NCBI GenBank assembly: GCA_021298835.1
Contig: JAJTHG010000001.1
Location: forward strand, 35,993-99,992
Reading direction: 5' to 3'
Source of the DNA: Gemmatimonadota bacterium
GTDB lineage: Bacteria; Gemmatimonadota; Gemmatimonadetes; Gemmatimonadales; Gemmatimonadaceae
Length of the DNA: 64,000 bases
A program made the position numbers and the translations under genes. Below are positions 1-64,000 of the stretch, piece after piece (position 1 is the first letter of the stretch; each line of letters begins with the position of its first letter). The notes under the pieces were generated by a model. That model searched no databases, was not told the origin of the DNA, and worked only from the letters and a program-made list of their open reading frames with translations.

Positions 1-81
1 GTGGTCCTCGGCTCGGGCTCGGTGCCGCTGCCGACGCTGCGGCGGCTCGTCGGCGACTGGATCGTCGCGCGCGGCGGGTGA
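1..81 (+). CDS. C-terminal end of an unidentified protein (partial)
   Basis: An open frame runs from the first base of the window to a TGA at 79-81. It encodes a 26-residue tail with a Gly/Ser/Pro segment followed by a basic helix ending in an Ala-Arg-Gly-Gly tail. The upstream part lies outside the window, so no family can be assigned. It converges on the antiporter gene with only about 30 bases between stop codons, and a GC-rich hairpin fills that gap. Frame and stop are seen directly; function is unknown. Confidence 0.45.
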   Translation: MVLGSGSVPLPTLRRLVGDWIVARGG

Positions 82-83
82 GC

Positions 84-112
84 GGGGCGGCGGCGGGGGC
101 CGCCGGCCGCCC
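84..112. terminator. GC-rich hairpin between convergent genes
   Basis: A GGCGGC / GCCGCC stem with a GGGG loop, extendable with a bulge, lies between the stop codons of two convergent genes. There is no U-tract, so use as an intrinsic terminator is inferred from position only. Confidence 0.35.
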
Positions 113-1852
113 TTAGTCGAGGACCTCGCGCCGCGCCGCGAGGGCGTCCCGTTCGAGGCGGCGGAGATCGGCGAGGTCGCTCTCCTTGGCCTCGCGCACG
201 ACCCGCGCGAGGTGCACCGCGTCGTGCAGGCGCGGGATGTGCACCCAGTGGGCCCCCGCGTCGTACAGCGTCTGCGCCCCCGAGATCGTCTCCGACGTCA
301 TGACGAAGCGCGCCTCGGGGGCCATGGCCTTGAGCGCCTCGAGCAGCCGCGCGTTGGTGGTGCCGCGCAGGATGCGGTCGGGGATCGTGCTCACGACCAC
401 CTCGGCCGCCCCCACGTGGGCGTGGCGCAGCACGTCCGGATGCGCGATGTCGCCGTAGGTGCACGAGAGGCCGGCGGCCGTGAGGGCGGCGTGCACCTCG
501 GGGTTGAAGTCCACGATCTTCAGGCGCGGCGACACCGACGGGTCGAGGGCGCGCAGCTCGTGGAGGAGACTGCTGGTGTCGCGGATGAAGCCGAGCAGCA
601 CGTAGTCCTTGCCCATCGCCCGCAGCTGCTGCGTCGCGCGCCACTGCTCGCGGTCGCGCCAGCCGAGCCGCAGCAGCCAGTCGCCCATCCGCTCGTGGAT
701 CGCGTGGTTGTGCTGGATGCCGTAGGTGGACGCGAGCGCGGTGAGCACGAACGTCAGCACGATCACCGCGAAGGCGTCGGGCGAGAGGTGCCCGAGCCCG
801 CGGCCGATGGACGCGATGACGAGCGAGAACTCGGAGACCTGCGCGAGGTTGATCGCCGGCAGGAGGCTCGCCCGCAGCCCGTTGCCCGCCCACCACGCCA
901 CCGGTGCCACCGTCAGCAGGCGCGACGCCGCCACGAACGCGGTACCGGCGACGGCGAGGCCCAGCGTCGCCGGCGTCGGCAGGGCGATGCGCGTGCCGAG
1001 CGTGACGAAGAACAGGGTGATGAAGAAGTCGCGGAGGCCGATGACCTTGGCCGCCACGTCCATGTTGTACGGGAACGTGGACAGCGCGACGCCGGCGATG
1101 AGCGCCCCCATCTCCAGCGACAGCCCCAGCGCCCCGGCACCGAGTACAACCGCGAAGCACCAGCCGAGCGCCCCGAGCACGAGGAACTCGGGCTGCCGCG
1201 CGAAGGCATGGAAGATCCGGGGCAGCACGAACCGGCTCGCCAGCAGACTGGCCGCGACGAGCCCGGCGATCTTCGCGAGGGTGAGCAGGATGCCGAGCAG
1301 CTTCGGCGACGCGAGGTCGGGCTGCAGGCCGAGGAACAGGATCGCCCAGAGGTCCTGGAACACCAGCACGCCGAGCGTGATCCGGCCCGGCAGGCCGTCG
1401 AGCTCGAACTTCTCGTAGAGGAGCTTGACGACGATCGTCGTGCTCGAAAGCGCGAAGGCGATCGAGAGGTACAGGGCGTCGTACGGGCCGCGCGTCGCGA
1501 GCGCCTGCGCCAGCGCCCAGCAGACGGGGAGCCCGAGGAGCACGCCGAGCGGAAACTGCAGCCCGCCCGTCGCCAGCAGGGTGCGCCCCGATTCGCGCAG
1601 CTTCTTGAGGTCGATCTCCAGCCCGATCATGAACAGCATCAGGATCAGGCCAAGCTCGGCCACCGGCTCGATCGTGTCGCCGTGGACGAGGCCGACGCCG
1701 GCGGTGTCGCCGACGACCATCCCGCCCAGCAGCAGCGCGATCAGGATCGGCTGGCGCAGGCGCTGCGCCCCGAACGCCGCGACGGTGGCGGCAACGAGCG
1801 CGATCGCGATCTGGGTGAGGAGGGCCGGGTGCATGGCGGAGGGGGCGGTCAA
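113..1852 (-). CDS. CPA2-family cation:proton antiporter with TrkA-N domain
   Basis: A 579-residue inner-membrane protein of the KefB/YbaL (CPA2) type. About a dozen hydrophobic segments cover residues 10-390 and include the typical ELGLILMLFMIGLEID stretch near residue 70. A cytosolic Rossmann-type TrkA-N/RCK domain follows from about residue 415 (DYVLLGF). By family it exchanges Na+ or K+ for H+, with nucleotide or ligand gating through the C-terminal domain. The first ATG is used; a second Met seven residues in is an alternative. The gene is monocistronic, with the divergent VPS10 gene beginning 129 bp upstream. Substrate ion cannot be read from sequence. Confidence 0.9.
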   Translation of the reverse strand: MTAPSAMHPALLTQIAIALVAATVAAFGAQRLRQPILIALLLGGMVVGDTAGVGLVHGDTIEPVAELGLILMLFMIGLEIDLKKLRESGRTLLATGGLQFPLGVLLGLPVCWALAQALATRGPYDALYLSIAFALSSTTIVVKLLYEKFELDGLPGRITLGVLVFQDLWAILFLGLQPDLASPKLLGILLTLAKIAGLVAASLLASRFVLPRIFHAFARQPEFLVLGALGWCFAVVLGAGALGLSLEMGALIAGVALSTFPYNMDVAAKVIGLRDFFITLFFVTLGTRIALPTPATLGLAVAGTAFVAASRLLTVAPVAWWAGNGLRASLLPAINLAQVSEFSLVIASIGRGLGHLSPDAFAVIVLTFVLTALASTYGIQHNHAIHERMGDWLLRLGWRDREQWRATQQLRAMGKDYVLLGFIRDTSSLLHELRALDPSVSPRLKIVDFNPEVHAALTAAGLSCTYGDIAHPDVLRHAHVGAAEVVVSTIPDRILRGTTNARLLEALKAMAPEARFVMTSETISGAQTLYDAGAHWVHIPRLHDAVHLARVVREAKESDLADLRRLERDALAARREVLD

Positions 1853-1981
1853 AGGTAACGGTCCACCTGCGCCGGACGGCTTCGCGTCGGCGCGACATCA
1901 CCGCGGGCGCCGGCGCCTCGGGCGGCGGCGGCGCGCCCGCGTCCCCGGCGATATCGTTGGGGGTCCTCCATCCCCTTCCCC

Positions 1982-4900
1982 ATGCTCCGCTCCGTCCGTC
2001 GCCTCGCGTGGCTCGCCCTGGGCCTTCCCCTCGGCCTCGACGCCCAGCGCGCGCGCCCCGCCGCCGCCATCACCACCGCCGCCGCCCCGGATCCCGCCGT
2101 CTGGGCCGGCCTCAAGTTCCGGCAGGTCGGCCCGTGGCGCGGCGGCCGCTCGACGGCCGTCGCCGGACACGCCGCGCACCCGTACCTCTTCTACTTCGGC
2201 GGCACCGGCGGCGGCGTCTTCAAGACCGAAGACGCCGGCATGTCGTGGACGAACGTCTCCGACGGCTTCTTCGGCGGCTCGATCGGCGGGATCGACGTGG
2301 CCGACAGCGACCCCAACGTGATCGTCGTCGGCACGGGCTCGGCGGACATCCGCGGCAACACCTCGCCCGGACGCGGCGTGTACAAGAGCACCGACGCCGG
2401 CCGCACCTGGACGTTCATCGGCCTCAAGGAGACGCAGCAGGTCGCGCGCGTGGTGATCCACCCCACCAACCCCGACGTCTTCTTCGTCGCGGCGCTCGGC
2501 CATCCCTTCGGCCGGAACCGGGAACGCGGGATCTTCCGCACGAAGGACGGCGGCGCCACCTGGCAGCACGTGCTGGCCCTCAACGACTCCACCGGCGCGA
2601 GCGACCTCGCGATGGACCCGACCAACCCGCGCATCCTCTACGCCGGCATGTGGCGCGGCGAGCGGAAGCCGTGGTCGCTGATCTCGGGCGGCCTCGAGGG
2701 AGGCGTTTACAAGAGCACCGACGGCGGCGACACGTGGAAGAAACTCGCCGGCGGGCTCCCGACCGGTCTCGTCGGCAAGGTGGGCGTCACGGTGAGCGGT
2801 GCGAACCCGAACCGCGTCTGGGCGATCGTCGAGGCCGAGCCCGCGGGCGGACTCTACCGCAGCGACGACGCCGGGGCGACGTGGACGCGCGTGAACGCCT
2901 CGAACGCGATCCGGCAGCGCGCGTGGTACTACACGCACGTGATCGCCGACCCGCAGAACGAGCATCAGGTGTACGTGCTCAACACGAGCATCTACCGCTC
3001 GGTGGACGGCGGCCGCACCCTGACGAACATCCCCGTGCCGCACGGCGACACGCACGACCTGTGGATCAACCCCGTCAACCCGAAGCTGATGATCATCGGC
3101 GACGACGGCGGCGCGCAGGTCACGCTCAACGGCGGCAAGTCGTGGAGCACCTACAACAACCAGCCGACGGCCGAGTTCTACGACGTCACGGTGGACAACG
3201 GCTTTCCGTACCGCATCTACACCGCACAGCAGGACAACACGAGCATCTCGATCCCGGCGTGGAGCTCGACGAACACCCTGCACCCGATGCAGGAGTGGCG
3301 CTATGCCTCGGGCTGCGAGACGGGCCCGGTGGCGCTGCATCCCGACCACCCCGACGTCATCTGGGGCGGCTGCTACGGCGGGGCGATCAACCGCTGGGAC
3401 GTCGCGTCGGACCTCCGGCAGAACGTGATCGCCTACCCGCAGCTGCAGCTCGGGCAGGCGGCGAAGGACCTCAAGTACCGCTTCCAGTGGGTTGCACCGA
3501 TCCTCGTCTCGCGGCACGACCGCAACGTCGTCTACCACGGCGCACAGGTGGTCCTCCGCACGATGGACGGCGGCCGGACGTGGCGCGAGATCTCCCCCGA
3601 CCTGACGACCAACGACAAGACCACGCAGGACTTCGCCGGCGGACCGATCAACCACGACATCACCGGCGTCGAGATCTTCAACACGGTCTTCGCGCTCGCC
3701 GAGTCGCCGACGGACCCGAAGGAACTGTGGGCCGGCTCGGACGACGGCAAGCTGCACGTCACCCGCGACGGCGGCACCACCTGGCAGGACGTCACCCCGC
3801 CCGGCCTCGGCAAGTACGCGACGGTCAACCGCATCGACCTGTCCGTCCACAAGCCGGGCCGCGCCTACGTGGCGGTGCATCGCTACCGCATGGACGACTT
3901 CGCCCCGTACGCCTACCGCACCGACGACTGGGGCCGCACCTGGACGCGGCTCACCGACGGCACCAACGGCATCCCTGCCGACCACTTCGTGCGTGTCGTC
4001 CGCGAGGACAAGACGCGCGAGGGGATCCTCTACGCGGGCACCGAGTTCGGGCTGTACGTGAGTCTCGACGCCGGCCGCCGCTGGCAGCCGCTGCAGAACA
4101 ACCTGCCGATCGTTCCGATCAGCGACCTCGTCGTGCACCGCAACGACCTCGTCGTCGGCACGCAGGGGCGATCCCTCTGGCTGCTCGACGACCTCACCCC
4201 CCTGCATCAGCTCGCGGCGGGAGCGCCGGAGCGGGCGCACCTCTTCGAGCCCCGCCCCAGCGAGCGCATCGGGGCCACCGCCCTCGGCGGCGCCGGCGGC
4301 AACGAGCCGGAGCCCGAGGCCCGGCCCGAAGGGGTGATCTTCACCTACTGGCTCGCCGACAGCGCCGACGCCGTGCGAGTGCGCATCACCGACGCGCAGG
4401 GCCGCGAGGTGCGGCAGTTCTCGAGCGACACGGCCGAGGCGCGCCGCGCGCAGACGCCGGCGCTCAAGCGCGCGAAGGGCTCGCACCGGTTCAACTGGGA
4501 CATCACCTACGTCGGCCCGGCGCTCGAGCCGGGAGTCGTCGTCTGGGGCTACACCGGCGGCATCAAGGCGCCGCCGGGCACGTACACCGCGACGTTCACG
4601 GCCGGCGGCATCACCCAGCGCCGCGAGGTACGGGTGCTCCCCGACCCCCGCACGAAGGCGGTGATCGCGCAGGCCGACCACGACGCCATGCTGTCGGCCG
4701 CCCTCGCGGTGCGCGACTCGCTCGACGTGCTGCAGCGGTCGCTCGGCACCCTGCGCTCGCTCAAGCAGCAGGCGACCCGCGCCGTCGAGCTCGCGGTCTC
4801 ACTCGGCACCGACGGGCAGCTCAAGGGGGCCGCCGACACGCTCAAGGCGACGATGGCCGGCGTGGAGGAGGCGTTCACGCAGGTCAAGTCGGAGAGCGGC

Positions 4901-5179
4901 CAGGACCCGATCCGGCACGCAGGACAGCTCGACAACCAGCTCGCGGAGCTCTACGGCAACCTCACGGGCGCGAACGGCTACATCTCGGGATCCGGCGAAG
5001 GCCGGCCGCGTCCCGGGGCGCTCGAGCGGTTGGGCGACCTGAACGCGCAATGGGGGCGCGAACGGGCCCGCTACGAGCGCATCCTCCGCGAGGACGTCCC
5101 GCGGTTCAACGCGCGGGCGCAGAAGGCGGGCGTGGGGCCGCTGATCGTGCCGGCCACCAAGCCGAAGGTCGCGTCCTGA
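1982..5179 (+). CDS. Secreted VPS10/BNR-repeat glycosyl-hydrolase-like protein
   Basis: A 1065-residue protein starting with an Arg-rich, hydrophobic signal peptide (cleavage probably near residue 22). The body carries many Asp-box/BNR motifs of the S-x-D-x-G-x-T-W type (for example STDAGRTW, TKDGGATW, STDGGDTW, TMDGGRTW, TRDGGTTW), as expected of a sortilin/VPS10-type beta-propeller. From about residue 740 a different C-terminal region begins, with a coiled, Ala/Leu/Gln-rich section near 900-990. Such proteins are multicopy in Gemmatimonadota and Bacteroidota; their substrate is unknown and enzymatic activity is unproven. A strong hairpin follows the stop codon. Confidence 0.9.
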   Translation: MLRSVRRLAWLALGLPLGLDAQRARPAAAITTAAAPDPAVWAGLKFRQVGPWRGGRSTAVAGHAAHPYLFYFGGTGGGVFKTEDAGMSWTNVSDGFFGGSIGGIDVADSDPNVIVVGTGSADIRGNTSPGRGVYKSTDAGRTWTFIGLKETQQVARVVIHPTNPDVFFVAALGHPFGRNRERGIFRTKDGGATWQHVLALNDSTGASDLAMDPTNPRILYAGMWRGERKPWSLISGGLEGGVYKSTDGGDTWKKLAGGLPTGLVGKVGVTVSGANPNRVWAIVEAEPAGGLYRSDDAGATWTRVNASNAIRQRAWYYTHVIADPQNEHQVYVLNTSIYRSVDGGRTLTNIPVPHGDTHDLWINPVNPKLMIIGDDGGAQVTLNGGKSWSTYNNQPTAEFYDVTVDNGFPYRIYTAQQDNTSISIPAWSSTNTLHPMQEWRYASGCETGPVALHPDHPDVIWGGCYGGAINRWDVASDLRQNVIAYPQLQLGQAAKDLKYRFQWVAPILVSRHDRNVVYHGAQVVLRTMDGGRTWREISPDLTTNDKTTQDFAGGPINHDITGVEIFNTVFALAESPTDPKELWAGSDDGKLHVTRDGGTTWQDVTPPGLGKYATVNRIDLSVHKPGRAYVAVHRYRMDDFAPYAYRTDDWGRTWTRLTDGTNGIPADHFVRVVREDKTREGILYAGTEFGLYVSLDAGRRWQPLQNNLPIVPISDLVVHRNDLVVGTQGRSLWLLDDLTPLHQLAAGAPERAHLFEPRPSERIGATALGGAGGNEPEPEARPEGVIFTYWLADSADAVRVRITDAQGREVRQFSSDTAEARRAQTPALKRAKGSHRFNWDITYVGPALEPGVVVWGYTGGIKAPPGTYTATFTAGGITQRREVRVLPDPRTKAVIAQADHDAMLSAALAVRDSLDVLQRSLGTLRSLKQQATRAVELAVSLGTDGQLKGAADTLKATMAGVEEAFTQVKSESGQDPIRHAGQLDNQLAELYGNLTGANGYISGSGEGRPRPGALERLGDLNAQWGRERARYERILREDVPRFNARAQKAGVGPLIVPATKPKVAS

Positions 5180-5182
5180 ACG

Positions 5183-5217
5183 GGGGGCCGGGGCGCGCCC
5201 GCGGCGCCCCGGCCCCC
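5183..5217. terminator. Bidirectional hairpin terminator
   Basis: A perfect 14-bp stem (5183-5196 with 5204-5217) with a 7-base loop fills the gap between the VPS10 stop and the vWA stop. It lacks a T-run on either side. Its position between convergent genes and its very high stability support a shared terminator. Confidence 0.7.
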
Positions 5218-5227
5218 GCCCTCCCCG

Positions 5228-6496
5228 CTACGCCTCCGCGTCCGGGTCGCGGCGCAGCATTGCGTCGTACCCCGCTTTGCCCCGGCGCTGGTTGTACGCG
5301 CGCTGCTTGAGGTATTTCCGGTCCGACCCGCTGATGTCGCCCTGCCCGTACTTGCGCGCCATCGCCTCGAGCTCGCGCACCTGCTGCGCGGCCTCCGGGT
5401 CGTGGGAGGCGAGCGGGGCCATCGCCGCGGCGGCCGACGACAGCAGGTTCGCCGCGCCGGTGGTATCGCCGTCGTCGCCGAGCTCCACAGCCTGCTGCCG
5501 CGCCCGCGCGGCCTCCGCCGCGAGGACCTCGCGCGTGATCACCGGCTCCACGCGCTCCTGCGCGTCGAACGAAGCGGTGATCGGCGTCATGGTCGCGCGG
5601 CGCTCGATGCCGGTGGGCGTCACGACCGCCGCCGTGCATTCGGCCTCGCCGAGCACCGCGTCGGGTGCGACGTGCGCCGCCGGCACCACCCAGCGCGCCA
5701 GCACGCGCTTCGGCTCGCGGGCATAGAGGTCGCCAAGGTCGAGCCGCACGCCGTTGACGAGCGCCGTCGCCGGCCAGTCCTGCAGCACCTCGACGTGCGT
5801 CGCCGGCCCCCGGAGCCGGAGCGTGACCTGCACGTCCTGCGCGACGAGCGACAGAAGGCCGGCGAGCTCCTCGCCGAAGACCGCGGAGGCCTGGTCGGGC
5901 CGCTCGATGTACCAGGCGTTGCCGCCACCCGCGTCGGCAATGCCGCGCAGCAGGTCTTCGTCGTAGTCCTCGCCGAACCCCACGGTGCTGGTGGTGATGC
6001 CGCGCGACCGGGCACCCGCAGCGAGGGCGCGCAACTGCGCCGGCGCCGTGAGGCCGTGGTTCGCGTGGCCATCGGTCAGCAGGAGGATCCGCGTCGCGCG
6101 GCCCTCGCCGGTGAGCGGGTGCAGGAGCTGCTCGGCCCGCAGCCAGCCCCCGGAGAGGTTCGTCGAGCCACCGGCCTCGACCGCCTCGAGTCGGGCGAGC
6201 AGGTCGGGCTGCGCCGCGCCCACGTCGGGTTCGGCCAGCGTGGCGACGTCGTGGTCGAACGTCACCACACCGATCCGGTCGGCGGGGTGCATGCGCCGCG
6301 CGATCGTCGCGGCCGCGGCACGCGCGGCCGCGAGCCGGTCGCCTTCCATCGAGCCCGACCGGTCGAGGACCAGGCAGAGCGACAGCGGCACGCGGGCCAC
6401 GTCGGCCGGCGGCTGGCCGGAGAAGGTGGCGAGCAGTCGCACGACCAGTCCGCCGGTGTGATGCCGCTGCCAGTCGAGCGCGAAGGTCTGTTCCAT
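5228..6496 (-). CDS. von Willebrand factor A domain protein
   Basis: A 422-residue protein with a vWA domain close to its N-terminus. The MIDAS metal-site motif D-x-S-x-S (LDRSGSMEGD) sits near residue 42, and a downstream TDGHANHG Thr-Asp motif near residue 141. The region after about residue 220 is beta-rich, followed by an Ala/Glu-rich helical tail ending in a basic segment. No signal peptide or TM helix is visible, so it is probably cytosolic. The ATG at 6494-6496 is chosen because GGAG lies just upstream and the vWA fold starts soon after; the open frame continues far upstream but only as an antisense shadow of the divergent gene. The function of such stand-alone vWA proteins is generally unknown. 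Confidence 0.85.
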   Translation of the reverse strand: MEQTFALDWQRHHTGGLVVRLLATFSGQPPADVARVPLSLCLVLDRSGSMEGDRLAAARAAAATIARRMHPADRIGVVTFDHDVATLAEPDVGAAQPDLLARLEAVEAGGSTNLSGGWLRAEQLLHPLTGEGRATRILLLTDGHANHGLTAPAQLRALAAGARSRGITTSTVGFGEDYDEDLLRGIADAGGGNAWYIERPDQASAVFGEELAGLLSLVAQDVQVTLRLRGPATHVEVLQDWPATALVNGVRLDLGDLYAREPKRVLARWVVPAAHVAPDAVLGEAECTAAVVTPTGIERRATMTPITASFDAQERVEPVITREVLAAEAARARQQAVELGDDGDTTGAANLLSSAAAAMAPLASHDPEAAQQVRELEAMARKYGQGDISGSDRKYLKQRAYNQRRGKAGYDAMLRRDPDAEA

Positions 6497-6646
6497 GAGG
6501 GGCTCCGGGTGTGGATGCCGCCATGGTGCAATGGCCGTCTGACATTGCCGGGCGGGCAGGGTGTTGCCCGGGCGACGCCGACCATTGCGCGCCGCGCACG
6601 GTGTACCTTGAACGCGCGAAACCTTCGCCCCCCAGCACCCCGCCCC

Positions 6647-8620
6647 GTGGCGCTCGGCCGCAACGACCCATGCCACTGCGGCTCCGGCCGCAAATACAAG
6701 AAGTGCCACGAGGCGCAGGACCTCGAGGCGGCCCGCGCTCCCCGCCTGCAGTTGATGCGGAACGCGCCGGAACCCACCCGGCGCGCCCTGCGCGGCACTC
6801 CGCCGCCGGACGCTCTGGCGGGACCCTGGGAGGTGGCGGTGGCACCGTTCCCGGGAAGCTTCGACGATGACCCCGCCGCGCGACCCGTCGTGGTGATGCT
6901 CGTGGCCGGCGGGTTCGTGCTGTCCGTCGAGATGGCGAACCGCCCGCCCGAGGAGCCGGAGGCGCTCGCCGCGCTCATGGCGCACGAGGTGCAACGGGCG
7001 ATCGAGGCCACGGGCGTGGTGCCGCCGGAGGTGGACGTTCGGCAGCCCGCGCTGGCCCCGCCGCTCAGGAGCCAGTTGCGTACACCGCATCGCATCGCCG
7101 TGCGGGAGCGCGACACGCTGCCTGCGCTCGATCAGGCGCTGCAGGGGCTGATCGGGCATGTGGCGGGCGGCATCGTGCCCCTGACCCTGCTGCGCTCCCA
7201 GCCGGCGACGTGGGCCGGTTGGGGGCTGCCGCCGGCGCTCGTGCACGAGCTGTTCTCGGCTGCCGCGACCTTCCATCGCGCCGCACCTTGGACGATTGCC
7301 GGCAACCAACCGCCCATTCGCGTCTCGCGGGCGGGAGGGGCGGAATGGTCGGTCGTCGTGATGGGTGCCGCGGGCGAGGAATTCGGGCTTTCGTGCTACG
7401 CGTCGCGCGACGATCTCGATCGCCTGTACGACCCGGACGCCTCCGATCCGGCTCAGGCCTTCGTCGGGATGCGCGCGCCGATCGTGTCGCTCGTCTTCGA
7501 GGCACGGGCGGACGTGCCGCGCCGGATGCGCGACGAGATTGCGGCCGCCCGGTTGGAGGTGGCGGGGGCGCGCGCCTACCCGGTGCTCGTGGTGCTCAAC
7601 ACGCCGGGCGGCGGGATTTGCCTCGCCGACGCCGCGCTGCTCCGCGATGCCTTGCGCAGCGTGCCGCGCTTCGTGGCCATGCACGCCGCGGCCTTCGCCG
7701 AAGACGCCGCCCCCCATGACGACATAGGGTGGACCGATGCCGAGACGGGGCTCACCTGTCGCCTCGATGCCCACGAGGGAGCGGCGTCGCGGTTCGCGGC
7801 GTACGACGCGCTCGAGCCCTGCGGGCCGTCGGGGCCGGGCGCCACGCCCGGTGCCTCGGTGCCACCCGAGACCGACGACGATGCATCGTTCGCGCCGGGC
7901 CTCGTCACGGACACCTTGCGCCGGTTCCGCGAATGGCTGCAACGCCCGGCATCGGGCAAGCCGGTCGGCGACGCGACGGCTGCCGCACACGAGCGGAACG
8001 CGCGCCTGCTGCTGGAACATTGCGTGCACGGGCACGCGCGACCGATCACGGCGATCACCGAGTACGACCTGCGCGCCTTCCTGTTCGACTGGTACCCCCG
8101 CAAGGTGCTGGCGTCCGAACGCGAGGCGCGCGCCATGCTGTCGTCGTTGCGTCGGTTCTTCGCGTTCCTGGAACACGCCGCGCGCGTCGAGTGTCCGTGG
8201 GCGCCGGCGATCCTCGGCGACACCGACGCGTTCCTCGAGCGGTGGCGCGGATGCCCGCGTGGCGTCTTCATGGATCCCGCCGTGCAGGCGTGGCAGCAGG
8301 AGCTGAGCGAAGACTTGTGGGCGCGTCTGCTGATCCCGGACGACGACGCCGCCAGCGAGCTGACGTTCGGCGCCATGATGGGACCCATGGAACACCGCCT
8401 GCACGGCGACCTGCACCGCCAGTGGCTGCAGTGGCGCGACGTGATCATTCGGGGTGGCATCACGGCACCGACGGCCGTTCTCGCTGCACTGCGCCACCGC
8501 ACGCACGAGTGGGCCACGACGCCGCAGCCGGCGCTGGACGGGCGCACCCCGGCGGCCGCAATCACGGCCGAGCAGCGGGCGATGGCGAAGCGGCTGCGTG
8601 ACGCGCGTCCCGGGCGGTGA
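6647..8620 (+). CDS. SEC-C motif protein with uncharacterised C-terminal domains
   Basis: A 657-residue protein starting at GTG 6647, directly before a SEC-C zinc motif (GRNDPCHCGSGRKYKKC, residues 3-20; Cys-x-Cys plus a downstream Cys-His pair). The middle part (about 200-370) contains ELFSAAATFHRAAPW and VVMGAAGEEFGLSCYAS, resembling DUF7309/DUF6930-type bacterial proteins; this is my recollection and needs a profile search. Residues about 440-520 are helical and read like the SAM-like core-binding domain of tyrosine recombinases, but no catalytic domain follows. It is divergent from the vWA gene across a 150-bp intergenic region. SEC-C motifs usually mediate zinc-dependent protein binding; the actual role is unknown. 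The start lacks a clear Shine-Dalgarno. Confidence 0.8.
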   Translation: MALGRNDPCHCGSGRKYKKCHEAQDLEAARAPRLQLMRNAPEPTRRALRGTPPPDALAGPWEVAVAPFPGSFDDDPAARPVVVMLVAGGFVLSVEMANRPPEEPEALAALMAHEVQRAIEATGVVPPEVDVRQPALAPPLRSQLRTPHRIAVRERDTLPALDQALQGLIGHVAGGIVPLTLLRSQPATWAGWGLPPALVHELFSAAATFHRAAPWTIAGNQPPIRVSRAGGAEWSVVVMGAAGEEFGLSCYASRDDLDRLYDPDASDPAQAFVGMRAPIVSLVFEARADVPRRMRDEIAAARLEVAGARAYPVLVVLNTPGGGICLADAALLRDALRSVPRFVAMHAAAFAEDAAPHDDIGWTDAETGLTCRLDAHEGAASRFAAYDALEPCGPSGPGATPGASVPPETDDDASFAPGLVTDTLRRFREWLQRPASGKPVGDATAAAHERNARLLLEHCVHGHARPITAITEYDLRAFLFDWYPRKVLASEREARAMLSSLRRFFAFLEHAARVECPWAPAILGDTDAFLERWRGCPRGVFMDPAVQAWQQELSEDLWARLLIPDDDAASELTFGAMMGPMEHRLHGDLHRQWLQWRDVIIRGGITAPTAVLAALRHRTHEWATTPQPALDGRTPAAAITAEQRAMAKRLRDARPGR

Positions 8621-8880
8621 CGCGGATGATCGCATGACCGTCCGCGGCCGATGCCGATCCGCCCACGTGCTCGTGCTGCACACGTGATTCACGCTGCATG
8701 AGGTAGCAGAGCAGCGGGCCTGGCGCAGGACGCGCGCGCAGGTCGCCCCATCCTGCAGCGGCGGCAGCTCGGCACGCATCACGCGCGTCGCATCGGCGAT
8801 CGCCGCAGGCAGCGAGTCCTTGTCCGAGCCCTGCCGGCGACCGGTCGGACCACGGCACGACCCACGAGCCCCGCCCGCCT
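8621..8880. other. 260-bp gap between convergent genes
   Basis: No convincing gene was found between the SEC-C gene and the next minus-strand gene. The minus strand is open and contains a short protein-like stretch (DSLPAAIADATRVMRAEL, about 8770-8825), but it has no start, ribosome site or recognisable domain. It may be a decayed gene remnant. Confidence 0.3.
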
Positions 8881-9798
8881 CTACGTTGACGACATGTACG
8901 ACTTGTACGTGATCTTCCACTGCCCGTCAATGCGCAGCATCGCGAGCTGCTCGTCCAGCGCCTGCTGCGGGCCGAAGCGCAGGCGCACCTGCACCGTCGC
9001 GCTGTTCCCGTGCTGGGCGACGCGGGTGATCGTCCGCTCGACCTTGTCTGCACCCGGTGCAGGAGTACCCCGGAAGAACCGGGAGTATTCGTCGAACGAC
9101 CACGTGACGAGTCGTTCCCCCTGCAGCCCCTCGATCCTCGCCGACGGCAGGAAGGCCCTGCGGATGAGCTCCGGGTTTCCGGTGGCGCTGGCCTCGAAGT
9201 ACAGCCCGGCGACGGTCCGGAGGGCCGACTCGTCGGGGGCAGATGTCGTTGACGACGCTGCGCCGGAGTGCGCATGCCCGGGGGTGATGGTGACGAATGG
9301 CTCGCGCTCGAAGAAGTCACGACTCTCGACCACGCGACCGAGGTCGGACTGCCTTGCGCCGTCGATCAGCACGTCCCGGTGCGCCGCCCTGATCTCGCGC
9401 CACGCCTGCTCGATCCCGGCGAACCCCTGGACGTCGCGATACGTCACCACCACGATGGCATTCCACGGGCCGTCGTCCGTGCCGGTGTCGAGCCACTGGT
9501 AGCTGACGAACAGGCCGCGCTTGACGGCGAGCTCGTCCATCGCGAACCAGTTCGCCCGCACGTAGCGCTCGAGCTGGCGCAACTTCCCGGGAACGGACTT
9601 GAGGTAGGTCATGGTCACCACGCGCGCGTCGGGCGTCGCTGCCTGTCGCTCGGGGGGGGATGCCTGCGCGCCGGCGGGTGCCAGGGTCGGCCACGCGAGG
9701 ACGAACAGCGAGACGGACAGTACGCGCCGGAGCCACCATCCACCGACGGCGGCGTTCGTGGTGCGCGGCAGGGGGGGCTTTCCGTGGGTCGGGATCAT
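8881..9798 (-). CDS. Secreted NTF2-like/SnoaL-type protein
   Basis: A 305-residue protein. The start at 9796-9798 places MIPTHGKP before a hydrophobic signal peptide (LRRVLSVSLFVLAWPTLAPA) with an Ala-Gln-Ala cleavage site; AGAGAG upstream could serve as ribosome site. The first half (about 45-170) is a compact unknown domain. The second half (about 190-305) looks like an NTF2/SnoaL fold (AGLYFEASATGNPELIRRAF and a closing DGQWKITYKS). Such domains bind small hydrophobic ligands or serve as non-catalytic modules. A longer frame upstream to 9912 lacks protein character. Function is unknown. Confidence 0.75.
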   Translation of the reverse strand: MIPTHGKPPLPRTTNAAVGGWWLRRVLSVSLFVLAWPTLAPAGAQASPPERQAATPDARVVTMTYLKSVPGKLRQLERYVRANWFAMDELAVKRGLFVSYQWLDTGTDDGPWNAIVVVTYRDVQGFAGIEQAWREIRAAHRDVLIDGARQSDLGRVVESRDFFEREPFVTITPGHAHSGAASSTTSAPDESALRTVAGLYFEASATGNPELIRRAFLPSARIEGLQGERLVTWSFDEYSRFFRGTPAPGADKVERTITRVAQHGNSATVQVRLRFGPQQALDEQLAMLRIDGQWKITYKSYMSST

Positions 9799-9985
9799 GG
9801 TCTCTCTGGTAGTGATGGCTCGCGGAGAATAGGCACTTGCCGTGCCGCGTGCCACGTGACGAATCGCACGCGGGAGCGGAGCCGGTGTCGGTTCGAGTAC
9901 TCGTCTCGGCAACGCCCGCTGCAGCTCCCGTGGTGACCGTCCCGGATCTGCGCGGCTCGATGAGCGGCGGCGCGACTCCCGCCTC

Positions 9986-10942
9986 TCACACCATGCGTCG
10001 CAGCACCGCGAGCACCAGCTCCCGGATCCGCGCCGGCGCGAGCACCTCGGCGTCGGGCCCGTACCGCAGCACGTGCCGCACCGCCCACGCGTCGTCCGCC
10101 AGCGGGTACTGCACGACGATGCTGCCGTCGGGCTGGCGCTCGTGCGGCTCCCGCTCGGCGATCCATCGGGCGATCGCCGGCCCGTAGCGTACCTCGAGCG
10201 TCCCCGCTCCGGCGCCCATGAAGACGCGCCCGTCGCGCAGCACGTCCTCCACTGCGAAACCGGCGGGCACCTCGTAGGTAGCGCTGCGCAGTCGCACGCC
10301 GTCGATCCGGTCGAGCCGGAAGACCCGCGCCGCCCGCCGCGCCGCGTCCTCGGCGATCAGGAACCAGGCCCCGCGCGCCGAGACGAGCCGCCACGGCCGC
10401 ACCACCCGGGGCTCGGCCGCCCGCGCGCCCGGCTTGCGATACGCGAGCTCGACCTCGCGGCGCGCCACCCACGCCTGCTGCAGCGCCGCGAGGTAGCGCG
10501 TCTCACGCTGCGCGCCGGCCACCGCCGTCCGCGGCGCAGCGGGCCCGATGCGCCCTGCGCGGACCGCTGCGTCGCCGGGCCCGAGCCGCCCGAGCTTCTC
10601 GCGCGCCCGCTGGATCGCCGGCACCGACTCGGCGGGCCCCTCCTGCGCCAGCATCGCCAGCCCAAGGGCGACGGCGGCCCGTTCGTCGGCCGACAGGCCG
10701 AGCGGCCGCCGGAACCAGCGCGACCGGACGGTGACGTGGTCGCGGTCGAGCAGCACCTGCACCCCCTCGATGAAGCCGCCCGAGGTGTCCTCGACCCGCT
10801 CCGCCAGACTCTGCAGGTCCTCGCGCACGAGCGCCGCCGGTACGCGCAACGCCTTCGCGACATCGCCGATGCGGCGCGGGGTGCCGTCGGCCACCTTGGG
10901 CAGGAGCCGCAGCAGGCGCGCGAACCGGGCCACCGCGCTCAC
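9986..10942 (-). CDS. WYL-domain transcriptional regulator (PafC-like)
   Basis: A 318-residue regulator with an N-terminal winged helix (about 1-70, RIGDVAKALRVPAALVREDL), a WYL domain (about 140-225; the signature is degenerate, WFLIAED in place of WYL) and a C-terminal WCX extension. It starts at GTG, overlapping the stop of the upstream WYL gene as GTGA, so translation is probably coupled. By family, WYL proteins sense ligands such as nucleic acids and regulate DNA-damage (PafBC) or defence genes. The position after a nuclease-like gene and another WYL gene suggests the pair regulates that operon or acts in DNA-damage signalling; this is inference. Confidence 0.85.
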   Translation of the reverse strand: MSAVARFARLLRLLPKVADGTPRRIGDVAKALRVPAALVREDLQSLAERVEDTSGGFIEGVQVLLDRDHVTVRSRWFRRPLGLSADERAAVALGLAMLAQEGPAESVPAIQRAREKLGRLGPGDAAVRAGRIGPAAPRTAVAGAQRETRYLAALQQAWVARREVELAYRKPGARAAEPRVVRPWRLVSARGAWFLIAEDAARRAARVFRLDRIDGVRLRSATYEVPAGFAVEDVLRDGRVFMGAGAGTLEVRYGPAIARWIAEREPHERQPDGSIVVQYPLADDAWAVRHVLRYGPDAEVLAPARIRELVLAVLRRMV

Positions 10943-12051
10943 GATCCGGCCCCGTACGTCGCCGCCGTCCGGGCCGCGAGGTCACGGAACGCCTGCACGA
11001 CGTGCCGCGGCGCCGTCGGCCGCACTTCGCCGCCGAACGCAAGCAGCCACCGCAGGAAGGGCTCGAGACGGCGCACCTGCATCGTGGCCGCGCGCGTCCG
11101 CGCGCGCGGTCCGACCGCGGCCGACGCCGGTGCCGCGCCGGGCAGGTCGCCGAGCGCGATGTGCACCGCGACCGACAGCCGCACGGTGACGGCCTCGCCG
11201 TCGCCGAGCTCCCACGCCTCGCGCGAGGCGGCGTGGGCGGCGAGCGCGAAGCCCCGCGGCGGCGCCACCGCGCCGTTGGGCGCCAGCGACTCGACGGCCG
11301 ACATGCGGCTGGCACGGAAGGTCTTCAGGCGCTCGTCGCCCGGGTCGCGCGCGACGACGTACCAGTGACCCAGCTGGAAGACGAGCCCCAGCGGCTCGAG
11401 GGTGCGCGACGCGGTGACGTCGCGATGCATCGAGCGATAGCGGCACCGGATGCGGCGGCCCTTCACGAGGGCGTCGCCGACCGTGCGCAGCACCGTCGGA
11501 TCCAGCGGCTGGCCGACCACCGTCTCGCCGTGGTCGGCGTCCGGATCGAAGGCCGCGAGATCGTGCGCCACCGACGCCATCGCTCGGCGCGCCGCATCGG
11601 CCACGGCGGGATCCCCGAGCTGCGCCGCCCGCCCCGCAGCGCGGCGGATCATCGCGAGCTCCTCGGGCGAGAAGGCGACCATGGACACGCCCGGCGGGCC
11701 GCCGGTGCGTCGCGCCGGCGTGCCGTCGAGACTGTGCACGAACGGCAGGTAGAACTCGTGGGTCTCGAGCCCGTACCGGCTGCGGTTGCCGCCGGCGTCG
11801 GGGTACACGCCGATCGGCACGCCCAAGGCGCGCAGTTCGTCCTTGTCGCGCTCCCACATGCGGGCAACGGCCGATTCCTGCCAGCGCTCGTCGCCGCGCG
11901 AGCGCAGCCCGCGCCCGTAGGCCGGCACCTGCTCGGCGAGTTCGACGAAGGTCAGGCGGTCGGGCGACCGCCGCAGCAGGGCGGCGACGACATCGAGCCA
12001 CCGCTGCACCTTCGCCGCATCCGCCGGCCGCGCGCGGCGCTCAGCCGGCAT
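10939..12051 (-). CDS. WYL-domain transcriptional regulator (PafB-like)
   Basis: A 370-residue protein with an N-terminal HTH (about 15-90, including MWERDKDELRALGVPIG, typical of WYL regulators), a WYL domain with the motif GHWYVVARD at about residue 238, and a WCX-type tail. It overlaps the upstream DUF2779 gene by 11 bp and the downstream WYL gene by 4 bp, making a tight three-gene operon. Two adjacent, dissimilar WYL proteins are the arrangement of actinobacterial pafB-pafC, where the pair acts as a heterodimer that activates DNA-damage genes. Pairing is supported by layout; the regulated targets are not visible. Confidence 0.87.
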   Translation of the reverse strand: MPAERRARPADAAKVQRWLDVVAALLRRSPDRLTFVELAEQVPAYGRGLRSRGDERWQESAVARMWERDKDELRALGVPIGVYPDAGGNRSRYGLETHEFYLPFVHSLDGTPARRTGGPPGVSMVAFSPEELAMIRRAAGRAAQLGDPAVADAARRAMASVAHDLAAFDPDADHGETVVGQPLDPTVLRTVGDALVKGRRIRCRYRSMHRDVTASRTLEPLGLVFQLGHWYVVARDPGDERLKTFRASRMSAVESLAPNGAVAPPRGFALAAHAASREAWELGDGEAVTVRLSVAVHIALGDLPGAAPASAAVGPRARTRAATMQVRRLEPFLRWLLAFGGEVRPTAPRHVVQAFRDLAARTAATYGAGS

Positions 12052-13909
12052 CGGCGGTCATCCGCAGCCAGTGATCCCACACCAGCACCATGGCGAGCGT
12101 GTCCAGCCGGCAGTAGGCGCGAAGCAGCCGTCCCCACGCCTCGCGGCGCGCGGCGTCGTCGCGCGAGGCGCCGTAGAGCATCTCCTGGTACGCGGTGACC
12201 GCCCCCGTGCCGTCGGCGACCTCGAGCCGCGAGCCGTCGAGCTCCACCGGGGCGAGCGCGCCGTACGGATCGTCCGCCGGCGCCGCGTGGCCGCTCCACG
12301 CCGTGAACCGCTCGTGCAGCACCGGATCGGCGCGCCACACTGCGTCGAGCACGCGCTTGATGCTCGTCTTGCCCTTCATCGCCGGGTGGAAGAACGCGTC
12401 CCGGCAGAGGGCGTGCATGTCCACCAGCCGGCCCGATGCCTTGTCGCCCATCCGGACGCACCACTCGACCAGCGACGCGTCCCCGTGGCCGTAGCGCGCC
12501 AGCTGCTCGCCGATCTTGCGCAGCACCGTGCGCTCGTGCGCCGACCACATCAGGGGCGTGCCGCCGTCGCCGATGATCGCGCGCAGCGTCCGGGCGAACT
12601 CGGCGCTCGGATACGCGTCCTCCAGGTTCAGCCACTCGCGATGCACCGGCGCCGCGCCGGGTGCCTCGATCGTGTGGCAGCTCCACTGGAACGCCACCGT
12701 CTCGTAGGGAGCCATGCCGGCATGGTACGGGACGGCCAGCGCCGAGGTCTCGAAGTCGATGAAGTACAGCGGGTACGGCCAGCCGCGCACGGCCGGCCCG
12801 AGCGTGTCGGCGATCCACGGCTGCCCCGAGCGCTGGTGCCGGAGCTGCACCAGTTGACGGCGGTTGATCGCGCCGGCCGTGCCGTCCCGTCGGACGAGCC
12901 AGTCGGGGTTCACGTCCTCGAGCCGCACGCGCCCCGCCGCGATCAGCTGGTCGGCCACCCGCTCGCCCTCCACCTTGACCTGCCCGAAGTGGAACAGGTC
13001 GAAGATCTCCGGGCGCGGCTCCCCGAGGGGGCCCCAGCACTCGGCGAAACCGTTGCGCCCGTCGGCACCCGTGCGGGAGTACTCGCACGCGCCGCATGCC
13101 CAGTCGAGGGGTCGCTGCACCCGCACTGGTCCGGTCTCGGGCAGCAACTCGGCCAACGCGTCCGCCTGCTCGATGATCGCCGGCAGCAGCTCCGTCACCT
13201 CGTCGTCGGCGGGGAGGTGGGTGAGGAAGTCGTCCGCGCGCACTGCGACCGGGTCGCCGGTGAACGCCACGGTGAAGGGCCGCCGCCCGGTGCCGTCCGG
13301 CTCGCCGCGCTGGATCTCGAACTGCGCCCACAGCCGGTCGATCGTCGTACGCTTGGCGGTGTCCACCACCAGCAGGGAGGGTCGGATCGTCGCCCCCGGG
13401 ACGAGGCGCGAGAGCACGAGCACCTGGTAGGCGAGGTCGGCGAGGTACGGCTCCCATCGGCCAAGGATCTCGTGTCGCCCGCGGGTGGCCCGCGCGCTGC
13501 GGAAGGCCGTCGGTGCGCCCTTCTCGGCGCGGTCGGCGACCTCGTGCGAGTCCATCGCCGAGGACTTCACCTCGATCAGCTCGAAGACGTCGCCGCGCCG
13601 CCGCAGGATGTCCACCCGGGCCGCCAGGCGGCCGGCGAGCAGCGTCGCCTCGAACCACGTGCCGTCGCCGGCCATGATCGCCGCACGCGTCGCCTCCCAG
13701 TTCTCGCGGGTCCGCCGGTGATCCGACGGCAGCGCCACCCCGTCGGGATACCGGAGCTTGGCGAGCATCTCCACCATGTAGCCCCCTTGGGCCAGCAGCT
13801 GGAGGTACGGGTCTTCCTCGAGCGTCGTGGGGTACCCGTGCTCGCGGTAGTAGAGCTTGGTCGGGCATTCGCGCGCGGCCTTGAAGTCGGACTTGGAGAG
13901 CGTCGGCAT
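12041..13909 (-). CDS. DUF2779 protein: Cas4-like PD-(D/E)XK nuclease fused to exonuclease-like domain
   Basis: A 622-residue protein. The N-terminus has a Cys in ARECPTKLYY, followed by a PD-(D/E)XK-like core (RVDILRRRGDVFELIEVKSSA, about residues 95-115) and a later Cys cluster (CGACEYS, then AECWG near residue 290). This four-Cys pattern is that of Cas4/AddB-type Fe-S nucleases. The C-terminal DUF2779 part (from about 390) begins with PLYFIDFETSALAVPYH and contains MWSAHERTVL and a late CRLDTLAMV, the Asp-Glu/His/Asp spacing expected of DnaQ-like exonucleases. MPTLSKSDF at 13909 is chosen as start because protein-like sequence begins there. It leads the WYL-WYL operon. Nuclease activity is inferred from motifs. 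Confidence 0.8.
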   Translation of the reverse strand: MPTLSKSDFKAARECPTKLYYREHGYPTTLEEDPYLQLLAQGGYMVEMLAKLRYPDGVALPSDHRRTRENWEATRAAIMAGDGTWFEATLLAGRLAARVDILRRRGDVFELIEVKSSAMDSHEVADRAEKGAPTAFRSARATRGRHEILGRWEPYLADLAYQVLVLSRLVPGATIRPSLLVVDTAKRTTIDRLWAQFEIQRGEPDGTGRRPFTVAFTGDPVAVRADDFLTHLPADDEVTELLPAIIEQADALAELLPETGPVRVQRPLDWACGACEYSRTGADGRNGFAECWGPLGEPRPEIFDLFHFGQVKVEGERVADQLIAAGRVRLEDVNPDWLVRRDGTAGAINRRQLVQLRHQRSGQPWIADTLGPAVRGWPYPLYFIDFETSALAVPYHAGMAPYETVAFQWSCHTIEAPGAAPVHREWLNLEDAYPSAEFARTLRAIIGDGGTPLMWSAHERTVLRKIGEQLARYGHGDASLVEWCVRMGDKASGRLVDMHALCRDAFFHPAMKGKTSIKRVLDAVWRADPVLHERFTAWSGHAAPADDPYGALAPVELDGSRLEVADGTGAVTAYQEMLYGASRDDAARREAWGRLLRAYCRLDTLAMVLVWDHWLRMTADAG

Positions 13910-14057
13910 GCGGCGAGGGTGGCGGGGACGTCTGACATGACACACGACTCGCGTGCCGCCGTCGGCCCGCCCGGGCATTGTGACCGCCGGTCCCCGGCTC
14001 GTCAACGGCGACTGGCGCGCGCATTGCCAACCGGCCCGTGCCCGATACCATTGCGGC

Positions 14058-14708
14058 ATGCCCTCGTCCGTCCTGCGCGCCGTCGTCGCCGGCGTCGTCG
14101 TTGCCTGCGCGGCCGCGCCGGCCGCCTCTGCCCAGTCGAAGCCGAAGGCGAAGTCGGCCGCGAAGTCGGCCGCGAAGTCGGCCACGAAGCCGGCCGCGAA
14201 ACCGTCGGCGTCCCGCAAGGCGGCGGCGAAGAAGCCCGCCGCGCGCCGCCCCGCCCCCCGCGGTGCCCGCGCTCCCGAACCCGTCGTCCGCGCCGCCGCC
14301 GACGACTCCGCCGCCGCCCGCGAAGCCCGTGCCGCCTTCGCCCGCTACACCGAGGCCTTCAATGCCGGCCGCGACCTCGAAGCGACCGCCTTCTACAGCG
14401 ACGACTCGCGCTTCCACTGGGTCGAGGACGGCAGGCTGGCCTACACCAGCGCCGCGATGATCCGCGAATCCGTCGCGCAGGTTCGCAAGCTCTTCCCGAC
14501 GATGGCCTTCGATCCGGGCGACGTCCGAACGACCGTCTTCGGGCGCGACGCGGTGCAGCTCACGGTGCCGTTTTCGCAGCGGCTCGTGGACGGTGGCGGC
14601 GTCGAGTCGCGCTTCGAGGGCTCCATGACGTTGTCGCTGACGAAGTCGAGCGGGTCGTGGCGTGCGATCGCCGGGCACACGAGCCTCCGGCGGCCGGGCG
14701 CACGGTGA
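14058..14708 (+). CDS. Secreted NTF2-like (DUF4440/SnoaL) protein with Lys-Ala-rich linker
   Basis: A 216-residue protein. The ATG at 14058 precedes a signal peptide (LRAVVAGVVVACAAAPAASAQ). A basic Ala/Lys/Ser-Pro linker (residues about 25-75) contains four tandem KSAA-type units and resembles histone H1 tails. An NTF2-like domain follows (about 85-210: FARYTEAFNAGRDLEATAFY, then SGSWRAIAGHTS). The basic tail, after export, might bind polyanions at the cell surface; this is speculative. It stands alone, divergent from the DUF2779 gene. Confidence 0.75.
   Translation: MPSSVLRAVVAGVVVACAAAPAASAQSKPKAKSAAKSAAKSATKPAAKPSASRKAAAKKPAARRPAPRGARAPEPVVRAAADDSAAAREARAAFARYTEAFNAGRDLEATAFYSDDSRFHWVEDGRLAYTSAAMIRESVAQVRKLFPTMAFDPGDVRTTVFGRDAVQLTVPFSQRLVDGGGVESRFEGSMTLSLTKSSGSWRAIAGHTSLRRPGAR
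14151..14198. repeat. 12-bp in-frame tandem repeat (4 units)
   Basis: Four consecutive units of AAGTCGGCCGCG or one- to two-base variants, each encoding Lys-Ser/Pro-Ala-Ala/Thr. They lie inside the Lys-Ala linker of the secreted NTF2-like protein, so unit gain or loss keeps the reading frame. Confidence 0.85.
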
Positions 14709-14819
14709 CGGCCACCCGGCGCCGGCGGCCCGGCGTCCCGAACGAAAGGCGATGCGTCGCACGGCGGGAACCGCGCGCCCGCATCGCTCGCTTGCCAAGG
14801 GACCCCTCCGGAGGCGCCC

Positions 14820-16211
14820 GTGGCCCGTCGGCAGCCGTCGTTCCCCGAATCCGTCGCGCGCGACCTCGCCGGTCGGTCGGTCGCGCACGAGGCGTTCTTC
14901 TACGAGGATCCCGCGTCCCTCGACGCGTTCGTCCTCGACGGTGCCCGGGACGGCCTGTCCGCTGGCGAGGTCGTCGTCGTCATGGCGCGCCCCGCCCGTC
15001 TCGAGTCGCTCGCGGCGGGACGCTGGCCGCGCGCCGCGCGCCTCGTGCCGCATCGCGAGCATCGTGAGCATCGTGAGCATCGTGAGCATGGCGAGCTGGT
15101 CCTGATGGACGCCGAGGCCATGCTGGCCGCCATGCTCGTGGACGGCCGCATCGAGGCGCGCGCCTTCGCCGAAACCGTCTCTCGCCCGCTCGACGCGCTG
15201 CGCGCGCGGGTCGGCGGCGCCCCGGTGCGCGTCATCCACGAGCTCGGGGACATCCTCGTCGTCAGGCGGCAGCACGACGCGGCCATCGCACTCGCGGCGC
15301 TCTGGCGTCACGAGGTGACGCGCGCCTCGGCCCGATGCCTCGGTGCCTACGCGCTCGACGCCTTCGTGGGATCCGAGGCCGCCACGGCACTCGAGCGGCT
15401 CGGTCGCATGCATGCCGCGGTGCGGCTGGCGCACCAGCCCGATGCGGAGCGGTGGCCAGCCGACTACTGGGCCCTTCTCGCCCGACAGCGCGATCGCGAG
15501 CGCCATCGGCTGGAGGCCGCCCTCGCCGAGGCCGAGCGCCGCGCGCAGGTGGGCATGCTCGCCGTCGGCCTCGCGCACGACCTCGGCAACCTGCTGGTAC
15601 CCGTCCTGCACCAGGCCGAGGCGCTCGCCTCCGGCGTCGCGGAGGACGCACCGCGCGCGGCCGACGACGTATGGCGGGGCGTGGAGCAGCTCGCCGCACT
15701 CGTCGGGGCGATGATGCACGTCGCCAGCCCCGCCCCCGCGACGACCCCGGTGTCGCTGCACAAGGTCGCGGCGATCGTGCTCACCGTCCTGCGCTCAAAG
15801 CTCCGGGGCGTCACGGTGAAGCTCGAGTCGGAGGCCGACCTGCCCCCCGTCGCCGGCCACGAGTCGTCGCTGCTGCAGGTCCTGCTCAACCTCGTGCAGA
15901 ACGCGCGCGAGGCGATCACCGGTGGCGGCGGGACGATCACGGTGTCCATCGCCCGCTGCGCCGCTCCGGCTGGCGGCCGCGGCGACTGGATCCGGTTGAG
16001 CGTCACCGACACCGGGTCGGGAATGACCGCCGCCCAGCAGGCGCGGCTCTTCGAGCCGTTCTACACCACGAAGCCCAACGGACACGGCATCGGGCTCGCC
16101 TCCGTGCGGACGCTCGTCGAGGCGATGGGCGGTCGGATCGACGTGCACAGCGCGCCGGGCCGGGGCACCGTCGTCGCCGTGCGCCTGCGGGCGGCCGCGG
16201 CCCGAGGGTGA
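14820..16211 (+). CDS. MEDS-domain sensor histidine kinase
   Basis: A 463-residue cytosolic kinase without TM helices. Residues about 20-200 form a MEDS-type sensor domain (HEAFFYEDPASLDAFVLDGA, then GLSAGEVVVVMA), known from DcmR-like redox or one-carbon sensors. Then come a coiled coil (about 220-240), an HisKA-like H-box (VGLAHDLGNLLVP, His near 256), and a HATPase domain with N-box NLVQNAREAI, G1 DTGSGM, F-box FEPFYTTK and G2 GHGIGLA. GTG 14820 is supported by GGAGG six bases upstream. No response regulator is adjacent, so the partner is elsewhere. A 9-bp repeat inserts Arg-Glu-His units into the sensor domain. Confidence 0.88.
   Translation: MARRQPSFPESVARDLAGRSVAHEAFFYEDPASLDAFVLDGARDGLSAGEVVVVMARPARLESLAAGRWPRAARLVPHREHREHREHREHGELVLMDAEAMLAAMLVDGRIEARAFAETVSRPLDALRARVGGAPVRVIHELGDILVVRRQHDAAIALAALWRHEVTRASARCLGAYALDAFVGSEAATALERLGRMHAAVRLAHQPDAERWPADYWALLARQRDRERHRLEAALAEAERRAQVGMLAVGLAHDLGNLLVPVLHQAEALASGVAEDAPRAADDVWRGVEQLAALVGAMMHVASPAPATTPVSLHKVAAIVLTVLRSKLRGVTVKLESEADLPPVAGHESSLLQVLLNLVQNAREAITGGGGTITVSIARCAAPAGGRGDWIRLSVTDTGSGMTAAQQARLFEPFYTTKPNGHGIGLASVRTLVEAMGGRIDVHSAPGRGTVVAVRLRAAAARG
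15051..15095. repeat. 9-bp in-frame tandem repeat (5 units) in the kinase sensor domain
   Basis: Five units of CATCGTGAG, the outer two slightly diverged, encode a run of His-Arg-Glu within the MEDS domain at about residues 78-92. The three central units are identical, which suggests recent slippage. Confidence 0.9.
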
Positions 16212-16290
16212 GAGGAACACGGGCGATCGGTCCGCGTGGGAGTTGTCGCGGTGCACGATGCGCCCGGCAGCCCGTACAGCGGTTCGGCCC

Positions 16291-16875
16291 CTACTCGTCC
16301 AGCAGCCGTCGGACCGCCAATTCCAGCGAGAGCGCCCCGATCGGGCCGACGACCCGGTGGCGGATACGGCCCTGGCGGTCGAGCAGCCAGCTCGTCGGCA
16401 GCATGCCGTCGAAGGCGAACGCGTCGAAGTCCGCCCGGGTCCCGATCGCGACCGGAAACGAGATCCCGCGCGCCGCGAGCCAATCGGCGACCTGGCCCGG
16501 CGCGAGGGTGTCGGCGCTCAACCCCAGCACGACCAACCCGCGGGCGCGATGGCGCTTCGCCATGCGCTCGAGCAAGGGCATCTCGGCGATGCACGGCGGG
16601 CACCAGGTCGCCCAGCCGTTGACGAGGACGACGCGCCCCCGGAGACCCGCCGTGGAGTAGGGGAGGCCGTCGAGGCCGGTCACGGCGAACTCCGGGACGG
16701 GTCCCGGGGTGCCCGGGATGCCCAGCATCGCCCCCAGATGCGGCGCCAGGCGCCAACCGATGAAGGCGACGACGACCGTGGCGAGGGCCCCTCGGACCCA
16801 GCCGGCCAGCCGTCCGCGCCGCGGCGCGTGGTCCGGCGCTACATTCCCCCGTCGTGAGTCCTGCACGCCGATCAT
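16291..16875 (-). CDS. TlpA/ResA-type membrane-anchored thiol-disulfide oxidoreductase
   Basis: A 194-residue protein with one N-terminal TM anchor (about 28-50) and a thioredoxin fold facing outward. The active site WCPPC has Cys92 and Cys95, and a cis-Pro loop is seen at MLPTSWLLD. By family it reduces disulfides in exported proteins, for example in cytochrome c maturation, which fits the cytochromes encoded further along. Its start codon lies inside the 5' end of the divergent HNH gene, a 22-bp head-to-head overlap. No alternative start is evident, so either the overlap is real or one start is misjudged. Confidence 0.85.
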   Translation of the reverse strand: MIGVQDSRRGNVAPDHAPRRGRLAGWVRGALATVVVAFIGWRLAPHLGAMLGIPGTPGPVPEFAVTGLDGLPYSTAGLRGRVVLVNGWATWCPPCIAEMPLLERMAKRHRARGLVVLGLSADTLAPGQVADWLAARGISFPVAIGTRADFDAFAFDGMLPTSWLLDRQGRIRHRVVGPIGALSLELAVRRLLDE

Positions 16876-17333
16876 CTTCCCGCCGCGGTGGGCGACGCCG
16901 CAAGGCGGCCAACCCCTACGCGGCCGACATTCCCGGCCCCGACGAGCACCTGACGTCGCTCCCGACGGGGCGTCGCTCGTACGTGGACACCCGCGAGTGG
17001 CTGATCGACCGTCACGGCGCCGTGTGCGCCTACTGCGGGCACAAGACCCGCGACGCGACGATCACGCTCGACCACGTGACCCCGCGCCGCGGCCAGACGG
17101 CGTACGATCGGCGTGACAACCTCGTGCTGTGCTGCCGGCCGTGCAACGCCAAGAAGGCCGACCAGCCCATTCTCGCGTTCCTGCTGCACAATCGGTCGCG
17201 GGCGATCAACCTGCTCACGTACGGTGACCATCTCTCGGCGCCGCTGCTCGAGATGATCCACCAGATCGCCGGCCCCGAGGCGGTGGCGCGGGCGGAACGG
17301 CTCAAGGATCCGGAGTACCCGTACCGCGACTGA
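16854..17333 (+). CDS. HNH endonuclease
   Basis: A 159-residue protein with a basic N-terminus and an HNH fold. A zinc knuckle is formed by CAYC (Cys58, Cys61) and CRPC (Cys94, Cys97). LDHVTPR carries the catalytic His (about 74), with RRDNLVL following. The layout matches the small stand-alone HNH nucleases found in many bacteria, often of unknown cellular role (DNA repair, restriction or mobile-element origin). It starts at GTG 16854 and overlaps the divergent TlpA gene at the 5' end. No adjacent methylase or recombinase suggests a specific system. Confidence 0.85.
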   Translation: MSPARRSSSRRGGRRRKAANPYAADIPGPDEHLTSLPTGRRSYVDTREWLIDRHGAVCAYCGHKTRDATITLDHVTPRRGQTAYDRRDNLVLCCRPCNAKKADQPILAFLLHNRSRAINLLTYGDHLSAPLLEMIHQIAGPEAVARAERLKDPEYPYRD

Positions 17334-17355
17334 CGGCCGCAGCCCGGAACCGGGC

Positions 17356-17391
17356 GGCGCTCAGGGCGGCCCTCAGGGCGGCGCTCAGGGC
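17356..17391. repeat. 12-bp tandem repeat carrying the prfC stop codon
   Basis: Three units of GGCGCTCAGGGC (the middle one with a single change) run over the end of prfC. The prfC stop (TCA on this strand, 17385-17387) is in one unit, and the same stop recurs in frame in the other two units downstream. Confidence 0.85.
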
Positions 17392-18992
17392 GCCGACTCG
17401 TGGAAGGCGAGCTTCGTCTCGCGCCCCATCACCGCGTTGAGCCCCCACCGGTCGTCGAACAGCACCAGCGGCGCTCCCTTGGCGTCGTAGAGGAGCGTCC
17501 GCCCGCGCTCGCGACCGAGGGCGACGATCTCGTCCTCGGGCCCCGTGACCCAGCGCGGATACTTGCCGCCCATCGGCTCGAGCTTCGCGCGCACGCCGTA
17601 CTCGTGCTCGAGGCGGTGCAGCATGACGTCGAACTGCAGCAGCCCCACGGCACCGATGATCGGCGTCGGGCCGACGGTCTCGGTGGGGTTGGTGTAGAAC
17701 ACCTGCGCCGCCCCCTCCTCGGTGAGCTGCCGGAGCCCGGCGTCGAGCTGCTTGCGCTTGAGCGGGTCGAGCAGGAGCACGCGCGCGAAATGCTCGGGCG
17801 GGAACCGCGGAATCCCCTGGAACTCCACCGCGGGCCCGGTCGTCAGGGCGTCGCCGATGCGCAGCGTGCCGCGGTCCATGATGCCGACCACGTCGCCGGG
17901 CCACGCCTCCTCGACCGCCTGCCGCTCGCGCGCCATGAAGGTCTGCGGGGCGTTGAGGCGGATCCCCTTGCCGCTGCGGACGTGCGTGACGTCCATCCCG
18001 GCGGTGAAGCGGCCCGAGACGATCCGCAGGAAGGCGATCCGGTCGCGATGGCGCGGGTCCATGTTCGCCTGGATCTTGAAGACGAAGCTCGTGAAGGCCT
18101 CGTCCGCCGGCCCCACGGCCCCGGTCGTCGTCTCGCGCGGCCGTGGCGGCGGGGCGAGCTCGAGGAACTCGCGGAGGAAGGGCTCGACGCCGAAGTTCGT
18201 CAGGGCCGAGCCGAAGAACACCGGCGAGAGCGTCCCCTCGGCGATCGCCGCCGTGTCGAACGGGTGGCCGGCCATGTCGAGCAGCTCGACGTCGTGCCGC
18301 AGCTTCGCGTACGTCGCCTCGCCCAGCGCCGCCGCCGTGCGGGGGTCGTGCAGCGGCAGCTCGGCCGACTCCGCCTTGCGCGCCCCGTGCTGCGTGTCGC
18401 GGTCGAAGAGGTGCACCACGTCGCGGCGGCGGTCATACACCCCGACGAACCGGCTGTTGATGTCGTCGGCGTCGAAGATCGGCCACGTCACGACGTGGCA
18501 CGAGATCCCGAGGTCGGCCTCGACGTCGCCGAGGAGCGCGAGCGGATCGGCGCCGGGCCGGTCGCACTTGTTGACGAAGGTGAAGATCGGCGTCCGGCGC
18601 CGCTTGCAGACCTCGAAGAGCTGCCGCGTCCGCTCCTCGACGCCCTTCCGGTTGTCGAGCAGCATCACCGCGCTGTCCGCCGCCACGAGCGTGCGGAAGG
18701 TGTCCTCGGAGAAGTCCTCGTGGCCCGGCGTGTCGAGCAGGTTGACGACGTAGCCGTCGTAGGCGAACTGCATCACCGAGCTCGTCACCGAGATGCCGCG
18801 CTCCTGCTCGAGCTTCATCCAGTCCGACGTGGCGTGGCGCTCCGCGCGCCGCCCCTTCACCGCCCCCGCGAGGTGGATCGCGCCGCCGTAGAGCAGGAGC
18901 TTCTCGGTGAGGGTCGTCTTGCCGGCGTCCGGGTGCGAGATGATCGCGAAGGTGCGCCGGCGGGCGACTTCGTCGGGGAGCGTGGCGGGCAT
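17385..18992 (-). CDS. prfC: Peptide chain release factor 3
   Basis: A 535-residue translational GTPase, close to the usual RF3 length (529 in E. coli). G1 HPDAGKTT (20-27), G3 DTPGHEDF (from 87), G4 NKCD (141-144) and the switch region QERGISVTSSVM are all present, followed by domain II and the RF3-specific C-terminal domain. RF3 uses GTP to recycle RF1/RF2 after peptide release. MPATLPDEV at 18992 is chosen because it starts ahead of the G domain at the family's normal distance; the frame stays open upstream to 19343 without homology. It is monocistronic, and its 3' end lies in a tandem repeat. Confidence 0.96.
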   Translation of the reverse strand: MPATLPDEVARRRTFAIISHPDAGKTTLTEKLLLYGGAIHLAGAVKGRRAERHATSDWMKLEQERGISVTSSVMQFAYDGYVVNLLDTPGHEDFSEDTFRTLVAADSAVMLLDNRKGVEERTRQLFEVCKRRRTPIFTFVNKCDRPGADPLALLGDVEADLGISCHVVTWPIFDADDINSRFVGVYDRRRDVVHLFDRDTQHGARKAESAELPLHDPRTAAALGEATYAKLRHDVELLDMAGHPFDTAAIAEGTLSPVFFGSALTNFGVEPFLREFLELAPPPRPRETTTGAVGPADEAFTSFVFKIQANMDPRHRDRIAFLRIVSGRFTAGMDVTHVRSGKGIRLNAPQTFMARERQAVEEAWPGDVVGIMDRGTLRIGDALTTGPAVEFQGIPRFPPEHFARVLLLDPLKRKQLDAGLRQLTEEGAAQVFYTNPTETVGPTPIIGAVGLLQFDVMLHRLEHEYGVRAKLEPMGGKYPRWVTGPEDEIVALGRERGRTLLYDAKGAPLVLFDDRWGLNAVMGRETKLAFHESAP

Positions 18993-19119
18993 AGCCCCGG
19001 AATCTAGCCGGGTCGGACCCCGGATCCCGGACCCGCCCCCCGCCCGGCTCATGGCCCCGCGGCGCCGCAGACGGCACGTTTCCGGTGCCGCCACCTCCCT
19101 CCCGCCCCGCCAGAGGACC

Positions 19120-19734
19120 ATGACGCTCCCCACCGACCCGCCGCGCCGGGCCAGCCGGTACCACCACATGCTCACGACCGCGGAGTACGACCCGCGGACC
19201 CGCTCCGTCGCCACCGTGCGGGCGCGACGGGCCATCAAGGCCGCGCACGCCGCCGAGCGGACGGGCGCCGAGCGCTTCGCCGACCGGTTGACGGAGCTGT
19301 CGAGCTCGACGCCCTTCCTCCTGCTCCACCTCGCCTGGTTCACCGGCTGGATCGCGTGGAACGCCGGCGTCGCGGGCCTCCCCGTCTTCGACCCGTACCC
19401 CTACGGCCTGCTCACGATGATCGTCTCGCTCGAGGCGATCGTGCTGAGTTCGCTCGTGCTGCTCGCGCAGCGGCGCGACCTGCAGCTGAGCGAGCTGCGC
19501 GAGGAGATGCAGCTGCAGGTGCTGCTGCGGACCGAGGAGGAGGTCACCAAGACGCTGCAGATCGTCGCCGCCCTCTACGAGCATCAGGGCCACGACTTGT
19601 CCCGCGACGACGAGCTGCAGGCCATGCTCCAGCCGCTCGACGCCGACGCCGTCGAGCGCGACCTCGCGCAGCAGCTGGCGGCGGGGCGGATCGAGGCCCC
19701 GCCCGTCGCGGCGGCGCGCCGGACGACGCCGTGA
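19120..19734 (+). CDS. DUF1003 membrane protein
   Basis: A 204-residue protein with two TM segments (LLHLAWFTGWIAWNAGV, then LLTMIVSLEAIVLSSLVLLA) joined by the DPYPYG turn that is diagnostic of DUF1003. A helical, partly coiled-coil C-terminal region follows. The ATG at 19120 is preceded by AGAGG at good spacing. The biochemical function of DUF1003 proteins is not established. It converges on the amidohydrolase gene. Confidence 0.85.
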   Translation: MTLPTDPPRRASRYHHMLTTAEYDPRTRSVATVRARRAIKAAHAAERTGAERFADRLTELSSSTPFLLLHLAWFTGWIAWNAGVAGLPVFDPYPYGLLTMIVSLEAIVLSSLVLLAQRRDLQLSELREEMQLQVLLRTEEEVTKTLQIVAALYEHQGHDLSRDDELQAMLQPLDADAVERDLAQQLAAGRIEAPPVAAARRTTP

Positions 19735-19739
19735 CGCGC

Positions 19740-19755
19740 GGCGGCGCGCGCCGCC
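19740..19755. terminator. Hairpin between convergent genes
   Basis: GGCGGC-GCGC-GCCGCC, a 6-bp stem with a 4-base loop, sits exactly between the DUF1003 stop and the amidohydrolase stop. No T-tract follows. Termination is inferred from position. Confidence 0.45.
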
Positions 19756-19756
19756 C

Positions 19757-20956
19757 TCAGCGCGGCCAGCCCCCCTGCGGCAGCCCCGGCGCGATCCGCA
19801 GGGCGTTCTGGTAGTACACCTTCTTCAGGACCGCGTCGGGCAACCCGAGCCCGTAGAGCTTCCAGAACGCGTGATACGGGCGGTAGTAGTCGAAGTAGTC
19901 GTCGGTCGTCTCGAAGGTCCGCCAGTAGTACGGGTACTCCTCCGGCTGGAACGAGTCCTTCCCGAAGAGCAGGCGGTCCTGGTACTTCACGAAGAAGTCA
20001 TGCATCGCGCGCGGCTGACGGCCGATGTCGTAGAGCACCGCGCCGACCTCCGTGACGACGTTCGGATGGCGGTCGAAGAGCGCCGCGAGCCGCGCGAGGT
20101 CGTTCGCGTGCCAGCCCATGTGCGCGACGACGAACGTCGTCCGCGGATTGCGCGCGATCATCCGGTCGCGCTCCCCCGCCAACTGCTCGAACGACGGGTA
20201 CGTCTCCGGTGGATACCGGCGCCCGGGGAAGAGCGCCAACTCGAGCCACCGCTCGTTGCGATAGTCGATCGGCTGCCAGAACTCCTGCGGGTCGGCCACG
20301 TGGATGAACACCGGCAGCTTGAGCCGCGCGCAGGCCTGCCAGACGGGATCGAGCGCCGGGTCGTCGATCGCGAGGCGCGTGCCGTCGGCCTTGCGCGTCG
20401 AAAGCCCGAGCCCCTTGCCGATCTCGCCGACGCCGACGGCACCCGCCGCCGCGTCGGCCTCGAGCTGCGCGACCGCCCGCTCGGCCCAGCCCGGGCCCAC
20501 GTCGCGGAAGTCGATCCCGGTGAGGAACCGCACGCGGTCGCGCATCGCCGGCACCCCCTGCACCACCCCCACGCCGCGCCGCAGCGCGTCCCCCGAGACG
20601 TTGTTCGCGACCACCATCACGCGCACGCCGATCGAATCGAGCACCGGGCCGAACGCGGCCAGCGCCTCGGCCGACTGCAGCTGTGCCCCGGGATGCCCGT
20701 GAAAGTCGATCGCCGGGTACTTCGGGCGCGGCACGGTCCGGTCGGCCTGCACCAGCGTGGAGCGTGGTCGGTAGTCCACGATGCTCGGCGCCGGCAGCGT
20801 CGGGGCCTGGCAGAGGCGGGGGCGGATCTCCGTCATGCCCGGCGGACAGGATTCGCCGGCTGCGATCGGCGTTCCGCGTCCGCCGCCGGGTTGCGCGTGC
20901 GCGGGCATGACGACCAAGAGCGAAAGGATGACCGGAAGCATCGGGACAGCGCGCAT
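19757..20956 (-). CDS. Secreted amidohydrolase (amidohydrolase_2-like TIM barrel)
   Basis: A 399-residue protein with a signal peptide (MLPVILSLLVVMPAHAQ). The TIM-barrel metal motifs IDFHGHPG (about residue 84), FIHVADPQEF, VVAHMGWHANDLARL and a late LFGKDSFQPEE are in the right order for a metal-dependent hydrolase of the amidohydrolase_2 group. The C-terminal section (YYWRTFETTDDYFDYYR) is shared with secreted amidohydrolases of Bacteroidota and Gemmatimonadota. Substrate is unknown; export suggests an external or periplasmic substrate. Confidence 0.87.
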   Translation of the reverse strand: MRAVPMLPVILSLLVVMPAHAQPGGGRGTPIAAGESCPPGMTEIRPRLCQAPTLPAPSIVDYRPRSTLVQADRTVPRPKYPAIDFHGHPGAQLQSAEALAAFGPVLDSIGVRVMVVANNVSGDALRRGVGVVQGVPAMRDRVRFLTGIDFRDVGPGWAERAVAQLEADAAAGAVGVGEIGKGLGLSTRKADGTRLAIDDPALDPVWQACARLKLPVFIHVADPQEFWQPIDYRNERWLELALFPGRRYPPETYPSFEQLAGERDRMIARNPRTTFVVAHMGWHANDLARLAALFDRHPNVVTEVGAVLYDIGRQPRAMHDFFVKYQDRLLFGKDSFQPEEYPYYWRTFETTDDYFDYYRPYHAFWKLYGLGLPDAVLKKVYYQNALRIAPGLPQGGWPR

Positions 20957-21173
20957 GGAGACCGTACCGTGGGTGGGGGGAGCCGAGCGGGAATCCTACG
21001 CAACCGGCCCGTGGCCCGCTGACCCCGCGAGACGACGGCGGGCATCCGGATCGTCCGGTCGCCCCGGGTCGCCCCGGGGGCGCCAACAGTAGATTTCCCC
21101 TGAGCCGTTTCCACCTCGGGCGCGGCGACCGGTGCCCGCCGCGCGCCGGATCCAACCCAGCTTCCGCGACGCC

Positions 21174-21632
<459 letters not shown>

Positions 21633-21710
21633 AGGGCCCGTCGGCGTCCGACGGAGGCGGGCCAGGCCGGCCCTCGTGACAGCGCGGCATCCCCGCGGTA
21701 GTCTGATGAC

Positions 21711-22970
21711 ATGCGTGCCGGTCTGCCGCCGCGCGGCGTGGTCGTCGCTGCACTGCTCCTGCCGCTCGTGGGGCTCGCCTGTCGTGATGGGGCCGGCCCC
21801 GGCGCCTCGCTCGCGCCGAGCCGGCTCGAGCTGCAGTTCGGCGACTCGCTGATCGAGCTCGGCACGAGCCGCGCGGTCTTCTCGCTCGTCCGGGCCGCGG
21901 ACGGCAGCGCGATCTACGACGTCCTCCTGCGGTGGCGCAGCGACGACCCGCGCGTCGCCGTCGTCGGCGACCGCGGCGTCGTGAGGGCCACGGGACTTGG
22001 GCGCACCGTGGTCCGCGCCGAGGTGTACCGCGACACCGCGGCGGGCTCGCCCGCGCTGGTGACGGCGGCGATCACGGTGCGCGTGCTGCCCCGCACCGTG
22101 CGCCGCGTCATTCTCGACCGCGACACCGTGACGATCGCACGCGAGGGCACCGTCACCCTCGTGGCCACCCCCGAGGCCGACGATCGCACGCCGCTCCCCG
22201 AGCGCCCGGTCACGTGGACGAGTCTCGCGCCGGCCGTCGCGGCGGTCGCGGGGGACGGCACCGTCACGGGCCTCGCGACGGGGGCAGCCCGGATCGTCGC
22301 GGCGAGCGCCGGGTTCGCGGATACCGCGGTGGTCGCCGTCTCGTCGCTCGTCGGGGGCGTGGACGTGATCACGATCGCGCCCCTCCCCGACACGGTGCTG
22401 CCGGGGAGCCGCTGGGGCTTCGCGGCCACCGTGCGCCGCGCCGACGGGACGATCCTCTCCGACCGGCCGGTGTCGTGGACCGTGCGGACGTTGCGCGGCC
22501 TCGACGTGGCGCAGCTCGTCGCGCGCGATACGCTGCTCGCCGCGCGCCGCGGGGTGCTCGAGCTGGGGGCGTCGTCCGAGGGGCGACGCGCCACGCGCCT
22601 GCTCGTCGTGGACGAGGCTTTCGACCGAACGGTCGCGCCCGTCATCCTGCAGCCGTACGACCTCCCCGGGCAGCAGTTCGACGACAGCGTGCGCGTCCTG
22701 GCGACCTCCAACACTGCGGTGCCGCTGGACCGGTTCGAGCTGTTTCTCGACTTCCGTCCGGTGCCGGTGCGGGAGACGGTCCTGCCCGGACTGCGGGGCC
22801 AGCAAGCGTGGGAGACGATGATCGACCTGTCGGCGTGGGACTTCGGCCCCCTGCGGCTCGAGGCGATCGGCACCGACTCGCGCGGGCGTCGGGGGATCGT
22901 GGCGCTCTCCTTCCTGCGCATCCCGGCCGAGCCGAAGGGCGGGCCCCTACCGGGCGGTGGACGGCGATAG
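21711..22970 (+). CDS. Ig-like (Big-2) domain lipoprotein
   Basis: A 419-residue lipoprotein with lipobox LVGLAC (Cys about 24). Two Big-2-like Ig domains follow: one near 30-125, and one near 135-225 with the classic VTWTSLAPAVAAVAGDGTVTGLATGAARI. A third, less typical beta domain leads to a C-terminal region (about 300-410) that is probably specific to the group. Such proteins are outer-surface adhesins or structural proteins; no ligand can be inferred. It is followed by a tRNA on the opposite strand. Confidence 0.8.
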   Translation: MRAGLPPRGVVVAALLLPLVGLACRDGAGPGASLAPSRLELQFGDSLIELGTSRAVFSLVRAADGSAIYDVLLRWRSDDPRVAVVGDRGVVRATGLGRTVVRAEVYRDTAAGSPALVTAAITVRVLPRTVRRVILDRDTVTIAREGTVTLVATPEADDRTPLPERPVTWTSLAPAVAAVAGDGTVTGLATGAARIVAASAGFADTAVVAVSSLVGGVDVITIAPLPDTVLPGSRWGFAATVRRADGTILSDRPVSWTVRTLRGLDVAQLVARDTLLAARRGVLELGASSEGRRATRLLVVDEAFDRTVAPVILQPYDLPGQQFDDSVRVLATSNTAVPLDRFELFLDFRPVPVRETVLPGLRGQQAWETMIDLSAWDFGPLRLEAIGTDSRGRRGIVALSFLRIPAEPKGGPLPGGGRR

Positions 22971-23042
22971 GGGGTGCCGGCACCGCGACGCACGAGCCGG
23001 AAACAACGACGCCTCGCGCCGCGTACGCGGACACGAGGCGAT

Positions 23043-23114
23043 TGCCCCTCCTGGGATCGAACCAGGACTCTCCTGATCCAGAGTCAGGCGTGTTGCCAGT
23101 TACACCAAGGGGCA
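23043..23114 (-). tRNA. tRNA-Gln (anticodon CUG)
   Basis: On the minus strand a 72-nt cloverleaf reads from TGCCCCT (acceptor, paired with AGGGGCA at the 3' end). The anticodon stem CCTGA/TCAGG encloses the loop CTCTGGA, giving anticodon CUG. The T-arm contains GGTTCGATCCC. CCA is not encoded. All four arms pair well. Confidence 0.93.
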
Positions 23115-23172
23115 GCGTTTCGGGCCGAGTCGGCAACGCCGGCGGCCAGATCGAATAACTTACGAGGCTCCG

Positions 23173-24504
23173 ATGCCCCCTTCAACCCCCGGCAAGTCTT
23201 TGTGGCATCGTGCGTTGCGCGCGGTGGCGGGGCCGTGGCTGGCCCTGCTTGCCGCCTGCGGCGACGTGACCCCCGCCTTCGGCCCGGACGCCGCCACCGC
23301 GCGGACGAACGCCACGCAGCTCTTCGGCGGCCTCGCCGCGTCGTTCGCGCCGGCGCGCTACGACGCGACGTACGAGCGGGCCCGGGCGCGCTTCAGCGCG
23401 AACTTCCTCGCCCCGTCGTCGCTGCACGGCGACCCGAGTCTCTGGAGTGCGACCGAAGGGACGACGCGCGTGCTGCACTCGCGCGCCCTCTTCACCGGCA
23501 CCACGTACGACCAGGTGGCGCTCCCCGGCGCGCCGCCGGTTCCGGTGGCGCTGGGCGAGTCCCGGCACCGGATCGCCCTCACCGCCCTTGGTGGGAGCCG
23601 ATTCGCCTGGGACACCCGGGTCGAATGGGCGCTGGGTCCGGGACGCGCGCAGGCCTTCGAGGAGTTGCCCGGCCTGCTCGCGCTGAGCGCCGACGCGAGC
23701 GCGGCAGCCGTCTGGGGGGCGGAGCTTCCGCGTTCGGCGCGCGCCCTCGGGCGCCTGGTCGGCGTGGACACCGTCCGCTCCGACGAAGCCCGCGACGGCA
23801 CGCGGCTCGTGACGTACGTCGTCCGGATGCGGCCGGCGCGGGTGCAGGCGGCGTTCCCCGAACTCGCGGGGTTCGTCGAGCGCTACGTCGGGCGGTCGTC
23901 GTTCGACTTCCAGCTTCGCGACGCCCGCGGCGCCCAGTGGCTCGAGGCGATCGCCCGGGAGAACGTGCTGCGGCTGCGGCTGCGCGTCGCCCCCTCGGGG
24001 GCGTTCGTCCCGCTGCTCGGTCCGCCGGGCCCGATGCCGTCCGCCCTGCAGCTGACGGGCTCGATCTACGCTCGCGGTGGCTGGGCGGGTGTCGAGCTCA
24101 ACCGGATCGTCGCCGACGTGACCCTCGACCGCGATGGCCCGCGTCGCGGCTTCACCCTGCGGTGGCGTACGGAACCGAAGTGGGGATTCCCCTTCTCGGT
24201 GGATCGGCTGGTCGCCGGCACGCTGCGCGCCCCGTTCGAGGGCGAAGGGGTGACGGTCGCCTTCGGCTTCGAGGACGGACCGCAGGGCCAGCTGCTGCTG
24301 GTGCGCCGGCTTGCCGGCCACTTCGAGGAGAGCCGACTCGTCCGCTGGATGGGCGCCCTGGCCGGAAGCGTCTTCGGCGCCTGGACGGGCAAGGTCGAAC
24401 CCGACGCCAACCGGTTCCTCACCGAGGGATTCGGCGCCCTGCGCGACGACCTTCGCAGCGAGCCCGCGGGTTCAGGGCCCGGGCCGGGCGACGACGCCCC
24501 CTGA
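23173..24504 (+). CDS. Putative lipoprotein of unknown function
   Basis: A 443-residue protein with an N-terminal export signal ending in a lipobox (LALLAAC, Cys about 29). The mature part is beta-rich, with a repeated pattern of aromatic and Arg residues. A C-terminal region near 370-420 has a short hydrophobic helix (RWMGALAGSVFGAWTG). I recognise no domain. The gene is flanked by two tRNAs on the opposite strand. Coding is supported by strong third-position GC, the signal peptide and the lack of a better frame. Confidence 0.7.
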   Translation: MPPSTPGKSLWHRALRAVAGPWLALLAACGDVTPAFGPDAATARTNATQLFGGLAASFAPARYDATYERARARFSANFLAPSSLHGDPSLWSATEGTTRVLHSRALFTGTTYDQVALPGAPPVPVALGESRHRIALTALGGSRFAWDTRVEWALGPGRAQAFEELPGLLALSADASAAAVWGAELPRSARALGRLVGVDTVRSDEARDGTRLVTYVVRMRPARVQAAFPELAGFVERYVGRSSFDFQLRDARGAQWLEAIARENVLRLRLRVAPSGAFVPLLGPPGPMPSALQLTGSIYARGGWAGVELNRIVADVTLDRDGPRRGFTLRWRTEPKWGFPFSVDRLVAGTLRAPFEGEGVTVAFGFEDGPQGQLLLVRRLAGHFEESRLVRWMGALAGSVFGAWTGKVEPDANRFLTEGFGALRDDLRSEPAGSGPGPGDDAP

Positions 24505-24677
24505 ACGACGAAACCGCCGACCCTGAGGGCCGACGGTTCGGGGGGGTGGCTCGGGAGGCCACGCACGCTGTCTTTGGAACTCTCCGTCCTACGGATCAGC
24601 GGCGGGCAATCCCGAACTCTTCACGCAACCTGACGCGTGGACCGCGCCGAGGCAACAGGACCGGATTGTCCAACCAG

Positions 24678-24750
24678 TGGAGCTGAGGGGAGTCGAACCC
24701 CTGACCTCTGCAGTGCGATTGCAGCGCTCTCCCAACTGAGCTACAGCCCC
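24678..24750 (-). tRNA. tRNA-Ala (anticodon CGC)
   Basis: On the minus strand a 73-nt cloverleaf starts GGGGCTG and ends CAGCTCC plus discriminator A. The third acceptor pair is the G3:U70 wobble that identifies tRNA-Ala. The anticodon stem CTGCA/TGCAG encloses ATCGCAC, giving CGC (reads GCG). The T-arm is GGGGTTCGACTCCCC. CCA is not encoded. Confidence 0.95.
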
Positions 24751-24927
24751 GGAAGACCGTGAAAACTACTCCGGGACCCCGCGAAGTCAAGGTCGGCACC
24801 GCAGCCGAAGTCGTGATGGCACAAGCGCTTGCGCGCTTCGCACCGACGGCTCTGCATCACGGATACCCCTGCGGAACCGGAAAGGTCCAGCCACCGTTCG
24901 ACGCGGCGAACCGTTGACGACCGAGAC

Positions 24928-26379
24928 GTGACGCATCCCCTCGATTCGCCCTTCGTACGCGACCAGCTCGCGCTCCGGACCGCCCCGGCCAACGATGTCC
25001 GGCGGCAACCCGACGGTGAATTCGTTCTGTACTGGATGCAGAGCACCCACCGGTTCGAGGAGAACTGGGGGCTCCGGCGGGCGATGCTCGAGGCCGACCG
25101 CCTCGGCAAGCCACTGCTTGTGTACCAGGGGCTCAACCCCACGTACGAACACGCCAACGACCGCACCCACGCCTTCATCATCGGCAACGCGCGGCATCTG
25201 GCGGCACGGGCACCGTCCCTGGGGCTGACGTACCGCTTCAACCTCCGCCATCGCGTGGCGGACGACCGGCTCGTGGTGGACCGGCTCGCGCGCCGCGCGG
25301 CGCTCGTGGTGACCGACGCCTTCCCCACCGCCGGGGTGGCGGAGCGCACCGCACGGGTCGCCGGCCGCGTCCCCGTGCACATGGAGGCCGTGGATTCGCA
25401 CGGGATCGTCCCCGCCGCCGCGTTCGCCAAGGAAGAATGGGCCGCACGCACGATCCGGCCCAAGCTGCGCAAACTGCTCGACCTCTCGCTGGAGCCGGTC
25501 GAGGACCGGCCGCCGCGCCACCCGATGCCGCCCGACCTCCTGCGCGCCGTGGACGGAGACCTGCCGTCGCTCGACCTCGCGCGGCTCGACCTGGCCGCAG
25601 AAGTCGCACGCTGCGAGATCGACCACGCCGTGCCGCCGGTGGCGACAGTGCCCGGGCTCGAGGCGGCCCGCGCGCGGCTCGAGGCGTTCGTCGCCGAGGC
25701 GCTGCCGCGCTACTCGGACCGACGCAGCGACCCGACCGACACGCGCGGATCGTCGCAACTCTCGCCGTACCTGCACTTCGGCCAGGTCGCCGCCGCCGAG
25801 GTGGCGCGCCGCGCGCTGGCCTCGGGAGCGGGCGAGGAGGTGGAGAAGTTCCTCGACGAGCTCGTCACCTGGCGCGAGCTGTCGCTCAATTTCTGCGTGC
25901 GCAATCCGCGCTTCGCCACGCTCGAGGGGCTGCCCGCATGGGTGCACGCGAACTTCGCGCAGCACGCGCGCGATCCGCGCCCGGTCACGTACACGCTCGA
26001 CCAGCTCGAGCGCGGCGCGACGGACTACCCCCTGTGGAACGCCGCGCAGCACGAGCTGCGGGCGACCGGGGCGATCCACAACGTGATGCGCATGTACTGG
26101 GGCAAGTGCGTGATCGCCTGGATGCCGACCTACGACGCGGCCCTGCGCGCGCTCATCCACCTCAACAACAAGTGGGGCCTCGACGGGCGCGACCCGTCGA
26201 GCTTCGGCGGCATCCAGTGGTGCTTCGGCAAGTTCGACCGCCCGTGGGCTCCGCGGCGTCCGATCTACGGCTCGATCCGCTGGATGTCGCTCGAGCGCGC
26301 GTACAAGAAGTTCGACGCCAAGGGGTACGAGGCGCGGCATCTTCCCGGAGGCGGAGCGGCGCAGCCGTCGCTATTCTGA
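24928..26379 (+). CDS. phr: Class II CPD deoxyribodipyrimidine photolyase
   Basis: A 483-residue flavoprotein that uses light to split cyclobutane pyrimidine dimers. An N-terminal photolyase alpha/beta domain (YWMQSTHRFEENWGL) is followed by the FAD-binding helical domain. Class II signatures are clear: ELVTWRELSLNFC, MRMYWGKCVIAWM, LNNKWGLDGRDPSSFGG and RRPIYGSIRWMS. The GTG at 24928 is preferred because family-like sequence begins there; an upstream start at 24829 would add 33 residues without clear homology. It is near, but not co-oriented with, tRNA-Ala. Confidence 0.95.
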   Translation: MTHPLDSPFVRDQLALRTAPANDVRRQPDGEFVLYWMQSTHRFEENWGLRRAMLEADRLGKPLLVYQGLNPTYEHANDRTHAFIIGNARHLAARAPSLGLTYRFNLRHRVADDRLVVDRLARRAALVVTDAFPTAGVAERTARVAGRVPVHMEAVDSHGIVPAAAFAKEEWAARTIRPKLRKLLDLSLEPVEDRPPRHPMPPDLLRAVDGDLPSLDLARLDLAAEVARCEIDHAVPPVATVPGLEAARARLEAFVAEALPRYSDRRSDPTDTRGSSQLSPYLHFGQVAAAEVARRALASGAGEEVEKFLDELVTWRELSLNFCVRNPRFATLEGLPAWVHANFAQHARDPRPVTYTLDQLERGATDYPLWNAAQHELRATGAIHNVMRMYWGKCVIAWMPTYDAALRALIHLNNKWGLDGRDPSSFGGIQWCFGKFDRPWAPRRPIYGSIRWMSLERAYKKFDAKGYEARHLPGGGAAQPSLF

Positions 26380-26384
26380 CCCGG

Positions 26385-27149
26385 ATGACCCTCGCGCACG
26401 ACCGGCGCCCCGCCGCGCCGCTGGCCCTCGCCGCGCCGCTGGCCCTCGCCGCGCTGGCCGCCGCGTGCAGTCCCGACAACCGGCCTCCGCGCGCTGCGGG
26501 CACGCCGCAGGCCTCCGCGCCGGCACCCCTGCGGCTGCCGGCGACGTTCGTCGGCGACCTCCCCTGCCGCGACTGCGAGGCCACGCGCCTGACGCTCACG
26601 CTCTTCGACGACGCGACGTTCCGCACGCGCGCCGTCATGCGCGGAGGAACCGGCGACGGCCGCACCACGGCCGAGCTGGGCACGTGGCGGCTCCTCGACG
26701 GCGGCCGGCGCCTCGTCCTCGACGGCACCGGCGCGAGCGCGCGGCAGTTCGGGCGCATCGGAGCCGACACCCTGCGCCTGCTCGACAACACCGGCGCCGA
26801 GCTCGTCGCCCCGCTCCCGTACCGGCTGGGCCGCGCGGCCGCAGTGGACACCGTGCGCGACCGGATGCGCCTCGACGGGGCGATCGTCGAGACCGCCGAA
26901 GCCGTGCGGTTCGTGGACTGCGCCTCCGGGCGGGGCTTCCCGGTGCTGCGCACGGGGGCCTTCGCGTCGCTTGGCCGCGGGGTGCGGCAGGCCCAGGCCG
27001 GCCAGCCACGGCCGACCTCGGCGCGCGTGATCGGCCGCCTGCAGCCGCGGCCGCCGGAGCTCACCGGCACCGGGGAGGTGCTCGTGGTGGATTCGGTCGA
27101 GCGCGTCTGGATCGGCGGCGCGTGCGGTGCCGGTCGGCCGCGCGGATAG
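26385..27149 (+). CDS. NlpE-like copper-homeostasis lipoprotein
   Basis: A 254-residue lipoprotein (lipobox LAAAC, Cys about 27). After a Pro/Ala linker comes an NlpE-N-like beta-barrel domain. Its CRDC motif opens the barrel strand (FVGDLPCRDCEATRLTLTLF), where NlpE has a CxxC with the same downstream pattern, and a G-x-W-x-L-L-D-G-G-R strand follows. A second domain from about 150 has further Cys residues. NlpE proteins sense envelope or copper stress in enterobacteria; here that role is inferred. The signal peptide contains an exact 18-bp duplication. Confidence 0.7.
   Translation: MTLAHDRRPAAPLALAAPLALAALAAACSPDNRPPRAAGTPQASAPAPLRLPATFVGDLPCRDCEATRLTLTLFDDATFRTRAVMRGGTGDGRTTAELGTWRLLDGGRRLVLDGTGASARQFGRIGADTLRLLDNTGAELVAPLPYRLGRAAAVDTVRDRMRLDGAIVETAEAVRFVDCASGRGFPVLRTGAFASLGRGVRQAQAGQPRPTSARVIGRLQPRPPELTGTGEVLVVDSVERVWIGGACGAGRPRG
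26415..26450. repeat. 18-bp direct duplication in a signal peptide
   Basis: Two identical adjacent copies of GCGCCGCTGGCCCTCGCC lengthen the hydrophobic core of the NlpE-like signal peptide by six residues (APLALA twice) without changing frame. Confidence 0.9.
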
Positions 27150-27186
27150 CGGCGTCGCGTCGCGGCCGGCGGAGAAGCTTCGCCCC

Positions 27187-28155
27187 ATGTCGTGGACCCT
27201 CGACCCGACTCTCGTCCGCGAGGCGGCCGCCCGCCTTGCACCGCTCGCCGTGCGCACCCCGCTCCGCCGGTCCGAGGGGCTCTCGGCGCAGCTCGGCGGG
27301 GCGGTCTTCCTCAAGGACGAGACGCAGCAGTGCGGCGGATCGTTCAAGCTGCGCGGAGCGATCAACGTCGTCGCCACCCTGACGCCGCCCGAGCGGGCGG
27401 CCGGCTTGGTGGCGTCGAGCGCGGGCAACCACGGAACGGGGCTCGCCCTCGCCGCGCAGGCGGCCGGCGTCGCGGCGACGCTCTTCGTGCCGCGTGACGC
27501 GCCGGCGGTGAAGCTCGCGAAGATGCGCGCAGCAGGGGCGCACGTCGAGCCGACGGGGGCAGACTACGACGACGCCGAGCGGCAGGCGCTGGCGTACGCC
27601 GCGGCCACGGGACGCCGGTTCGTCTCGCCGTGCACCGGCACCATGCTCGTTGCCGGTCAGGGGACGGTGGGGCTCGAGATCGCCGAGGCGTGTCCCGACG
27701 TGCGCACGGTGGTGGTGTGCGTGGGCGGCGGGGGCCTCGTCGGCGGGATCGGCGGATGGTTCCGCGCGACCGCGCCCGCCGTGCGCGTACTCGGCGCGCA
27801 GTCCGAGCGCACGAACGCCATGGCCGCATCGCTGGCCGCCGGCAGGCGTGTGGACGTACCGGTGCCGCCGACGATCGCCGACGGGCTCGCCGGTCAGGTG
27901 GACGACGAGGGATTCGCGATGGGCCGAGCCGTGCTGGATGCGATGACGCTGGTGACCGAGCAGGAGATCGAGGCGGCGATCGCCTGGCTCTGGCACACGG
28001 AGGGGCTCGTGGTCGAGGGAGCGGGCGCGGTGGCGGTGGCGGCGCTGCGCAGCGGCCGGGTGGGGCGGCTCGACTTCCCGGTGGTCGCGACGGTCTCCGG
28101 CGGGAACATCGATCCCGAGCGGCACGGCCGGATCGTGCGCGAGCGCGCGCAGTAG
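27187..28155 (+). CDS. Threonine dehydratase-like PLP enzyme (fold type II)
   Basis: A 322-residue enzyme. GSFKLRGA contains the Schiff-base Lys54, SSAGNHGTGLA is the substrate/PLP loop, and CVGGGGLVGGIGGW is the phosphate-binding Gly loop. The length without an ACT domain fits catabolic threonine/serine dehydratases or serine racemases. The substrate (Thr, Ser or 3-hydroxyaspartate) cannot be settled by eye. ATG 27187 is chosen over an upstream GTG because the fold starts shortly after it. rnz begins 10 bp after the stop, so the two may be co-transcribed. Confidence 0.9.
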   Translation: MSWTLDPTLVREAAARLAPLAVRTPLRRSEGLSAQLGGAVFLKDETQQCGGSFKLRGAINVVATLTPPERAAGLVASSAGNHGTGLALAAQAAGVAATLFVPRDAPAVKLAKMRAAGAHVEPTGADYDDAERQALAYAAATGRRFVSPCTGTMLVAGQGTVGLEIAEACPDVRTVVVCVGGGGLVGGIGGWFRATAPAVRVLGAQSERTNAMAASLAAGRRVDVPVPPTIADGLAGQVDDEGFAMGRAVLDAMTLVTEQEIEAAIAWLWHTEGLVVEGAGAVAVAALRSGRVGRLDFPVVATVSGGNIDPERHGRIVRERAQ

Positions 28156-28165
28156 CTTTTCGCGC

Positions 28166-29119
28166 ATGCCGCTGACCCTTCGCTTTCTCGGCACCGCCGC
28201 GTCGCGCCCCACGCTCGAGCGCGCGGTGCCGTCCATCGCCGTGCTGCGCGAGGGGGAGACGGCGCTCGTGGACTGCGGCGAGGGGACGCAGCGGCAGATG
28301 CTGCGCTACGGTGTGCCGTTCGCGCTCGACGACATCTTCTTCACGCACTTCCACACCGACCATTTTCTCGGCGTGATCGGGCTGATGCGCACGCTCGGGC
28401 TCAACGGCCGCACGGAGCCGCTGCGCCTGTGGGGGCCGCGCGGCGCGGCCAAGTGGATCAAGCGGGCCGAGGACGCCGGCATGGACCGGCTGCCCTTCCG
28501 GCTCGAGGTCACCGAGGTGGCGCCGGGCGACCGGGTGGCGCGCCGCGGTTACCGCTGGGAGGCGTTTCCCCACGACCACCGCGGAACCCCGAGCGTGGGA
28601 TGGGCGCTGATCGAGGAGACGCGCCTCGGGCGCTTCGATCCCGACCGGGCGCGCGCACTGGGGATTCCCGAGGGACCGCTGTGGGGCCGCATTCACCGCG
28701 GCGAGGCGGTGTCGCTTCCCGACGGGCGCGTGGTCGCGCCGGCGGACCTCGTCGGCCCGACGCGCGCGGGCCGGACCGTGGTGATCACCGGCGACACGCG
28801 CCCGCTCGCGAGCACGGCGGAGATCGCGCGCGACGCCGACGTGCTGGTGCACGAGGCGACCTTCGGCGAGGAGGAGCGTGACCGCGCCCGCGAGACGGGC
28901 CACGCGACGGCACGCGAAGCGGCCGCCCTCGCCGCCGAGGCGGGGGTGCGGCGGCTGGTCCTCACGCACGTGAGCGCCCGCTACTCGCGCGACGCGCGCG
29001 AACTCGAGCGCGAGGCAACGGCGGTCTTCCCACGCGTGACGATGGCGAAGGACGGGCTGGAGCTCGATGTGCCGTTCCGCGACGCCGCCGAGGCGGACGC
29101 GCCTGTCAGCGCGTCGTGA
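28166..29119 (+). CDS. rnz: Ribonuclease Z (metallo-beta-lactamase fold)
   Basis: A 317-residue RNase Z. The zinc motif FTHFHTDHFLG (His61, His63, Asp65, His66) is typical of the family. LDCGEG-type sequence (VDCGEGTQRQ) precedes it; ITGDTRP and VHEATF supply later ligands; and LTHVSARYS is the family's C-terminal His motif. The enzyme cuts tRNA precursors 3' of the discriminator. Neither tRNA in this window encodes CCA, which fits a need for RNase Z processing followed by CCA addition. The 3' end overlaps the convergent DUF2203 gene by 14 bp. Confidence 0.94.
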   Translation: MPLTLRFLGTAASRPTLERAVPSIAVLREGETALVDCGEGTQRQMLRYGVPFALDDIFFTHFHTDHFLGVIGLMRTLGLNGRTEPLRLWGPRGAAKWIKRAEDAGMDRLPFRLEVTEVAPGDRVARRGYRWEAFPHDHRGTPSVGWALIEETRLGRFDPDRARALGIPEGPLWGRIHRGEAVSLPDGRVVAPADLVGPTRAGRTVVITGDTRPLASTAEIARDADVLVHEATFGEEERDRARETGHATAREAAALAAEAGVRRLVLTHVSARYSRDARELEREATAVFPRVTMAKDGLELDVPFRDAAEADAPVSAS

Positions 29120-29528
29120 CGTTCGGTCGGGGATCGAGCGGCTGGCGGCCGGCGACCCCGGTGTCCACGGGATGCCAGTGCGCCACGGTCGGCTCGCCGA
29201 GCCGCCAGCAGAGCCGCACCTCCACGCCGTCGCGCATCGCGGGAAAGTCCACGAGGCCGTCGGCGTAGCCCTTGCACTCGACGCCGAGCGCGGCGAGCTC
29301 AGCCAGGCACTGCTCGAGGTCGGTGGCGAGTCGCTGGGCTTCGGCGTGCATCGCGCGAAGCTGCGCCGCGTCGTCGGGCGACGGCGTGCCGGCGGCGATC
29401 GCCTCGGCGGCCCGCAGCGTGCGCTGCCACGCGGCGTAGTCGCGCGCGATGTCCTCGGCGATGCGTCGCACGAGCGGCAGCATGCGGTTGGCGTCCTCGG
29501 GCGTGAAGAGGCGGCGCGCGCGGTCCAT
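29106..29528 (-). CDS. DUF2203 family protein
   Basis: A 140-residue soluble protein. The pattern FTPEDANRMLPLVRRIAEDI at the start, a helical middle and VDFPAMRDGVEVRLCWRLGEP near the end is that of DUF2203, a small family with no known biochemical function. It converges with, and overlaps, rnz by 14 bp. Confidence 0.88.
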   Translation of the reverse strand: MDRARRLFTPEDANRMLPLVRRIAEDIARDYAAWQRTLRAAEAIAAGTPSPDDAAQLRAMHAEAQRLATDLEQCLAELAALGVECKGYADGLVDFPAMRDGVEVRLCWRLGEPTVAHWHPVDTGVAGRQPLDPRPNVTTR

Positions 29529-29586
29529 GCTCGGATGCTAGCGGTGGCGCCGGCACGACGTCAGGGGCGCGGCCGGCACCGCCCCG

Positions 29587-30084
29587 TCACCCCTTGGGGC
29601 GCGCGACGTGCTCGCCGGTGAGCTCCTCGAGCCGGCGGCGGCGTCGCTCGGCCCCCGCCGCCATGCGGCGCCGTTCCTCGTCGGTCTCGGCGACGAGCGC
29701 CGGCACCTCGACCGGCCGGCCGTCGCGGTCAATGGCGACGAACGTGAGGTAGGCGGTGTTCGTGTGCCGCCGCAGGCCGGTGACGAGGTCCTCGCACTCG
29801 ACGCGCACACCGACCTCGATCGAGCTGCGACCGACGTAGTTGACCGCGGTCTTGAGCACCACGAGGTCGCCGACGTGGATCGGCTCGCGGAAGTCCACGC
29901 GATCGATCGAGACGGTGACGACGGGGTTGCGTGCGTGGCGGATGGCCGAGACGGCCGCGGCCTTGTCCATGTGGGCGAGGATCACGCCGCCGAAGACGTG
30001 GCCGAGGTTGTTCGAGTCGCCGGGCATCATCAAGGCGGACGTCTCGTGCATGGACGCCTGCACGGGGTGCGACGGACGGGTCAT
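29587..30084 (-). CDS. Acyl-CoA thioesterase (hotdog fold, YciA/BACH-like)
   Basis: A 165-residue hotdog thioesterase. MMPGDSNNLGHVFGGVILAHMD holds the conserved Asn/Gly-His active-site stretch, followed by RVDFREPIHVGD and the beta-strand region ending in TNTAYLTFVAID. It cleaves acyl-CoA to free acid and CoA in the cytosol; chain-length preference is not readable. Its start overlaps the upstream lipoprotein stop as ATGA, so the two are translationally coupled. The functional link to the lipoprotein is unclear. Confidence 0.93.
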   Translation of the reverse strand: MTRPSHPVQASMHETSALMMPGDSNNLGHVFGGVILAHMDKAAAVSAIRHARNPVVTVSIDRVDFREPIHVGDLVVLKTAVNYVGRSSIEVGVRVECEDLVTGLRRHTNTAYLTFVAIDRDGRPVEVPALVAETDEERRRMAAGAERRRRRLEELTGEHVARPKG

Positions 30085-31259
30085 GGTCGGGTGACAAGGA
30101 CGAAGGGGGACGGCGCGAGTCGGCGCGCGGTGCGCACGTCGTCACCGTAGCGGCCGGCCTCGTTGAAGGCGCGGCCGAGCGCGGCCCGGGTGGTGGTGTC
30201 GAGGACGGCGGCGTCCACGCGCCACAGCCGCCGCACCGGGCGCGGCAGGCGCGCGAGGGCGATCGGGCGTCGGCCCGCGCGATGCACGCTGAGGCGCATC
30301 GCCTCGCCGGTGGAGTCCGGCGCGGCGACGACGGCGTACGCGTCGCCGGGCCAGCGGAGGGTATCCGCCGAGTCGGTCGGCAGCCCTGCGCGGGCCTTCG
30401 GCGTCCACCACGCCGGCCGGCCGAGCGAGAGGGGCGGCAGCGGCAGCACGTAGCCCCCGCTGCGCGTCCCGCGGCCGGGCACGGTGAACACCACGGCCGG
30501 CGCGCCGTCGGCAACCGTGAGCGAGAACGAGGACGGGTCGAACGGGAAGTCGCCGAAGGCCTCGCTGGCGGCGCGGCCGGCCTCGCTCGCCTCCGCGCGC
30601 ACCGAGTCGCGGGCGCGGCGCCACGCCGCCTCGCCGGCGGCGACGACCTGATTGACCTTCGCACCGACGACGTCGGGCAGGGAGACGCGGCGGCCGCGAC
30701 GCAGGTCCACGACGCCGTGCCGCACCTCGTGCCGATGCCGGGCGGAATCGGCGGTCTCGACGTCGGTGCGCACCTCGATGCCGAGGAAGGGCCCCACGAC
30801 CTCGAGCGGATACAGGTCGCTCGTCGCCTCGACCGAGGGCGCGTCGGTGACCTCGTCGTCCGGCCGCGCGGGGGGATCCCACGGTGTGCGTCGCGCGTAG
30901 TCTGCCTCGAGCGCCAGCGCGCTGGTGTCGGCGGCGAGGAGCACCGAGTCGCCGGCGACGACATCGCGCGCCCACAGCCGCTGGCCGATGAACACCGCCT
31001 GACGGTGCGAGCGGTCGTCGTCGGTCGTGTAGAGCTCGAGGAATCGCTCATCGTGCCGCACGATCCACAGCGGGGCGCGCCGCACGCGCGCCGGTCCCGC
31101 GCCGGTGGTGATCCAGAATGCGGAGTCGCCGGCGGAGACGAGAAACTCCGCCGCGGGTGCCGGGTCCTCGGGGACGCCGCAGGCGGCCAGCGCCGCCGCC
31201 GCGAGGACGCCGAGGCCCAGGCGGCGCGCACGCGAGAGCACGACGGGCGGACGGGACAT
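30081..31259 (-). CDS. Putative lipoprotein of unknown function
   Basis: A 392-residue protein with lipobox LAAAALAAC (Cys about 27). The mature part contains an N-terminal beta domain (LWIVRHDERFLELYTTDDD) and a middle region GIEVRTDVETADSARHRHEVRHGVVDL reminiscent of secreted DUF3298/RsiV-like folds; that resemblance is weak. The region FDPSSFSLTVADGAPAVVFTV would fit such a fold. It overlaps the downstream thioesterase by 4 bp. The role is not recognised. Confidence 0.72.
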   Translation of the reverse strand: MSRPPVVLSRARRLGLGVLAAAALAACGVPEDPAPAAEFLVSAGDSAFWITTGAGPARVRRAPLWIVRHDERFLELYTTDDDRSHRQAVFIGQRLWARDVVAGDSVLLAADTSALALEADYARRTPWDPPARPDDEVTDAPSVEATSDLYPLEVVGPFLGIEVRTDVETADSARHRHEVRHGVVDLRRGRRVSLPDVVGAKVNQVVAAGEAAWRRARDSVRAEASEAGRAASEAFGDFPFDPSSFSLTVADGAPAVVFTVPGRGTRSGGYVLPLPPLSLGRPAWWTPKARAGLPTDSADTLRWPGDAYAVVAAPDSTGEAMRLSVHRAGRRPIALARLPRPVRRLWRVDAAVLDTTTRAALGRAFNEAGRYGDDVRTARRLAPSPFVLVTRP

Positions 31260-31302
31260 GGCGGAAAGCTAGCGGCCGCGCGCCGGCGGCGGCCGACGCG
31301 CG

Positions 31303-32556
31303 CTACGCCCGGGCGAGTGCGGCGACGGCGGCGACGCCGGCGACGAGGCGGTCCACCTCGGCCGCGGTCGTGTAGCACGCGGCACCGGCCCGCACGAGCC
31401 CCTCGGCGGCCAGACCGAGCCGTTCGACGACCGTGGTGGCGTAGAAGTCGCCGTGGCTGACGAAGACGGCGCGCTCGGCGAGTCGGCGGGCGACGTCCTC
31501 GCTCGACCGGCCGCGCACCGTGAAGGCGATCGTCGGCGTGCGGGGCTGGTCGGGGGCGACGCCGTGCACGGTGACACCCTCGACGGCGCGCAGGCCGTCC
31601 CACAGGCGCTGGAGCAGGTCGTGCCCGCGCTCGTGCAGCGCGTGGAAGGCGTGCTGCAGCCGCTCGCGGCGCGTGGCCCCTGCCCCGATGCCGGCGAGGT
31701 AGTCCACCGCCGCCATGGCGCCGGCGATCGCCTCGTGCGACTGCGTGCCGGTCTCGAGCTTCTCCGGGGCGTGCGACGGAGCCGGCGCGAGCTTCGGGAC
31801 GTCGAGCGCCTCGAGCAGGGCGTGCCGGCCCCAGAGGATGCCGAGGTGCGGCCCGTAGAACTTGTACGCGCTGCACGCGAGGAAGTCGCAGCCGAGGGCG
31901 GCGACGTCCACGAGGTGGTGGGGGGCGTAGTGCACCGCGTCCACGAACGTGAGCGCCCCCACCGCGCGGGCGAGCGCCGCCGCCTCGGCGACGTCGGTGA
32001 CGGTGCCGAGCGCATTCGAGGCCGCGCCGATGGCGAGCAGCTTCGTCCGCGGGGTCAGCGCCGCGCGCAGCGCCGCGAGGTCGGTGCGGTACGTCGTGCG
32101 GTCGAAGGGGACGACGGTGACGGCGACCCCCCGCTCGACCGCCAGCCGCGTCCACGGCGCCTGGTTGGCGTGGTGGTCGAGCTCGGTGACGACGATCTCG
32201 TCCCCCGGCCCCCACGTGCGCCCCAGCGCCCGCGCGAGGTGGAAGGTGAGCGACGTCATGTTCTGGCCGAAGGCGATCTCGCGCGGCTCGCCGCCGACGA
32301 AGTCGGCGAGCGCCTGCCGCGCGTCGGCGATGACGCGATCGGTCTCGACCGACGTCGGATAGGCCCAGTGCGTGTTCGCGTTGTGGTGCAGGAGGTACTC
32401 TGTCATCGCCTCGACGACGGGCACCGGCACCTGGGTGCCGCCCGGACCGTCGAAATAGGCGATCGGGAGTCCCTCGTGCCGACGGGCGAGCGCGGGGAAA
32501 TGCAGGCGGATGCTCTCGACGGCGCGGGCGGGACGCGGCGGGGCGGCAGCGGTCAT
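31303..32556 (-). CDS. Cysteine desulfurase-like class V aminotransferase
   Basis: A 417-residue fold-type I PLP enzyme of the VC1184/TIGR01976-like group. YFDGPGGTQVP opens the domain, TELDHHANQAPW and FVDAVHY (Asp206) bind PLP, and ACSAYKFYGPHLGILWG contains the Schiff-base Lys232. A Cys lies in the AACYTT stretch of the C-terminal domain where SufS-like enzymes have their active-site loop; whether it is catalytic is uncertain. It overlaps the upstream dehydrogenase gene by 4 bp. Actual substrate is unknown. Confidence 0.9.
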   Translation of the reverse strand: MTAAAPPRPARAVESIRLHFPALARRHEGLPIAYFDGPGGTQVPVPVVEAMTEYLLHHNANTHWAYPTSVETDRVIADARQALADFVGGEPREIAFGQNMTSLTFHLARALGRTWGPGDEIVVTELDHHANQAPWTRLAVERGVAVTVVPFDRTTYRTDLAALRAALTPRTKLLAIGAASNALGTVTDVAEAAALARAVGALTFVDAVHYAPHHLVDVAALGCDFLACSAYKFYGPHLGILWGRHALLEALDVPKLAPAPSHAPEKLETGTQSHEAIAGAMAAVDYLAGIGAGATRRERLQHAFHALHERGHDLLQRLWDGLRAVEGVTVHGVAPDQPRTPTIAFTVRGRSSEDVARRLAERAVFVSHGDFYATTVVERLGLAAEGLVRAGAACYTTAAEVDRLVAGVAAVAALARA

Positions 32557-33449
32557 GACGGGCCTCCGATGACGGTGCCGGCCTGTCGTTCGACGACCTG
32601 CACCGCCTCGACGTGGTCGGCGACCTCGCCGAGTTCGTGGTGGGCGAGGGTGAAGAGTTCGGCGGTCAGTTGCAGCAGCGGACTCGGGACCTTCGCGTCG
32701 CGCGCCACCTGCGCCGCGATGCCGACGTCCTTGTCGAGCAGCGCGAGCCGGAAGGTGCGGGGAAAGGCGCGCGTGAGCACGCGGTCGGGGAAGAGGTTCA
32801 TGCTCGCGTTCGAGCGACCGCTCGAGGCGTTGATGACGTCGAGCGCGACCTCGGGCCGCACACCGGCCTTCGCGAGGGCGGCGAGCCCCTCGGCCGTCCC
32901 CCAGATGTGCATGGCGAGCAGGGCGTTGTTCACCGCCTTGAGCGCGTGGCCGGCGCCGACCGGCCCGCAATGCACGATCTTCGCACCGAAACGGGCGAGG
33001 ACCGGCCGCACGCGCTCGAGGACCGCCGGGTCGCCGCCGACCATCACGGTGAGCGTCCCCGCCTCGGCGCCGGCGACGCCGCCGGAGACCGGGGCATCGA
33101 GGAAGGCGACCCCGGCGGCGGCGAGCCGCGCGGCGATGCGCCGCGAGCCGGCCGGGTCGCCCGAGGTGCAGTCCACCAGCACCGCACCACGCCGGAGGCC
33201 GGCGAGGAGCCCGTGCGGGCCGTCGAGAAGCGCCTCGACCTCGCGTGACGTGGGCAGGCAGGTGATGACGACGTCCGCGTCGCGTGCCGCATCGGCGGGG
33301 GTCGCGGCCGCGCGCGCGCCGGTGCCGGCGGCGAGGGCGGCCGCCTTCTCGGCGGTGCGGTTCCACAGGGCGAGCGGCGCGCCGTGCCCGGCGAGGTGGC
33401 GGGCCATCGGCGCGCCGATCGCGCCGAGGCCGAGAAATGCGTGTGACAT
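32553..33449 (-). CDS. NAD(P)-dependent beta-hydroxyacid dehydrogenase (3-hydroxyisobutyrate dehydrogenase family)
   Basis: A 298-residue protein with an N-terminal Rossmann motif (FLGLGAIGAPMARHL), the substrate motif DAPVSGGVAGAEAGTL (about 122-137) and the catalytic Lys region GAGHALKAVNNALLAMH. Family members oxidise 3-hydroxyisobutyrate, tartronate semialdehyde or related acids, or reduce short aldehydes; the exact substrate is not readable. Its stop overlaps the start of the PLP-enzyme gene, forming a two-gene operon. Confidence 0.92.
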   Translation of the reverse strand: MSHAFLGLGAIGAPMARHLAGHGAPLALWNRTAEKAAALAAGTGARAAATPADAARDADVVITCLPTSREVEALLDGPHGLLAGLRRGAVLVDCTSGDPAGSRRIAARLAAAGVAFLDAPVSGGVAGAEAGTLTVMVGGDPAVLERVRPVLARFGAKIVHCGPVGAGHALKAVNNALLAMHIWGTAEGLAALAKAGVRPEVALDVINASSGRSNASMNLFPDRVLTRAFPRTFRLALLDKDVGIAAQVARDAKVPSPLLQLTAELFTLAHHELGEVADHVEAVQVVERQAGTVIGGPS

Positions 33450-33495
33450 CCCGGCAAACTTGACGGCGACGCACGGGGCGGGCTACCCCTCCCGG

Positions 33496-33738
33496 ATGAC
33501 GAGCGACGTGCGCATCGAGGGGATGCTGGGGCCGCCGGACGTCCGGGCGGCATTCACCGCGCTGGCGGCGGTACCCGGGGTACGGCGGGCGCACGTCGAG
33601 GCAGGCCGTGCCGAGCTCGAGCACGATGGCCCGCTGGATCTCGCGGCGCTCGCCGACGCCCTGGCGGTGGTCGGGCTGCGCGTCGCCGGGGTGACGAGTC
33701 GGCGGACCTTGCCGACCGTCGGGCCGGACGAGGCCTGA
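33496..33738 (+). CDS. Small HMA-like protein lacking the metal-binding CxxC
   Basis: An 80-residue protein with a beta-alpha-beta-beta-alpha-beta pattern like heavy-metal-associated domains (VRIEGMLGPPDVRAAFTALA, then GVRRAHVEAGRAELEHDG, then ALAVVGLRVAGV). The position of the usual GMxCxxC loop reads GMLGPPD, with no Cys, so it cannot bind copper or mercury in the usual way. ATG 33496 follows a GA-rich stretch. A hairpin follows directly, and mgtE begins 106 bp downstream. Confidence 0.65.
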   Translation: MTSDVRIEGMLGPPDVRAAFTALAAVPGVRRAHVEAGRAELEHDGPLDLAALADALAVVGLRVAGVTSRRTLPTVGPDEA

Positions 33739-33748
33739 GCGCGGCGCT

Positions 33749-33768
33749 GGCCCGGTTACGCCCGGGCC
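33749..33768 (+). terminator. Hairpin after the HMA-like gene
   Basis: GGCCCGG-TTACGC-CCGGGCC, a perfect 7-bp stem ten bases after the stop codon and upstream of mgtE. No T-run follows. It is either a terminator or a leader hairpin of mgtE. Confidence 0.45.
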
Positions 33769-33843
33769 GTTGCCCGCCTTACTTTGCGATCAGCGACGCG
33801 CTCACGGGGGATGCGCCTCGCCACCATCGGCCGGGGACCACCG

Positions 33844-35259
33844 ATGAGCACGCCGAAGCCCAACGAGGAACGCCCGCTCGGCGCGCTGCTGGCTCCCGAC
33901 ATCCTCGTGATCCTCGAGGAGTCGCCGCAGCAGGTCGGCATCGAGACCGAGGAGCTGCACCCCGCCGACCTCGCCGACGTCGCCGAGGCGCTGCCGCGCG
34001 ACCGGGTGCGCGCCCTCTTCGACGCCCTCCCCGCCGAGCGCGCCGCCGACGTCCTCGAGTACCTGAACGAGGACCTGCGCGCCGAGCTGCTCGAGGCGAT
34101 GCCGGCCGAGGACGCCGCCGAGCTCGTCGAGGAGATGAGCCCGGACGAGCGCGCCGACGTGCTCGAGACGCTCGACGAGGAGGTCGCCGGCGGGATCCTC
34201 GAGGAGCTCGAGCCGGAGGACCGCCGCGAGACCGAGGCGCTGCTCGCCTTCGAGGCCGACACCGCGGGCGGCCTGATGACGACCGAGTTCGTCTCGGTGC
34301 GCCAGGACCTGTCGGTCGAGGACGCCGTCACCGAGGTGCGGGCCATCGCGCGCGGCGGCCGCAAGGAGGTGCTCTACGCCATCTACGCGACCGACGCCCA
34401 GGGGCACGTCACGGGCGTGCTGTCCCTCAAGGAACTGCTCGCGGCCCCCGGCGGCTCGCGGATCGAGGACATCATGTGGACGGACGTGCGGTCGGTGCCG
34501 GCCTCCGCCGACCGCGAGGAGGTCGCGCGCCTGACGTCCGAGTACGATCTGGTCGCCCTGCCGGTGGTGGACGCGCAGCGGCGGCTGCTCGGCGTGGTGA
34601 CCGTGGACGACGTCATTGACGTCATCCAGCGCGAGCAGACCGAGGACGTCCAGAAGCTCGGCGGCATGGAGGCGATCGAGGAGCCCTACCTCGACACGTC
34701 GTTCGGCACGATGCTCCGCAAGCGCGCCGGCTGGCTCGCGATCCTGCTCGTCGGCGAGATGCTCACGGCGAGCGCCATGGGCTTCTTCGAGGACGAGCTG
34801 CAGCGGGCACTCGTGCTGTCGCTGTTCGTGCCGCTGATCATCTCGTCCGGCGGCAACTCGGGCTCGCAGGCGACCTCGCTCATCATCCGCGCCCTCGCCC
34901 TGCGCGAGGTGCGCGGGCGCGACTGGCTGCGCGTGGCGGCCCGGGAGGCGCCCACGGGGCTGGTGCTCGGCCTGATCCTGGGCGCGCTGGGCGCCCTGCG
35001 GGTGGTCGCCTGGCAGTGGCTGGGGATCTACGACCATGGCCCCCACTACGGGCTCGTGGCGCTGACGGTCGGCGCGAGTCTCGTGGGCGTCGTGACGTTC
35101 GGCTCGCTCGCCGGCTCGATGCTGCCGTTCGCGCTGCGCCGCGTCGGGTTCGACCCCGCCAGCGCCTCGGCACCGTTCGTGGCGACGCTCGTGGACGTGA
35201 CGGGGCTCGTGATCTACTTCGGCGTCGCCCTGCTGCTCCTGCGCGGCACGTTGCTCTAG
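33844..35259 (+). CDS. mgtE: Magnesium transporter MgtE
   Basis: A 471-residue Mg2+ channel. The acidic N-domain has repeated ALPxxR/AADVLE helices (residues about 30-135). Two CBS domains follow (about 140-270; GLMTTEFV, LLGVVTVDDVID), then five TM helices with SLFVPLIISSGGNSGSQATSL forming the ion-pathway motif. Mg2+ binding to the cytosolic domains closes the pore. ATG 33844 is supported by GGGGA about seven bases upstream; an upstream ATG at 33811 is less likely. It stands alone. Confidence 0.95.
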   Translation: MSTPKPNEERPLGALLAPDILVILEESPQQVGIETEELHPADLADVAEALPRDRVRALFDALPAERAADVLEYLNEDLRAELLEAMPAEDAAELVEEMSPDERADVLETLDEEVAGGILEELEPEDRRETEALLAFEADTAGGLMTTEFVSVRQDLSVEDAVTEVRAIARGGRKEVLYAIYATDAQGHVTGVLSLKELLAAPGGSRIEDIMWTDVRSVPASADREEVARLTSEYDLVALPVVDAQRRLLGVVTVDDVIDVIQREQTEDVQKLGGMEAIEEPYLDTSFGTMLRKRAGWLAILLVGEMLTASAMGFFEDELQRALVLSLFVPLIISSGGNSGSQATSLIIRALALREVRGRDWLRVAAREAPTGLVLGLILGALGALRVVAWQWLGIYDHGPHYGLVALTVGASLVGVVTFGSLAGSMLPFALRRVGFDPASASAPFVATLVDVTGLVIYFGVALLLLRGTLL

Positions 35260-35277
35260 GCGACGGCCCCCCGGCCC

Positions 35278-35766
35278 TCAGGACGTCGGCGCGGCAGGGG
35301 CGACCGGCGCCTCGGGTACGCCGCCCAGCCGAACCAGCGGGCGGCTCTTCCAGGGGATTCCCCACAGCACCAGCACGGTGGCGATCCCGAAGAACGTGAG
35401 CATCGTCCGCCGCTTCGCCGCCGGCTCGGTCGCGCGGCGCGTGCGCGCCCCGCCGATGTGCGCCAGCACGAGCGCGACGAGCATCACCGTGAAGTGCTCG
35501 ACCGCCCAGAACCGCAGCGCCGGGTCCTTCATCGCCGCTGCCATGTCCGCCATCGCGAGCTTCGTCGTCGGGCTGAGCCCGCCGTACAGCGCGAGGCCGA
35601 GGACCAGCTGCAGCGTGAAGGCGTGGGGCAGCCACTTGCGCGCCGTCTCGTCGGCCGCGCCCCACGGGGCGTCCTTGCCGGTCAGGCCGCGGACGATGGC
35701 GAGCAGCGCGAGGCCCACGACGGCCCAGCGGGCGAGAGAGTGCACGGTCAGGGTGAGGGCGTACAT
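35278..35766 (-). CDS. Four-TM cytochrome b-like membrane protein
   Basis: A 162-residue protein with four TM helices (about 5-25, 50-70, 90-110, 122-140). Histidines sit inside or next to helices: VHSLARW, PHAFTLQL, VEHFTVMLVALVLAHIGG. This pattern suggests heme coordination as in small cytochrome b561-like proteins. An Ala/Pro-rich tail ends the protein. The family is not firmly recognised. Confidence 0.7.
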   Translation of the reverse strand: MYALTLTVHSLARWAVVGLALLAIVRGLTGKDAPWGAADETARKWLPHAFTLQLVLGLALYGGLSPTTKLAMADMAAAMKDPALRFWAVEHFTVMLVALVLAHIGGARTRRATEPAAKRRTMLTFFGIATVLVLWGIPWKSRPLVRLGGVPEAPVAPAAPTS

Positions 35767-35864
35767 GGCAGGGGGGCGTGTGGGAGGGTGATCATGGATC
35801 GCCGCACGGGTCCGTGGTTCGGCGATGGAGGGATCGGCTCAGGTGCAACGCCGACGCGGCGCAT

Positions 35865-36914
35865 TCAGCTCCAGAGGACGTCCCGCGACACCGCCGAGAC
35901 GCGGCGCACGCCGGAGAGCGCCAGGGCCATCTCGAACTCGCGCTGCACGATGCGGCAGACGGCCTCGACGCCGTCCGCGCCCGCCGCCGCGAGGCCCCAG
36001 ACGGCGGGCCGGCCGATCCCGACGGCGGTGGCTCCCAGCGCCAGCGCCTTGAGCACGTCGGTGCCGCGGCGCACGCCACCGTCGAGCGTCAGCGGGATGC
36101 GCCCGCCGAGCCGCTGGGCCACGCGGTCGAGCGCCTCGAGGGCGCTCGGCACCGTGTCGAGGTTGCGGGCGCCGTGATTCGAGACCATCACCGCCCCGCA
36201 GCCCATCGCCGCCGCCCGCTCGGCGTCTCGCGGATCGAGCACGCCCTTGACGCACACCGGCACGCGGGCCGCCTGCACGAGCCACTCGACGTCGCGCCAC
36301 GACACGGGATTCGGCGAGGCGTCGCCATCGTCGCGCACGTGCGCCCAGTAGGGTGTCGCGACATCGGCGGGGAGCGCGAACCCGGCACGCGTCTCGCGAT
36401 CGCGGGCGCCGGTTGACGGGGTGTCCACCGTCAGGCAGAGGGCCCGCACGCCGAGGTCCTGCACCATGGCCACCAGTTCGCGCGACTTGCCGCGGTCCTT
36501 GGCGAGGTAGAGCTGAAACCAGAGCGGCGCGCCGGCGGCGGCGGTGACGACGTCGTCGAGCGGCGTGGTCGTCCCGCTCGAGACGCAGTACGGCACGCCG
36601 GCCGCCGCCGCCCCGCGCGCGGTCGCGCGCTCTCCGTCGGGATGGAAGGCGCGATGGTACGCCGTCGGCGCGAGGAAGATGGGCGTCGGCCAGGTCGTGC
36701 CCAGCAGATGCACCGCCGTCTCGAGGGGCGGCGTCTCGTCGGGGACGCGCACGGTCAGGCGGCAGCGATCGAACGCCTCGCGGTTCCAGCGCAGCGTCAG
36801 CTCGTCCGCCGCGCCGCCGGCCACGTAGGCCTCGGCGTCGGGGCGCATGGCGGCGCGGCCGAGCGCCTCCCAGTCGGCCACCGTGACGGGGCCGGCCGGC
36901 GCGCCGCCGCTCAT
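35865..36914 (-). CDS. FMN-dependent alpha-hydroxy-acid dehydrogenase/oxidase
   Basis: A 349-residue TIM-barrel flavoenzyme of the lactate dehydrogenase/glycolate oxidase family. FLAPTAYHRAFHPDGE binds FMN, LTVDTPSTGARDRETR and VCVKGVLDPRDA (Lys223) follow, and the catalytic His247 and Arg250 are in VMVSNHGARNLD. LDGGVRRGTDVLKALALGATAVGIGRP forms the FMN phosphate site. It oxidises a 2-hydroxyacid such as L-lactate. Its start overlaps the SURF1 gene by 4 bp, linking it to respiration and suggesting electron delivery to the respiratory chain. Confidence 0.93.
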   Translation of the reverse strand: MSGGAPAGPVTVADWEALGRAAMRPDAEAYVAGGAADELTLRWNREAFDRCRLTVRVPDETPPLETAVHLLGTTWPTPIFLAPTAYHRAFHPDGERATARGAAAAGVPYCVSSGTTTPLDDVVTAAAGAPLWFQLYLAKDRGKSRELVAMVQDLGVRALCLTVDTPSTGARDRETRAGFALPADVATPYWAHVRDDGDASPNPVSWRDVEWLVQAARVPVCVKGVLDPRDAERAAAMGCGAVMVSNHGARNLDTVPSALEALDRVAQRLGGRIPLTLDGGVRRGTDVLKALALGATAVGIGRPAVWGLAAAGADGVEAVCRIVQREFEMALALSGVRRVSAVSRDVLWS

Positions 36915-37678
36915 GCGGCCCCCGGCGCGCTGCGGGGGGCCGCGTCGCCGGACGCGCGTGCGCGGCGACGGTCGGCGCGCGCGAAGAGTGCCGCGCCGAC
37001 CACCGCGACCGACGCGAAGCCGAACCACTGCAACGCGTAGCTGAGATGGGGGCCCTCGCTCATCGGCGGCAACGCCAGACGGACGGGGGTCGAGTCGCGG
37101 TCGCGGGTCGTGTCGTCCACGGAGGGCTGCAGCACGAGATAGAAGGGCGCGACCGGATAGGGCCAGCGGTCGCGGAGCGCCGGCGGGTCGAGCCGGCGGA
37201 TGACGGCGGAATCTTCGGCGGTGCCGGCCGCGCCCGGAAGTCCCATCGGGAAGACGTCCACGAAGGCGATGCCGGTGGCCGAGTCGGCGCGGGGCCGCCA
37301 GCGCGCGGGGTCCGCTGGCGTCTTGGCATCCTGCGCATAGACCCAACCGCGGTTGACCAGCACGACGGTGTCGGTGCCCGGCCGGCGGAGCGGCGTGACG
37401 AAGTTGATGCCGGGCGAGCCGTTGCGCGTGCGCGAGACCAGCCGCACCTCGCGCGCGACGTCCCACGTGCCCGCGAGCTGCACGCGGCGGTAGCGGCTCT
37501 CGGCCGTGTCGGAGGGCAGCGCGGCGATCGGCACCGGGGGCGCCGCGAACCGCGCCGACAGCCGCGCGTTGAAGGTGCGGCGCTCGGCGAGGCGGGAGAG
37601 CTGCCAGAAGCCCAGCCGCACGCATCCCGCCGCGGCGAGGCCCGCCATGAGTACGAATCCCCAGGTTCGGCGCGACAC
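36911..37678 (-). CDS. SURF1 family cytochrome oxidase assembly protein
   Basis: A 255-residue protein with two TM helices, one N-terminal (about 5-23) and one near 215-235 (YALQWFGFASVAVVGAALF), enclosing a periplasmic domain. GFWQLSRLAERR, the YRRVQLAGTWD strand, VLVNRGWV and the final HLSYALQWFGFA motif are diagnostic of SURF1, which helps heme a insertion into cytochrome c oxidase. The oxidase genes are not in the window. Confidence 0.92.
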   Translation of the reverse strand: MSRRTWGFVLMAGLAAAGCVRLGFWQLSRLAERRTFNARLSARFAAPPVPIAALPSDTAESRYRRVQLAGTWDVAREVRLVSRTRNGSPGINFVTPLRRPGTDTVVLVNRGWVYAQDAKTPADPARWRPRADSATGIAFVDVFPMGLPGAAGTAEDSAVIRRLDPPALRDRWPYPVAPFYLVLQPSVDDTTRDRDSTPVRLALPPMSEGPHLSYALQWFGFASVAVVGAALFARADRRRARASGDAAPRSAPGAA

Positions 37679-37814
37679 GCGGGGAATCTAGCCCAGGAGG
37701 CCGGAGAGGTTGTTGGAGCGGATCGGGCGATTCGACCAGGAGCAGGCTGCGGGGGTCGAGGGCCCCCGGACAACTGACCTCGGTCCCGAATGCAGACAGC
37801 CGGCGGTAGAGTTA

Positions 37815-38375
37815 CGCCGCTTCTTGGGGGGGAGCTCCAGACGGGCATCGGCGAATTCCTTGGGGGGCAGGTGCCCCAGGGCGCCGTGAGGACGGGCCTC
37901 GTTGCGGTCGGTGCGCAACGCCGCGATGACCTGCTGCGCGTGGGCGATGTCCGCGATTTGTGTGACGTTCAAACACTCGTCCCGGAGCTTGCCGTTGAAT
38001 GACTCGATGTAGCTGTTGTCCGTGGGCTTCCCGGGCCGCGTGTGTTCGAGCTGCACGCCGCGCGCATACGCCCAGTCTCCGAGCACGCGCGACATGAACT
38101 CGGTGCCGGGGTCGCGGGTGATCCACACCGGCTTGCCGTACCCCCTGCGTCAGGATCGTCTTCGCATGACCAGCGCGTCATGCACGAAGTCCATGCTCCA
38201 CCGCTGCGCGCGGCCGCTCGGGACCGGTGCCGACCCCCGGTGCAACGCGCGTTGCTTGCGCCGACGGACCCGCTGCCGGTGCTGTAGCCCCTCCAAGCGA
38301 TAGAGCCGCCGAATGCGCTTGAGGTCGACCGGCCAGCCCTCGCGGCGCAGCAGTCCGCCGACGCGTGACCCGCGC
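37815..38375 (-). pseudogene. Decayed IS3-family transposase (orfB remnant)
   Basis: The minus strand encodes, in two frames, the two ends of an IS3-type DDE transposase. The first piece (about 38175-38375) reads GWPVDLKRIRRLYRLEGL and then RWSMDFVHDAL with the first catalytic Asp. The second (about 37815-38140) reads DPGTEFMS and NSYIESFNGKLRDECL with the last Glu, and ends with a PHGALGHLPPKEFA-type tail. Roughly 50 residues that normally lie between these pieces are missing, and the frame changes there. No orfA and no convincing terminal inverted repeats were seen. The 5' end abuts the stop of the AttH-fusion gene. Confidence 0.85.
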
Positions 38376-39872
38376 TCAGCGATACGTCTCGAAGAACCCG
38401 CGGCCCTCCCCCGCGATCGGCGTGCCGTCCACGCGGCCGCGAAGCCGCGCCCGCCCCGCCAATTGCAGGAACCACGGCTGCGCGATCGTCCGCGCGGCCG
38501 CGGTCTCGCCCCGCTCGATCAGACCGCGGCGCGTGTCGGTGACGGCGACGTCGTCCACGAGGAGCTCGACCACCAGGGTGTCGCGGCCGCGGATGTCCAC
38601 CATGCGGCCGCGCGAAGGGACACGCAACGTCGTGCTTCCGGCGCGCCACGTGCGGTCGTCGGTCCACTCGACCTCCTGCGGCCGGAAGAGCGCGCGGAAA
38701 CCGAGCGAGTCCACGAGGTAGAAGAAGACCGGCGCCGATGCCGCGGCGCGGTCCGTCTGCTGCACGCGGCCGTACAGAAAGGTGTAGTCGCCGGCGCGGC
38801 TCGCCCCCCACTCCCAGTTCACCGAGCACCAGACGCCCCAGTTGTGGTCGTGGTAGCCCTGCGCGTTGGCGAAGCGGAAGCACGCACCGCCGCTGCATGC
38901 CGTGCCGCTCGCCCGCCCCCGCAGCACCGGGACGGCGTAGCCCGAGACGAGGCCTTGCCCGCCAAGGTCGGCACCCGGGAAGTACTGCCGCGGCTCGGGG
39001 ACCAGCGTCAGCGACACGGCGATCGGTGCCCCGCCCCCTTCGGCATCGGCGCGCGCCCGGATCTCGTACGTCCCCTCGGGCGTTACCCGCACCGAGGCAT
39101 CGCCGACGTCGAGGTCGGCGCGCGTGGTGTCGAAGTGCACGCGCGAGGCCGGGACGCGGCGCGACCAGCGCCGAACCGGCCGGCCGGCGTCGTGCCGGCT
39201 GACCAGCACCTGCGCCCCCCACTCGCCCTGCGGCACGTCGCCGACGAGCATGACGGTGACGAAGAGCCGCTGGCGGCCATCGTCGGAGACGACGTTCGCG
39301 TAGTGCCACTCGGCCCAACTGCGGCGCGCCGCAGCGGGGACGCCGGCCGGCACGTGGTGCAACCGGTCCATCTGGTGCAGCCGTTCGGCGGGAGTGGGCG
39401 CGAGCCAGGCGCGGTCGGCCTCGTCATCCGCCCACGTGCCCTCCGCGAGCGGCGGCACCGCGCCGGCGGCCGCCGAGGCGGACGGGATCTCGCCGATCGC
39501 CCGCACCGGGATCGTACGCCCGCCGGCCCGCAGGTAGGCCAGCTTCTCGGAGACCTGCGGTGCGGCCACCACCACGGCGTCCCCGAGGCGCGGGGCCGTG
39601 AGCAACTGGCGATGCACGAAGCGGGCGTTCGCGATCGAGAACCACATCCCGCCCACGCCGCCGGTCTTGAGCATCTCGACGTCGAGCCCCTCGGGAAGGA
39701 CGGTCACCGCCCCGCCCCCGACGAGCCGCTCGTCGCGCGCCTGGGCCATCATCGCCTCGCCGATGCTCAGGAGCACGATCATGACCCCGACCCCGAGGCC
39801 GAAGCCGCCGAAGAGCAGCGCGCTCCGCCAGGGGCGGTGGGCGAGGTGGGCGAAGGCGAGCCGGGCGATCAT
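38376..39872 (-). CDS. Membrane-anchored AttH/CrtC-domain protein (MacB-like N-terminus fused to AttH)
   Basis: A 498-residue fusion. The N-terminus (about 1-130) looks like the first TM helix and start of the periplasmic domain of MacB/FtsX permeases (WRSALLFGGFGLGVGVMIVLLSIGEAMMAQA). The rest (about 140-498) is an AttH/CrtC-type beta-barrel with the hallmark GYHDHNWG and a following VNWEWG. The ATG at 39872 is the first Met before the TM helix; a longer start at 39914 adds a Cys-rich stretch without support. It begins 7 bp after the ABC ATPase gene. Three more FtsX helices expected of a true permease are absent. Confidence 0.8.
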   Translation of the reverse strand: MIARLAFAHLAHRPWRSALLFGGFGLGVGVMIVLLSIGEAMMAQARDERLVGGGAVTVLPEGLDVEMLKTGGVGGMWFSIANARFVHRQLLTAPRLGDAVVVAAPQVSEKLAYLRAGGRTIPVRAIGEIPSASAAAGAVPPLAEGTWADDEADRAWLAPTPAERLHQMDRLHHVPAGVPAAARRSWAEWHYANVVSDDGRQRLFVTVMLVGDVPQGEWGAQVLVSRHDAGRPVRRWSRRVPASRVHFDTTRADLDVGDASVRVTPEGTYEIRARADAEGGGAPIAVSLTLVPEPRQYFPGADLGGQGLVSGYAVPVLRGRASGTACSGGACFRFANAQGYHDHNWGVWCSVNWEWGASRAGDYTFLYGRVQQTDRAAASAPVFFYLVDSLGFRALFRPQEVEWTDDRTWRAGSTTLRVPSRGRMVDIRGRDTLVVELLVDDVAVTDTRRGLIERGETAAARTIAQPWFLQLAGRARLRGRVDGTPIAGEGRGFFETYR

Positions 39873-39879
39873 GCGTCGG

Positions 39880-40581
39880 TCAGTCGCGCAGGCGCTCGTC
39901 GCGCACGATCGCACCGTCCTTCATGTGCACCACGCGACGGGCCGCCCGTGCCAGTTCCTCGTCGTGCGTCACGACGACCAGGGTCGTGCCGTCGCGGTTG
40001 AGGCGATCGAAGAGCTGGATGATCTCCGTCCCCGTGCGCGCGTCGAGCTCGCCGGTGGGCTCGTCCGCCAGCACGAGCGCCGGCCGGTTGGCGAGCGCGC
40101 GCGCGATCGCCACGCGCTGCTGCTCGCCCCCCGAGAGCTGCGTCGGGCGGTGCGCCGTCCGCGCGCCGAGCCCGACGTACGCGAGCAGTTCGGCCGCTCT
40201 CGCGCGGCGCTCCCGCGGCGGCACCCCCGCCTCCGCCATGGGCAACGCGACGTTCTCGGCCGCAGTGAGCATCGGCAGCAGGTGGAACCGCTGGAACACG
40301 AAGCCCACCGAGCGCAGCCGGAAGTCGGTCGCCGCCCGGTCGTCGAGCCGCGCGACGTCGCGCCCGCGGTGGCGCACCGCCCCGCGCGTCGGCCGGTCGA
40401 GCGCGCCAAGCAGGCTCAGCAGCGTGCTCTTGCCGCAGCCGCTGGGCCCGACGATCGCAACGTAGTCGCCCTCGTGCACCGCCAGCGAGAGCCCGCGCAG
40501 CGCGTGCACCGCGTCGCCGGCCATCGCGTAGTCGCGGTGGATTTCGACCGCCTCGAGCATCAGGGTGCCGGGGGGCGTCAT
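39880..40581 (-). CDS. ABC transporter ATP-binding protein (MacB/LolD type)
   Basis: A 233-residue ATPase. Walker A GPSGCGKST (45-53), signature LSGGEQQR (148-155), Walker B LVLADEP and the LDARTG D-loop are intact, as is the H-loop (VVTHDEE). The type VII (MacB-like) group powers mechanotransmission across the envelope rather than classical transport. It lies between the FtsX permease (4-bp overlap) and the AttH-fusion gene, like attE of the AttEFGH set. Confidence 0.95.
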   Translation of the reverse strand: MTPPGTLMLEAVEIHRDYAMAGDAVHALRGLSLAVHEGDYVAIVGPSGCGKSTLLSLLGALDRPTRGAVRHRGRDVARLDDRAATDFRLRSVGFVFQRFHLLPMLTAAENVALPMAEAGVPPRERRARAAELLAYVGLGARTAHRPTQLSGGEQQRVAIARALANRPALVLADEPTGELDARTGTEIIQLFDRLNRDGTTLVVVTHDEELARAARRVVHMKDGAIVRDERLRD

Positions 40582-41762
40582 GCCACCGCCTCTTCGCGAA
40601 GCGTCGCCGCGATCGGCAGCCGCGCCGCGCGCCAGCTCGGCAGGATGCCGGCGAGGGTCCCCGCCACCACCAGCAGCCCCATCGCCGTCCCCGCGTCGCG
40701 GGGCTGGAAGACGAAGAAGGCGATGTCGGGCGGCAGCCCGGGGAAGTCGCCGAGGATCGCGTCGAGGTAGCGCGCCGTGACGAGGCCAAGCCCGAGCCCC
40801 AGCAGCCCCCCCGCGACCGACAGCGCCAGCCCCTCGGCGACGACCTGCTGCACGATGCGGCGGGCCTGCACGCCGAGCGCGCGCTGCACCGCGATCTCCC
40901 CGATGCGTTCGTTCACGGACACCGTCATGAGCGTGGTGACGAGCAGGAAGCCCACGGCCAGCGACACGCTGCCGAGGATGAAGGCGAGGTTCCGGAAGTA
41001 GGCGACCCGCTCGTCGGCCTGCGCGACCGCATCGGCGGTGGTGAGCACGCTCACGCGCGGCAGCGCCGCCGCGAGGGCGCGCGCCACGGCCGCGGGCTCG
41101 GCCCCGGGCGCGAGCCGCACCATCGCCGACGAGATGCGGTCGCGGCGCGCGCCGTCGGCGGTCGCCTGCAGGTCGGCCAGCGGCATCGCGACCACGGGCT
41201 GGTCGGCCCCGAGGAAGTAGAAGCGCCCGACGCCGACGATCCGCCGCGGCGCGAGCTCGCGGAAGGCACGCAGCTGCGGATCCCAGCCCGTGCCGAGCGA
41301 GACAGTATCGCCCACCCGGCGCCCGAGCGCCGCGAGCGCCGCCGGGCTGGCGACGAGCTCGCCGGCGGCGGCGTCGCGTCCCTCGCGGAGTGCGTAGTCG
41401 CCCTGCACCCCCGCCTCGACGCCGAGCGCCGCGACCGTCACCGCCCCGTCGCCGCGCGGGGCCACCAGCTGGGCGCCAAGATTCGGCGCCACCACCGCGA
41501 CGCCCGGCTGGGCGCGCGCGGCGGCGACAAGGGCGGCGGCGTCTCCCACGGTCGCCTCGGTGTCGAAGGGCAGCGTCCCCTTGGGGCTGAGCCGCACCTG
41601 ATAGCCGCGCGTGTCGAGCAGCTCGCGGAAGGACAAGCGCATCCCGCTCGAGAGCATGACCATGTCGAGCAGCATCGCGCTCGCGACGGCGATGCCGGCG
41701 ACGGCGAGCGCGGTGCGCGTCCGGTGGCGCGCGAGCGACGCGACGGCGAGGGCGACGCGCAT
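40578..41762 (-). CDS. FtsX-like ABC transporter permease
   Basis: A 394-residue permease with the four-TM FtsX/MacB layout. One helix lies near the N-terminus (LAVAGIAVASAMLLDMVML). A large periplasmic domain spans about 40-260. Three C-terminal helices follow (LAFILGSVSLAVGFLLVTTLM; LALSVAGGLLGLGLGLVTA; AMGLLVVAGTLAGILPSW), with the coupling helix NERIGEIAVQRALGV. The start ATG at 41762 lies 2 bp after the upstream permease gene. It probably pairs with the neighbouring permease and ATPase. Confidence 0.92.
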   Translation of the reverse strand: MRVALAVASLARHRTRTALAVAGIAVASAMLLDMVMLSSGMRLSFRELLDTRGYQVRLSPKGTLPFDTEATVGDAAALVAAARAQPGVAVVAPNLGAQLVAPRGDGAVTVAALGVEAGVQGDYALREGRDAAAGELVASPAALAALGRRVGDTVSLGTGWDPQLRAFRELAPRRIVGVGRFYFLGADQPVVAMPLADLQATADGARRDRISSAMVRLAPGAEPAAVARALAAALPRVSVLTTADAVAQADERVAYFRNLAFILGSVSLAVGFLLVTTLMTVSVNERIGEIAVQRALGVQARRIVQQVVAEGLALSVAGGLLGLGLGLVTARYLDAILGDFPGLPPDIAFFVFQPRDAGTAMGLLVVAGTLAGILPSWRAARLPIAATLREEAVA

Positions 41763-41764
41763 CG

Positions 41765-42670
41765 TCAGCGGCCCAGCAGGGCGAGCGGCGGGCGCCCGAC
41801 GACGCGCCGCGCCGCCAGCCAGCCGGCCCCGACGCCGAGCCCGGCGGAGAGCGCCACCGCGAGCGCGACCACCTCGCCGGTGACGAGCGAGAACACCAGC
41901 GGCGTGCGGTAGAGCCCCTGATAGTAGCGGTTCACCACCTGCGAGACGGCCCACCCGAGCCCCGTGCCGAGCGCCGCGCCGAGGACGGCGATCGCGGTCG
42001 CCTCGACGACGATCGCGCGGACGACCGTGCGGCGGGACAGGCCGATCAGGCGCAGCGTCGCGACCTCGCGCCGGCGCTCCTCGACGCGCAGCAGCATGAT
42101 GCAGAGCAGGAAGATCGCGCTCGCGAGGATCGTGATCACGCCGATCGCCCGGTGGAAGCGGTTGATCACCGCGAACGTGCGACCGGTCTCGACCGCGATG
42201 TCGCGCGAGCGGTGCGCGCGGAAGCCGAAGGCCCGCGCGTTGATGCCGGCGACGACGCGGTCGGTGGCGCCGGAGTCGCGCGTGACGACGGCGAAGCGAT
42301 CCACGCGATCGCCGTAGGCGAGGAGCGCCTGCAGGTCGGCCAGGTGCAGCCGCACCTTGTACTCGGCCCGCGCGACCTCGGACGGGTCCGCCGTGCGGCG
42401 GGCGAAGGCGGCGACGACCATGCGCCGTGCGGGTCCGTCGGGCGTCGCCGCGATGGCGATCGTGTCGCCGAGGCGGATGCCGGCGTCGTCGCGCAGGCGC
42501 GCGTCGAGCGCGATCGTCGGCAGCGGGGCCTGCGCGGCGGCGGGTGCCGCGGCGGCGAGCCCCAGCAGCGCCGCCCCGATGGCGGCGCGCCACCTGCCGC
42601 GTGGCGCGGGGCGGCGGCACGGCGACGAAGGCGGGAACGCGGGTCGGTGGGCGGGCATCGGCGCGGTCAA
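41765..42670 (-). CDS. FtsX-like permease with a signal peptide in place of the first TM helix
   Basis: A 301-residue protein. After an Arg/Pro-rich start there is a signal-peptide-like segment ending AAAQA (about residues 30-47), then a shortened periplasmic domain (LDARLRDDAGIRLGDTIAIAA), then three C-terminal TM helices with the FtsX coupling segment EERRREVATLRLIGLSRRTV. If the signal is cleaved, it has one helix fewer than standard FtsX permeases. It is first in the four-gene operon and matches the attF/attG position. Confidence 0.82.
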   Translation of the reverse strand: MTAPMPAHRPAFPPSSPCRRPAPRGRWRAAIGAALLGLAAAAPAAAQAPLPTIALDARLRDDAGIRLGDTIAIAATPDGPARRMVVAAFARRTADPSEVARAEYKVRLHLADLQALLAYGDRVDRFAVVTRDSGATDRVVAGINARAFGFRAHRSRDIAVETGRTFAVINRFHRAIGVITILASAIFLLCIMLLRVEERRREVATLRLIGLSRRTVVRAIVVEATAIAVLGAALGTGLGWAVSQVVNRYYQGLYRTPLVFSLVTGEVVALAVALSAGLGVGAGWLAARRVVGRPPLALLGR

Positions 42671-42707
42671 CGGCCGCGGCGGCGACGGCGTTCCGACGGC
42701 GCGGCGG

Positions 42708-43421
42708 TCAGGCGACGTACACGAGCGCGGCGAGCGCCGCCGGCACGTGGCAGTCGCGGTCGTCGCCGCCCCCCGCGCCGTGGACGGTCACGCGCAGCGC
42801 GCCGGCCGCGCTCCGGTGCGCCACGACCGTCACGCGCGCCCCCGGCACGAGCCCCAGGCCGCCGAGCGTGCGCAGCGCCTCGGCGTCGCGGCCGCTCACC
42901 CCCGCGACGACCACGTGGTCCCCGTCGGCGCAGGTGGCGAGCGGCTGGTGCCGCGAGTCGGCGACGCGTCCCTCGCGCGTGGGGATCGGCGCCCCGTGCG
43001 GATCGGTTGCCGGGTCGCCGATGGCCTGCGCCATCCGCTCGACCAGCTCGTCCGACGCGGCGTGCTCGAGCCGCTCCGCCTCGTCGTGCACGCGATCCCA
43101 CGGGTAGCCGAGGACGAGCGCCAGGTACGACTCGATCACGCGGTGGCGGCGGATCGTCTGGAGGGCCGCTCGGCGGCCGGCGGCCGTGAGGGTGACGCCT
43201 CGGTAGCGCTCGTAGTGAAGCAGACCCTGGTCGGCGAGCCGCTTGACCATGCCGGAGACCGACGCGGGGGCCACGTTCAGGCGGGCCGCGATGTCGGTCG
43301 TGCCGCCGACGCCCCCGGCTCGCTCGAGGTCGTAGATCGCCTTCAGGTAGTCCTCGACCGAGACCGTCAGCTGCTCGCCGACGCCGCGGCGCCGGGTGGC
43401 CGGCGGACGGTCGGCGGTCAT
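42708..43421 (-). CDS. mntR: DtxR/MntR-family metal-dependent regulator
   Basis: A 237-residue regulator. A winged HTH (about 18-80: SVEDYLKAIYDLERAGG, then TTDIAARLNVAPASVSGMVKRL) is followed by the metal-binding dimerisation domain (HRVIESYLALVLGYPWDRVHDEAERLEH with its Glu/His/Cys-type ligands). A C-terminal FeoA-like SH3 domain spans about 165-235. It is the last gene of the mntH-uspA-mntR operon, with a 4-bp overlap. It probably binds Mn2+ or Fe2+ and represses mntH through the inverted repeat at 45259-45278. Mn versus Fe specificity is not decidable by eye. Confidence 0.9.
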   Translation of the reverse strand: MTADRPPATRRRGVGEQLTVSVEDYLKAIYDLERAGGVGGTTDIAARLNVAPASVSGMVKRLADQGLLHYERYRGVTLTAAGRRAALQTIRRHRVIESYLALVLGYPWDRVHDEAERLEHAASDELVERMAQAIGDPATDPHGAPIPTREGRVADSRHQPLATCADGDHVVVAGVSGRDAEALRTLGGLGLVPGARVTVVAHRSAAGALRVTVHGAGGGDDRDCHVPAALAALVYVA

Positions 43422-43861
43422 GCCACCGCCCCGGGGTCGCTCGTGTCCCGGAGCAGCAGCACGGGCACGCGCGTCAGGTGCCGGACGCCGTTGGCCACGC
43501 TGCCGTACACCACGTCCGCGAGAAAGCGATGGCCGTGCGTGCCCATGGCGATCAGGTCGCACCCCTCCCGCTCCGCGGCCGCGCAGATCTCCTTGGCCGG
43601 GTCGCCCCCCGCCAGCACCGCGTCGGCCGCGATGCCCGCGGCGGCGAGCGCCTCGCATTCCGCCTCGAGGTAGGCCCGGTCGCGCCGCATCTCCTCGCTT
43701 TCCCGCAGGTCGAGTTCGCGGAACGAACGCGCGACCCACCCGTCCGCCACGTGGATCAGCACCACCGAGGCGCCGCAGTGCGCCGCGAGCTGCGCCACGT
43801 GGCCCAGGATGCACCGGTCGGTGCGGGAGTGTTCGAGCGGGACGAGGATCCGGCGGTACAT
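43418..43861 (-). CDS. UspA-type universal stress protein
   Basis: A 147-residue single Usp domain. It opens YRRILVPLEHS and contains the ATP-binding motif G-x2-G-x9-G-S (GTHGHRFLADVVYGS) near residue 107. It is translated between the Nramp transporter and the DtxR/MntR regulator, overlapping the latter as ATGA. A Usp protein within a metal-uptake operon may tie transport to energy or stress state; the link is inferred from position. Confidence 0.93.
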   Translation of the reverse strand: MYRRILVPLEHSRTDRCILGHVAQLAAHCGASVVLIHVADGWVARSFRELDLRESEEMRRDRAYLEAECEALAAAGIAADAVLAGGDPAKEICAAAEREGCDLIAMGTHGHRFLADVVYGSVANGVRHLTRVPVLLLRDTSDPGAVA

Positions 43862-43880
43862 GCGGCGGCGAGGCGTCGGG

Positions 43881-45257
43881 TCAGGCGAGCCAGTCGCGCA
43901 CGGTCTGCACGAGCAACCAGGCGTTCAGGGCACCGATCACCAGCGCGACCAGCCACGCGAGCGCGGCCGTCCAGCGCGGGATGACGAACTCGCCCATCTT
44001 CGCCCGGTCGGCCGTGAAGCGCACGAGCGGGACGACCGCGAACGAAAGCTGCAGACTGAGAATCACCTGCGACAGCACCAGCAGCTGTGCCGTCCCCCGT
44101 TCACCGAAGAAGATAGCGGTCAGCGCGGCCGGCACGATGGCGATGAGCCGCGTGATGAGCCGCCGCACCCAGGGCCGGAGCCGCAGGTCGAGGAACCCCT
44201 CCATCACGATCTGTCCCGCCAGCGTCCCGGTGATCGTCGAGTTCTGGCCGGACGCCAGCAGCGCCACCGCGAAGGCGACGCTCGCGCCGCCGCCGAGGAG
44301 CGGCGTCAGCAGCCGGTAGGCGTCCTGGATCTCGGCCACCGTGGTGTTGCCGCGCGAGTGGAACGTCGCGGCCGCCAGGATGAGGATGGACGCGTTGATG
44401 AAGAGCGCGAACGACAGGGCGATCGTCGAGTCGAGGAAGGCGAACCGGACGGCCTCGCGGCGGCCGCTGGCGCTCTCCTCGTACTTGCGCGTCTGCACGA
44501 TCGAGCTGTGCAGGTAGAGGTTGTGCGGCATCACGGTCGCCCCGAGGATCCCCATCGCGAGGTAGAGCATCGCGGGGTCGGTCACGATCGCCGGCGTCGG
44601 CACGAAGCCCCGGGCCACCCCGGCCCAGTCGGGGCGCGCGAGCGCCAGCTCGAAGACGAAGCACGCCCCGACCGTCGCGACGAGCGTGATCACCAGCGCC
44701 TCGAGCAGCCGGAACCCGCGGTGCTGCAGCGTGAGGAGCAGCAGCACGTCGAACGCGGTGATCAGCACCCCGAGCCAGAGCGGCAGCCCGAACAGCAGGT
44801 TCAGTGCGATCGCCGTCCCGATGACCTCCGCCAGGTCCGTCGCCGCGATCGCCAGCTCGGCCAGCACCCAGAGCGCGAGCGACACCGGGCGCGAGTAGGC
44901 GTCGCGGCACGCCTGTGCGAGGTCGCGTCCGGTGACGATGCCGAGCCGGCTGGCGAGACCCTGCAACAGCACCGCCATCAGGTTCGAGATCAGGATCACC
45001 GACAGCAGCGCGTACCCGAACCGCGACCCGCCCGCGAGGTCGGTGGCCCAGTTGCCGGGATCCATGTACCCGACCGCCACGAGATAGCCCGGCCCCGCGA
45101 ACGCCAGCAGCTTCCGCCACCACGTGCGACCGCTCACCGGGATCGAGCGGTACACCTCGGCCAGCGACGGGGCCGTCCGCGCGGCGCGCCACGCGCCGCT
45201 CGGCGTCGGGCGCGCGGCCGGCGTCTCGGCGGAATCGGTGGCGGGCGGGAACGACAT
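43881..45257 (-). CDS. mntH: Nramp-family Mn2+/Fe2+:H+ symporter
   Basis: A 458-residue transporter with 11 TM helices. The helix-1 metal motif DPGNWAT (Asp66, Asn69) and the helix-6 motif MPHNLYLHS are intact, so the classic Asp/Asn/Met coordination of Mn2+ is retained. An N-terminal cytosolic tail of about 50 residues precedes the core. The gene heads an operon with uspA and mntR. Its ATG coincides with the predicted transcription start, so the mRNA is probably leaderless. Confidence 0.96.
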
Positions 45258-45292
45258 GAAGTTAGTATATCCTAACTTTCACCGCCGTTCAA
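45257..45292 (-). promoter_or_regulatory. mntH promoter with overlapping DtxR/MntR operator; probable leaderless start
   Basis: On the minus strand TTGAAC (45287-45292) is followed after exactly 17 bp by TATACT (45264-45269). Seven bases past the -10 hexamer lies the A of the mntH ATG (45257). The inverted repeat AAGTTAG-N6-CTAACTT (45259-45278) covers the -10 box and resembles DtxR/MntR operators (TTAGG..CCTAA type). Both elements stand out as AT-rich in high-GC DNA. Confidence 0.85.
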
Positions 45293-45369
45293 TCGTGCGG
45301 GAGCGCCACGCATCGGGCATGGCACGGTTCCCTGCAACACGGCCCGGCCGACCCGCGTAAAGCACCGTC

Positions 45370-48036
45370 ATGCCATCCGCCCTTCGCCATGCCGCCGTGC
45401 TCGTCGGCCTCCTCCTTGTGCTCGGCGTCGGCGGCGGGCGCCCCGTGGCCGCCCAAGCCCCGATCCCGCGCCGGTCCGTCGCGGCAGTGCGGATCGAACC
45501 GGGGACGATCACGATCGACGGGCGGCTCGACGACGCCGCGTGGGCCGCGGTGCCGGCCGCGACGGACTTCGTGCAGCAGCAGCCCAATGCCGGCGCGCCC
45601 GCGACGCAACGCACCGAGGCGCGCGTCACGTACGACCGGCAGCACGTGTACGTGGCGATCCGCAGCTTCGACACCGCGGCCGACTCGGTCGCCCGGCAGT
45701 TGGCGCGCCGCGACGTGGCGGACATCTACGCCGACTGGGTGTATGTGAGCTTCGATTCCTTCCTCGATCGCCGCACGGCGTTCGTCTTCGGCGTGAGCGC
45801 TGCCGGGCAGCAGTACGACACCTTCGCGTTCAACGACTCGGAGGACGACGTTCAGTGGGACGCCGTCTGGCAGAGCGCCGTCGGTCGCGACGCGTCGGGC
45901 TGGACGGCCGAGCTCCGGATCCCGCTGTCGCAGTTGCGGTTCACGCCCCCGGCCGACGGCGCGGCCCCGCGCTGGGGGGTGAACTTCGGGCGCATCCTCG
46001 CGCGTCGCGACGAATGGTCGTTCTGGAGTCCCACGCCCCCGGACCAGCCCGGCGTGGTGTCGCGCTTCGGCGACCTCACCGGCCTCGAGGGACTCGCCTC
46101 CCCCAGCCGCCTGGAACTGGTCCCTTACCTGCGCACGCAGGCCGAGACGCAGCGCGTGGCGGCCGGCGATCCCTTTACGCGGGCGGTCGCGCCCGGCGCG
46201 ACGGCGGGCCTCGACCTGCGCTACCGCCTGCCCGCCGGCCTGACCCTCTCCGCCTCGGTGAACCCCGACTTCGGGCAGGTCGAGGCCGATCCGGCGGTGG
46301 TGAACCTCACGCAGTTCGAGGTGTTCTTTCCCGAGCGGCGGCCGTTCTTCCTCGAGGGAACCGACATCTTCCAGTTCGGGCGGACGGTCACGCAGAACGA
46401 CAACACCTCCTCGACGTTCTTCTACTCGCGCCGCATCGGCCGCGCGCCGCGCGTTCCCCTTGGCCCGGACGTCGCGTTCGCCGACGTCCCGCGACAGACG
46501 GCGATCGACGCGGCCTTCAAGGTGTCGGGGAAGACCTCGTCCGGCCTGACCATCGGGGTGCTGGCGGCGGCCACCGAGGAGGCGTTCGCGCGCGTGCAGG
46601 ACACGCTCGGCGGCTTCGCGTCCCGGCCGGCCGAGCCCGGCAGCGCCTACCTGGTCTCGCGCGTCCGCCAGGACTTCCGCCAGGGGAACACCGTCGTCGG
46701 CGGGTTTCTGTCGGGGGCGCGACGGTCGCTCGACAACGCCGTCTATCGGCCGCTCCTCCCGACCTCGACGCTGGTGAACGGCCTCGATTTCGAGCACGCG
46801 TGGCAGCGACGCACATGGACGGTCTCCGGTTACCTCGCCGGCAGCACGGTGGCCGGGGACCCCGCCTACGTCGCGGCGCTGCAGCGGTCCCCCGTGCGCC
46901 AGTACCAGCGGCCCGACCAATCGTACCTGCGCGTGGACGAGGGCCGCGGCGCGCTCGGCGGCCATGCCGGCGCTTTCTCCATCGCCCGCAGCGGCGGCCG
47001 GCGCGTGCTGGCCTCGGCGACGTACGAGGTGACGAGCCCGGGCTTCGAGGTCAACGAACTCGGCTTCCAGACGCGCGCCGACATCCGGTCGCTCTCGACC
47101 GCGCTCATCTGGCGCAGCCCCGAACAGACGCGCGTCTTCCGCGAGACCTTCTTCGGCCTCTTCACCACGCATTCGTACAACTTCGGCGGCACGAGGATCG
47201 AGGAGCGCTACGCCGGGGCGGCGCAGGTGACCATGCCCAACCTGTGGGAGTACGGCCTCGAAGGATCGTGGTCGCCGACGGTCTTCAACGACCGGCTCCT
47301 CCGCGGGGGCGTGCTGTCGCGGGCCGTGGAGCAGTGGCGGGTGGGGCTCAACGCGCGCACGGACCCGCGGAAGCCCGTCGTCATCGGCACCTCATTCGGG
47401 ATCCGGCAGGATGTCTCCGGCGAGTACGACCGCGAGGTCAGCGTGCTGCTCGACCTGCGGCCGGTGCCGGCGGCCCGCGTGCGCATCGAACCTGCCGTGC
47501 GGTGGCAGGTGGACACCGACCAGTACGTCGCCGCGGTGACTGACGCCCGTTCCCCGATGCCCGACGGCCGGCGCTACGTCTTCGGCGACATCCGGCAGGC
47601 CGAGCTCAACACCACCATCCGGGCCGACTGGACCTTCACCCCGTATGTCTCGTTGCAGTTGGTGGCGCAGCCGTTCGTCGCGGCCGGCCGCTACGACGGC
47701 TACAAGGAATTCACGACACCCGGGGAGTTCCGATTCCGCCCCTACGCGCCGCTCGTCCGCGACGGGCGCGTCGTGACCGTGGACCCTGACGGTCCGGGTC
47801 CGTCGTCCCCGTTCTCGTTCGCCGAGCAGGACTTCACCGTGCGCGCCCTGCGCGGCAACGCGGTGCTGCGGTGGGAGTACCGCCCGGGGTGCACGGTGTT
47901 CTTCGTCTGGCAGCAGCAGCGCGAGGGCATCGACCCGATCGCGCGCCTCGGGCTCGGCGACGACGCCCGCCGGCTCTTCACCGATCCGATGCGGAACGTG
48001 TTCCTGGTGAAGGCGACGTACTGGTTCCAGCCGTAG
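45370..48036 (+). CDS. DUF5916 outer-membrane protein with CBM9-like domain
   Basis: An 888-residue protein with a signal peptide (AAVLVGLLLVLGVGG...AQA). A CBM9-like N-terminal beta sandwich follows (TITIDGRLDDAAWAAV; ELRIPLSQLRF), then a long DUF5916 region rich in alternating Tyr/Arg beta-strands that probably forms an outer-membrane barrel, ending VKATYWFQP with the terminal aromatic typical of barrels. The motif FFPERRPFFLEGTDIF is characteristic of the family. It is frequent in Gemmatimonadota; its role (possibly glycan or peptide uptake) is unproven. It diverges from mntH across 112 bp. Confidence 0.9.
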   Translation: MPSALRHAAVLVGLLLVLGVGGGRPVAAQAPIPRRSVAAVRIEPGTITIDGRLDDAAWAAVPAATDFVQQQPNAGAPATQRTEARVTYDRQHVYVAIRSFDTAADSVARQLARRDVADIYADWVYVSFDSFLDRRTAFVFGVSAAGQQYDTFAFNDSEDDVQWDAVWQSAVGRDASGWTAELRIPLSQLRFTPPADGAAPRWGVNFGRILARRDEWSFWSPTPPDQPGVVSRFGDLTGLEGLASPSRLELVPYLRTQAETQRVAAGDPFTRAVAPGATAGLDLRYRLPAGLTLSASVNPDFGQVEADPAVVNLTQFEVFFPERRPFFLEGTDIFQFGRTVTQNDNTSSTFFYSRRIGRAPRVPLGPDVAFADVPRQTAIDAAFKVSGKTSSGLTIGVLAAATEEAFARVQDTLGGFASRPAEPGSAYLVSRVRQDFRQGNTVVGGFLSGARRSLDNAVYRPLLPTSTLVNGLDFEHAWQRRTWTVSGYLAGSTVAGDPAYVAALQRSPVRQYQRPDQSYLRVDEGRGALGGHAGAFSIARSGGRRVLASATYEVTSPGFEVNELGFQTRADIRSLSTALIWRSPEQTRVFRETFFGLFTTHSYNFGGTRIEERYAGAAQVTMPNLWEYGLEGSWSPTVFNDRLLRGGVLSRAVEQWRVGLNARTDPRKPVVIGTSFGIRQDVSGEYDREVSVLLDLRPVPAARVRIEPAVRWQVDTDQYVAAVTDARSPMPDGRRYVFGDIRQAELNTTIRADWTFTPYVSLQLVAQPFVAAGRYDGYKEFTTPGEFRFRPYAPLVRDGRVVTVDPDGPGPSSPFSFAEQDFTVRALRGNAVLRWEYRPGCTVFFVWQQQREGIDPIARLGLGDDARRLFTDPMRNVFLVKATYWFQP

Positions 48037-48056
48037 GACGGCTGGCGGCCGTTGCG

Positions 48057-48644
48057 TTACAGGTCGAGCAGCTGCCGCAGCATCCGTTCGGTCATCCCCC
48101 AGACGACGCGCCCGTCCACGACGTACGACGGCACGCGCCACCAGGCGTCGCGCACGCGCACGCGGGACTCGCGCGTGGTCGCCGGGTCGCGCAGCGTCTC
48201 CAGAGGCACCCAGAAGGCGTGCGCGACCTCCGCGCTCGTGCGGATCGGTTGGTCGGTCGCGAGCGCGAAGACGTGCGGGCGCACGACGATCGGCGGCAGC
48301 ACCGGCGTGCGCGGGTGCAGTTCGTCGAGGTGCCCGAGCAGGCGTCCGCCGGCGGCGAGGTCGAGCCCGGTCTCCTCGATGGTCTCGCGCACGGCCGTGT
48401 GCACCAGCGACGGGTCGGCCGCGTCGGCGCGCCCCCCGGGGAGCGCGACCTGTCCGCTCCATGGGTCTCCCGCGAAGACGGCCCGCTGGATGAGCAGCAG
48501 GTCGAGCCCGACGGCCCCATGCCGCAGGATGATGGCGGTGGCGGCGCGTCGGACCGCGGGGTCCGCATCGGCCAGCGCCGGAGGCCGCGCGGCGAGGGCC
48601 GCCGCCAGGCGGTCGAGCTCGGCGTGCGGGGCCAGGGACGACAT
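48057..48644 (-). CDS. nudL: NUDIX CoA pyrophosphatase-like hydrolase
   Basis: A 195-residue NUDIX enzyme. LLLIQRAVFAGDPWSGQVALPGG is the NuCoA-type motif, and the Nudix helix ends AVRETIEETGL. The C-terminal YVVDGRVVWGMTERMLRQLL closely fits the NudL family, which cleaves CoA and derivatives to 3',5'-ADP and acyl-phosphopantetheine. MSSLAPHAE at 48644 is used; an ATG at 48659 would add five residues. It converges with the DUF5916 gene 20 bp away. Confidence 0.9.
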   Translation of the reverse strand: MSSLAPHAELDRLAAALAARPPALADADPAVRRAATAIILRHGAVGLDLLLIQRAVFAGDPWSGQVALPGGRADAADPSLVHTAVRETIEETGLDLAAGGRLLGHLDELHPRTPVLPPIVVRPHVFALATDQPIRTSAEVAHAFWVPLETLRDPATTRESRVRVRDAWWRVPSYVVDGRVVWGMTERMLRQLLDL

Positions 48645-48745
48645 GCCGCAATATCGCATGGCGGCAGCCCCGTGCCTTCGGGCGGTTGACGCGGACCGTG
48701 TGCGGGCTATCGTGATCGCATCCGAAGCCGCCGAGGTCTGGTCCG

Positions 48746-49633
48746 ATGCGCCGTCCGTCGTCCGCCTTCCTGCGTTCGTTCGTGCTGGCTTCCCTGGCCG
48801 CCGCCGGCCCCGCGGCGAGCGCCGCTGCGCAGGCGGCCGGTGCACCGAAGCGGGCCGCGGGCGCCCCGGCTGCGATGCCGTCGACGACCGTGCCCGGCAC
48901 GGTCACCATCAACGCGTACGACTACTTCTACGATTCGCCGAACCCGATCGCCGGCGGCGTCGTCACGATTCGGCTCGTCAATCGCGGCCAGGACTTCCAC
49001 AACGTCTGGATCGTGAAGATCGACGAGGGCTACGCTTTCTCGGACTTCATGCGGGCGATGGGGCCGGGCCGTGCGCTGCCCGGCTGGTTCACCCCGCTCG
49101 GCGGCCCTGAGTCGCCGGAGCCGGGCTCGGAGAGTCGGCTGACCGTGGAGCTCCCGCCGGGCCGCTATGCGCTGGCCTGCCTGCTTCCGGCGGCGGCGCA
49201 CGGCACCACGCACATGGCCAAGGGGATGTTCCTCCCGCTGACGGTGACGAAGGAATCGGCGCGCACGACCCCGAAGGGCGACGTCCCCATCCGCATCACG
49301 CAGGACGGGTTCGTGGCGCCGGAGGCGGTCAACGCGGGGACGCACCTGTTGCATGTCTATTCGGAATCGCCGACGCCCCGCGGCTTCCGTCTCGCGCGCT
49401 TGGGCGACGGCAAGACCGCCGCCGACGCGCAGGCGTGGATCGCCGGCGGCCAGAGCGGGTCGGCACCCTTCGTGCTGGTGGGCGGCACGACGCCGATGGC
49501 GCAGGGCGGTACGGTCTGGATGCCGCTCAGCTTCGCGAGCGGGCGCTACGCGCTGCTGCCGATGGGGATCGACCTCGGCTCCGGCGAACTGCGGTACCAG
49601 AAGGGCACCGTCGCGACGATTCTCGTGCCGTGA
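48746..49633 (+). CDS. Secreted two-domain cupredoxin-like protein
   Basis: A 295-residue exported protein. The first beta-barrel (about 45-170) has a type-1 copper ligand set in the expected order: His in GQDFHNVWI, Cys in YALACLLP, then His and Met in HGTTHMAKGM. The second half (about 180-295) repeats the fold (VPIRITQDGFVAPEAVNAG) but its equivalent strand reads YALLPMG, without the Cys. It therefore probably binds one copper. It lies just before the sulfur-oxidation gene cluster and may be an electron acceptor for its cytochromes; this is inference. Confidence 0.75.
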   Translation: MRRPSSAFLRSFVLASLAAAGPAASAAAQAAGAPKRAAGAPAAMPSTTVPGTVTINAYDYFYDSPNPIAGGVVTIRLVNRGQDFHNVWIVKIDEGYAFSDFMRAMGPGRALPGWFTPLGGPESPEPGSESRLTVELPPGRYALACLLPAAAHGTTHMAKGMFLPLTVTKESARTTPKGDVPIRITQDGFVAPEAVNAGTHLLHVYSESPTPRGFRLARLGDGKTAADAQAWIAGGQSGSAPFVLVGGTTPMAQGGTVWMPLSFASGRYALLPMGIDLGSGELRYQKGTVATILVP

Positions 49634-49644
49634 TGCCTGGGGCG

Positions 49645-49716
49645 GTCACCGCCCCCGTCACCGCCCCCGTCACCGCCCCCGTCACCGCCCCCGTCACCGC
49701 CCCCGTCACCGCCCCC
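49645..49716. repeat. 12-bp tandem array (6 units) at the end of the cytochrome c gene
   Basis: Six head-to-tail exact copies of GTCACCGCCCCC fill the gap between the cupredoxin stop and the cytochrome c gene. The cytochrome stop codon (TCA at 49706-49708) is inside the unit nearest the gene, and every other unit carries the same stop in the same frame. Unit identity suggests recent expansion. Confidence 0.95.
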
Positions 49717-50344
49717 GGTCGTCGTCCACGAACCGCCCCGCCGCCGGCATCTTCACGCGCATCAGCGCCGCCGAGTCAAGGACCGCGTCGGCCGGCACGA
49801 TCTCGTTGGCCGCAAGCACCCACGCGGTGAGCGCGTAGGTCTCCGCGGGCGTCAGCGAGCCCGGCGCGAAGTAGGGCATCGCGCGCTGGATGTAGTCGTA
49901 GAGCGTCGTCGCGTGCGGCCAGTAGTTCCCCACGGTACGGATGATCGTCGGGTCGGAGGCGAAGCCGAATCCGGCCCGCGGCTCGCGCCCGACCAGCGCG
50001 GGATACGCGGGGGGCATCCCTTCGCCCTTCACGCCGTGGCACATCGCGCACTTCGCCGCGTACAGCGCGGCCCCCTCGGCCGCGGTGCCGCGACCGGGAG
50101 GCAGGCCGTGGCCGAGTGTGTCAACGTCGAAGTCCCACGCGGCGACGCGGGCCGGGTCGGCCGGGCGGCCGACGCCGAGGCGCTGCCAGTCGCGCGGCAG
50201 AGTCGCCGACCGCGACGCCGGATCGGCCGACCACGGGACGCCGTTCCGCCCGGGCGACCGGCGCGCGTTGGCCGCGTCCGACGCTCCACCGCAGGCGACC
50301 AGCAACCCGGTGACGAGCATCGCCGCGGCGCGCGACGGCGTCAT
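49706..50344 (-). CDS. SoxD/SorB-like monoheme cytochrome c lipoprotein
   Basis: A 212-residue exported protein with lipobox LLVACGG (Cys about 17) and one heme site CAMCH near residue 92. The lead-in GHGLPPGRGTAAEGAALYAAKC is typical of cytochromes that partner sulfite/sulfane dehydrogenases. A Met ligand is likely in AMPYFAPGSL. Its start overlaps the soxC stop (ATGA). It probably accepts electrons from SoxC. It is shorter than the usual diheme SoxD. Confidence 0.85.
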   Translation of the reverse strand: MTPSRAAAMLVTGLLVACGGASDAANARRSPGRNGVPWSADPASRSATLPRDWQRLGVGRPADPARVAAWDFDVDTLGHGLPPGRGTAAEGAALYAAKCAMCHGVKGEGMPPAYPALVGREPRAGFGFASDPTIIRTVGNYWPHATTLYDYIQRAMPYFAPGSLTPAETYALTAWVLAANEIVPADAVLDSAALMRVKMPAAGRFVDDDRGR

Positions 50345-51597
50345 GCCCACACCTCGCCGTTGGCGAAGGTCACGGTGCCGTCCGCCGCGACCTTCCACGC
50401 CCGGATGTCGTGATAGTGGTAGTCGGAGCCGGGGCCGCGGGTGGCACGCCATTCGGTGCGCGTCGGCTGGATCATCCCCGTCTCGTCGGTGGCGCGGCTC
50501 ATGAGGATCGTCTCGCGACCGTCGAACCGCCACGGCAGGGTGAAGCGCACGACGCTCTTGGGATGCTCCGCCCCGACGAGGGCGGCCGGTCGCCACGTGG
50601 CCCCGCGATCGGTGCTGACTTCGACCGTCGTGATGCGACCGCGGCCGCTCCACGCGAAGCCCGCGATGATGCGCGGGCCCGGCCGCAGCACTTCAGGGTG
50701 AGCCGGCGTCGTGATGATGCTCTTCACGTCCTGCTCGAAGGAGAAGCGGCGTGCCGTGTCGCCCGGCAGCGGGTCGGTGTACTTGCTCGTCTCCCAGCGG
50801 GTCATCCACGGCGCGGTGCCAAGTTCGAGGCGGCGCAACCACTTCACGTTGATGTTCCCCTCCCAGCCGGGCAGCAGCAGGCGGAGCGGGAAGCCCGTCT
50901 CGGGCCGGAGCGGCTCGCCGTTCTGCGCGTACACCAGCAGCGCATCGTCGAGCGCCTTCCACACCGGCACGCTGCGGGTGAGGCGCGCGGCGTCGCCCCC
51001 TTCGGCGAGCAGCCACGTCGCCGCCGCGTCCATGCCGACCTCGGCCAGCAGGTCGCGCAGCGGCAGGCCGGTCCATTCGCTGTTCGAGAGCTGCCCGTCC
51101 ACCTGCTGGGGTGTCAGGTCGGGCCGCGGCTTGCGGAAGGCCTCGCGCCCGTTGCCGGCACACTCGATGAAGTGGGGGCGCGTAACCGGGGGAAAGGCCT
51201 TGAGGTCGTCGAGCGTGAACTCGGTCGGGTGCGCCACGCGCCCGTGGACGAGCAGCCGGTGCTGCGCCGGATCGATGAGCGGGATGCCGCCGTGGTGCCG
51301 CTCGAAGTGCAGGTCGCTCGGCGTGATGGTGCCGGAGAGCAGTTGCAGCGGTGTCTTGCTCGTCCCCTCGGTGAGTCCCACCGGGGCGCGCGAGGGCTGC
51401 ACGAAGGGCGAACGGCTGCCGACGGCCGTCGTCGGGCCGCCCGTGACGCGCGTGGGGTCGATTGGGACGACCGGGGGCGCGGCCGGCGGTTGCGCGCCCG
51501 CCGGCATGGCATCGGCCAGCCGCGCGGCGACGGCACCGGCGGCGACACCGACGGCGCCCTTGATCACCTCGCGACGCGAGGGACCGGACCTTGCCAT
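50341..51597 (-). CDS. soxC: SoxC-type molybdopterin sulfite/sulfane dehydrogenase
   Basis: A 418-residue Mo enzyme with a Tat-type signal (SRREVIKG then a hydrophobic stretch). The SoxC-specific ITPSDLHFERHHGG and DPAQHRLLVHG motifs are present, the Mo-ligating Cys146 is in HFIECAGNGR, and LRLLLPGWEGNINVKWLRRL and a C-terminal dimerisation domain (SGRGRITTVEVSTDRGATW) follow. In Sox systems SoxCD oxidises sulfane sulfur on SoxY; related enzymes oxidise sulfite. No SoxXYZAB is in the window, so the true substrate is open. It is flanked by two cytochrome c genes in one operon. Confidence 0.92.
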   Translation of the reverse strand: MARSGPSRREVIKGAVGVAAGAVAARLADAMPAGAQPPAAPPVVPIDPTRVTGGPTTAVGSRSPFVQPSRAPVGLTEGTSKTPLQLLSGTITPSDLHFERHHGGIPLIDPAQHRLLVHGRVAHPTEFTLDDLKAFPPVTRPHFIECAGNGREAFRKPRPDLTPQQVDGQLSNSEWTGLPLRDLLAEVGMDAAATWLLAEGGDAARLTRSVPVWKALDDALLVYAQNGEPLRPETGFPLRLLLPGWEGNINVKWLRRLELGTAPWMTRWETSKYTDPLPGDTARRFSFEQDVKSIITTPAHPEVLRPGPRIIAGFAWSGRGRITTVEVSTDRGATWRPAALVGAEHPKSVVRFTLPWRFDGRETILMSRATDETGMIQPTRTEWRATRGPGSDYHYHDIRAWKVAADGTVTFANGEVWA

Positions 51598-51600
51598 CCG

Positions 51601-52566
51601 CTACGGACCGCCGGGCGTCGCCGGCGCGCGCGGGGGCTGCGGCACCACGGAGTAGGCCGGGTAGCGTCGTGGCAAGAGCGTGGGCGTCACGTAGGGCGCG
51701 TGGCCCTGCGTGGCGTAGGGGACGTCGTAGGGGGCTCCGCCGGTGGGCCAGTCCTTTTCCTTGCCCGGGGAGTCGGGGCGCGGCTGGCGCACGATGAAGG
51801 AGGCCACGTCGAAGGCCTGCTGCTCGGTCAGGGTGCCCCCCTGTCCGAGAGGCATGTTGTGCCAGATGAAGCTCGCGGCGCGCTCCTCGCGGGTCATGGA
51901 GGCGCCGACCGAGAACGACTTCGGGCCCCACAGCGCCGGGTTGACGGCCACGCCCTGGCCGTCGGGACCATGGCAGACGGCGCACTTCTCCTTGAAGATC
52001 GCCTCGCCGCGGGATGGATCGCCGGTGAGCTTGTTCGGCATCCCGAGCAGCCCGTCCACCTTCGCCTTGGTGCCGACGGGGATGCCCTTCGACAGGTAGG
52101 CGAGGTAGTTGACGATGTCCGTCATCTCCTTGCTGTTGTTGGCGAGCCGGCTGCCGGCGAGGGAGCGGGTGAAGCAGTAGTTGACGCGATCCTCGACCGT
52201 GATGACGGCACCCGTGCGGGCCATGTACTTGGGGAAGCGCGCGAAGGTGCCGGTGAGGGGCGCCGCCTTGTCCTCGAGCCCGTTGTTCAGGTGGCACGAG
52301 GTGCACTGCAGGTTGCTGTGCGCGTATCCCGGGAGGGAGTCCGTGGTGTGCGCCAGCAGGGCCTGGCCTCGGCGGATGGAGCGGCCGAGCGAATCGTCGG
52401 GGATGCTGTCGAGCGACGGCGGCGTCCAGGATGCCCAGTCGAAGCCGGCCTTCGGCGCGGTGGCGGTGGCCGACGGGGACTCGGCGCGGGGGGCGCAGGC
52501 GGCGAGGCCGGCCGCGAGCACGAGGGCGAGCGCGATGGCGGGCACGATGGCGACGAGGCGGGGCAT
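51601..52566 (-). CDS. tsdA: TsdA-type diheme cytochrome c (thiosulfate dehydrogenase)
   Basis: A 321-residue protein with lipobox LAAC (Cys24). Hemes bind at CTSCH (88-92) and CAVCH (195-199). Cys131 in DRVNYCFTRSL lies 39 residues after His92, the same spacing as the axial Cys ligand of heme 1 in Allochromatium TsdA. HNMPLG offers the Met ligand for heme 2. TsdA joins two thiosulfates to tetrathionate, or works in reverse. The lipid anchor and a Pro-rich C-terminal extension are unusual. It leads the operon with soxC and a cytochrome c. MPRLVAIV is taken as start; a longer frame begins at 52614. Confidence 0.88.
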   Translation of the reverse strand: MPRLVAIVPAIALALVLAAGLAACAPRAESPSATATAPKAGFDWASWTPPSLDSIPDDSLGRSIRRGQALLAHTTDSLPGYAHSNLQCTSCHLNNGLEDKAAPLTGTFARFPKYMARTGAVITVEDRVNYCFTRSLAGSRLANNSKEMTDIVNYLAYLSKGIPVGTKAKVDGLLGMPNKLTGDPSRGEAIFKEKCAVCHGPDGQGVAVNPALWGPKSFSVGASMTREERAASFIWHNMPLGQGGTLTEQQAFDVASFIVRQPRPDSPGKEKDWPTGGAPYDVPYATQGHAPYVTPTLLPRRYPAYSVVPQPPRAPATPGGP

Positions 52567-52590
52567 CGGCGATCGGGTGGGGCGGCACGG

Positions 52591-52637
52591 GATCATATAT
52601 AACCGAGTTGGCATATTGTGACCCGTACGGTACGGGT
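52591..52637. promoter_or_regulatory. Operator region upstream of tsdA: AT-rich dyad and 17-bp palindrome
   Basis: In the divergent tsdA/YeeE intergenic region the AT-rich stretch ATATAACCGAGTTGGCATAT forms an imperfect dyad (ATAAC at 52599-52603) and includes a TATGAT -10 candidate for tsdA. Next to it lies the perfect palindrome ACCCGTACGGTACGGGT (52621-52637). Both are likely protein sites; the ArsR regulator encoded nearby is the obvious candidate for the AT-rich one. Confidence 0.55.
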
Positions 52638-52672
52638 GGTGCCTCGGGTGCGCAAGGGTCGGCCGGCGGCTC

Positions 52673-52699
52673 TTGCATAACTAGATGGTCAACTAGTAT
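52673..52699 (+). promoter_or_regulatory. Promoter/operator of the YeeE/YedE pair
   Basis: An AT-rich island in high-GC DNA. TTGCAT (52673-52678) and TAGTAT (52694-52699) could be -35 and -10 boxes, though spacing is only 15. The inverted repeat ACTAG-N8-CTAGT (52680-52697) overlaps them. ATAAC at 52677-52681 matches the motif upstream of tsdA and arsR. The ATG at 52709 would leave almost no leader. Confidence 0.5.
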
Positions 52700-52708
52700 C
52701 GTCGTGGC

Positions 52709-53311
52709 ATGCGGTCGCCGCCCGGGGCGGCGGTCGCCGGACCCCGACCCGCCGTCCCGATGGCCACGCGCACCGCTTCCCCTCCCGCCTCCGCATCGCG
52801 CTCGGCTGCGCGCACCGTCGGCGGGATCCCGCCCTGGGCCTCGCTCGGAGTGCTCTTCGGCGTCACGAGCGCCCTCTCGATCCTCGCCTTCGGGCCGATC
52901 GGCGTCTCGGGCACCTACCCCCGGGCGATCGGGTCCGTCGCCCGGGCGATCGCGCCCGGCTGGGCCGCGAATGAGGGGTATCTGGTCAAGATGGGCAGCG
53001 TCGTGACCCCCGAGTCGCTGCTCGTCGTCGGCCTGCTCCTTGGCGGCTTCCTCGCCCGGCGGCTCGGGCACCAGCCGCGGCCGGTCGCCGCCGAGGTCGT
53101 GCACGCCGTCGAGCGGACGCCGGGCCGGCGATACCTGACGGCGTTCCTCGGGGGCTTCCTGATCCTGTTCGGCGCGCGCCTCGCGGGCGGCTGCACCAGC
53201 GGCCACATCATCAGCGGCATCACCCAGCTCGCCGCGAGCTCGTTCATCTTCGCCGCCGCCGTCTTCGGGGCGGGCATCCTGACGGCGAAGCTCATCCGTC
53301 CGAGGGCCTGA
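52709..53311 (+). CDS. YeeE/YedE family sulfur-compound transporter, N-terminal half protein
   Basis: A 200-residue membrane protein with four to five TM helices. GARLAGGCTSGHIISG holds the conserved Cys that handles thiosulfate in YeeE/TsuA. It corresponds to one half of the fused E. coli transporter; the other half is the next gene, 2 bp downstream. The ATG at 52709 is the first available; ATG 52760 is an alternative that would remove 17 residues. Together they probably import thiosulfate or a related sulfur species. Confidence 0.88.
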   Translation: MRSPPGAAVAGPRPAVPMATRTASPPASASRSAARTVGGIPPWASLGVLFGVTSALSILAFGPIGVSGTYPRAIGSVARAIAPGWAANEGYLVKMGSVVTPESLLVVGLLLGGFLARRLGHQPRPVAAEVVHAVERTPGRRYLTAFLGGFLILFGARLAGGCTSGHIISGITQLAASSFIFAAAVFGAGILTAKLIRPRA

Positions 53312-53313
53312 CC

Positions 53314-53856
53314 ATGACGCTCTTCTACGGCCTGCTCGTCGGCGTCGCGATGGGCGCGTTCATCCAGCGCGTCGGCGCCTCGTCGCCGGCGATGATCCTC
53401 GAGAACCTGCGGCTCAAGGACCTCTCGGTGATCAAGTTCATGGCCACCACCATCGCCGTGGGCTCGATCCTCGCCTACCTCCTCGCCGCGGGCGGGGCGC
53501 CGATGCACTTCGACATCAAGCCGACGTACGTCATCGGCGTTGCACTCGGCGGGCTGGTCTTCGGCGTCGGCTTCGCGCTGGGCGGCTACTGCCCCGGGAC
53601 GTGCGTCGTCGGCATCGGCGAAGGTCGCAAGGATGCGTGGGCGGCGATCGCCGGCGGCGTGGCGGGGGCGTTCGTCTTCACGCTGCTGTGGCCGGTGCTC
53701 GAACCCGCGCTGATCAAGCCGTTCAACTACGGCAAGGTCACCGTGCCCCAGCTGCTGGGCGCTTCGCCGGTGGTGGCGGCGGCGGTGCTGGCCGCGGTCT
53801 TCCTGACGATCGTCACGCTGCTGCCGACGCGGCCGGGCGAGGCGCCTCGGGGGTGA
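53314..53856 (+). CDS. YeeE/YedE family sulfur-compound transporter, C-terminal half protein (DUF6691-like)
   Basis: A 180-residue membrane protein with four to five TM helices. GGYCPGTCVVGIGEGRKDAW is the partner Cys motif of YeeE/YedE, with two Cys three residues apart. It follows the first half after 2 bp and is surely co-expressed. The split, two-protein form is common in Bacteroidota, Gemmatimonadota and some Proteobacteria. A hairpin terminator follows. Confidence 0.9.
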   Translation: MTLFYGLLVGVAMGAFIQRVGASSPAMILENLRLKDLSVIKFMATTIAVGSILAYLLAAGGAPMHFDIKPTYVIGVALGGLVFGVGFALGGYCPGTCVVGIGEGRKDAWAAIAGGVAGAFVFTLLWPVLEPALIKPFNYGKVTVPQLLGASPVVAAAVLAAVFLTIVTLLPTRPGEAPRG

Positions 53857-53863
53857 GCGGTAC

Positions 53864-53882
53864 GGGGGCCCCGCCGGCCCCC
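53864..53882. terminator. Bidirectional hairpin between YeeE/YedE and arsR
   Basis: GGGGGCC-CCGCC-GGCCCCC, a perfect 7-bp stem between two convergent stop codons. No T-run is present. Confidence 0.55.
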
Positions 53883-53890
53883 CGCGCTGC

Positions 53891-54223
53891 TCAGGCGCCG
53901 GCGAGCACGCGCTGCCGACGGGTGGCCTCGGCCTCCACCCGCTCGCACATGACGTCGCACAGCTTGAAGACGCCCTTGTCCGCCAGCCGGTAGCGCACGA
54001 ACAGGCCCTCCTTTCGGCGCGCCACGAAGCCGAGCGCGTGCAGCTGCTTGAGCTGCTTGCTCGTGTTCGCCTGCGACAGCCCCGTCCGCTCGACGATGTC
54101 CGTCACGTTGAGCTCGCCGTCGCGCAGCGCGTTGAGGATCTGCAGGCGCGACGCGTCGCCCAGCGCCTTGAAGCGGTGGGCGATGAGTTCGAGGATGTCG
54201 GGCGTGAGCGGGAATCTGGCCAT
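53891..54223 (-). CDS. ArsR-family transcriptional regulator of the sulfur cluster
   Basis: A 110-residue winged-helix repressor (FKALGDASRLQILNALRDGELNVTDIVERTGLSQANTSKQLKQL, given here only by its ends at residues 18 and 61). The arsenic/metal motif ELCVCD is absent. Its only Cys pair is Cys89/Cys93 in the last helix (KLCDVMC), unlike the persulfide sensors SqrR/BigR, which have one Cys in an early helix and one in the last. Location next to the YeeE genes and shared AT-rich motifs suggest it represses the sulfur genes and itself. Confidence 0.88.
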   Translation of the reverse strand: MARFPLTPDILELIAHRFKALGDASRLQILNALRDGELNVTDIVERTGLSQANTSKQLKQLHALGFVARRKEGLFVRYRLADKGVFKLCDVMCERVEAEATRRQRVLAGA

Positions 54224-54243
54224 CGGCGTCGGTCGGGATTCGT

Positions 54244-54261
54244 ATAACTGAACGGTAATAC
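54244..54261 (-). promoter_or_regulatory. arsR promoter/operator motif
   Basis: ATAACTGAACGGTAATAC lies 20 bp upstream of the arsR ATG in otherwise GC-rich DNA. It shares ATAAC followed by GG after 5-6 bases with the tsdA and YeeE promoter regions, as expected of an autoregulated operator. On the minus strand it also contains TTATAC, a -10 candidate. Confidence 0.5.
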
Positions 54262-54341
54262 GGTTGACGGGCGGTGGCCACCGGGGCGAGCACGCGCCCC
54301 CCGCATCCGCACGAGACGTTTCGCCGCTAGGTTCCGCCGCC

Positions 54342-55496
54342 GTGGAGCTCCCCTCATGGTCCGCAGTCGCCGCCGCCTTGCCGTGGGTCGTCACCCCGGC
54401 GGTCTCGGCGTGGCGATTGCTCGACAGCACCCCCCTGCCGCCGCCCGGGCCACTGGTCGGCGCGCCACCGCGGGTGAGCGTGATCGTCCCCGCCCGCAAC
54501 GAGGTCCGCAACATCGAGCGGCTCGTGCGCAGCGTCCTCGCCACGACGTGGCCCGACCTCGAACTCATCGTCGTGGACGACCACTCCAGCGACGGCACCG
54601 GGGCGCTGGCCCGCACGGCCGGCCACGGCGACCCGCGCCTCGTCGTCTTCGAGCCGCCGTCGCTTCCCGAGGGCTGGTTCGGCAAGCAGTGGGCCTGCTG
54701 GTGCGGTGCCCAGCGTGCCACCGGCGACCGGCTCCTGTTCGCGGACGCCGACACCTGGCATGCCCCGGGCCTCGTCGCCCGGATGGTGCGCGCCCAGGAC
54801 GACAGCGCGGCCGACCTGCTGAGCGTCGCCGGCACGCAGGAACTGCGCACGTTCTGGGAGCGGGTGGTGATGCCGCTGCCGTTCCTCTTCCTGCTGCTGC
54901 GCTTCGGCGGGCTCAACGCCTGCGAACGGGCCACGTCGCCCCGCGGCGTGATCGCCAACGGCCAGTGCCTGATCATGCGCCGCACGACCTATCAGGACCT
55001 CGGTGGGCACGAGGCGGTGCGCGACACCGTGGCCGAGGACCTGCGGCTGGCCCAGCACGTGCGCGCACACGGGGGCGTGGTCGCGGTGCGCGCCGGGCTC
55101 GACGCGCAGCGCACCCGCATGTACCGCTCGCTCGGCGCGATCGTCGCCGGCTGGTCGAAGAACATCTATGCGGGCGGCAAGCACATGCTCCCCCCCGCGT
55201 TCCGGCCGCTCTTCCGCCTGACGCTCCCGGTGGGGCCGCTGCTGCTGCTCGCCCCGGCGCTGCTGGTCGTGGCGGCCTGGATCGGCTCGGTACCGCCGTG
55301 GCTCGGGCAGGCGGGCGCGATCGCGCTCGCCTCGCAGACGGTGTGGGCCGCCGTGATGTACCGCTGGTTGCAGCTTCCGGTCTGGTACGCGTTCGCGCAT
55401 CCTCTCGGGTCGGCGGCGATGCTCTGGGTGACGCTCGTGGCCGCGGTACGGGGCGACGCGGTGACCTGGGCCGGTCGGACCTACGCGGCACGCTGA
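54342..55496 (+). CDS. Family 2 glycosyltransferase with C-terminal TM helices
   Basis: A 384-residue membrane enzyme. PRVSVIVPARNEVRNIERLVRS starts the GT-A fold. VVDDHSSDGTG binds nucleotide sugar, FADADT is the DxD metal site, and AEDLRLAQ supplies the catalytic Glu-Asp. Hydrophobic segments near 210 and three at 295-370 anchor it. The overall shape matches HpnI/CrtQ-like transferases acting on lipids such as hopanoids or carotenoids; the acceptor is unknown. GTG 54342 is preferred, since the upstream frame opens only with TTG and lacks homology. Confidence 0.85.
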   Translation: MELPSWSAVAAALPWVVTPAVSAWRLLDSTPLPPPGPLVGAPPRVSVIVPARNEVRNIERLVRSVLATTWPDLELIVVDDHSSDGTGALARTAGHGDPRLVVFEPPSLPEGWFGKQWACWCGAQRATGDRLLFADADTWHAPGLVARMVRAQDDSAADLLSVAGTQELRTFWERVVMPLPFLFLLLRFGGLNACERATSPRGVIANGQCLIMRRTTYQDLGGHEAVRDTVAEDLRLAQHVRAHGGVVAVRAGLDAQRTRMYRSLGAIVAGWSKNIYAGGKHMLPPAFRPLFRLTLPVGPLLLLAPALLVVAAWIGSVPPWLGQAGAIALASQTVWAAVMYRWLQLPVWYAFAHPLGSAAMLWVTLVAAVRGDAVTWAGRTYAAR

Positions 55497-55583
55497 CCGG
55501 ACGCGCCGAGCGGCGCAACGGAACGCCCCCGCCCGCAACACCGCGCCGACGGTGCGCCATGAGGCCGGCCGCATCCTGCGCGC

Positions 55584-58500
55584 GTGCTCACCGCCGCGCG
55601 GGCTTGCCGCCTCCTCGAGACCACCGACCGGCTCGCGCTCGCCCTCCTGAGCGACGCGCTCGGCGCCGCGCCCCCGCAGCCGCTGCCACGCGAGGTTCGC
55701 GACGCCCTGCACTTGCCCCCCATGCTCGCGGCCGCGCGGGTGGCCGAGCGTGGGGGGCGCCTCCGGCTGTTGCTCGCCGAAGTCCGCGGCGTCGAGCCAA
55801 TGCGCGACATCCTGCGGCGCGTCGCGCAGCGGCTCGTCACGCACGCCCCGCACCGGCTGTGGGCCACCATCCTCTGGCGGCGCGATCCCGACGAAACGGT
55901 GCTGGCCACGGTGCTTCCCGGCCAGCCGGCGCCGCAGGTGTCCGCCCTCGTCGTGCGCCGCAGCCGCGTGGTGGACAGCGACGGCCAGACCTTCGCCGCC
56001 GTCGCCGCTGTCCCGGACGCGGGGGACGACGACCTCGTGCACCTTCGCTGGGCGGAACTGCTGGGCCGCACGGCGCTGACCGCACGCTTCTACCGGGCGC
56101 TCGATGCGGCGGTGCGTGGACTCGCGGCGTCGCTCCCCGCTGCGGTGGCGGCCGATGCGCGGCGCCCGCTCGCGATCACGGCGGCGTCGCGGCAGCTCTT
56201 TCTCGCCTTCCTCGAAGCCAAGGGCTGGCTCGACGGCGACCGGGGCTTTCTCGCCCGGACCTTCGACACCTGCATGGCCGCCGGTGGCGGCTACCACCGG
56301 CGCGTGCTCGAACCGCTGTGGTTCGGCACCCTCAACACCCGTACGGCCCAGCGGGCCGCGGCGGCGGGGGCCTTCGGCCGAGTCCCGTTCCTCAACGGCG
56401 GCCTCTTCGCCCGCACCCCCGAAGAGCGGCGGTACCGCGGCGCGTGGTTCGGAGACGACGCGCTCGGGCACCTCGGGGGCGAGGTCCTGGGCCGGTTCCG
56501 CTTCACGGCCCGCGAGGACGCGCGCACCCATCGCGAGGCAGCGGTGGACCCGGAGATGCTCGGCCTCGCCTTCGAGTCGCTCATGGGCGGTGCCGAGCGC
56601 AAGGCGACCGGGGCGTTCTACACCCCACCCGCACTCGTCGAGTCGGTGGTGCAGGAAGCGCTCGCCGATGCGCTGGAAACCCGCGCCGTTCCGCGAGAGG
56701 CGATCGCCCTCGCCCTCGCGGGCGAGCCGCCGACGGGACGCCCCCGCGCGGCCCTCCTCGCCCGCGCCCGGCATCTGACGGCGATCGACCCGGCCTGCGG
56801 CTCGGGAGCGTTCCTGGTGCGGCTGCTCGAATCACTCGCCACCGTACGCCGGGCCTGCGATGATCCGCTCGACGACGCGGCACTTCGACGCGACATCCTC
56901 GCGCGCCAGCTGCACGGCGTGGACCGCAATCCCGTCGCCGTGTGGCTCTGCGAATTGCGCCTGTGGCTGGCGGTGGTCGTGTCGCACGACGAGCCCGACC
57001 CGCGCCGCGTGCCGCCCCTCCCGAACCTCGACCGGCACGTGCGGGTGGGCGACGCGCTGGCCGGCGGCGACTTCACCGTGCACACCGCCGCCGCCGTGTC
57101 GCGCCGCGTGGCCGCGCTGCGCGAGCGCTATGCCCGCGCCACCGGCCCGCGCAAGCGGACGCTGGCCCGGCAGCTCGACGCCGCCGAGCGCGGCGCCGCC
57201 CTCGCGCGCATTGACCGCGAACGCGAGGCCCTCGCGCACGAGCGCCGCGAGCGACTCGCGGCCGCACGGACGCCGGACCTCTTCGGCCATCGTCCGCGCG
57301 AGTCACGGGAGGCCCGTGCGGCGCGGCGCGCGCTGCGCGACCAGCTCGCCCGCCTCGCACGGGACCGGATGCGCCTGGCGAACGGCGGTGCGCTCCCGTT
57401 CTCGTTCGCCGCGCACTTCGCCGCCGTCGCCGCTGGTGGCGGCTTCGACCTCGTGATCGGGAATCCGCCGTGGGTCCGGCCGCACCACGTCGAACCGGCA
57501 GAACGGGAGCAGTGGCGGACCCGCTTCGCCGTGCAGCGTGACGCGGCGTGGAAGGCCGGTGCGACCGACGCCGGAGCGGGCACCGGCTTCGCCGGCCAGG
57601 TGGACCTCGCGGCGCTCTTCACCGAGCGCGGTCTCTCGTTGTGCCGGCCCGGCGCTACGCTCGGGTTCCTCGTACCCGCCAAGCTCTGGCGGTCGCTCGC
57701 CGGTGGCGGCTGGCGGGCGCTGCTCGCCGAGCAGGCCACGCTGCGCCGCCTCGAGGACTGGAGCGAGGGACCATCGACATTCGATGCCGCGGTGTATCCC
57801 GGCGTGGTGCTCGCGCGCCGACGGGGCCCGACATCCGACGCGGAGGCGACGCCGGTCGCCCCCGCCGGCGCCGAGGCACCCGCGCAGCTCGTGGTGGTGC
57901 GCCGGGGAACGGCGATCGCCTGGGCGGCGGCACCCGCGGCTCTGGCCTTCGATTCGACCCGTGGCGCACCATGGCTGCTGCTTCCGCCGCGAGTGCGGCG
58001 CGCGTTCGAGGCACTCCGCGCCGCAGGCATTCCGCTCGGGCGCTCGCCGCTTGGCCGGCCGACCCTGGGGGTGAAGTGCGGCGTCAACGACGCCTACGTC
58101 GTCGAACGCGCGGCCGGCACCGACAGCGCGCTCGTCGAGGTGCGCGCCGGCGACCGGCGCGGACGCGTCGAACGGGCGTTCGTGCGGCCCCTCGTCCGCG
58201 GGGACGCGTGCGAGCCGTGGCGGATCGCGCCGTCGGCCAGCGCGCTGGTGTTTCCGCACGACGGCGAAGGGCCGTTGGCCGCGCTGCCCCCGGGTGTATC
58301 GCATTGGCTCGGGCCCTGGCGGCGCCGGCTGGTCGCCCGCACGGACGTGCGGGCGAGTCGCCACCGGCCGTGGTGGATGCTCTTCCGCACGGAGGCCGCG
58401 CGCGCCGACCGGCCCCGGGTCGTCTGGAGCGACTTCGGCCGCGTGCCGCGCGCCGCGGTCCTGCCGGCCGGCGCTCCGCACGTGCCGCTCAACACCTGTT

Positions 58501-58814
58501 ACGTCGTCCGGACCGCATCGGACGACGACGCCCTCGCACTCGCGGCGCTGCTCAACTCCGCACTCGCGGCGGCGTGGCTCGGCGCGATCGCCGAGCCAGC
58601 GCGCGGCGGCTGGCGGCGCTTCCTGGGCTGGACCGTGGCGCAGTTGCCGGTGCCGGCGGACTGGGCTGCCGCCGTGCGCACGCTGGCGCCGCTCGGGGCG
58701 GCGGGGTGGCGCGGCGCTCCTCCCGCGGCCGACGTGCTGTGGGAGGCGGTGGCGGACTGCTACGGCGTGCCGCCGGCGCTCCTGCGGCCGCTGCTCGAGT
58801 GGGCGGCGGGGTGA
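55584..58814 (+). CDS. Eco57I/PglX-type N6-adenine DNA methyltransferase with specificity domain
   Basis: A 1076-residue protein. The N-terminal 330 residues are helical, as in type IIG/ISP enzymes. The gamma-class methylase core follows: motif X GAFYTPPALVE (about 342), motif I AIDPACGSGAFL (about 400), GVDRNPVAVWLCELRLWL, GDAL, and motif IV GNPPW (about 626). A long Arg/Glu helical insert (about 500-600) separates motifs III and IV. The C-terminal part (about 820-1060) looks like a target-recognition domain (LGVKCGVNDAYVV; FLGWTVAQLPVP). No PD-(D/E)XK nuclease motif was seen at either end. The stop overlaps the helicase start as GTGA. The GTG start lacks a clear ribosome site. Confidence 0.88.
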   Translation: MLTAARACRLLETTDRLALALLSDALGAAPPQPLPREVRDALHLPPMLAAARVAERGGRLRLLLAEVRGVEPMRDILRRVAQRLVTHAPHRLWATILWRRDPDETVLATVLPGQPAPQVSALVVRRSRVVDSDGQTFAAVAAVPDAGDDDLVHLRWAELLGRTALTARFYRALDAAVRGLAASLPAAVAADARRPLAITAASRQLFLAFLEAKGWLDGDRGFLARTFDTCMAAGGGYHRRVLEPLWFGTLNTRTAQRAAAAGAFGRVPFLNGGLFARTPEERRYRGAWFGDDALGHLGGEVLGRFRFTAREDARTHREAAVDPEMLGLAFESLMGGAERKATGAFYTPPALVESVVQEALADALETRAVPREAIALALAGEPPTGRPRAALLARARHLTAIDPACGSGAFLVRLLESLATVRRACDDPLDDAALRRDILARQLHGVDRNPVAVWLCELRLWLAVVVSHDEPDPRRVPPLPNLDRHVRVGDALAGGDFTVHTAAAVSRRVAALRERYARATGPRKRTLARQLDAAERGAALARIDREREALAHERRERLAAARTPDLFGHRPRESREARAARRALRDQLARLARDRMRLANGGALPFSFAAHFAAVAAGGGFDLVIGNPPWVRPHHVEPAEREQWRTRFAVQRDAAWKAGATDAGAGTGFAGQVDLAALFTERGLSLCRPGATLGFLVPAKLWRSLAGGGWRALLAEQATLRRLEDWSEGPSTFDAAVYPGVVLARRRGPTSDAEATPVAPAGAEAPAQLVVVRRGTAIAWAAAPAALAFDSTRGAPWLLLPPRVRRAFEALRAAGIPLGRSPLGRPTLGVKCGVNDAYVVERAAGTDSALVEVRAGDRRGRVERAFVRPLVRGDACEPWRIAPSASALVFPHDGEGPLAALPPGVSHWLGPWRRRLVARTDVRASRHRPWWMLFRTEAARADRPRVVWSDFGRVPRAAVLPAGAPHVPLNTCYVVRTASDDDALALAALLNSALAAAWLGAIAEPARGGWRRFLGWTVAQLPVPADWAAAVRTLAPLGAAGWRGAPPAADVLWEAVADCYGVPPALLRPLLEWAAG

Positions 58815-61213
58815 GCGAAGCGGCGGCGTGGGCCGCCTTGGCCGCCGCGGCGGGCGATCGCGTCTCGCACGAGCGCGAGGCGTCGGGGGACGCCGATGTC
58901 GCGGCTGACCTCGCCGTGCGGATCGGTCGCGTCACGCTGTTGCCGCACCAAGTGGACGCCGTGCGTCGGCTGCGCCGGCTCCTGCGCGCCCGGCGCGTCG
59001 CCCTGCTCGCCGACGAGACCGGCCTGGGCAAGACGTACGTCGCCTGCGCCCTCGTGCGCGACGCGACCCGGCCCGTGGTGGTCGTGCCGGCGGCATTGCG
59101 CGTGCCATGGCGCGCGGCCCTCGCCGACACGGCCGCGATGGCGCGCGTCGTGAGCCATGAGGGGCTCTCGCGCACCGGCACGCGGGGTCCGGCTCCGGAC
59201 TTCGTCGTGATCGACGAGGCGCACCACGCGAGGAATCCCGCGACGCGGCGCTGGCAGCACCTGGCCACCTTGTGCCGTGACGCAACGGTGCTGTTGCTCT
59301 CCGCGACCCCGATCCACAACCGCGCCCGCGACCTCGCGGCGCTGTTCGCACTGGTGGCGGGTCCCGACGCGTTCGCGTGGTCCCTCGACGTCCTCGCCCG
59401 CGGCGTCGTGCGGCGCGATCGCCGGGTGCTCGGGTCACCGGGCGTCCGGCGGGCCGGCGCGGTCGGCGCGGTCGGCGCGGTCGGCGCGATCGGCGACCCA
59501 GGAGGCGTCGGGGCCGCCATGCCCGCGCTGGCGCCATGGCGATGGCATCCCGCACCCGCCGACCCACGGATCGCCGAGCGCCTCGAGGCGCTGCCACCCG
59601 CACTCGCCGCTGCCGACGGTGCCGACGCCGCGCCGCTCTGGCGCATGGGGCTGCTGCGCGCCTGGGCCTCGTCCTCCGCCGCCCTCGTCGCGGCCCTCCG
59701 ACGCCGGATCGCGCGCGGGCTCGCGCTCGACCAGGCGTTGCGCGACGGTCGTCACCTGACGCGCGCGCAACTCGCGCGCTGGACCGACGACGACGTGGCG
59801 ACCCCCGAGTTGCCGCTCGACGACGCACCGCACGTCGGCACCACGCGGAGACGCTCGGCGGCGTCACGCGACCCGACGGGACGCGCCGCCCCCGTGACCC
59901 ACCCGCCGCCGGCCCGCGACGTGGTGCTCGCCCATCTCGAGGCGCTCGGACACCTGCTGCCGCTCGTCTCCGCCGCCGCCGAGTCGCACGACGCGGCGCG
60001 AGCGGCCGTCGTCGCCCGCACGCTCGACGAGACGCCCGAAGCGCGGGCGGTCCTGTTCTGTACGGACGCCGTCACGGCCGCCATGTACTGGCGCCACCTG
60101 TCGCGCCGTCCCGGCGTCGCCCTCGCCACCGGGCGAGGCGGGCGCATCGCCAGCGGCCCCGTCACGCGCGACCATCTCTTCGCCGCCCTCGACCGCGATG
60201 GTCCCGCACGGCGACACGCGCGGGAACAGGTCCGGCTGCTCGTCGCCACCGACGTCGCGAGTGAAGGGCTCACGCTGTCCGCCGCATCGGTCGTCTGGCA
60301 TGCGGACCTGCCGTGGACGCCCGCGCGCGTCACGCAGCGCATCGGTCGCGTCGCGCGACTGGCCTCGCGGCACCCGGTGGTGACGATCCATGCGTTCGCC
60401 CCGCCCGACGCTGCGGAATCGCGTCTCGGGCTTCTTCCGCGTCTCGACCACAAGGCCGACATCGCCGCCGCACTGGGGACGGCGGGACCGTGGCGCGACG
60501 CGGCGGGTGCCGGCGCGCACCCGGCGCGGCGCGACCCCGACCCACCCGCCGATGTGCAGTCGGCCCTCGCGCGCCTCGCCGCAGCACGGCACGCCTGCGC
60601 CCGGACACAGGCGGGCAGGCGGCCGACGACACCCGGTGCCGCGCCAACGGTCGTCCGCCACGGGCCCCGGCGCGCCATCGTCGCCGTGCTCGACTCGACC
60701 GACGGCCCGGCGCTGTGGACCCTCGCCGACGCCGCCGACCCCGATCCCTCGCCGGTCGCGGCGTGGCGCGCCCTCGCGGACGTCGCGTGGGACGCGCCGC
60801 CACCCCGTGATGCCGCGCGTGTTCGGCGGGCCGCGCTCGCGCGGCTGCGCGATGCCATGCGCCGCCACGGGACGGCCGCGAGCGTCGGACACGCCGACGG
60901 TGGCCCGACCGCCGTCGCCCCGGCGACGGCACGACTGCTCGCGCGGCTCGCCGGGGCCGTCAGGGATACGGCACCGCACCGGCGTGCCGCCGCCGTCAGC
61001 TGCGCCGCCGCGTGGCGTCGTCGCCTCGCGGCGCCGGTGCCGGCGGGATGGCAACCGGAGCTGCTGGCCCTCGCCACCAGCCCGGTGCGCGGCGACGCCT
61101 GGTGGGTTGACGCCGCCACGCTGCGATCCCGCCTGCCGCCGCCCTCGGTACCCGGAGCCCCCCGCGCGATCGCCGCGCTGTTCGTCCTCGTGGGGCCGCA
61201 GGCCGGTCGCTAG
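58811..61213 (+). CDS. SNF2-like superfamily 2 helicase (DrmD/HepA type)
   Basis: An 800-residue SF2 ATPase. LLPHQVDAVRRL is the Q-like region, Walker A ADETGLGKTYVA (about 66-77), DEAH box VIDEAHHARNP (about 133), LLSATPIHNR (about 163), and motifs V-VI LLVATDVASEGLTLSAA ... TQRIGRVARL (about 477-517). The stretch between about 210 and 400 carries low-complexity AVG repeats. The last 260 residues are Ala/Arg-rich and unassigned; no nuclease motif was seen. It is translationally coupled to the methyltransferase, so the two almost certainly act together in DNA modification or phage defence. Confidence 0.87.
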   Translation: MSEAAAWAALAAAAGDRVSHEREASGDADVAADLAVRIGRVTLLPHQVDAVRRLRRLLRARRVALLADETGLGKTYVACALVRDATRPVVVVPAALRVPWRAALADTAAMARVVSHEGLSRTGTRGPAPDFVVIDEAHHARNPATRRWQHLATLCRDATVLLLSATPIHNRARDLAALFALVAGPDAFAWSLDVLARGVVRRDRRVLGSPGVRRAGAVGAVGAVGAIGDPGGVGAAMPALAPWRWHPAPADPRIAERLEALPPALAAADGADAAPLWRMGLLRAWASSSAALVAALRRRIARGLALDQALRDGRHLTRAQLARWTDDDVATPELPLDDAPHVGTTRRRSAASRDPTGRAAPVTHPPPARDVVLAHLEALGHLLPLVSAAAESHDAARAAVVARTLDETPEARAVLFCTDAVTAAMYWRHLSRRPGVALATGRGGRIASGPVTRDHLFAALDRDGPARRHAREQVRLLVATDVASEGLTLSAASVVWHADLPWTPARVTQRIGRVARLASRHPVVTIHAFAPPDAAESRLGLLPRLDHKADIAAALGTAGPWRDAAGAGAHPARRDPDPPADVQSALARLAAARHACARTQAGRRPTTPGAAPTVVRHGPRRAIVAVLDSTDGPALWTLADAADPDPSPVAAWRALADVAWDAPPPRDAARVRRAALARLRDAMRRHGTAASVGHADGGPTAVAPATARLLARLAGAVRDTAPHRRAAAVSCAAAWRRRLAAPVPAGWQPELLALATSPVRGDAWWVDAATLRSRLPPPSVPGAPRAIAALFVLVGPQAGR
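59456..59491. repeat. 9-bp in-frame tandem repeat (4 units) in the helicase gene
   Basis: Four units of GGCGCGGTC, the last with one change, encode a Gly-Ala-Val run (AVGAVGAVGAIG) in the linker between the two RecA-like lobes of the helicase. Confidence 0.9.
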
Positions 61214-61223
61214 GTTTGGCCGC

Positions 61224-61889
61224 GTGACCCTACGCCCGCTCCTCTTCGACCTCGACGGCACGCTCGTTGATTCCATCGAGCTCATCGTCGGGGCCATGCA
61301 CTACGCATTCGAGGGTCGCCCGGTGCGCCCGCCGGACGCGGAGTGGATCGCCCTGATCGGCACGCCACTGCAGGGGATGCTTGCCCGTTGGGCGGACGGT
61401 CCCGCCGACGTCGAGACGCTGGTGCAACGCTACCGCGAGTACCAGTTCGCGAACCACGACGCCCTCACCCAGCCGTATCCGGGCGTGAGCGAGACGGTGG
61501 CCGAGCTGCACGCGGTCGGCCACCCGATGGCGGTGGTGACGAGCAAGAGCGTCGCGCTGTCCATCCGGGCGCTCGAGTGGGTGGGTATCATCCGCTACTT
61601 CCCGGTGATCGTCGGCCTCGAGAGCACGGCCCGCCACAAGCCCGATCCCCTGCCCGTGCGCCATGCCCTGCAGGAACTCGGGCGGCCCGACGCGTCGGGC
61701 GTCGAGGCCGTGTTCGTCGGCGACTCGCCGCACGACATCCACGCGGGCAACGCGGCCGGCATCCTGACGGTCGCGGCGCAGTGGGGACCGTTCGATCGGA
61801 AGACCCTCGCCGAGGCGCAGCCCGGTGCCTGGCTGCGCAACATCCGCGACCTGCCCGGCCTGCTTCGCGAGCTCGACGCCCGGGTCTGA
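61224..61889 (+). CDS. HAD-superfamily phosphatase (PGP/PpaX-like)
   Basis: A 221-residue HAD hydrolase. Motif I LLFDLDGTLVDS (nucleophile Asp and acid/base Asp), motif II VVTSK, motif III RHKPDPLPV and motif IV FVGDSPHDIHAGNAAG are intact, with a helical cap of type C1 (YAFEGRPV...GTPLQGMLARW). This pattern fits phosphoglycolate phosphatase or pyrophosphatase PpaX; substrate is not certain. GTG 61224 lies 10 bp after the helicase stop, so it may be co-transcribed with the methylase-helicase pair without being functionally linked. Confidence 0.9.
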   Translation: MTLRPLLFDLDGTLVDSIELIVGAMHYAFEGRPVRPPDAEWIALIGTPLQGMLARWADGPADVETLVQRYREYQFANHDALTQPYPGVSETVAELHAVGHPMAVVTSKSVALSIRALEWVGIIRYFPVIVGLESTARHKPDPLPVRHALQELGRPDASGVEAVFVGDSPHDIHAGNAAGILTVAAQWGPFDRKTLAEAQPGAWLRNIRDLPGLLRELDARV

Positions 61890-61892
61890 TCC

Positions 61893-61952
61893 GCCGAGGC
61901 GACCGCCGAGACGACGGCCGAGGCGACGGCCGAGGCGACGGCCGAGGCGACC
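61893..61952. repeat. 12-bp tandem repeat (5 units) after the HAD gene
   Basis: Five units of GCCGAGGCGACG or one- to two-base variants begin three bases after the HAD stop codon and reach into the leader of the sigma-factor operon. It has the same unit length as the arrays at 17356 and 49645, with a different sequence. Confidence 0.9.
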
Positions 61953-62051
61953 GCCGGCGAGCGTCGCCCGCCCCATGCGCATGCGATGGCGCGGCCGGAT
62001 CCGGGCTCCCGTTCAAACCCTGCGGCCGGTGCCCCTGTCTCACCTGATGCC

Positions 62052-62606
62052 ATGACCTCCCCCGCACACGCGGCATCGGCCGCCGGTCCGTCGCATGACG
62101 ACGTCCGCGCTGCACAAGGGGGCGATCGGCAGGCATTCGAACGGCTCTACCGCGCGCACGTCAGCCGCGTCTTCTCGGTCTGCGTGCGGATGTGCGGCAG
62201 CCGCGCGGAGGCCGAGGAGCGGACGCAGGACGCCTTCGTGCGGGCCTGGGACAAGCTCCCGCAGTTCCGTGGAGACTCGTCGTTCGGCACGTGGCTGCAC
62301 CGGTTGGCGGTGAACGTCGTGCTCAACGCGAGGGAGGGTACGGGACGCGAGCGCGCCCGCGAGGTGGAGGATGCCGCCGACGCCCTCGAGGCGACGGCCG
62401 GCCGCGCCGCCCCGCCGGGGCTCGCGCTCGATCTCGAGCAGGCGATCGCCGGCCTTCCGGCCGGAGCGCGCCGGGTCTTCACCCTGTTCGACGTCTGCGG
62501 CTACACGCACGAGGAAATCGCCGACCAGCTCGGCATCACCACCGGCGGGAGCAAGGCGCAACTCCACCGCGCACGGCTCCTTCTCCGCCAGGCCCTGTCC
62601 CGATGA
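62052..62606 (+). CDS. ECF-family RNA polymerase sigma factor
   Basis: A 184-residue sigma factor. Region 2 contains DRQAFERLYRAHVSRVFSVC and TQDAFVRAWDKLPQFRGDSSFGTWLHRLAVNVVLN; region 4 contains LPAGARRVFTLFDVCGYTHEEIADQLG and SKAQLHRARLLLR. It directs transcription of an envelope- or stress-type regulon, presumably including its own operon. ATG 62052 is used. Its stop overlaps the anti-sigma start as ATGA. Confidence 0.95.
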   Translation: MTSPAHAASAAGPSHDDVRAAQGGDRQAFERLYRAHVSRVFSVCVRMCGSRAEAEERTQDAFVRAWDKLPQFRGDSSFGTWLHRLAVNVVLNAREGTGRERAREVEDAADALEATAGRAAPPGLALDLEQAIAGLPAGARRVFTLFDVCGYTHEEIADQLGITTGGSKAQLHRARLLLRQALSR

Positions 62607-63334
62607 CTCCCGCTTCCTTCACCTGCGACGACTTCGAGGCCGCGCTCCCTGCGTGGCTGGACGGAACGCTGACGTCCGAGGACCACGCGACCGTCGAGGC
62701 GCACCGCGACGGCTGCGCGCGCTGCGCCGCCCTCGTCGCCGACCTGCACCAGCTCATGTCCGATGCGCGCGCCCTGCCCGAACTGACGCCGTCCCGCGAC
62801 CTGTGGCCCGACATCGCCGCGCGCATCGCGCCGCGGGTGATCGAGTGGCCGGCCGGGACGTCCACCGACGCGCCGATGGGGCCGCGCGACGCGTTGCCCG
62901 CGAGGGGCGGTGCGCCGTCGTGGCGGCGCTGGGCCGCCGCCGCAGCCCTCGTCGTGGTGTCGGTGGGGGGCACCTACCTCGCGATGCAGTCGCCCGTCAC
63001 GTCGCGGTCGGGGGAGCGCCTGGTGGTGGAAGGCCCCGGGCAGCCGCGGCCGCCGCGGCCGATCGCGGTGAGCCACCCTTCGGCCTCCGAGACGCTGTCG
63101 GGGGAGCTCGAGGAACTCGAGCGGGCGCTCGCGCAGCGCGAGCCCGAGCTCGATCCGAAGACCGCCGCCGTCATCCGGCGGTCCTTGGCCACCATCGACC
63201 GGGCCATCGCCGATGCCCGCGCGGCGCTCGACGCCGATTCCTCGAACGTACTGCTCGACCGACAGCTCACCCGCGTGCTCGGCAAGAAGGTCGAGCTCAT
63301 GCGCCGGGCGGCGTTGCTGCCCGCGCGAACCTGA
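62603..63334 (+). CDS. Zinc-finger (zf-HC2) anti-sigma factor, membrane-bound
   Basis: A 243-residue protein. The N-terminal anti-sigma domain has the ZAS motif H-x3-C-x2-C (His34, Cys38, Cys41). A single TM helix lies near 110-125 (WAAAAALVVVSVGGTYLAM), followed by an extracytoplasmic tail with a helical coiled-coil region (LSGELEELERALAQREPELD). Cys8 may complete the zinc site. It holds the preceding ECF sigma factor inactive until an envelope or redox signal arrives. Overlap with the sigma gene supports 1:1 expression. Confidence 0.92.
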   Translation: MTPASFTCDDFEAALPAWLDGTLTSEDHATVEAHRDGCARCAALVADLHQLMSDARALPELTPSRDLWPDIAARIAPRVIEWPAGTSTDAPMGPRDALPARGGAPSWRRWAAAAALVVVSVGGTYLAMQSPVTSRSGERLVVEGPGQPRPPRPIAVSHPSASETLSGELEELERALAQREPELDPKTAAVIRRSLATIDRAIADARAALDADSSNVLLDRQLTRVLGKKVELMRRAALLPART

Positions 63335-63345
63335 GGTTCCCTCCC

Positions 63346-64000
63346 GTGATCCGCATCCGTTCCGTCCTTCTCGCCGCCGGCGGCGTCGCCGTGCTGGCCG
63401 CGCCTGGGGCCGCACAGCCCGACCGCCAGCGCCTCGACACCACGTTCGCCTTCACCAACGGCATGGTGGACGTGCGCTCGGTGTCGGGGCCCATCTCCAT
63501 CACGACCTGGAACCGCAGGGAGGTACGGATCTCGGCGTTCGTCGAGCGCGGCGAGATCGTCGCCGAGCTGTCGTCGAGCCGCGTGCGGCTCGAGGCGAAG
63601 GGTGTGCGCGGTCGCCTGGGCGACCACGAGTTCACCCTGGTCGTGCCGGCCGGGACCCGGGTGGAGGCGAATGCCGTGAGCGGTGACGTCACCGTGCGCG
63701 GCACGCGGTCCGACATCGACGTCGAGACGGTCAGCGGCGACGTGCGCGTCGAGGACGTCGAGGGACGCCTGAACCTCTCGTCGGTATCGGGCGACATCGC
63801 CGGAGAACGCGTCGGTGGCACGGTGCGGTTCACGTCGGTCTCCGGCGAGGTTCGCCTGCGCGACGCGAGCGGCAGCATCGGCGGCGAGTCGGTGAGCGGC
63901 TCGGTCGAGGTGGAGGGCCGCGCGACGTCGCTCCGGCTCACGTCGGTGAGCGGCGACCTCACGTACCGCGGCGGCCTCGACCCCACAGGACGCTACGCCA
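63346..64000 (+). CDS. Secreted DUF4097 beta-helix protein (partial, runs off the window)
   Basis: The first 218 codons of an exported protein. GTG 63346 begins a signal peptide (SVLLAAGGVAVLAAPGAAQ). The rest consists of repeated turns of about 18-20 residues with VSGDV, VSGDI, VSGEV and VSGSV, the right-handed beta-helix-like pattern of DUF4097 (LiaX/adhesin-like). It follows the anti-sigma gene after 11 bp and completes the usual sigma / anti-sigma / DUF4097 cassette of this lineage. The C-terminus is outside the window. Confidence 0.88.
   Translation, partial: MIRIRSVLLAAGGVAVLAAPGAAQPDRQRLDTTFAFTNGMVDVRSVSGPISITTWNRREVRISAFVERGEIVAELSSSRVRLEAKGVRGRLGDHEFTLVVPAGTRVEANAVSGDVTVRGTRSDIDVETVSGDVRVEDVEGRLNLSSVSGDIAGERVGGTVRFTSVSGEVRLRDASGSIGGESVSGSVEVEGRATSLRLTSVSGDLTYRGGLDPTGRYA

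Follow-up and report, generated by a model that had tools for sequence, protein, structure and literature searches.

A pair of overlapping genes in the window (the whole stretch of DNA analysed, 64,000 nucleotides) encodes a predicted adenine-N6 methylase and a predicted SNF2-type helicase. We put at about an even chance that this pair, related to restriction-modification (R-M)-like pairs but lacking a nuclease, writes and maintains one constant m6A mark on the genome of its own cell. A constant mark on self-DNA, not ordinary restriction, was considered likely because the neighbourhood of the pair is conserved in most of the examined Gemmatimonadaceae and no DNA-cutting domain was recognised. 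Three options had been left by the preliminary description: a reduced DISARM/BREX relative, a nuclease-independent defence system and a helicase-linked epigenetic modifier. The last gained most from the present analysis, through the chromosomal address, the presence of both genes in 119 of 140 Gemmatimonadaceae genomes and the constant recognition domain, and the first was given up on profile scores and the neighbouring genes scanned.

The gene pair and its domains

The methylase and helicase frames were both open at the positions first described, with the GTGA overlap and intact catalytic signatures (Table 1). They are not chance frames, because homologues are numerous (at least 2776 and at least 365 were scored for the two proteins at E ≤ 0.001) and their linkage is conserved. 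In Pfam, the methylase matched Eco57I (64.2 bits, cut-off 25.3) and N6_Mtase (26.0, cut-off 20.4), and the helicase matched SNF2-rel_dom (41.7, cut-off 24.9) and Helicase_C (47.7, cut-off 23.5), with ResIII also above its cut-off. GLGKT was kept in 80 and DEAH in 81 of 82 aligned helicases.

Table 1 Features of the methylase-helicase pair and its conserved flanks in the window
Feature	Position	Strand	Basis
NUDIX protein, conserved upstream flank, farther off in the window genome	48057..48644	-	Pfam, locus comparison
Family 2 glycosyltransferase (GT2), conserved upstream flank	54342..55496	+	Pfam, locus comparison
Methylase, adenine-N6, Eco57I/PglX-type, CamA-like fold, 1076 aa, GTG start	55584..58814	+	Pfam, AlphaFold2 model, fold comparison
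Methylase residues 1-160, predicted alpha/beta domain	55584..56063	+	Model, alignment
DPACGSG, methylase residues 402-408	56787..56807	+	Invariant in 83 aligned methylases
NPPW, catalytic motif, methylase residues 627-630	57462..57473	+	Invariant in 83 aligned methylases
Target-recognition region as defined here, methylase residues 775-1030	57906..58673	+	Fold comparison, conservation
GTGA, overlap of methylase stop TGA and helicase start GTG	58811..58814	+	Open frames
Helicase/translocase, SNF2-type, 800 aa, without PLD domain	58811..61213	+	Pfam, AlphaFold2 model, fold comparison
Walker A GLGKT, helicase residues 71-75	59021..59035	+	Alignment
DEAH box, helicase residues 135-138	59213..59224	+	Alignment
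Motif VI region QRxGRxxR, helicase residues 509-516	60335..60358	+	Alignment
C-terminal tail of the helicase (residues 582-800), largely helical by prediction, conserved arginines, fastest-evolving part	60554..61210	+	Model, alignment, dN/dS
HAD-type hydrolase, conserved flank, downstream in the window	61224..61889	+	Pfam, locus comparison
ECF-type sigma factor, conserved downstream flank	62052..62606	+	Pfam, locus comparison
Zinc-finger (zf-HC2) protein, probably an anti-sigma factor, conserved downstream flank	62603..63334	+	Pfam, locus comparison

The AlphaFold2 models were confident (mean pLDDT 90.1 for the methylase and 85.2 for the helicase). The closest fold to the methylase model was that of CamA, an orphan core methylase known from Clostridioides difficile, and the comparison located the recognition domain that had been proposed as a probable specificity domain. 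The tail of the helicase and the insert of the methylase had been named as places to look for a new effector. None was found: helicase residues from about 560 to 800 were predicted to be ordered and mostly helical and methylase residues 503-599 to form long helices, and no row of the fold lists lay mainly on helicase 582-800 or methylase 1-160, both of which were thus barely probed. Whole-gene dN/dS in eight pairs, in most of which dS was high, was 0.19-0.34 for the methylase and 0.23-0.43 for the helicase, and beyond helicase residue 560 it was 0.22-0.63 (eight pairs, dS mostly high). Both proteins are constrained, the helicase tail less so.

The reported lack of a visible nuclease held in a Pfam scan of both proteins, which recognised no nuclease family at E ≤ 1. 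An R-M-like system whose nuclease went unrecognised, either in methylase residues 1-160 or in trans, is an improbable explanation. It would fit the alignment with MmeI, which begins at residue 163 of the methylase model and leaves residues 1-160 where MmeI carries its nuclease, and it would fit the predicted alpha/beta structure of this region, where D133, D149, H153 and E158 are conserved. However, the alignment of relatives held no lysine column of 80% or more in methylase residues 1-165, residues 1-120 were the least conserved stretch in the N-terminal half apart from 361-400, and the Pfam scans recognised no nuclease in the pair or among the ten scanned flanking genes described below.

Chromosomal address and neighbouring genes

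The address of the pair was surveyed in the window and 58 fetched regions of at most 20 kb, picked for holding the methylase; some helicases were located by six-frame search. As the preliminary description had proposed to check, the linkage is conserved: the helicase was present at 58 of the 59 loci, always on the methylase strand and at 43 of them within 60 bp of the methylase stop. At least one gene for a NUDIX protein, glycosyltransferase, HAD hydrolase, ECF sigma factor or zinc-finger protein was found at 39 of 42 Gemmatimonadaceae loci, in the constant frame NUDIX (minus strand)-GT2-(HAD)-methylase-helicase-(HAD)-ECF-zinc finger, where HAD in brackets may stand on either side. It lay 3' of the helicase in four of five loci of family f9 and upstream of the pair in genera g2, g9 and g11. 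Most loci of families f2 and f4 were without any of these flanks.

Besides the pair, twelve genes were called between 48057 and 63334 of the window, and ten of them (all but 48746-49633 and 49706-50344) were scanned. All ten were metabolic or regulatory. PADLOC hits were confined to an ArsR-type regulator, which matched helix-turn-helix models, and neither a nuclease gene (Pfam) nor any other defence gene was found among them. Across 57 loci the conserved neighbours were likewise metabolic or regulatory, as judged by reading and Pfam; drmA or drmB genes next to relatives had been named as what would make this a DISARM locus.

Three further observations were made in the window. Between the NUDIX and glycosyltransferase genes (50341-54223) lies a sulfur-oxidation-like set, composed of a molybdopterin oxidoreductase, a SoxA/TsdA-type cytochrome c, two sulfur transport proteins and the ArsR regulator, which recurred in none of the 57 compared loci. 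By eye, a short frame at 37688-38128 (minus strand) resembles the end of an integrase-core transposase, and a small frame at 16983-17333 (plus strand), about 38 kb from the pair, resembles an HNH-type protein.

Distribution in the phylum

For each gene, a profile built from 32 sequences was searched against one common set of 395 genomes from the phylum, with presence defined as E ≤ 1e-60 for the methylase and E ≤ 1e-40 for the helicase. The methylase was found in 216 and the helicase in 209 of these genomes. Among 140 sampled Gemmatimonadaceae genomes, 123 had the methylase, 120 the helicase and 119 both; a control search for hsdR (any match at E ≤ 0.001) gave 112 of 395 genomes in the phylum and 40 of 140 in Gemmatimonadaceae, with 59 of 395 over the curated cut-off. 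The remaining 21 Gemmatimonadaceae genomes comprised 16 with neither gene, four with the methylase only and one (G363) with the helicase only, located at a contig start. Of the methylase-only genomes, G222 and G374 lack the helicase as their contigs end, the methylase frame of G294 is truncated, and G080 represents a real helicase loss. At the G080 locus (L102, 6334-10755) the methylase stays, the helicase and HAD genes are gone, and the ECF sigma factor gene is directly next.

Since 17 of 140 Gemmatimonadaceae genomes gave no methylase match, the pair is dispensable. In genomes at least 90% complete, the methylase was present in 94 of 105, and median genome size was 4.0 Mb with it versus 2.4 Mb in the 11 genomes without it (Mann-Whitney p 6e-5; kinship makes the genomes non-independent). 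Four candidate empty sites were inspected. At least one of the 16 genomes counted as having neither gene, G235, proved to be a contig break with a methylase fragment, and was therefore wrongly among the 17. In G189 and G173 the flanking neighbours were kept on both sides and the pair was absent; the gene 3' of HAD resembles, by eye at the N-termini, the adhesin-like gene of the neighbourhood in G189 and a conserved membrane-protein neighbour in G173. At the G263 site the left flank was kept.

Two variants of gene structure were seen. The methylase of genus g8 (L120, L206/L046 and L068; genomes G026, G105 and G108) occupies two frames in all three genomes seen, a catalytic part (profile 1-755) and a recognition part (757-1068), as if M and S subunits had been separated or a frameshift were shared. 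At L083 (G025, 3961-15865), about 11.9 kb lie between the two genes, and the profile match of the methylase is limited to positions 1-998, which looks like an insertion at the methylase end.

A plasmid search returned 127 partially matching records, all below 60% identity and none covering 80% of the query, and a phage search returned a single weak partial match. Viral contigs held 15 distant relatives of the methylase at 21-31% identity (L248-L262), and fourteen of these contigs also carried a related helicase in the fetched stretch. A mobile defence island was rejected for Gemmatimonadaceae on prevalence, address and tree. In openly licensed PMC text, no description of the methylase-helicase pair was recognised.

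Inheritance and evolutionary rates

For comparison with rpoB, 50 genomes were searched, giving 44 matches and 41 usable frames; 40 genomes had all three sequences. Distances correlated with those of rpoB at 0.90 for the methylase and 0.82 for the helicase (n = 40), and at 0.71 and 0.67 within Gemmatimonadaceae (n = 30), with none of 2000 permutations as high. The rpoB tree had 27 splits supported at 0.95 or more; each gene tree recovered 19 and contradicted four by a supported split, and 200 label shuffles gave at most three shared splits. Descent was mainly vertical, with some exchange or error. Mean distance was 0.50 for the methylase, 0.64 for the helicase and 0.20 for rpoB. Mean best-segment identity to the window was 47.0 for the methylase and 43.8 for the helicase, compared with 47.5 for GT2, 49.1 for HAD, 49.0 for the zinc-finger protein, 53.7 for NUDIX and 61.5 for ECF. 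The pair therefore diverges faster than rpoB and about as fast as several neighbours.

It is very improbable that the two genes share an operon without a joint role, the methylase being an orphan and the helicase a translocase of RapA-like or repair type. Such a reading is consistent with RapA chains being the best sequence matches of the helicase among solved structures and with G080 keeping its methylase without the helicase, but both genes occur together in 119 of the 124 Gemmatimonadaceae genomes with either, the helicase tree shares 17 of the 21 supported splits of the methylase tree, and related pairs exist in other phyla.

CamA (PMC8187626) is much shorter than the window methylase, is described without a SNF2 partner and is species-wide, whereas the window methylase is family-wide. 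Like CamA, the methylase belongs to the core of its lineage (123 of 140 Gemmatimonadaceae, mainly vertical by rpoB congruence). No cognate nuclease was recognised in the pair or the ten scanned neighbours.

Known systems and nuclease-armed relatives

The nearest catalogued models of the two proteins are defence or R-M proteins (DpdE, DrmD, DrmMI, PglX and type IIG). Class 1 DISARM also combines an adenine methylase with a SNF2 helicase, and weak profile matches to DrmMI (77.8 bits) and DrmD (94.6 bits) were obtained, but drmA, drmB and drmC were absent among the ten scanned neighbours. DrmD profiles were compared, as suggested earlier, and so was PglX, and scores fell far under the curated cut-offs: the helicase missed the DrmD equivalogs (90.7 versus 610 bits and 74.6 versus 950) and the PglX equivalog of BREX was not reached (64.4 versus 400). 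PglZ, BrxC and the other BREX core genes were missing from the ten neighbours. BREX-related (BR) type 2 systems comprise a DUF499 ATPase, DUF3780, an HKD-helicase and an N6-methylase (PMC12839542); around the window pair no DUF499 ATPase, PglZ or DUF3780 was found among the ten neighbours, and Pfam found no PLD family in the helicase. Type IIG/IIL enzymes such as MmeI join nuclease, methylase and recognition domain in one chain; in the window protein the methylase and recognition domains were located and no nuclease motif was recognised, and the SNF2 partner is separate. A reduced DISARM or BREX system was rejected on the scanned neighbours and the profile scores. In the nearest armed relatives found, a SNF2 helicase with a PLD region is instead paired with a methylase of type IIG-like character.

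These PLD(HKD)-SNF2 pairs (PADLOC C3a139 and REase_MTase_IIG) have a homologous methylase and SNF2 core in adjoining genes. They differ in an N-terminal PLD nuclease region in the helicase, absent from the window helicase by Pfam. Moreover, the window pair has the methylase first, is chromosomally fixed in one lineage and has a constant recognition domain, whereas many armed pairs have the helicase first. Among the best 80 of at least 556 relatives, the order methylase then helicase was also found in Myxococcales (L210, L219 and L221) and in L226, L228, L231 and L238. Of these seven helicases, four were scanned with Pfam (L210, L226, L228 and L238), and none matched a PLD family; the nuclease-less label was given by length for L219 and L231 and by the cut frame for L221. 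Pfam likewise showed no PLD region in any scanned helicase of the nuclease-less set, which included f2, f4 and Myxococcales. More distant relatives have helicases of about 1030-1170 residues with the N-terminal PLD region, and PLDc_2 was found in all three armed helicases scanned (L239, L243 and L244); C3a139 'HKD+Snf2' was the top PADLOC model for L243 and L244. Nineteen rows, 12 of them viral contigs, were labelled armed, the label beyond the three scanned resting on helicase length and on an alignment read as far as L260. The armed relatives come from viral contigs as well as from other phyla.

In the unrooted methylase tree (52 rows), a branch with SH-aLRT 100 set the 33 nuclease-less rows apart from the rest, and another (SH-aLRT 90) did so for the 26 Gemmatimonadota rows. 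In the unrooted helicase tree (51 rows), armed rows again formed one side (100); Gemmatimonadota did not form one group, and long branches meet. Helicases of family f9 (L112-L116, about 1030 aa) carry about 195 additional N-terminal residues, for which a decayed PLD region is no more than a suggestion. H.K is missing in 53 of 55, but profile comparison with armed PLD regions lent no statistical support, with a probability of only 4.6%, or 1.2% with five sequences. A separate observation concerns a Nitrospirae record (L236, 8800-10836), in which a prokaryotic Argonaute (pAgo model, 388 bits) adjoins an armed helicase-methylase pair.

Target recognition and candidate motif

Identity in the recognition region (residues 775-1030) was compared with that in the catalytic region (331-760). 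For 40 Gemmatimonadaceae methylases the values were 0.518 and 0.520, a ratio of 1.00 with a minimum of 0.77 (780 pairs), and the 544 pairs with catalytic identity of 0.5-0.6 gave 0.98. Small samples gave 0.90 for f2, 1.03 for f9 and 0.98 for Myxococcales. Eleven armed relatives, aligned under another MAFFT setting and spread over phyla and viruses with relatedness unmatched, had a ratio of 0.56 with a minimum of 0.27 (55 pairs). All three pairwise ratios among L236, L241 and L243 exceeded 1, which shows that a common specificity also occurs among armed pairs. The Gemmatimonadaceae values suggest one target sequence throughout that family.

It has been reported that the m6A motifs of Gemmatirosa kalamazoonensis are RGATCY, ATGCAC and CCAGN7TCA (PMC3974934). 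In G080, taken as this species, PF07669 and PF02384 matched the same two genes, the pair-type methylase and one HsdM-like gene. No match to PF01555, PF02086 or PF05869 was found, and the enzyme for the third motif was not found. Since CCAGN7TCA is a type I pattern and G080 gave two methylase genes in these Pfam families, the pair methylase likely makes ATGCAC or RGATCY, by an incomplete elimination and provided that G080 is Gemmatirosa kalamazoonensis. In 0.86 Mb of Gemmatimonadaceae stretches ATGCAC occurred 323 times versus 319 expected, and intergenic DNA showed no excess of it (0.67-fold, ranking 15 in 180 permutations). If ATGCAC is the motif, this lack of intergenic enrichment speaks against a simple promoter role.

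Discussion

The strongest rival to a constant mark is a stably kept, nuclease-independent phage defence, which we regard as rather unlikely. Here the methylase would mark self-DNA and the SNF2 motor would act on phage DNA that lacks the mark, where it would block or displace complexes of replication or transcription without cutting. Defence proteins as the best catalogued relatives (DpdE, DrmD, DrmMI, PglX, type IIG), R-M-like armed relatives on viral contigs, the missing pair in small genomes and the faster evolution of the helicase than of the methylase all favour it. However, the address, the prevalence and the uniformity of the recognition domain set the pair apart from both the armed relatives and hsdR, the control with a patchy distribution, and no other defence gene was found among the ten scanned neighbours.

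If the pair keeps a constant mark, the methylase would modify an adenine in one Gemmatimonadaceae-wide motif, and the SNF2 partner would move on duplex DNA using ATP, either helping the methylase to reach or clear its sites or acting on DNA in a mark-dependent way. Armed relatives have a PLD nuclease region that would have been lost here or never gained, and the mark would serve regulation, replication or repair, not restriction. Several results weigh against a constant mark: the defence or R-M identity of the nearest catalogued models, the conflict of each gene tree with four of the 27 supported splits of rpoB, the 17 Gemmatimonadaceae genomes without a methylase match, divergence faster than that of rpoB (though not than that of several neighbours), the occurrence of ATGCAC at its expected rate and without intergenic enrichment, and the recognition domains shared by the armed L236, L241 and L243, the armed set being unmatched for relatedness.

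A more specific joint proposal falls somewhat short of an even chance. A SNF2 'remodeller' and an adenine methylase of CamA fold, related to a phage-type restriction pair but lacking its nuclease, would jointly keep a uniform m6A mark for regulation in the cell itself, in an epigenetic system fixed across Gemmatimonadaceae and reaching into the phylum, like CcrM or CamA plus its own ATP-driven motor. Lineage-wide methylases at one address are few, with Dam, CcrM and CamA as textbook examples, and to our knowledge none of these three has a standing SNF2 partner. Cultured members and one published methylome make the proposal testable now. If it is true, an abundant soil and freshwater lineage would have a methylome common to the whole family and a motor dedicated to it, and comparison with the armed relatives would open the question of how a restriction-like module turns into a resident cell function.
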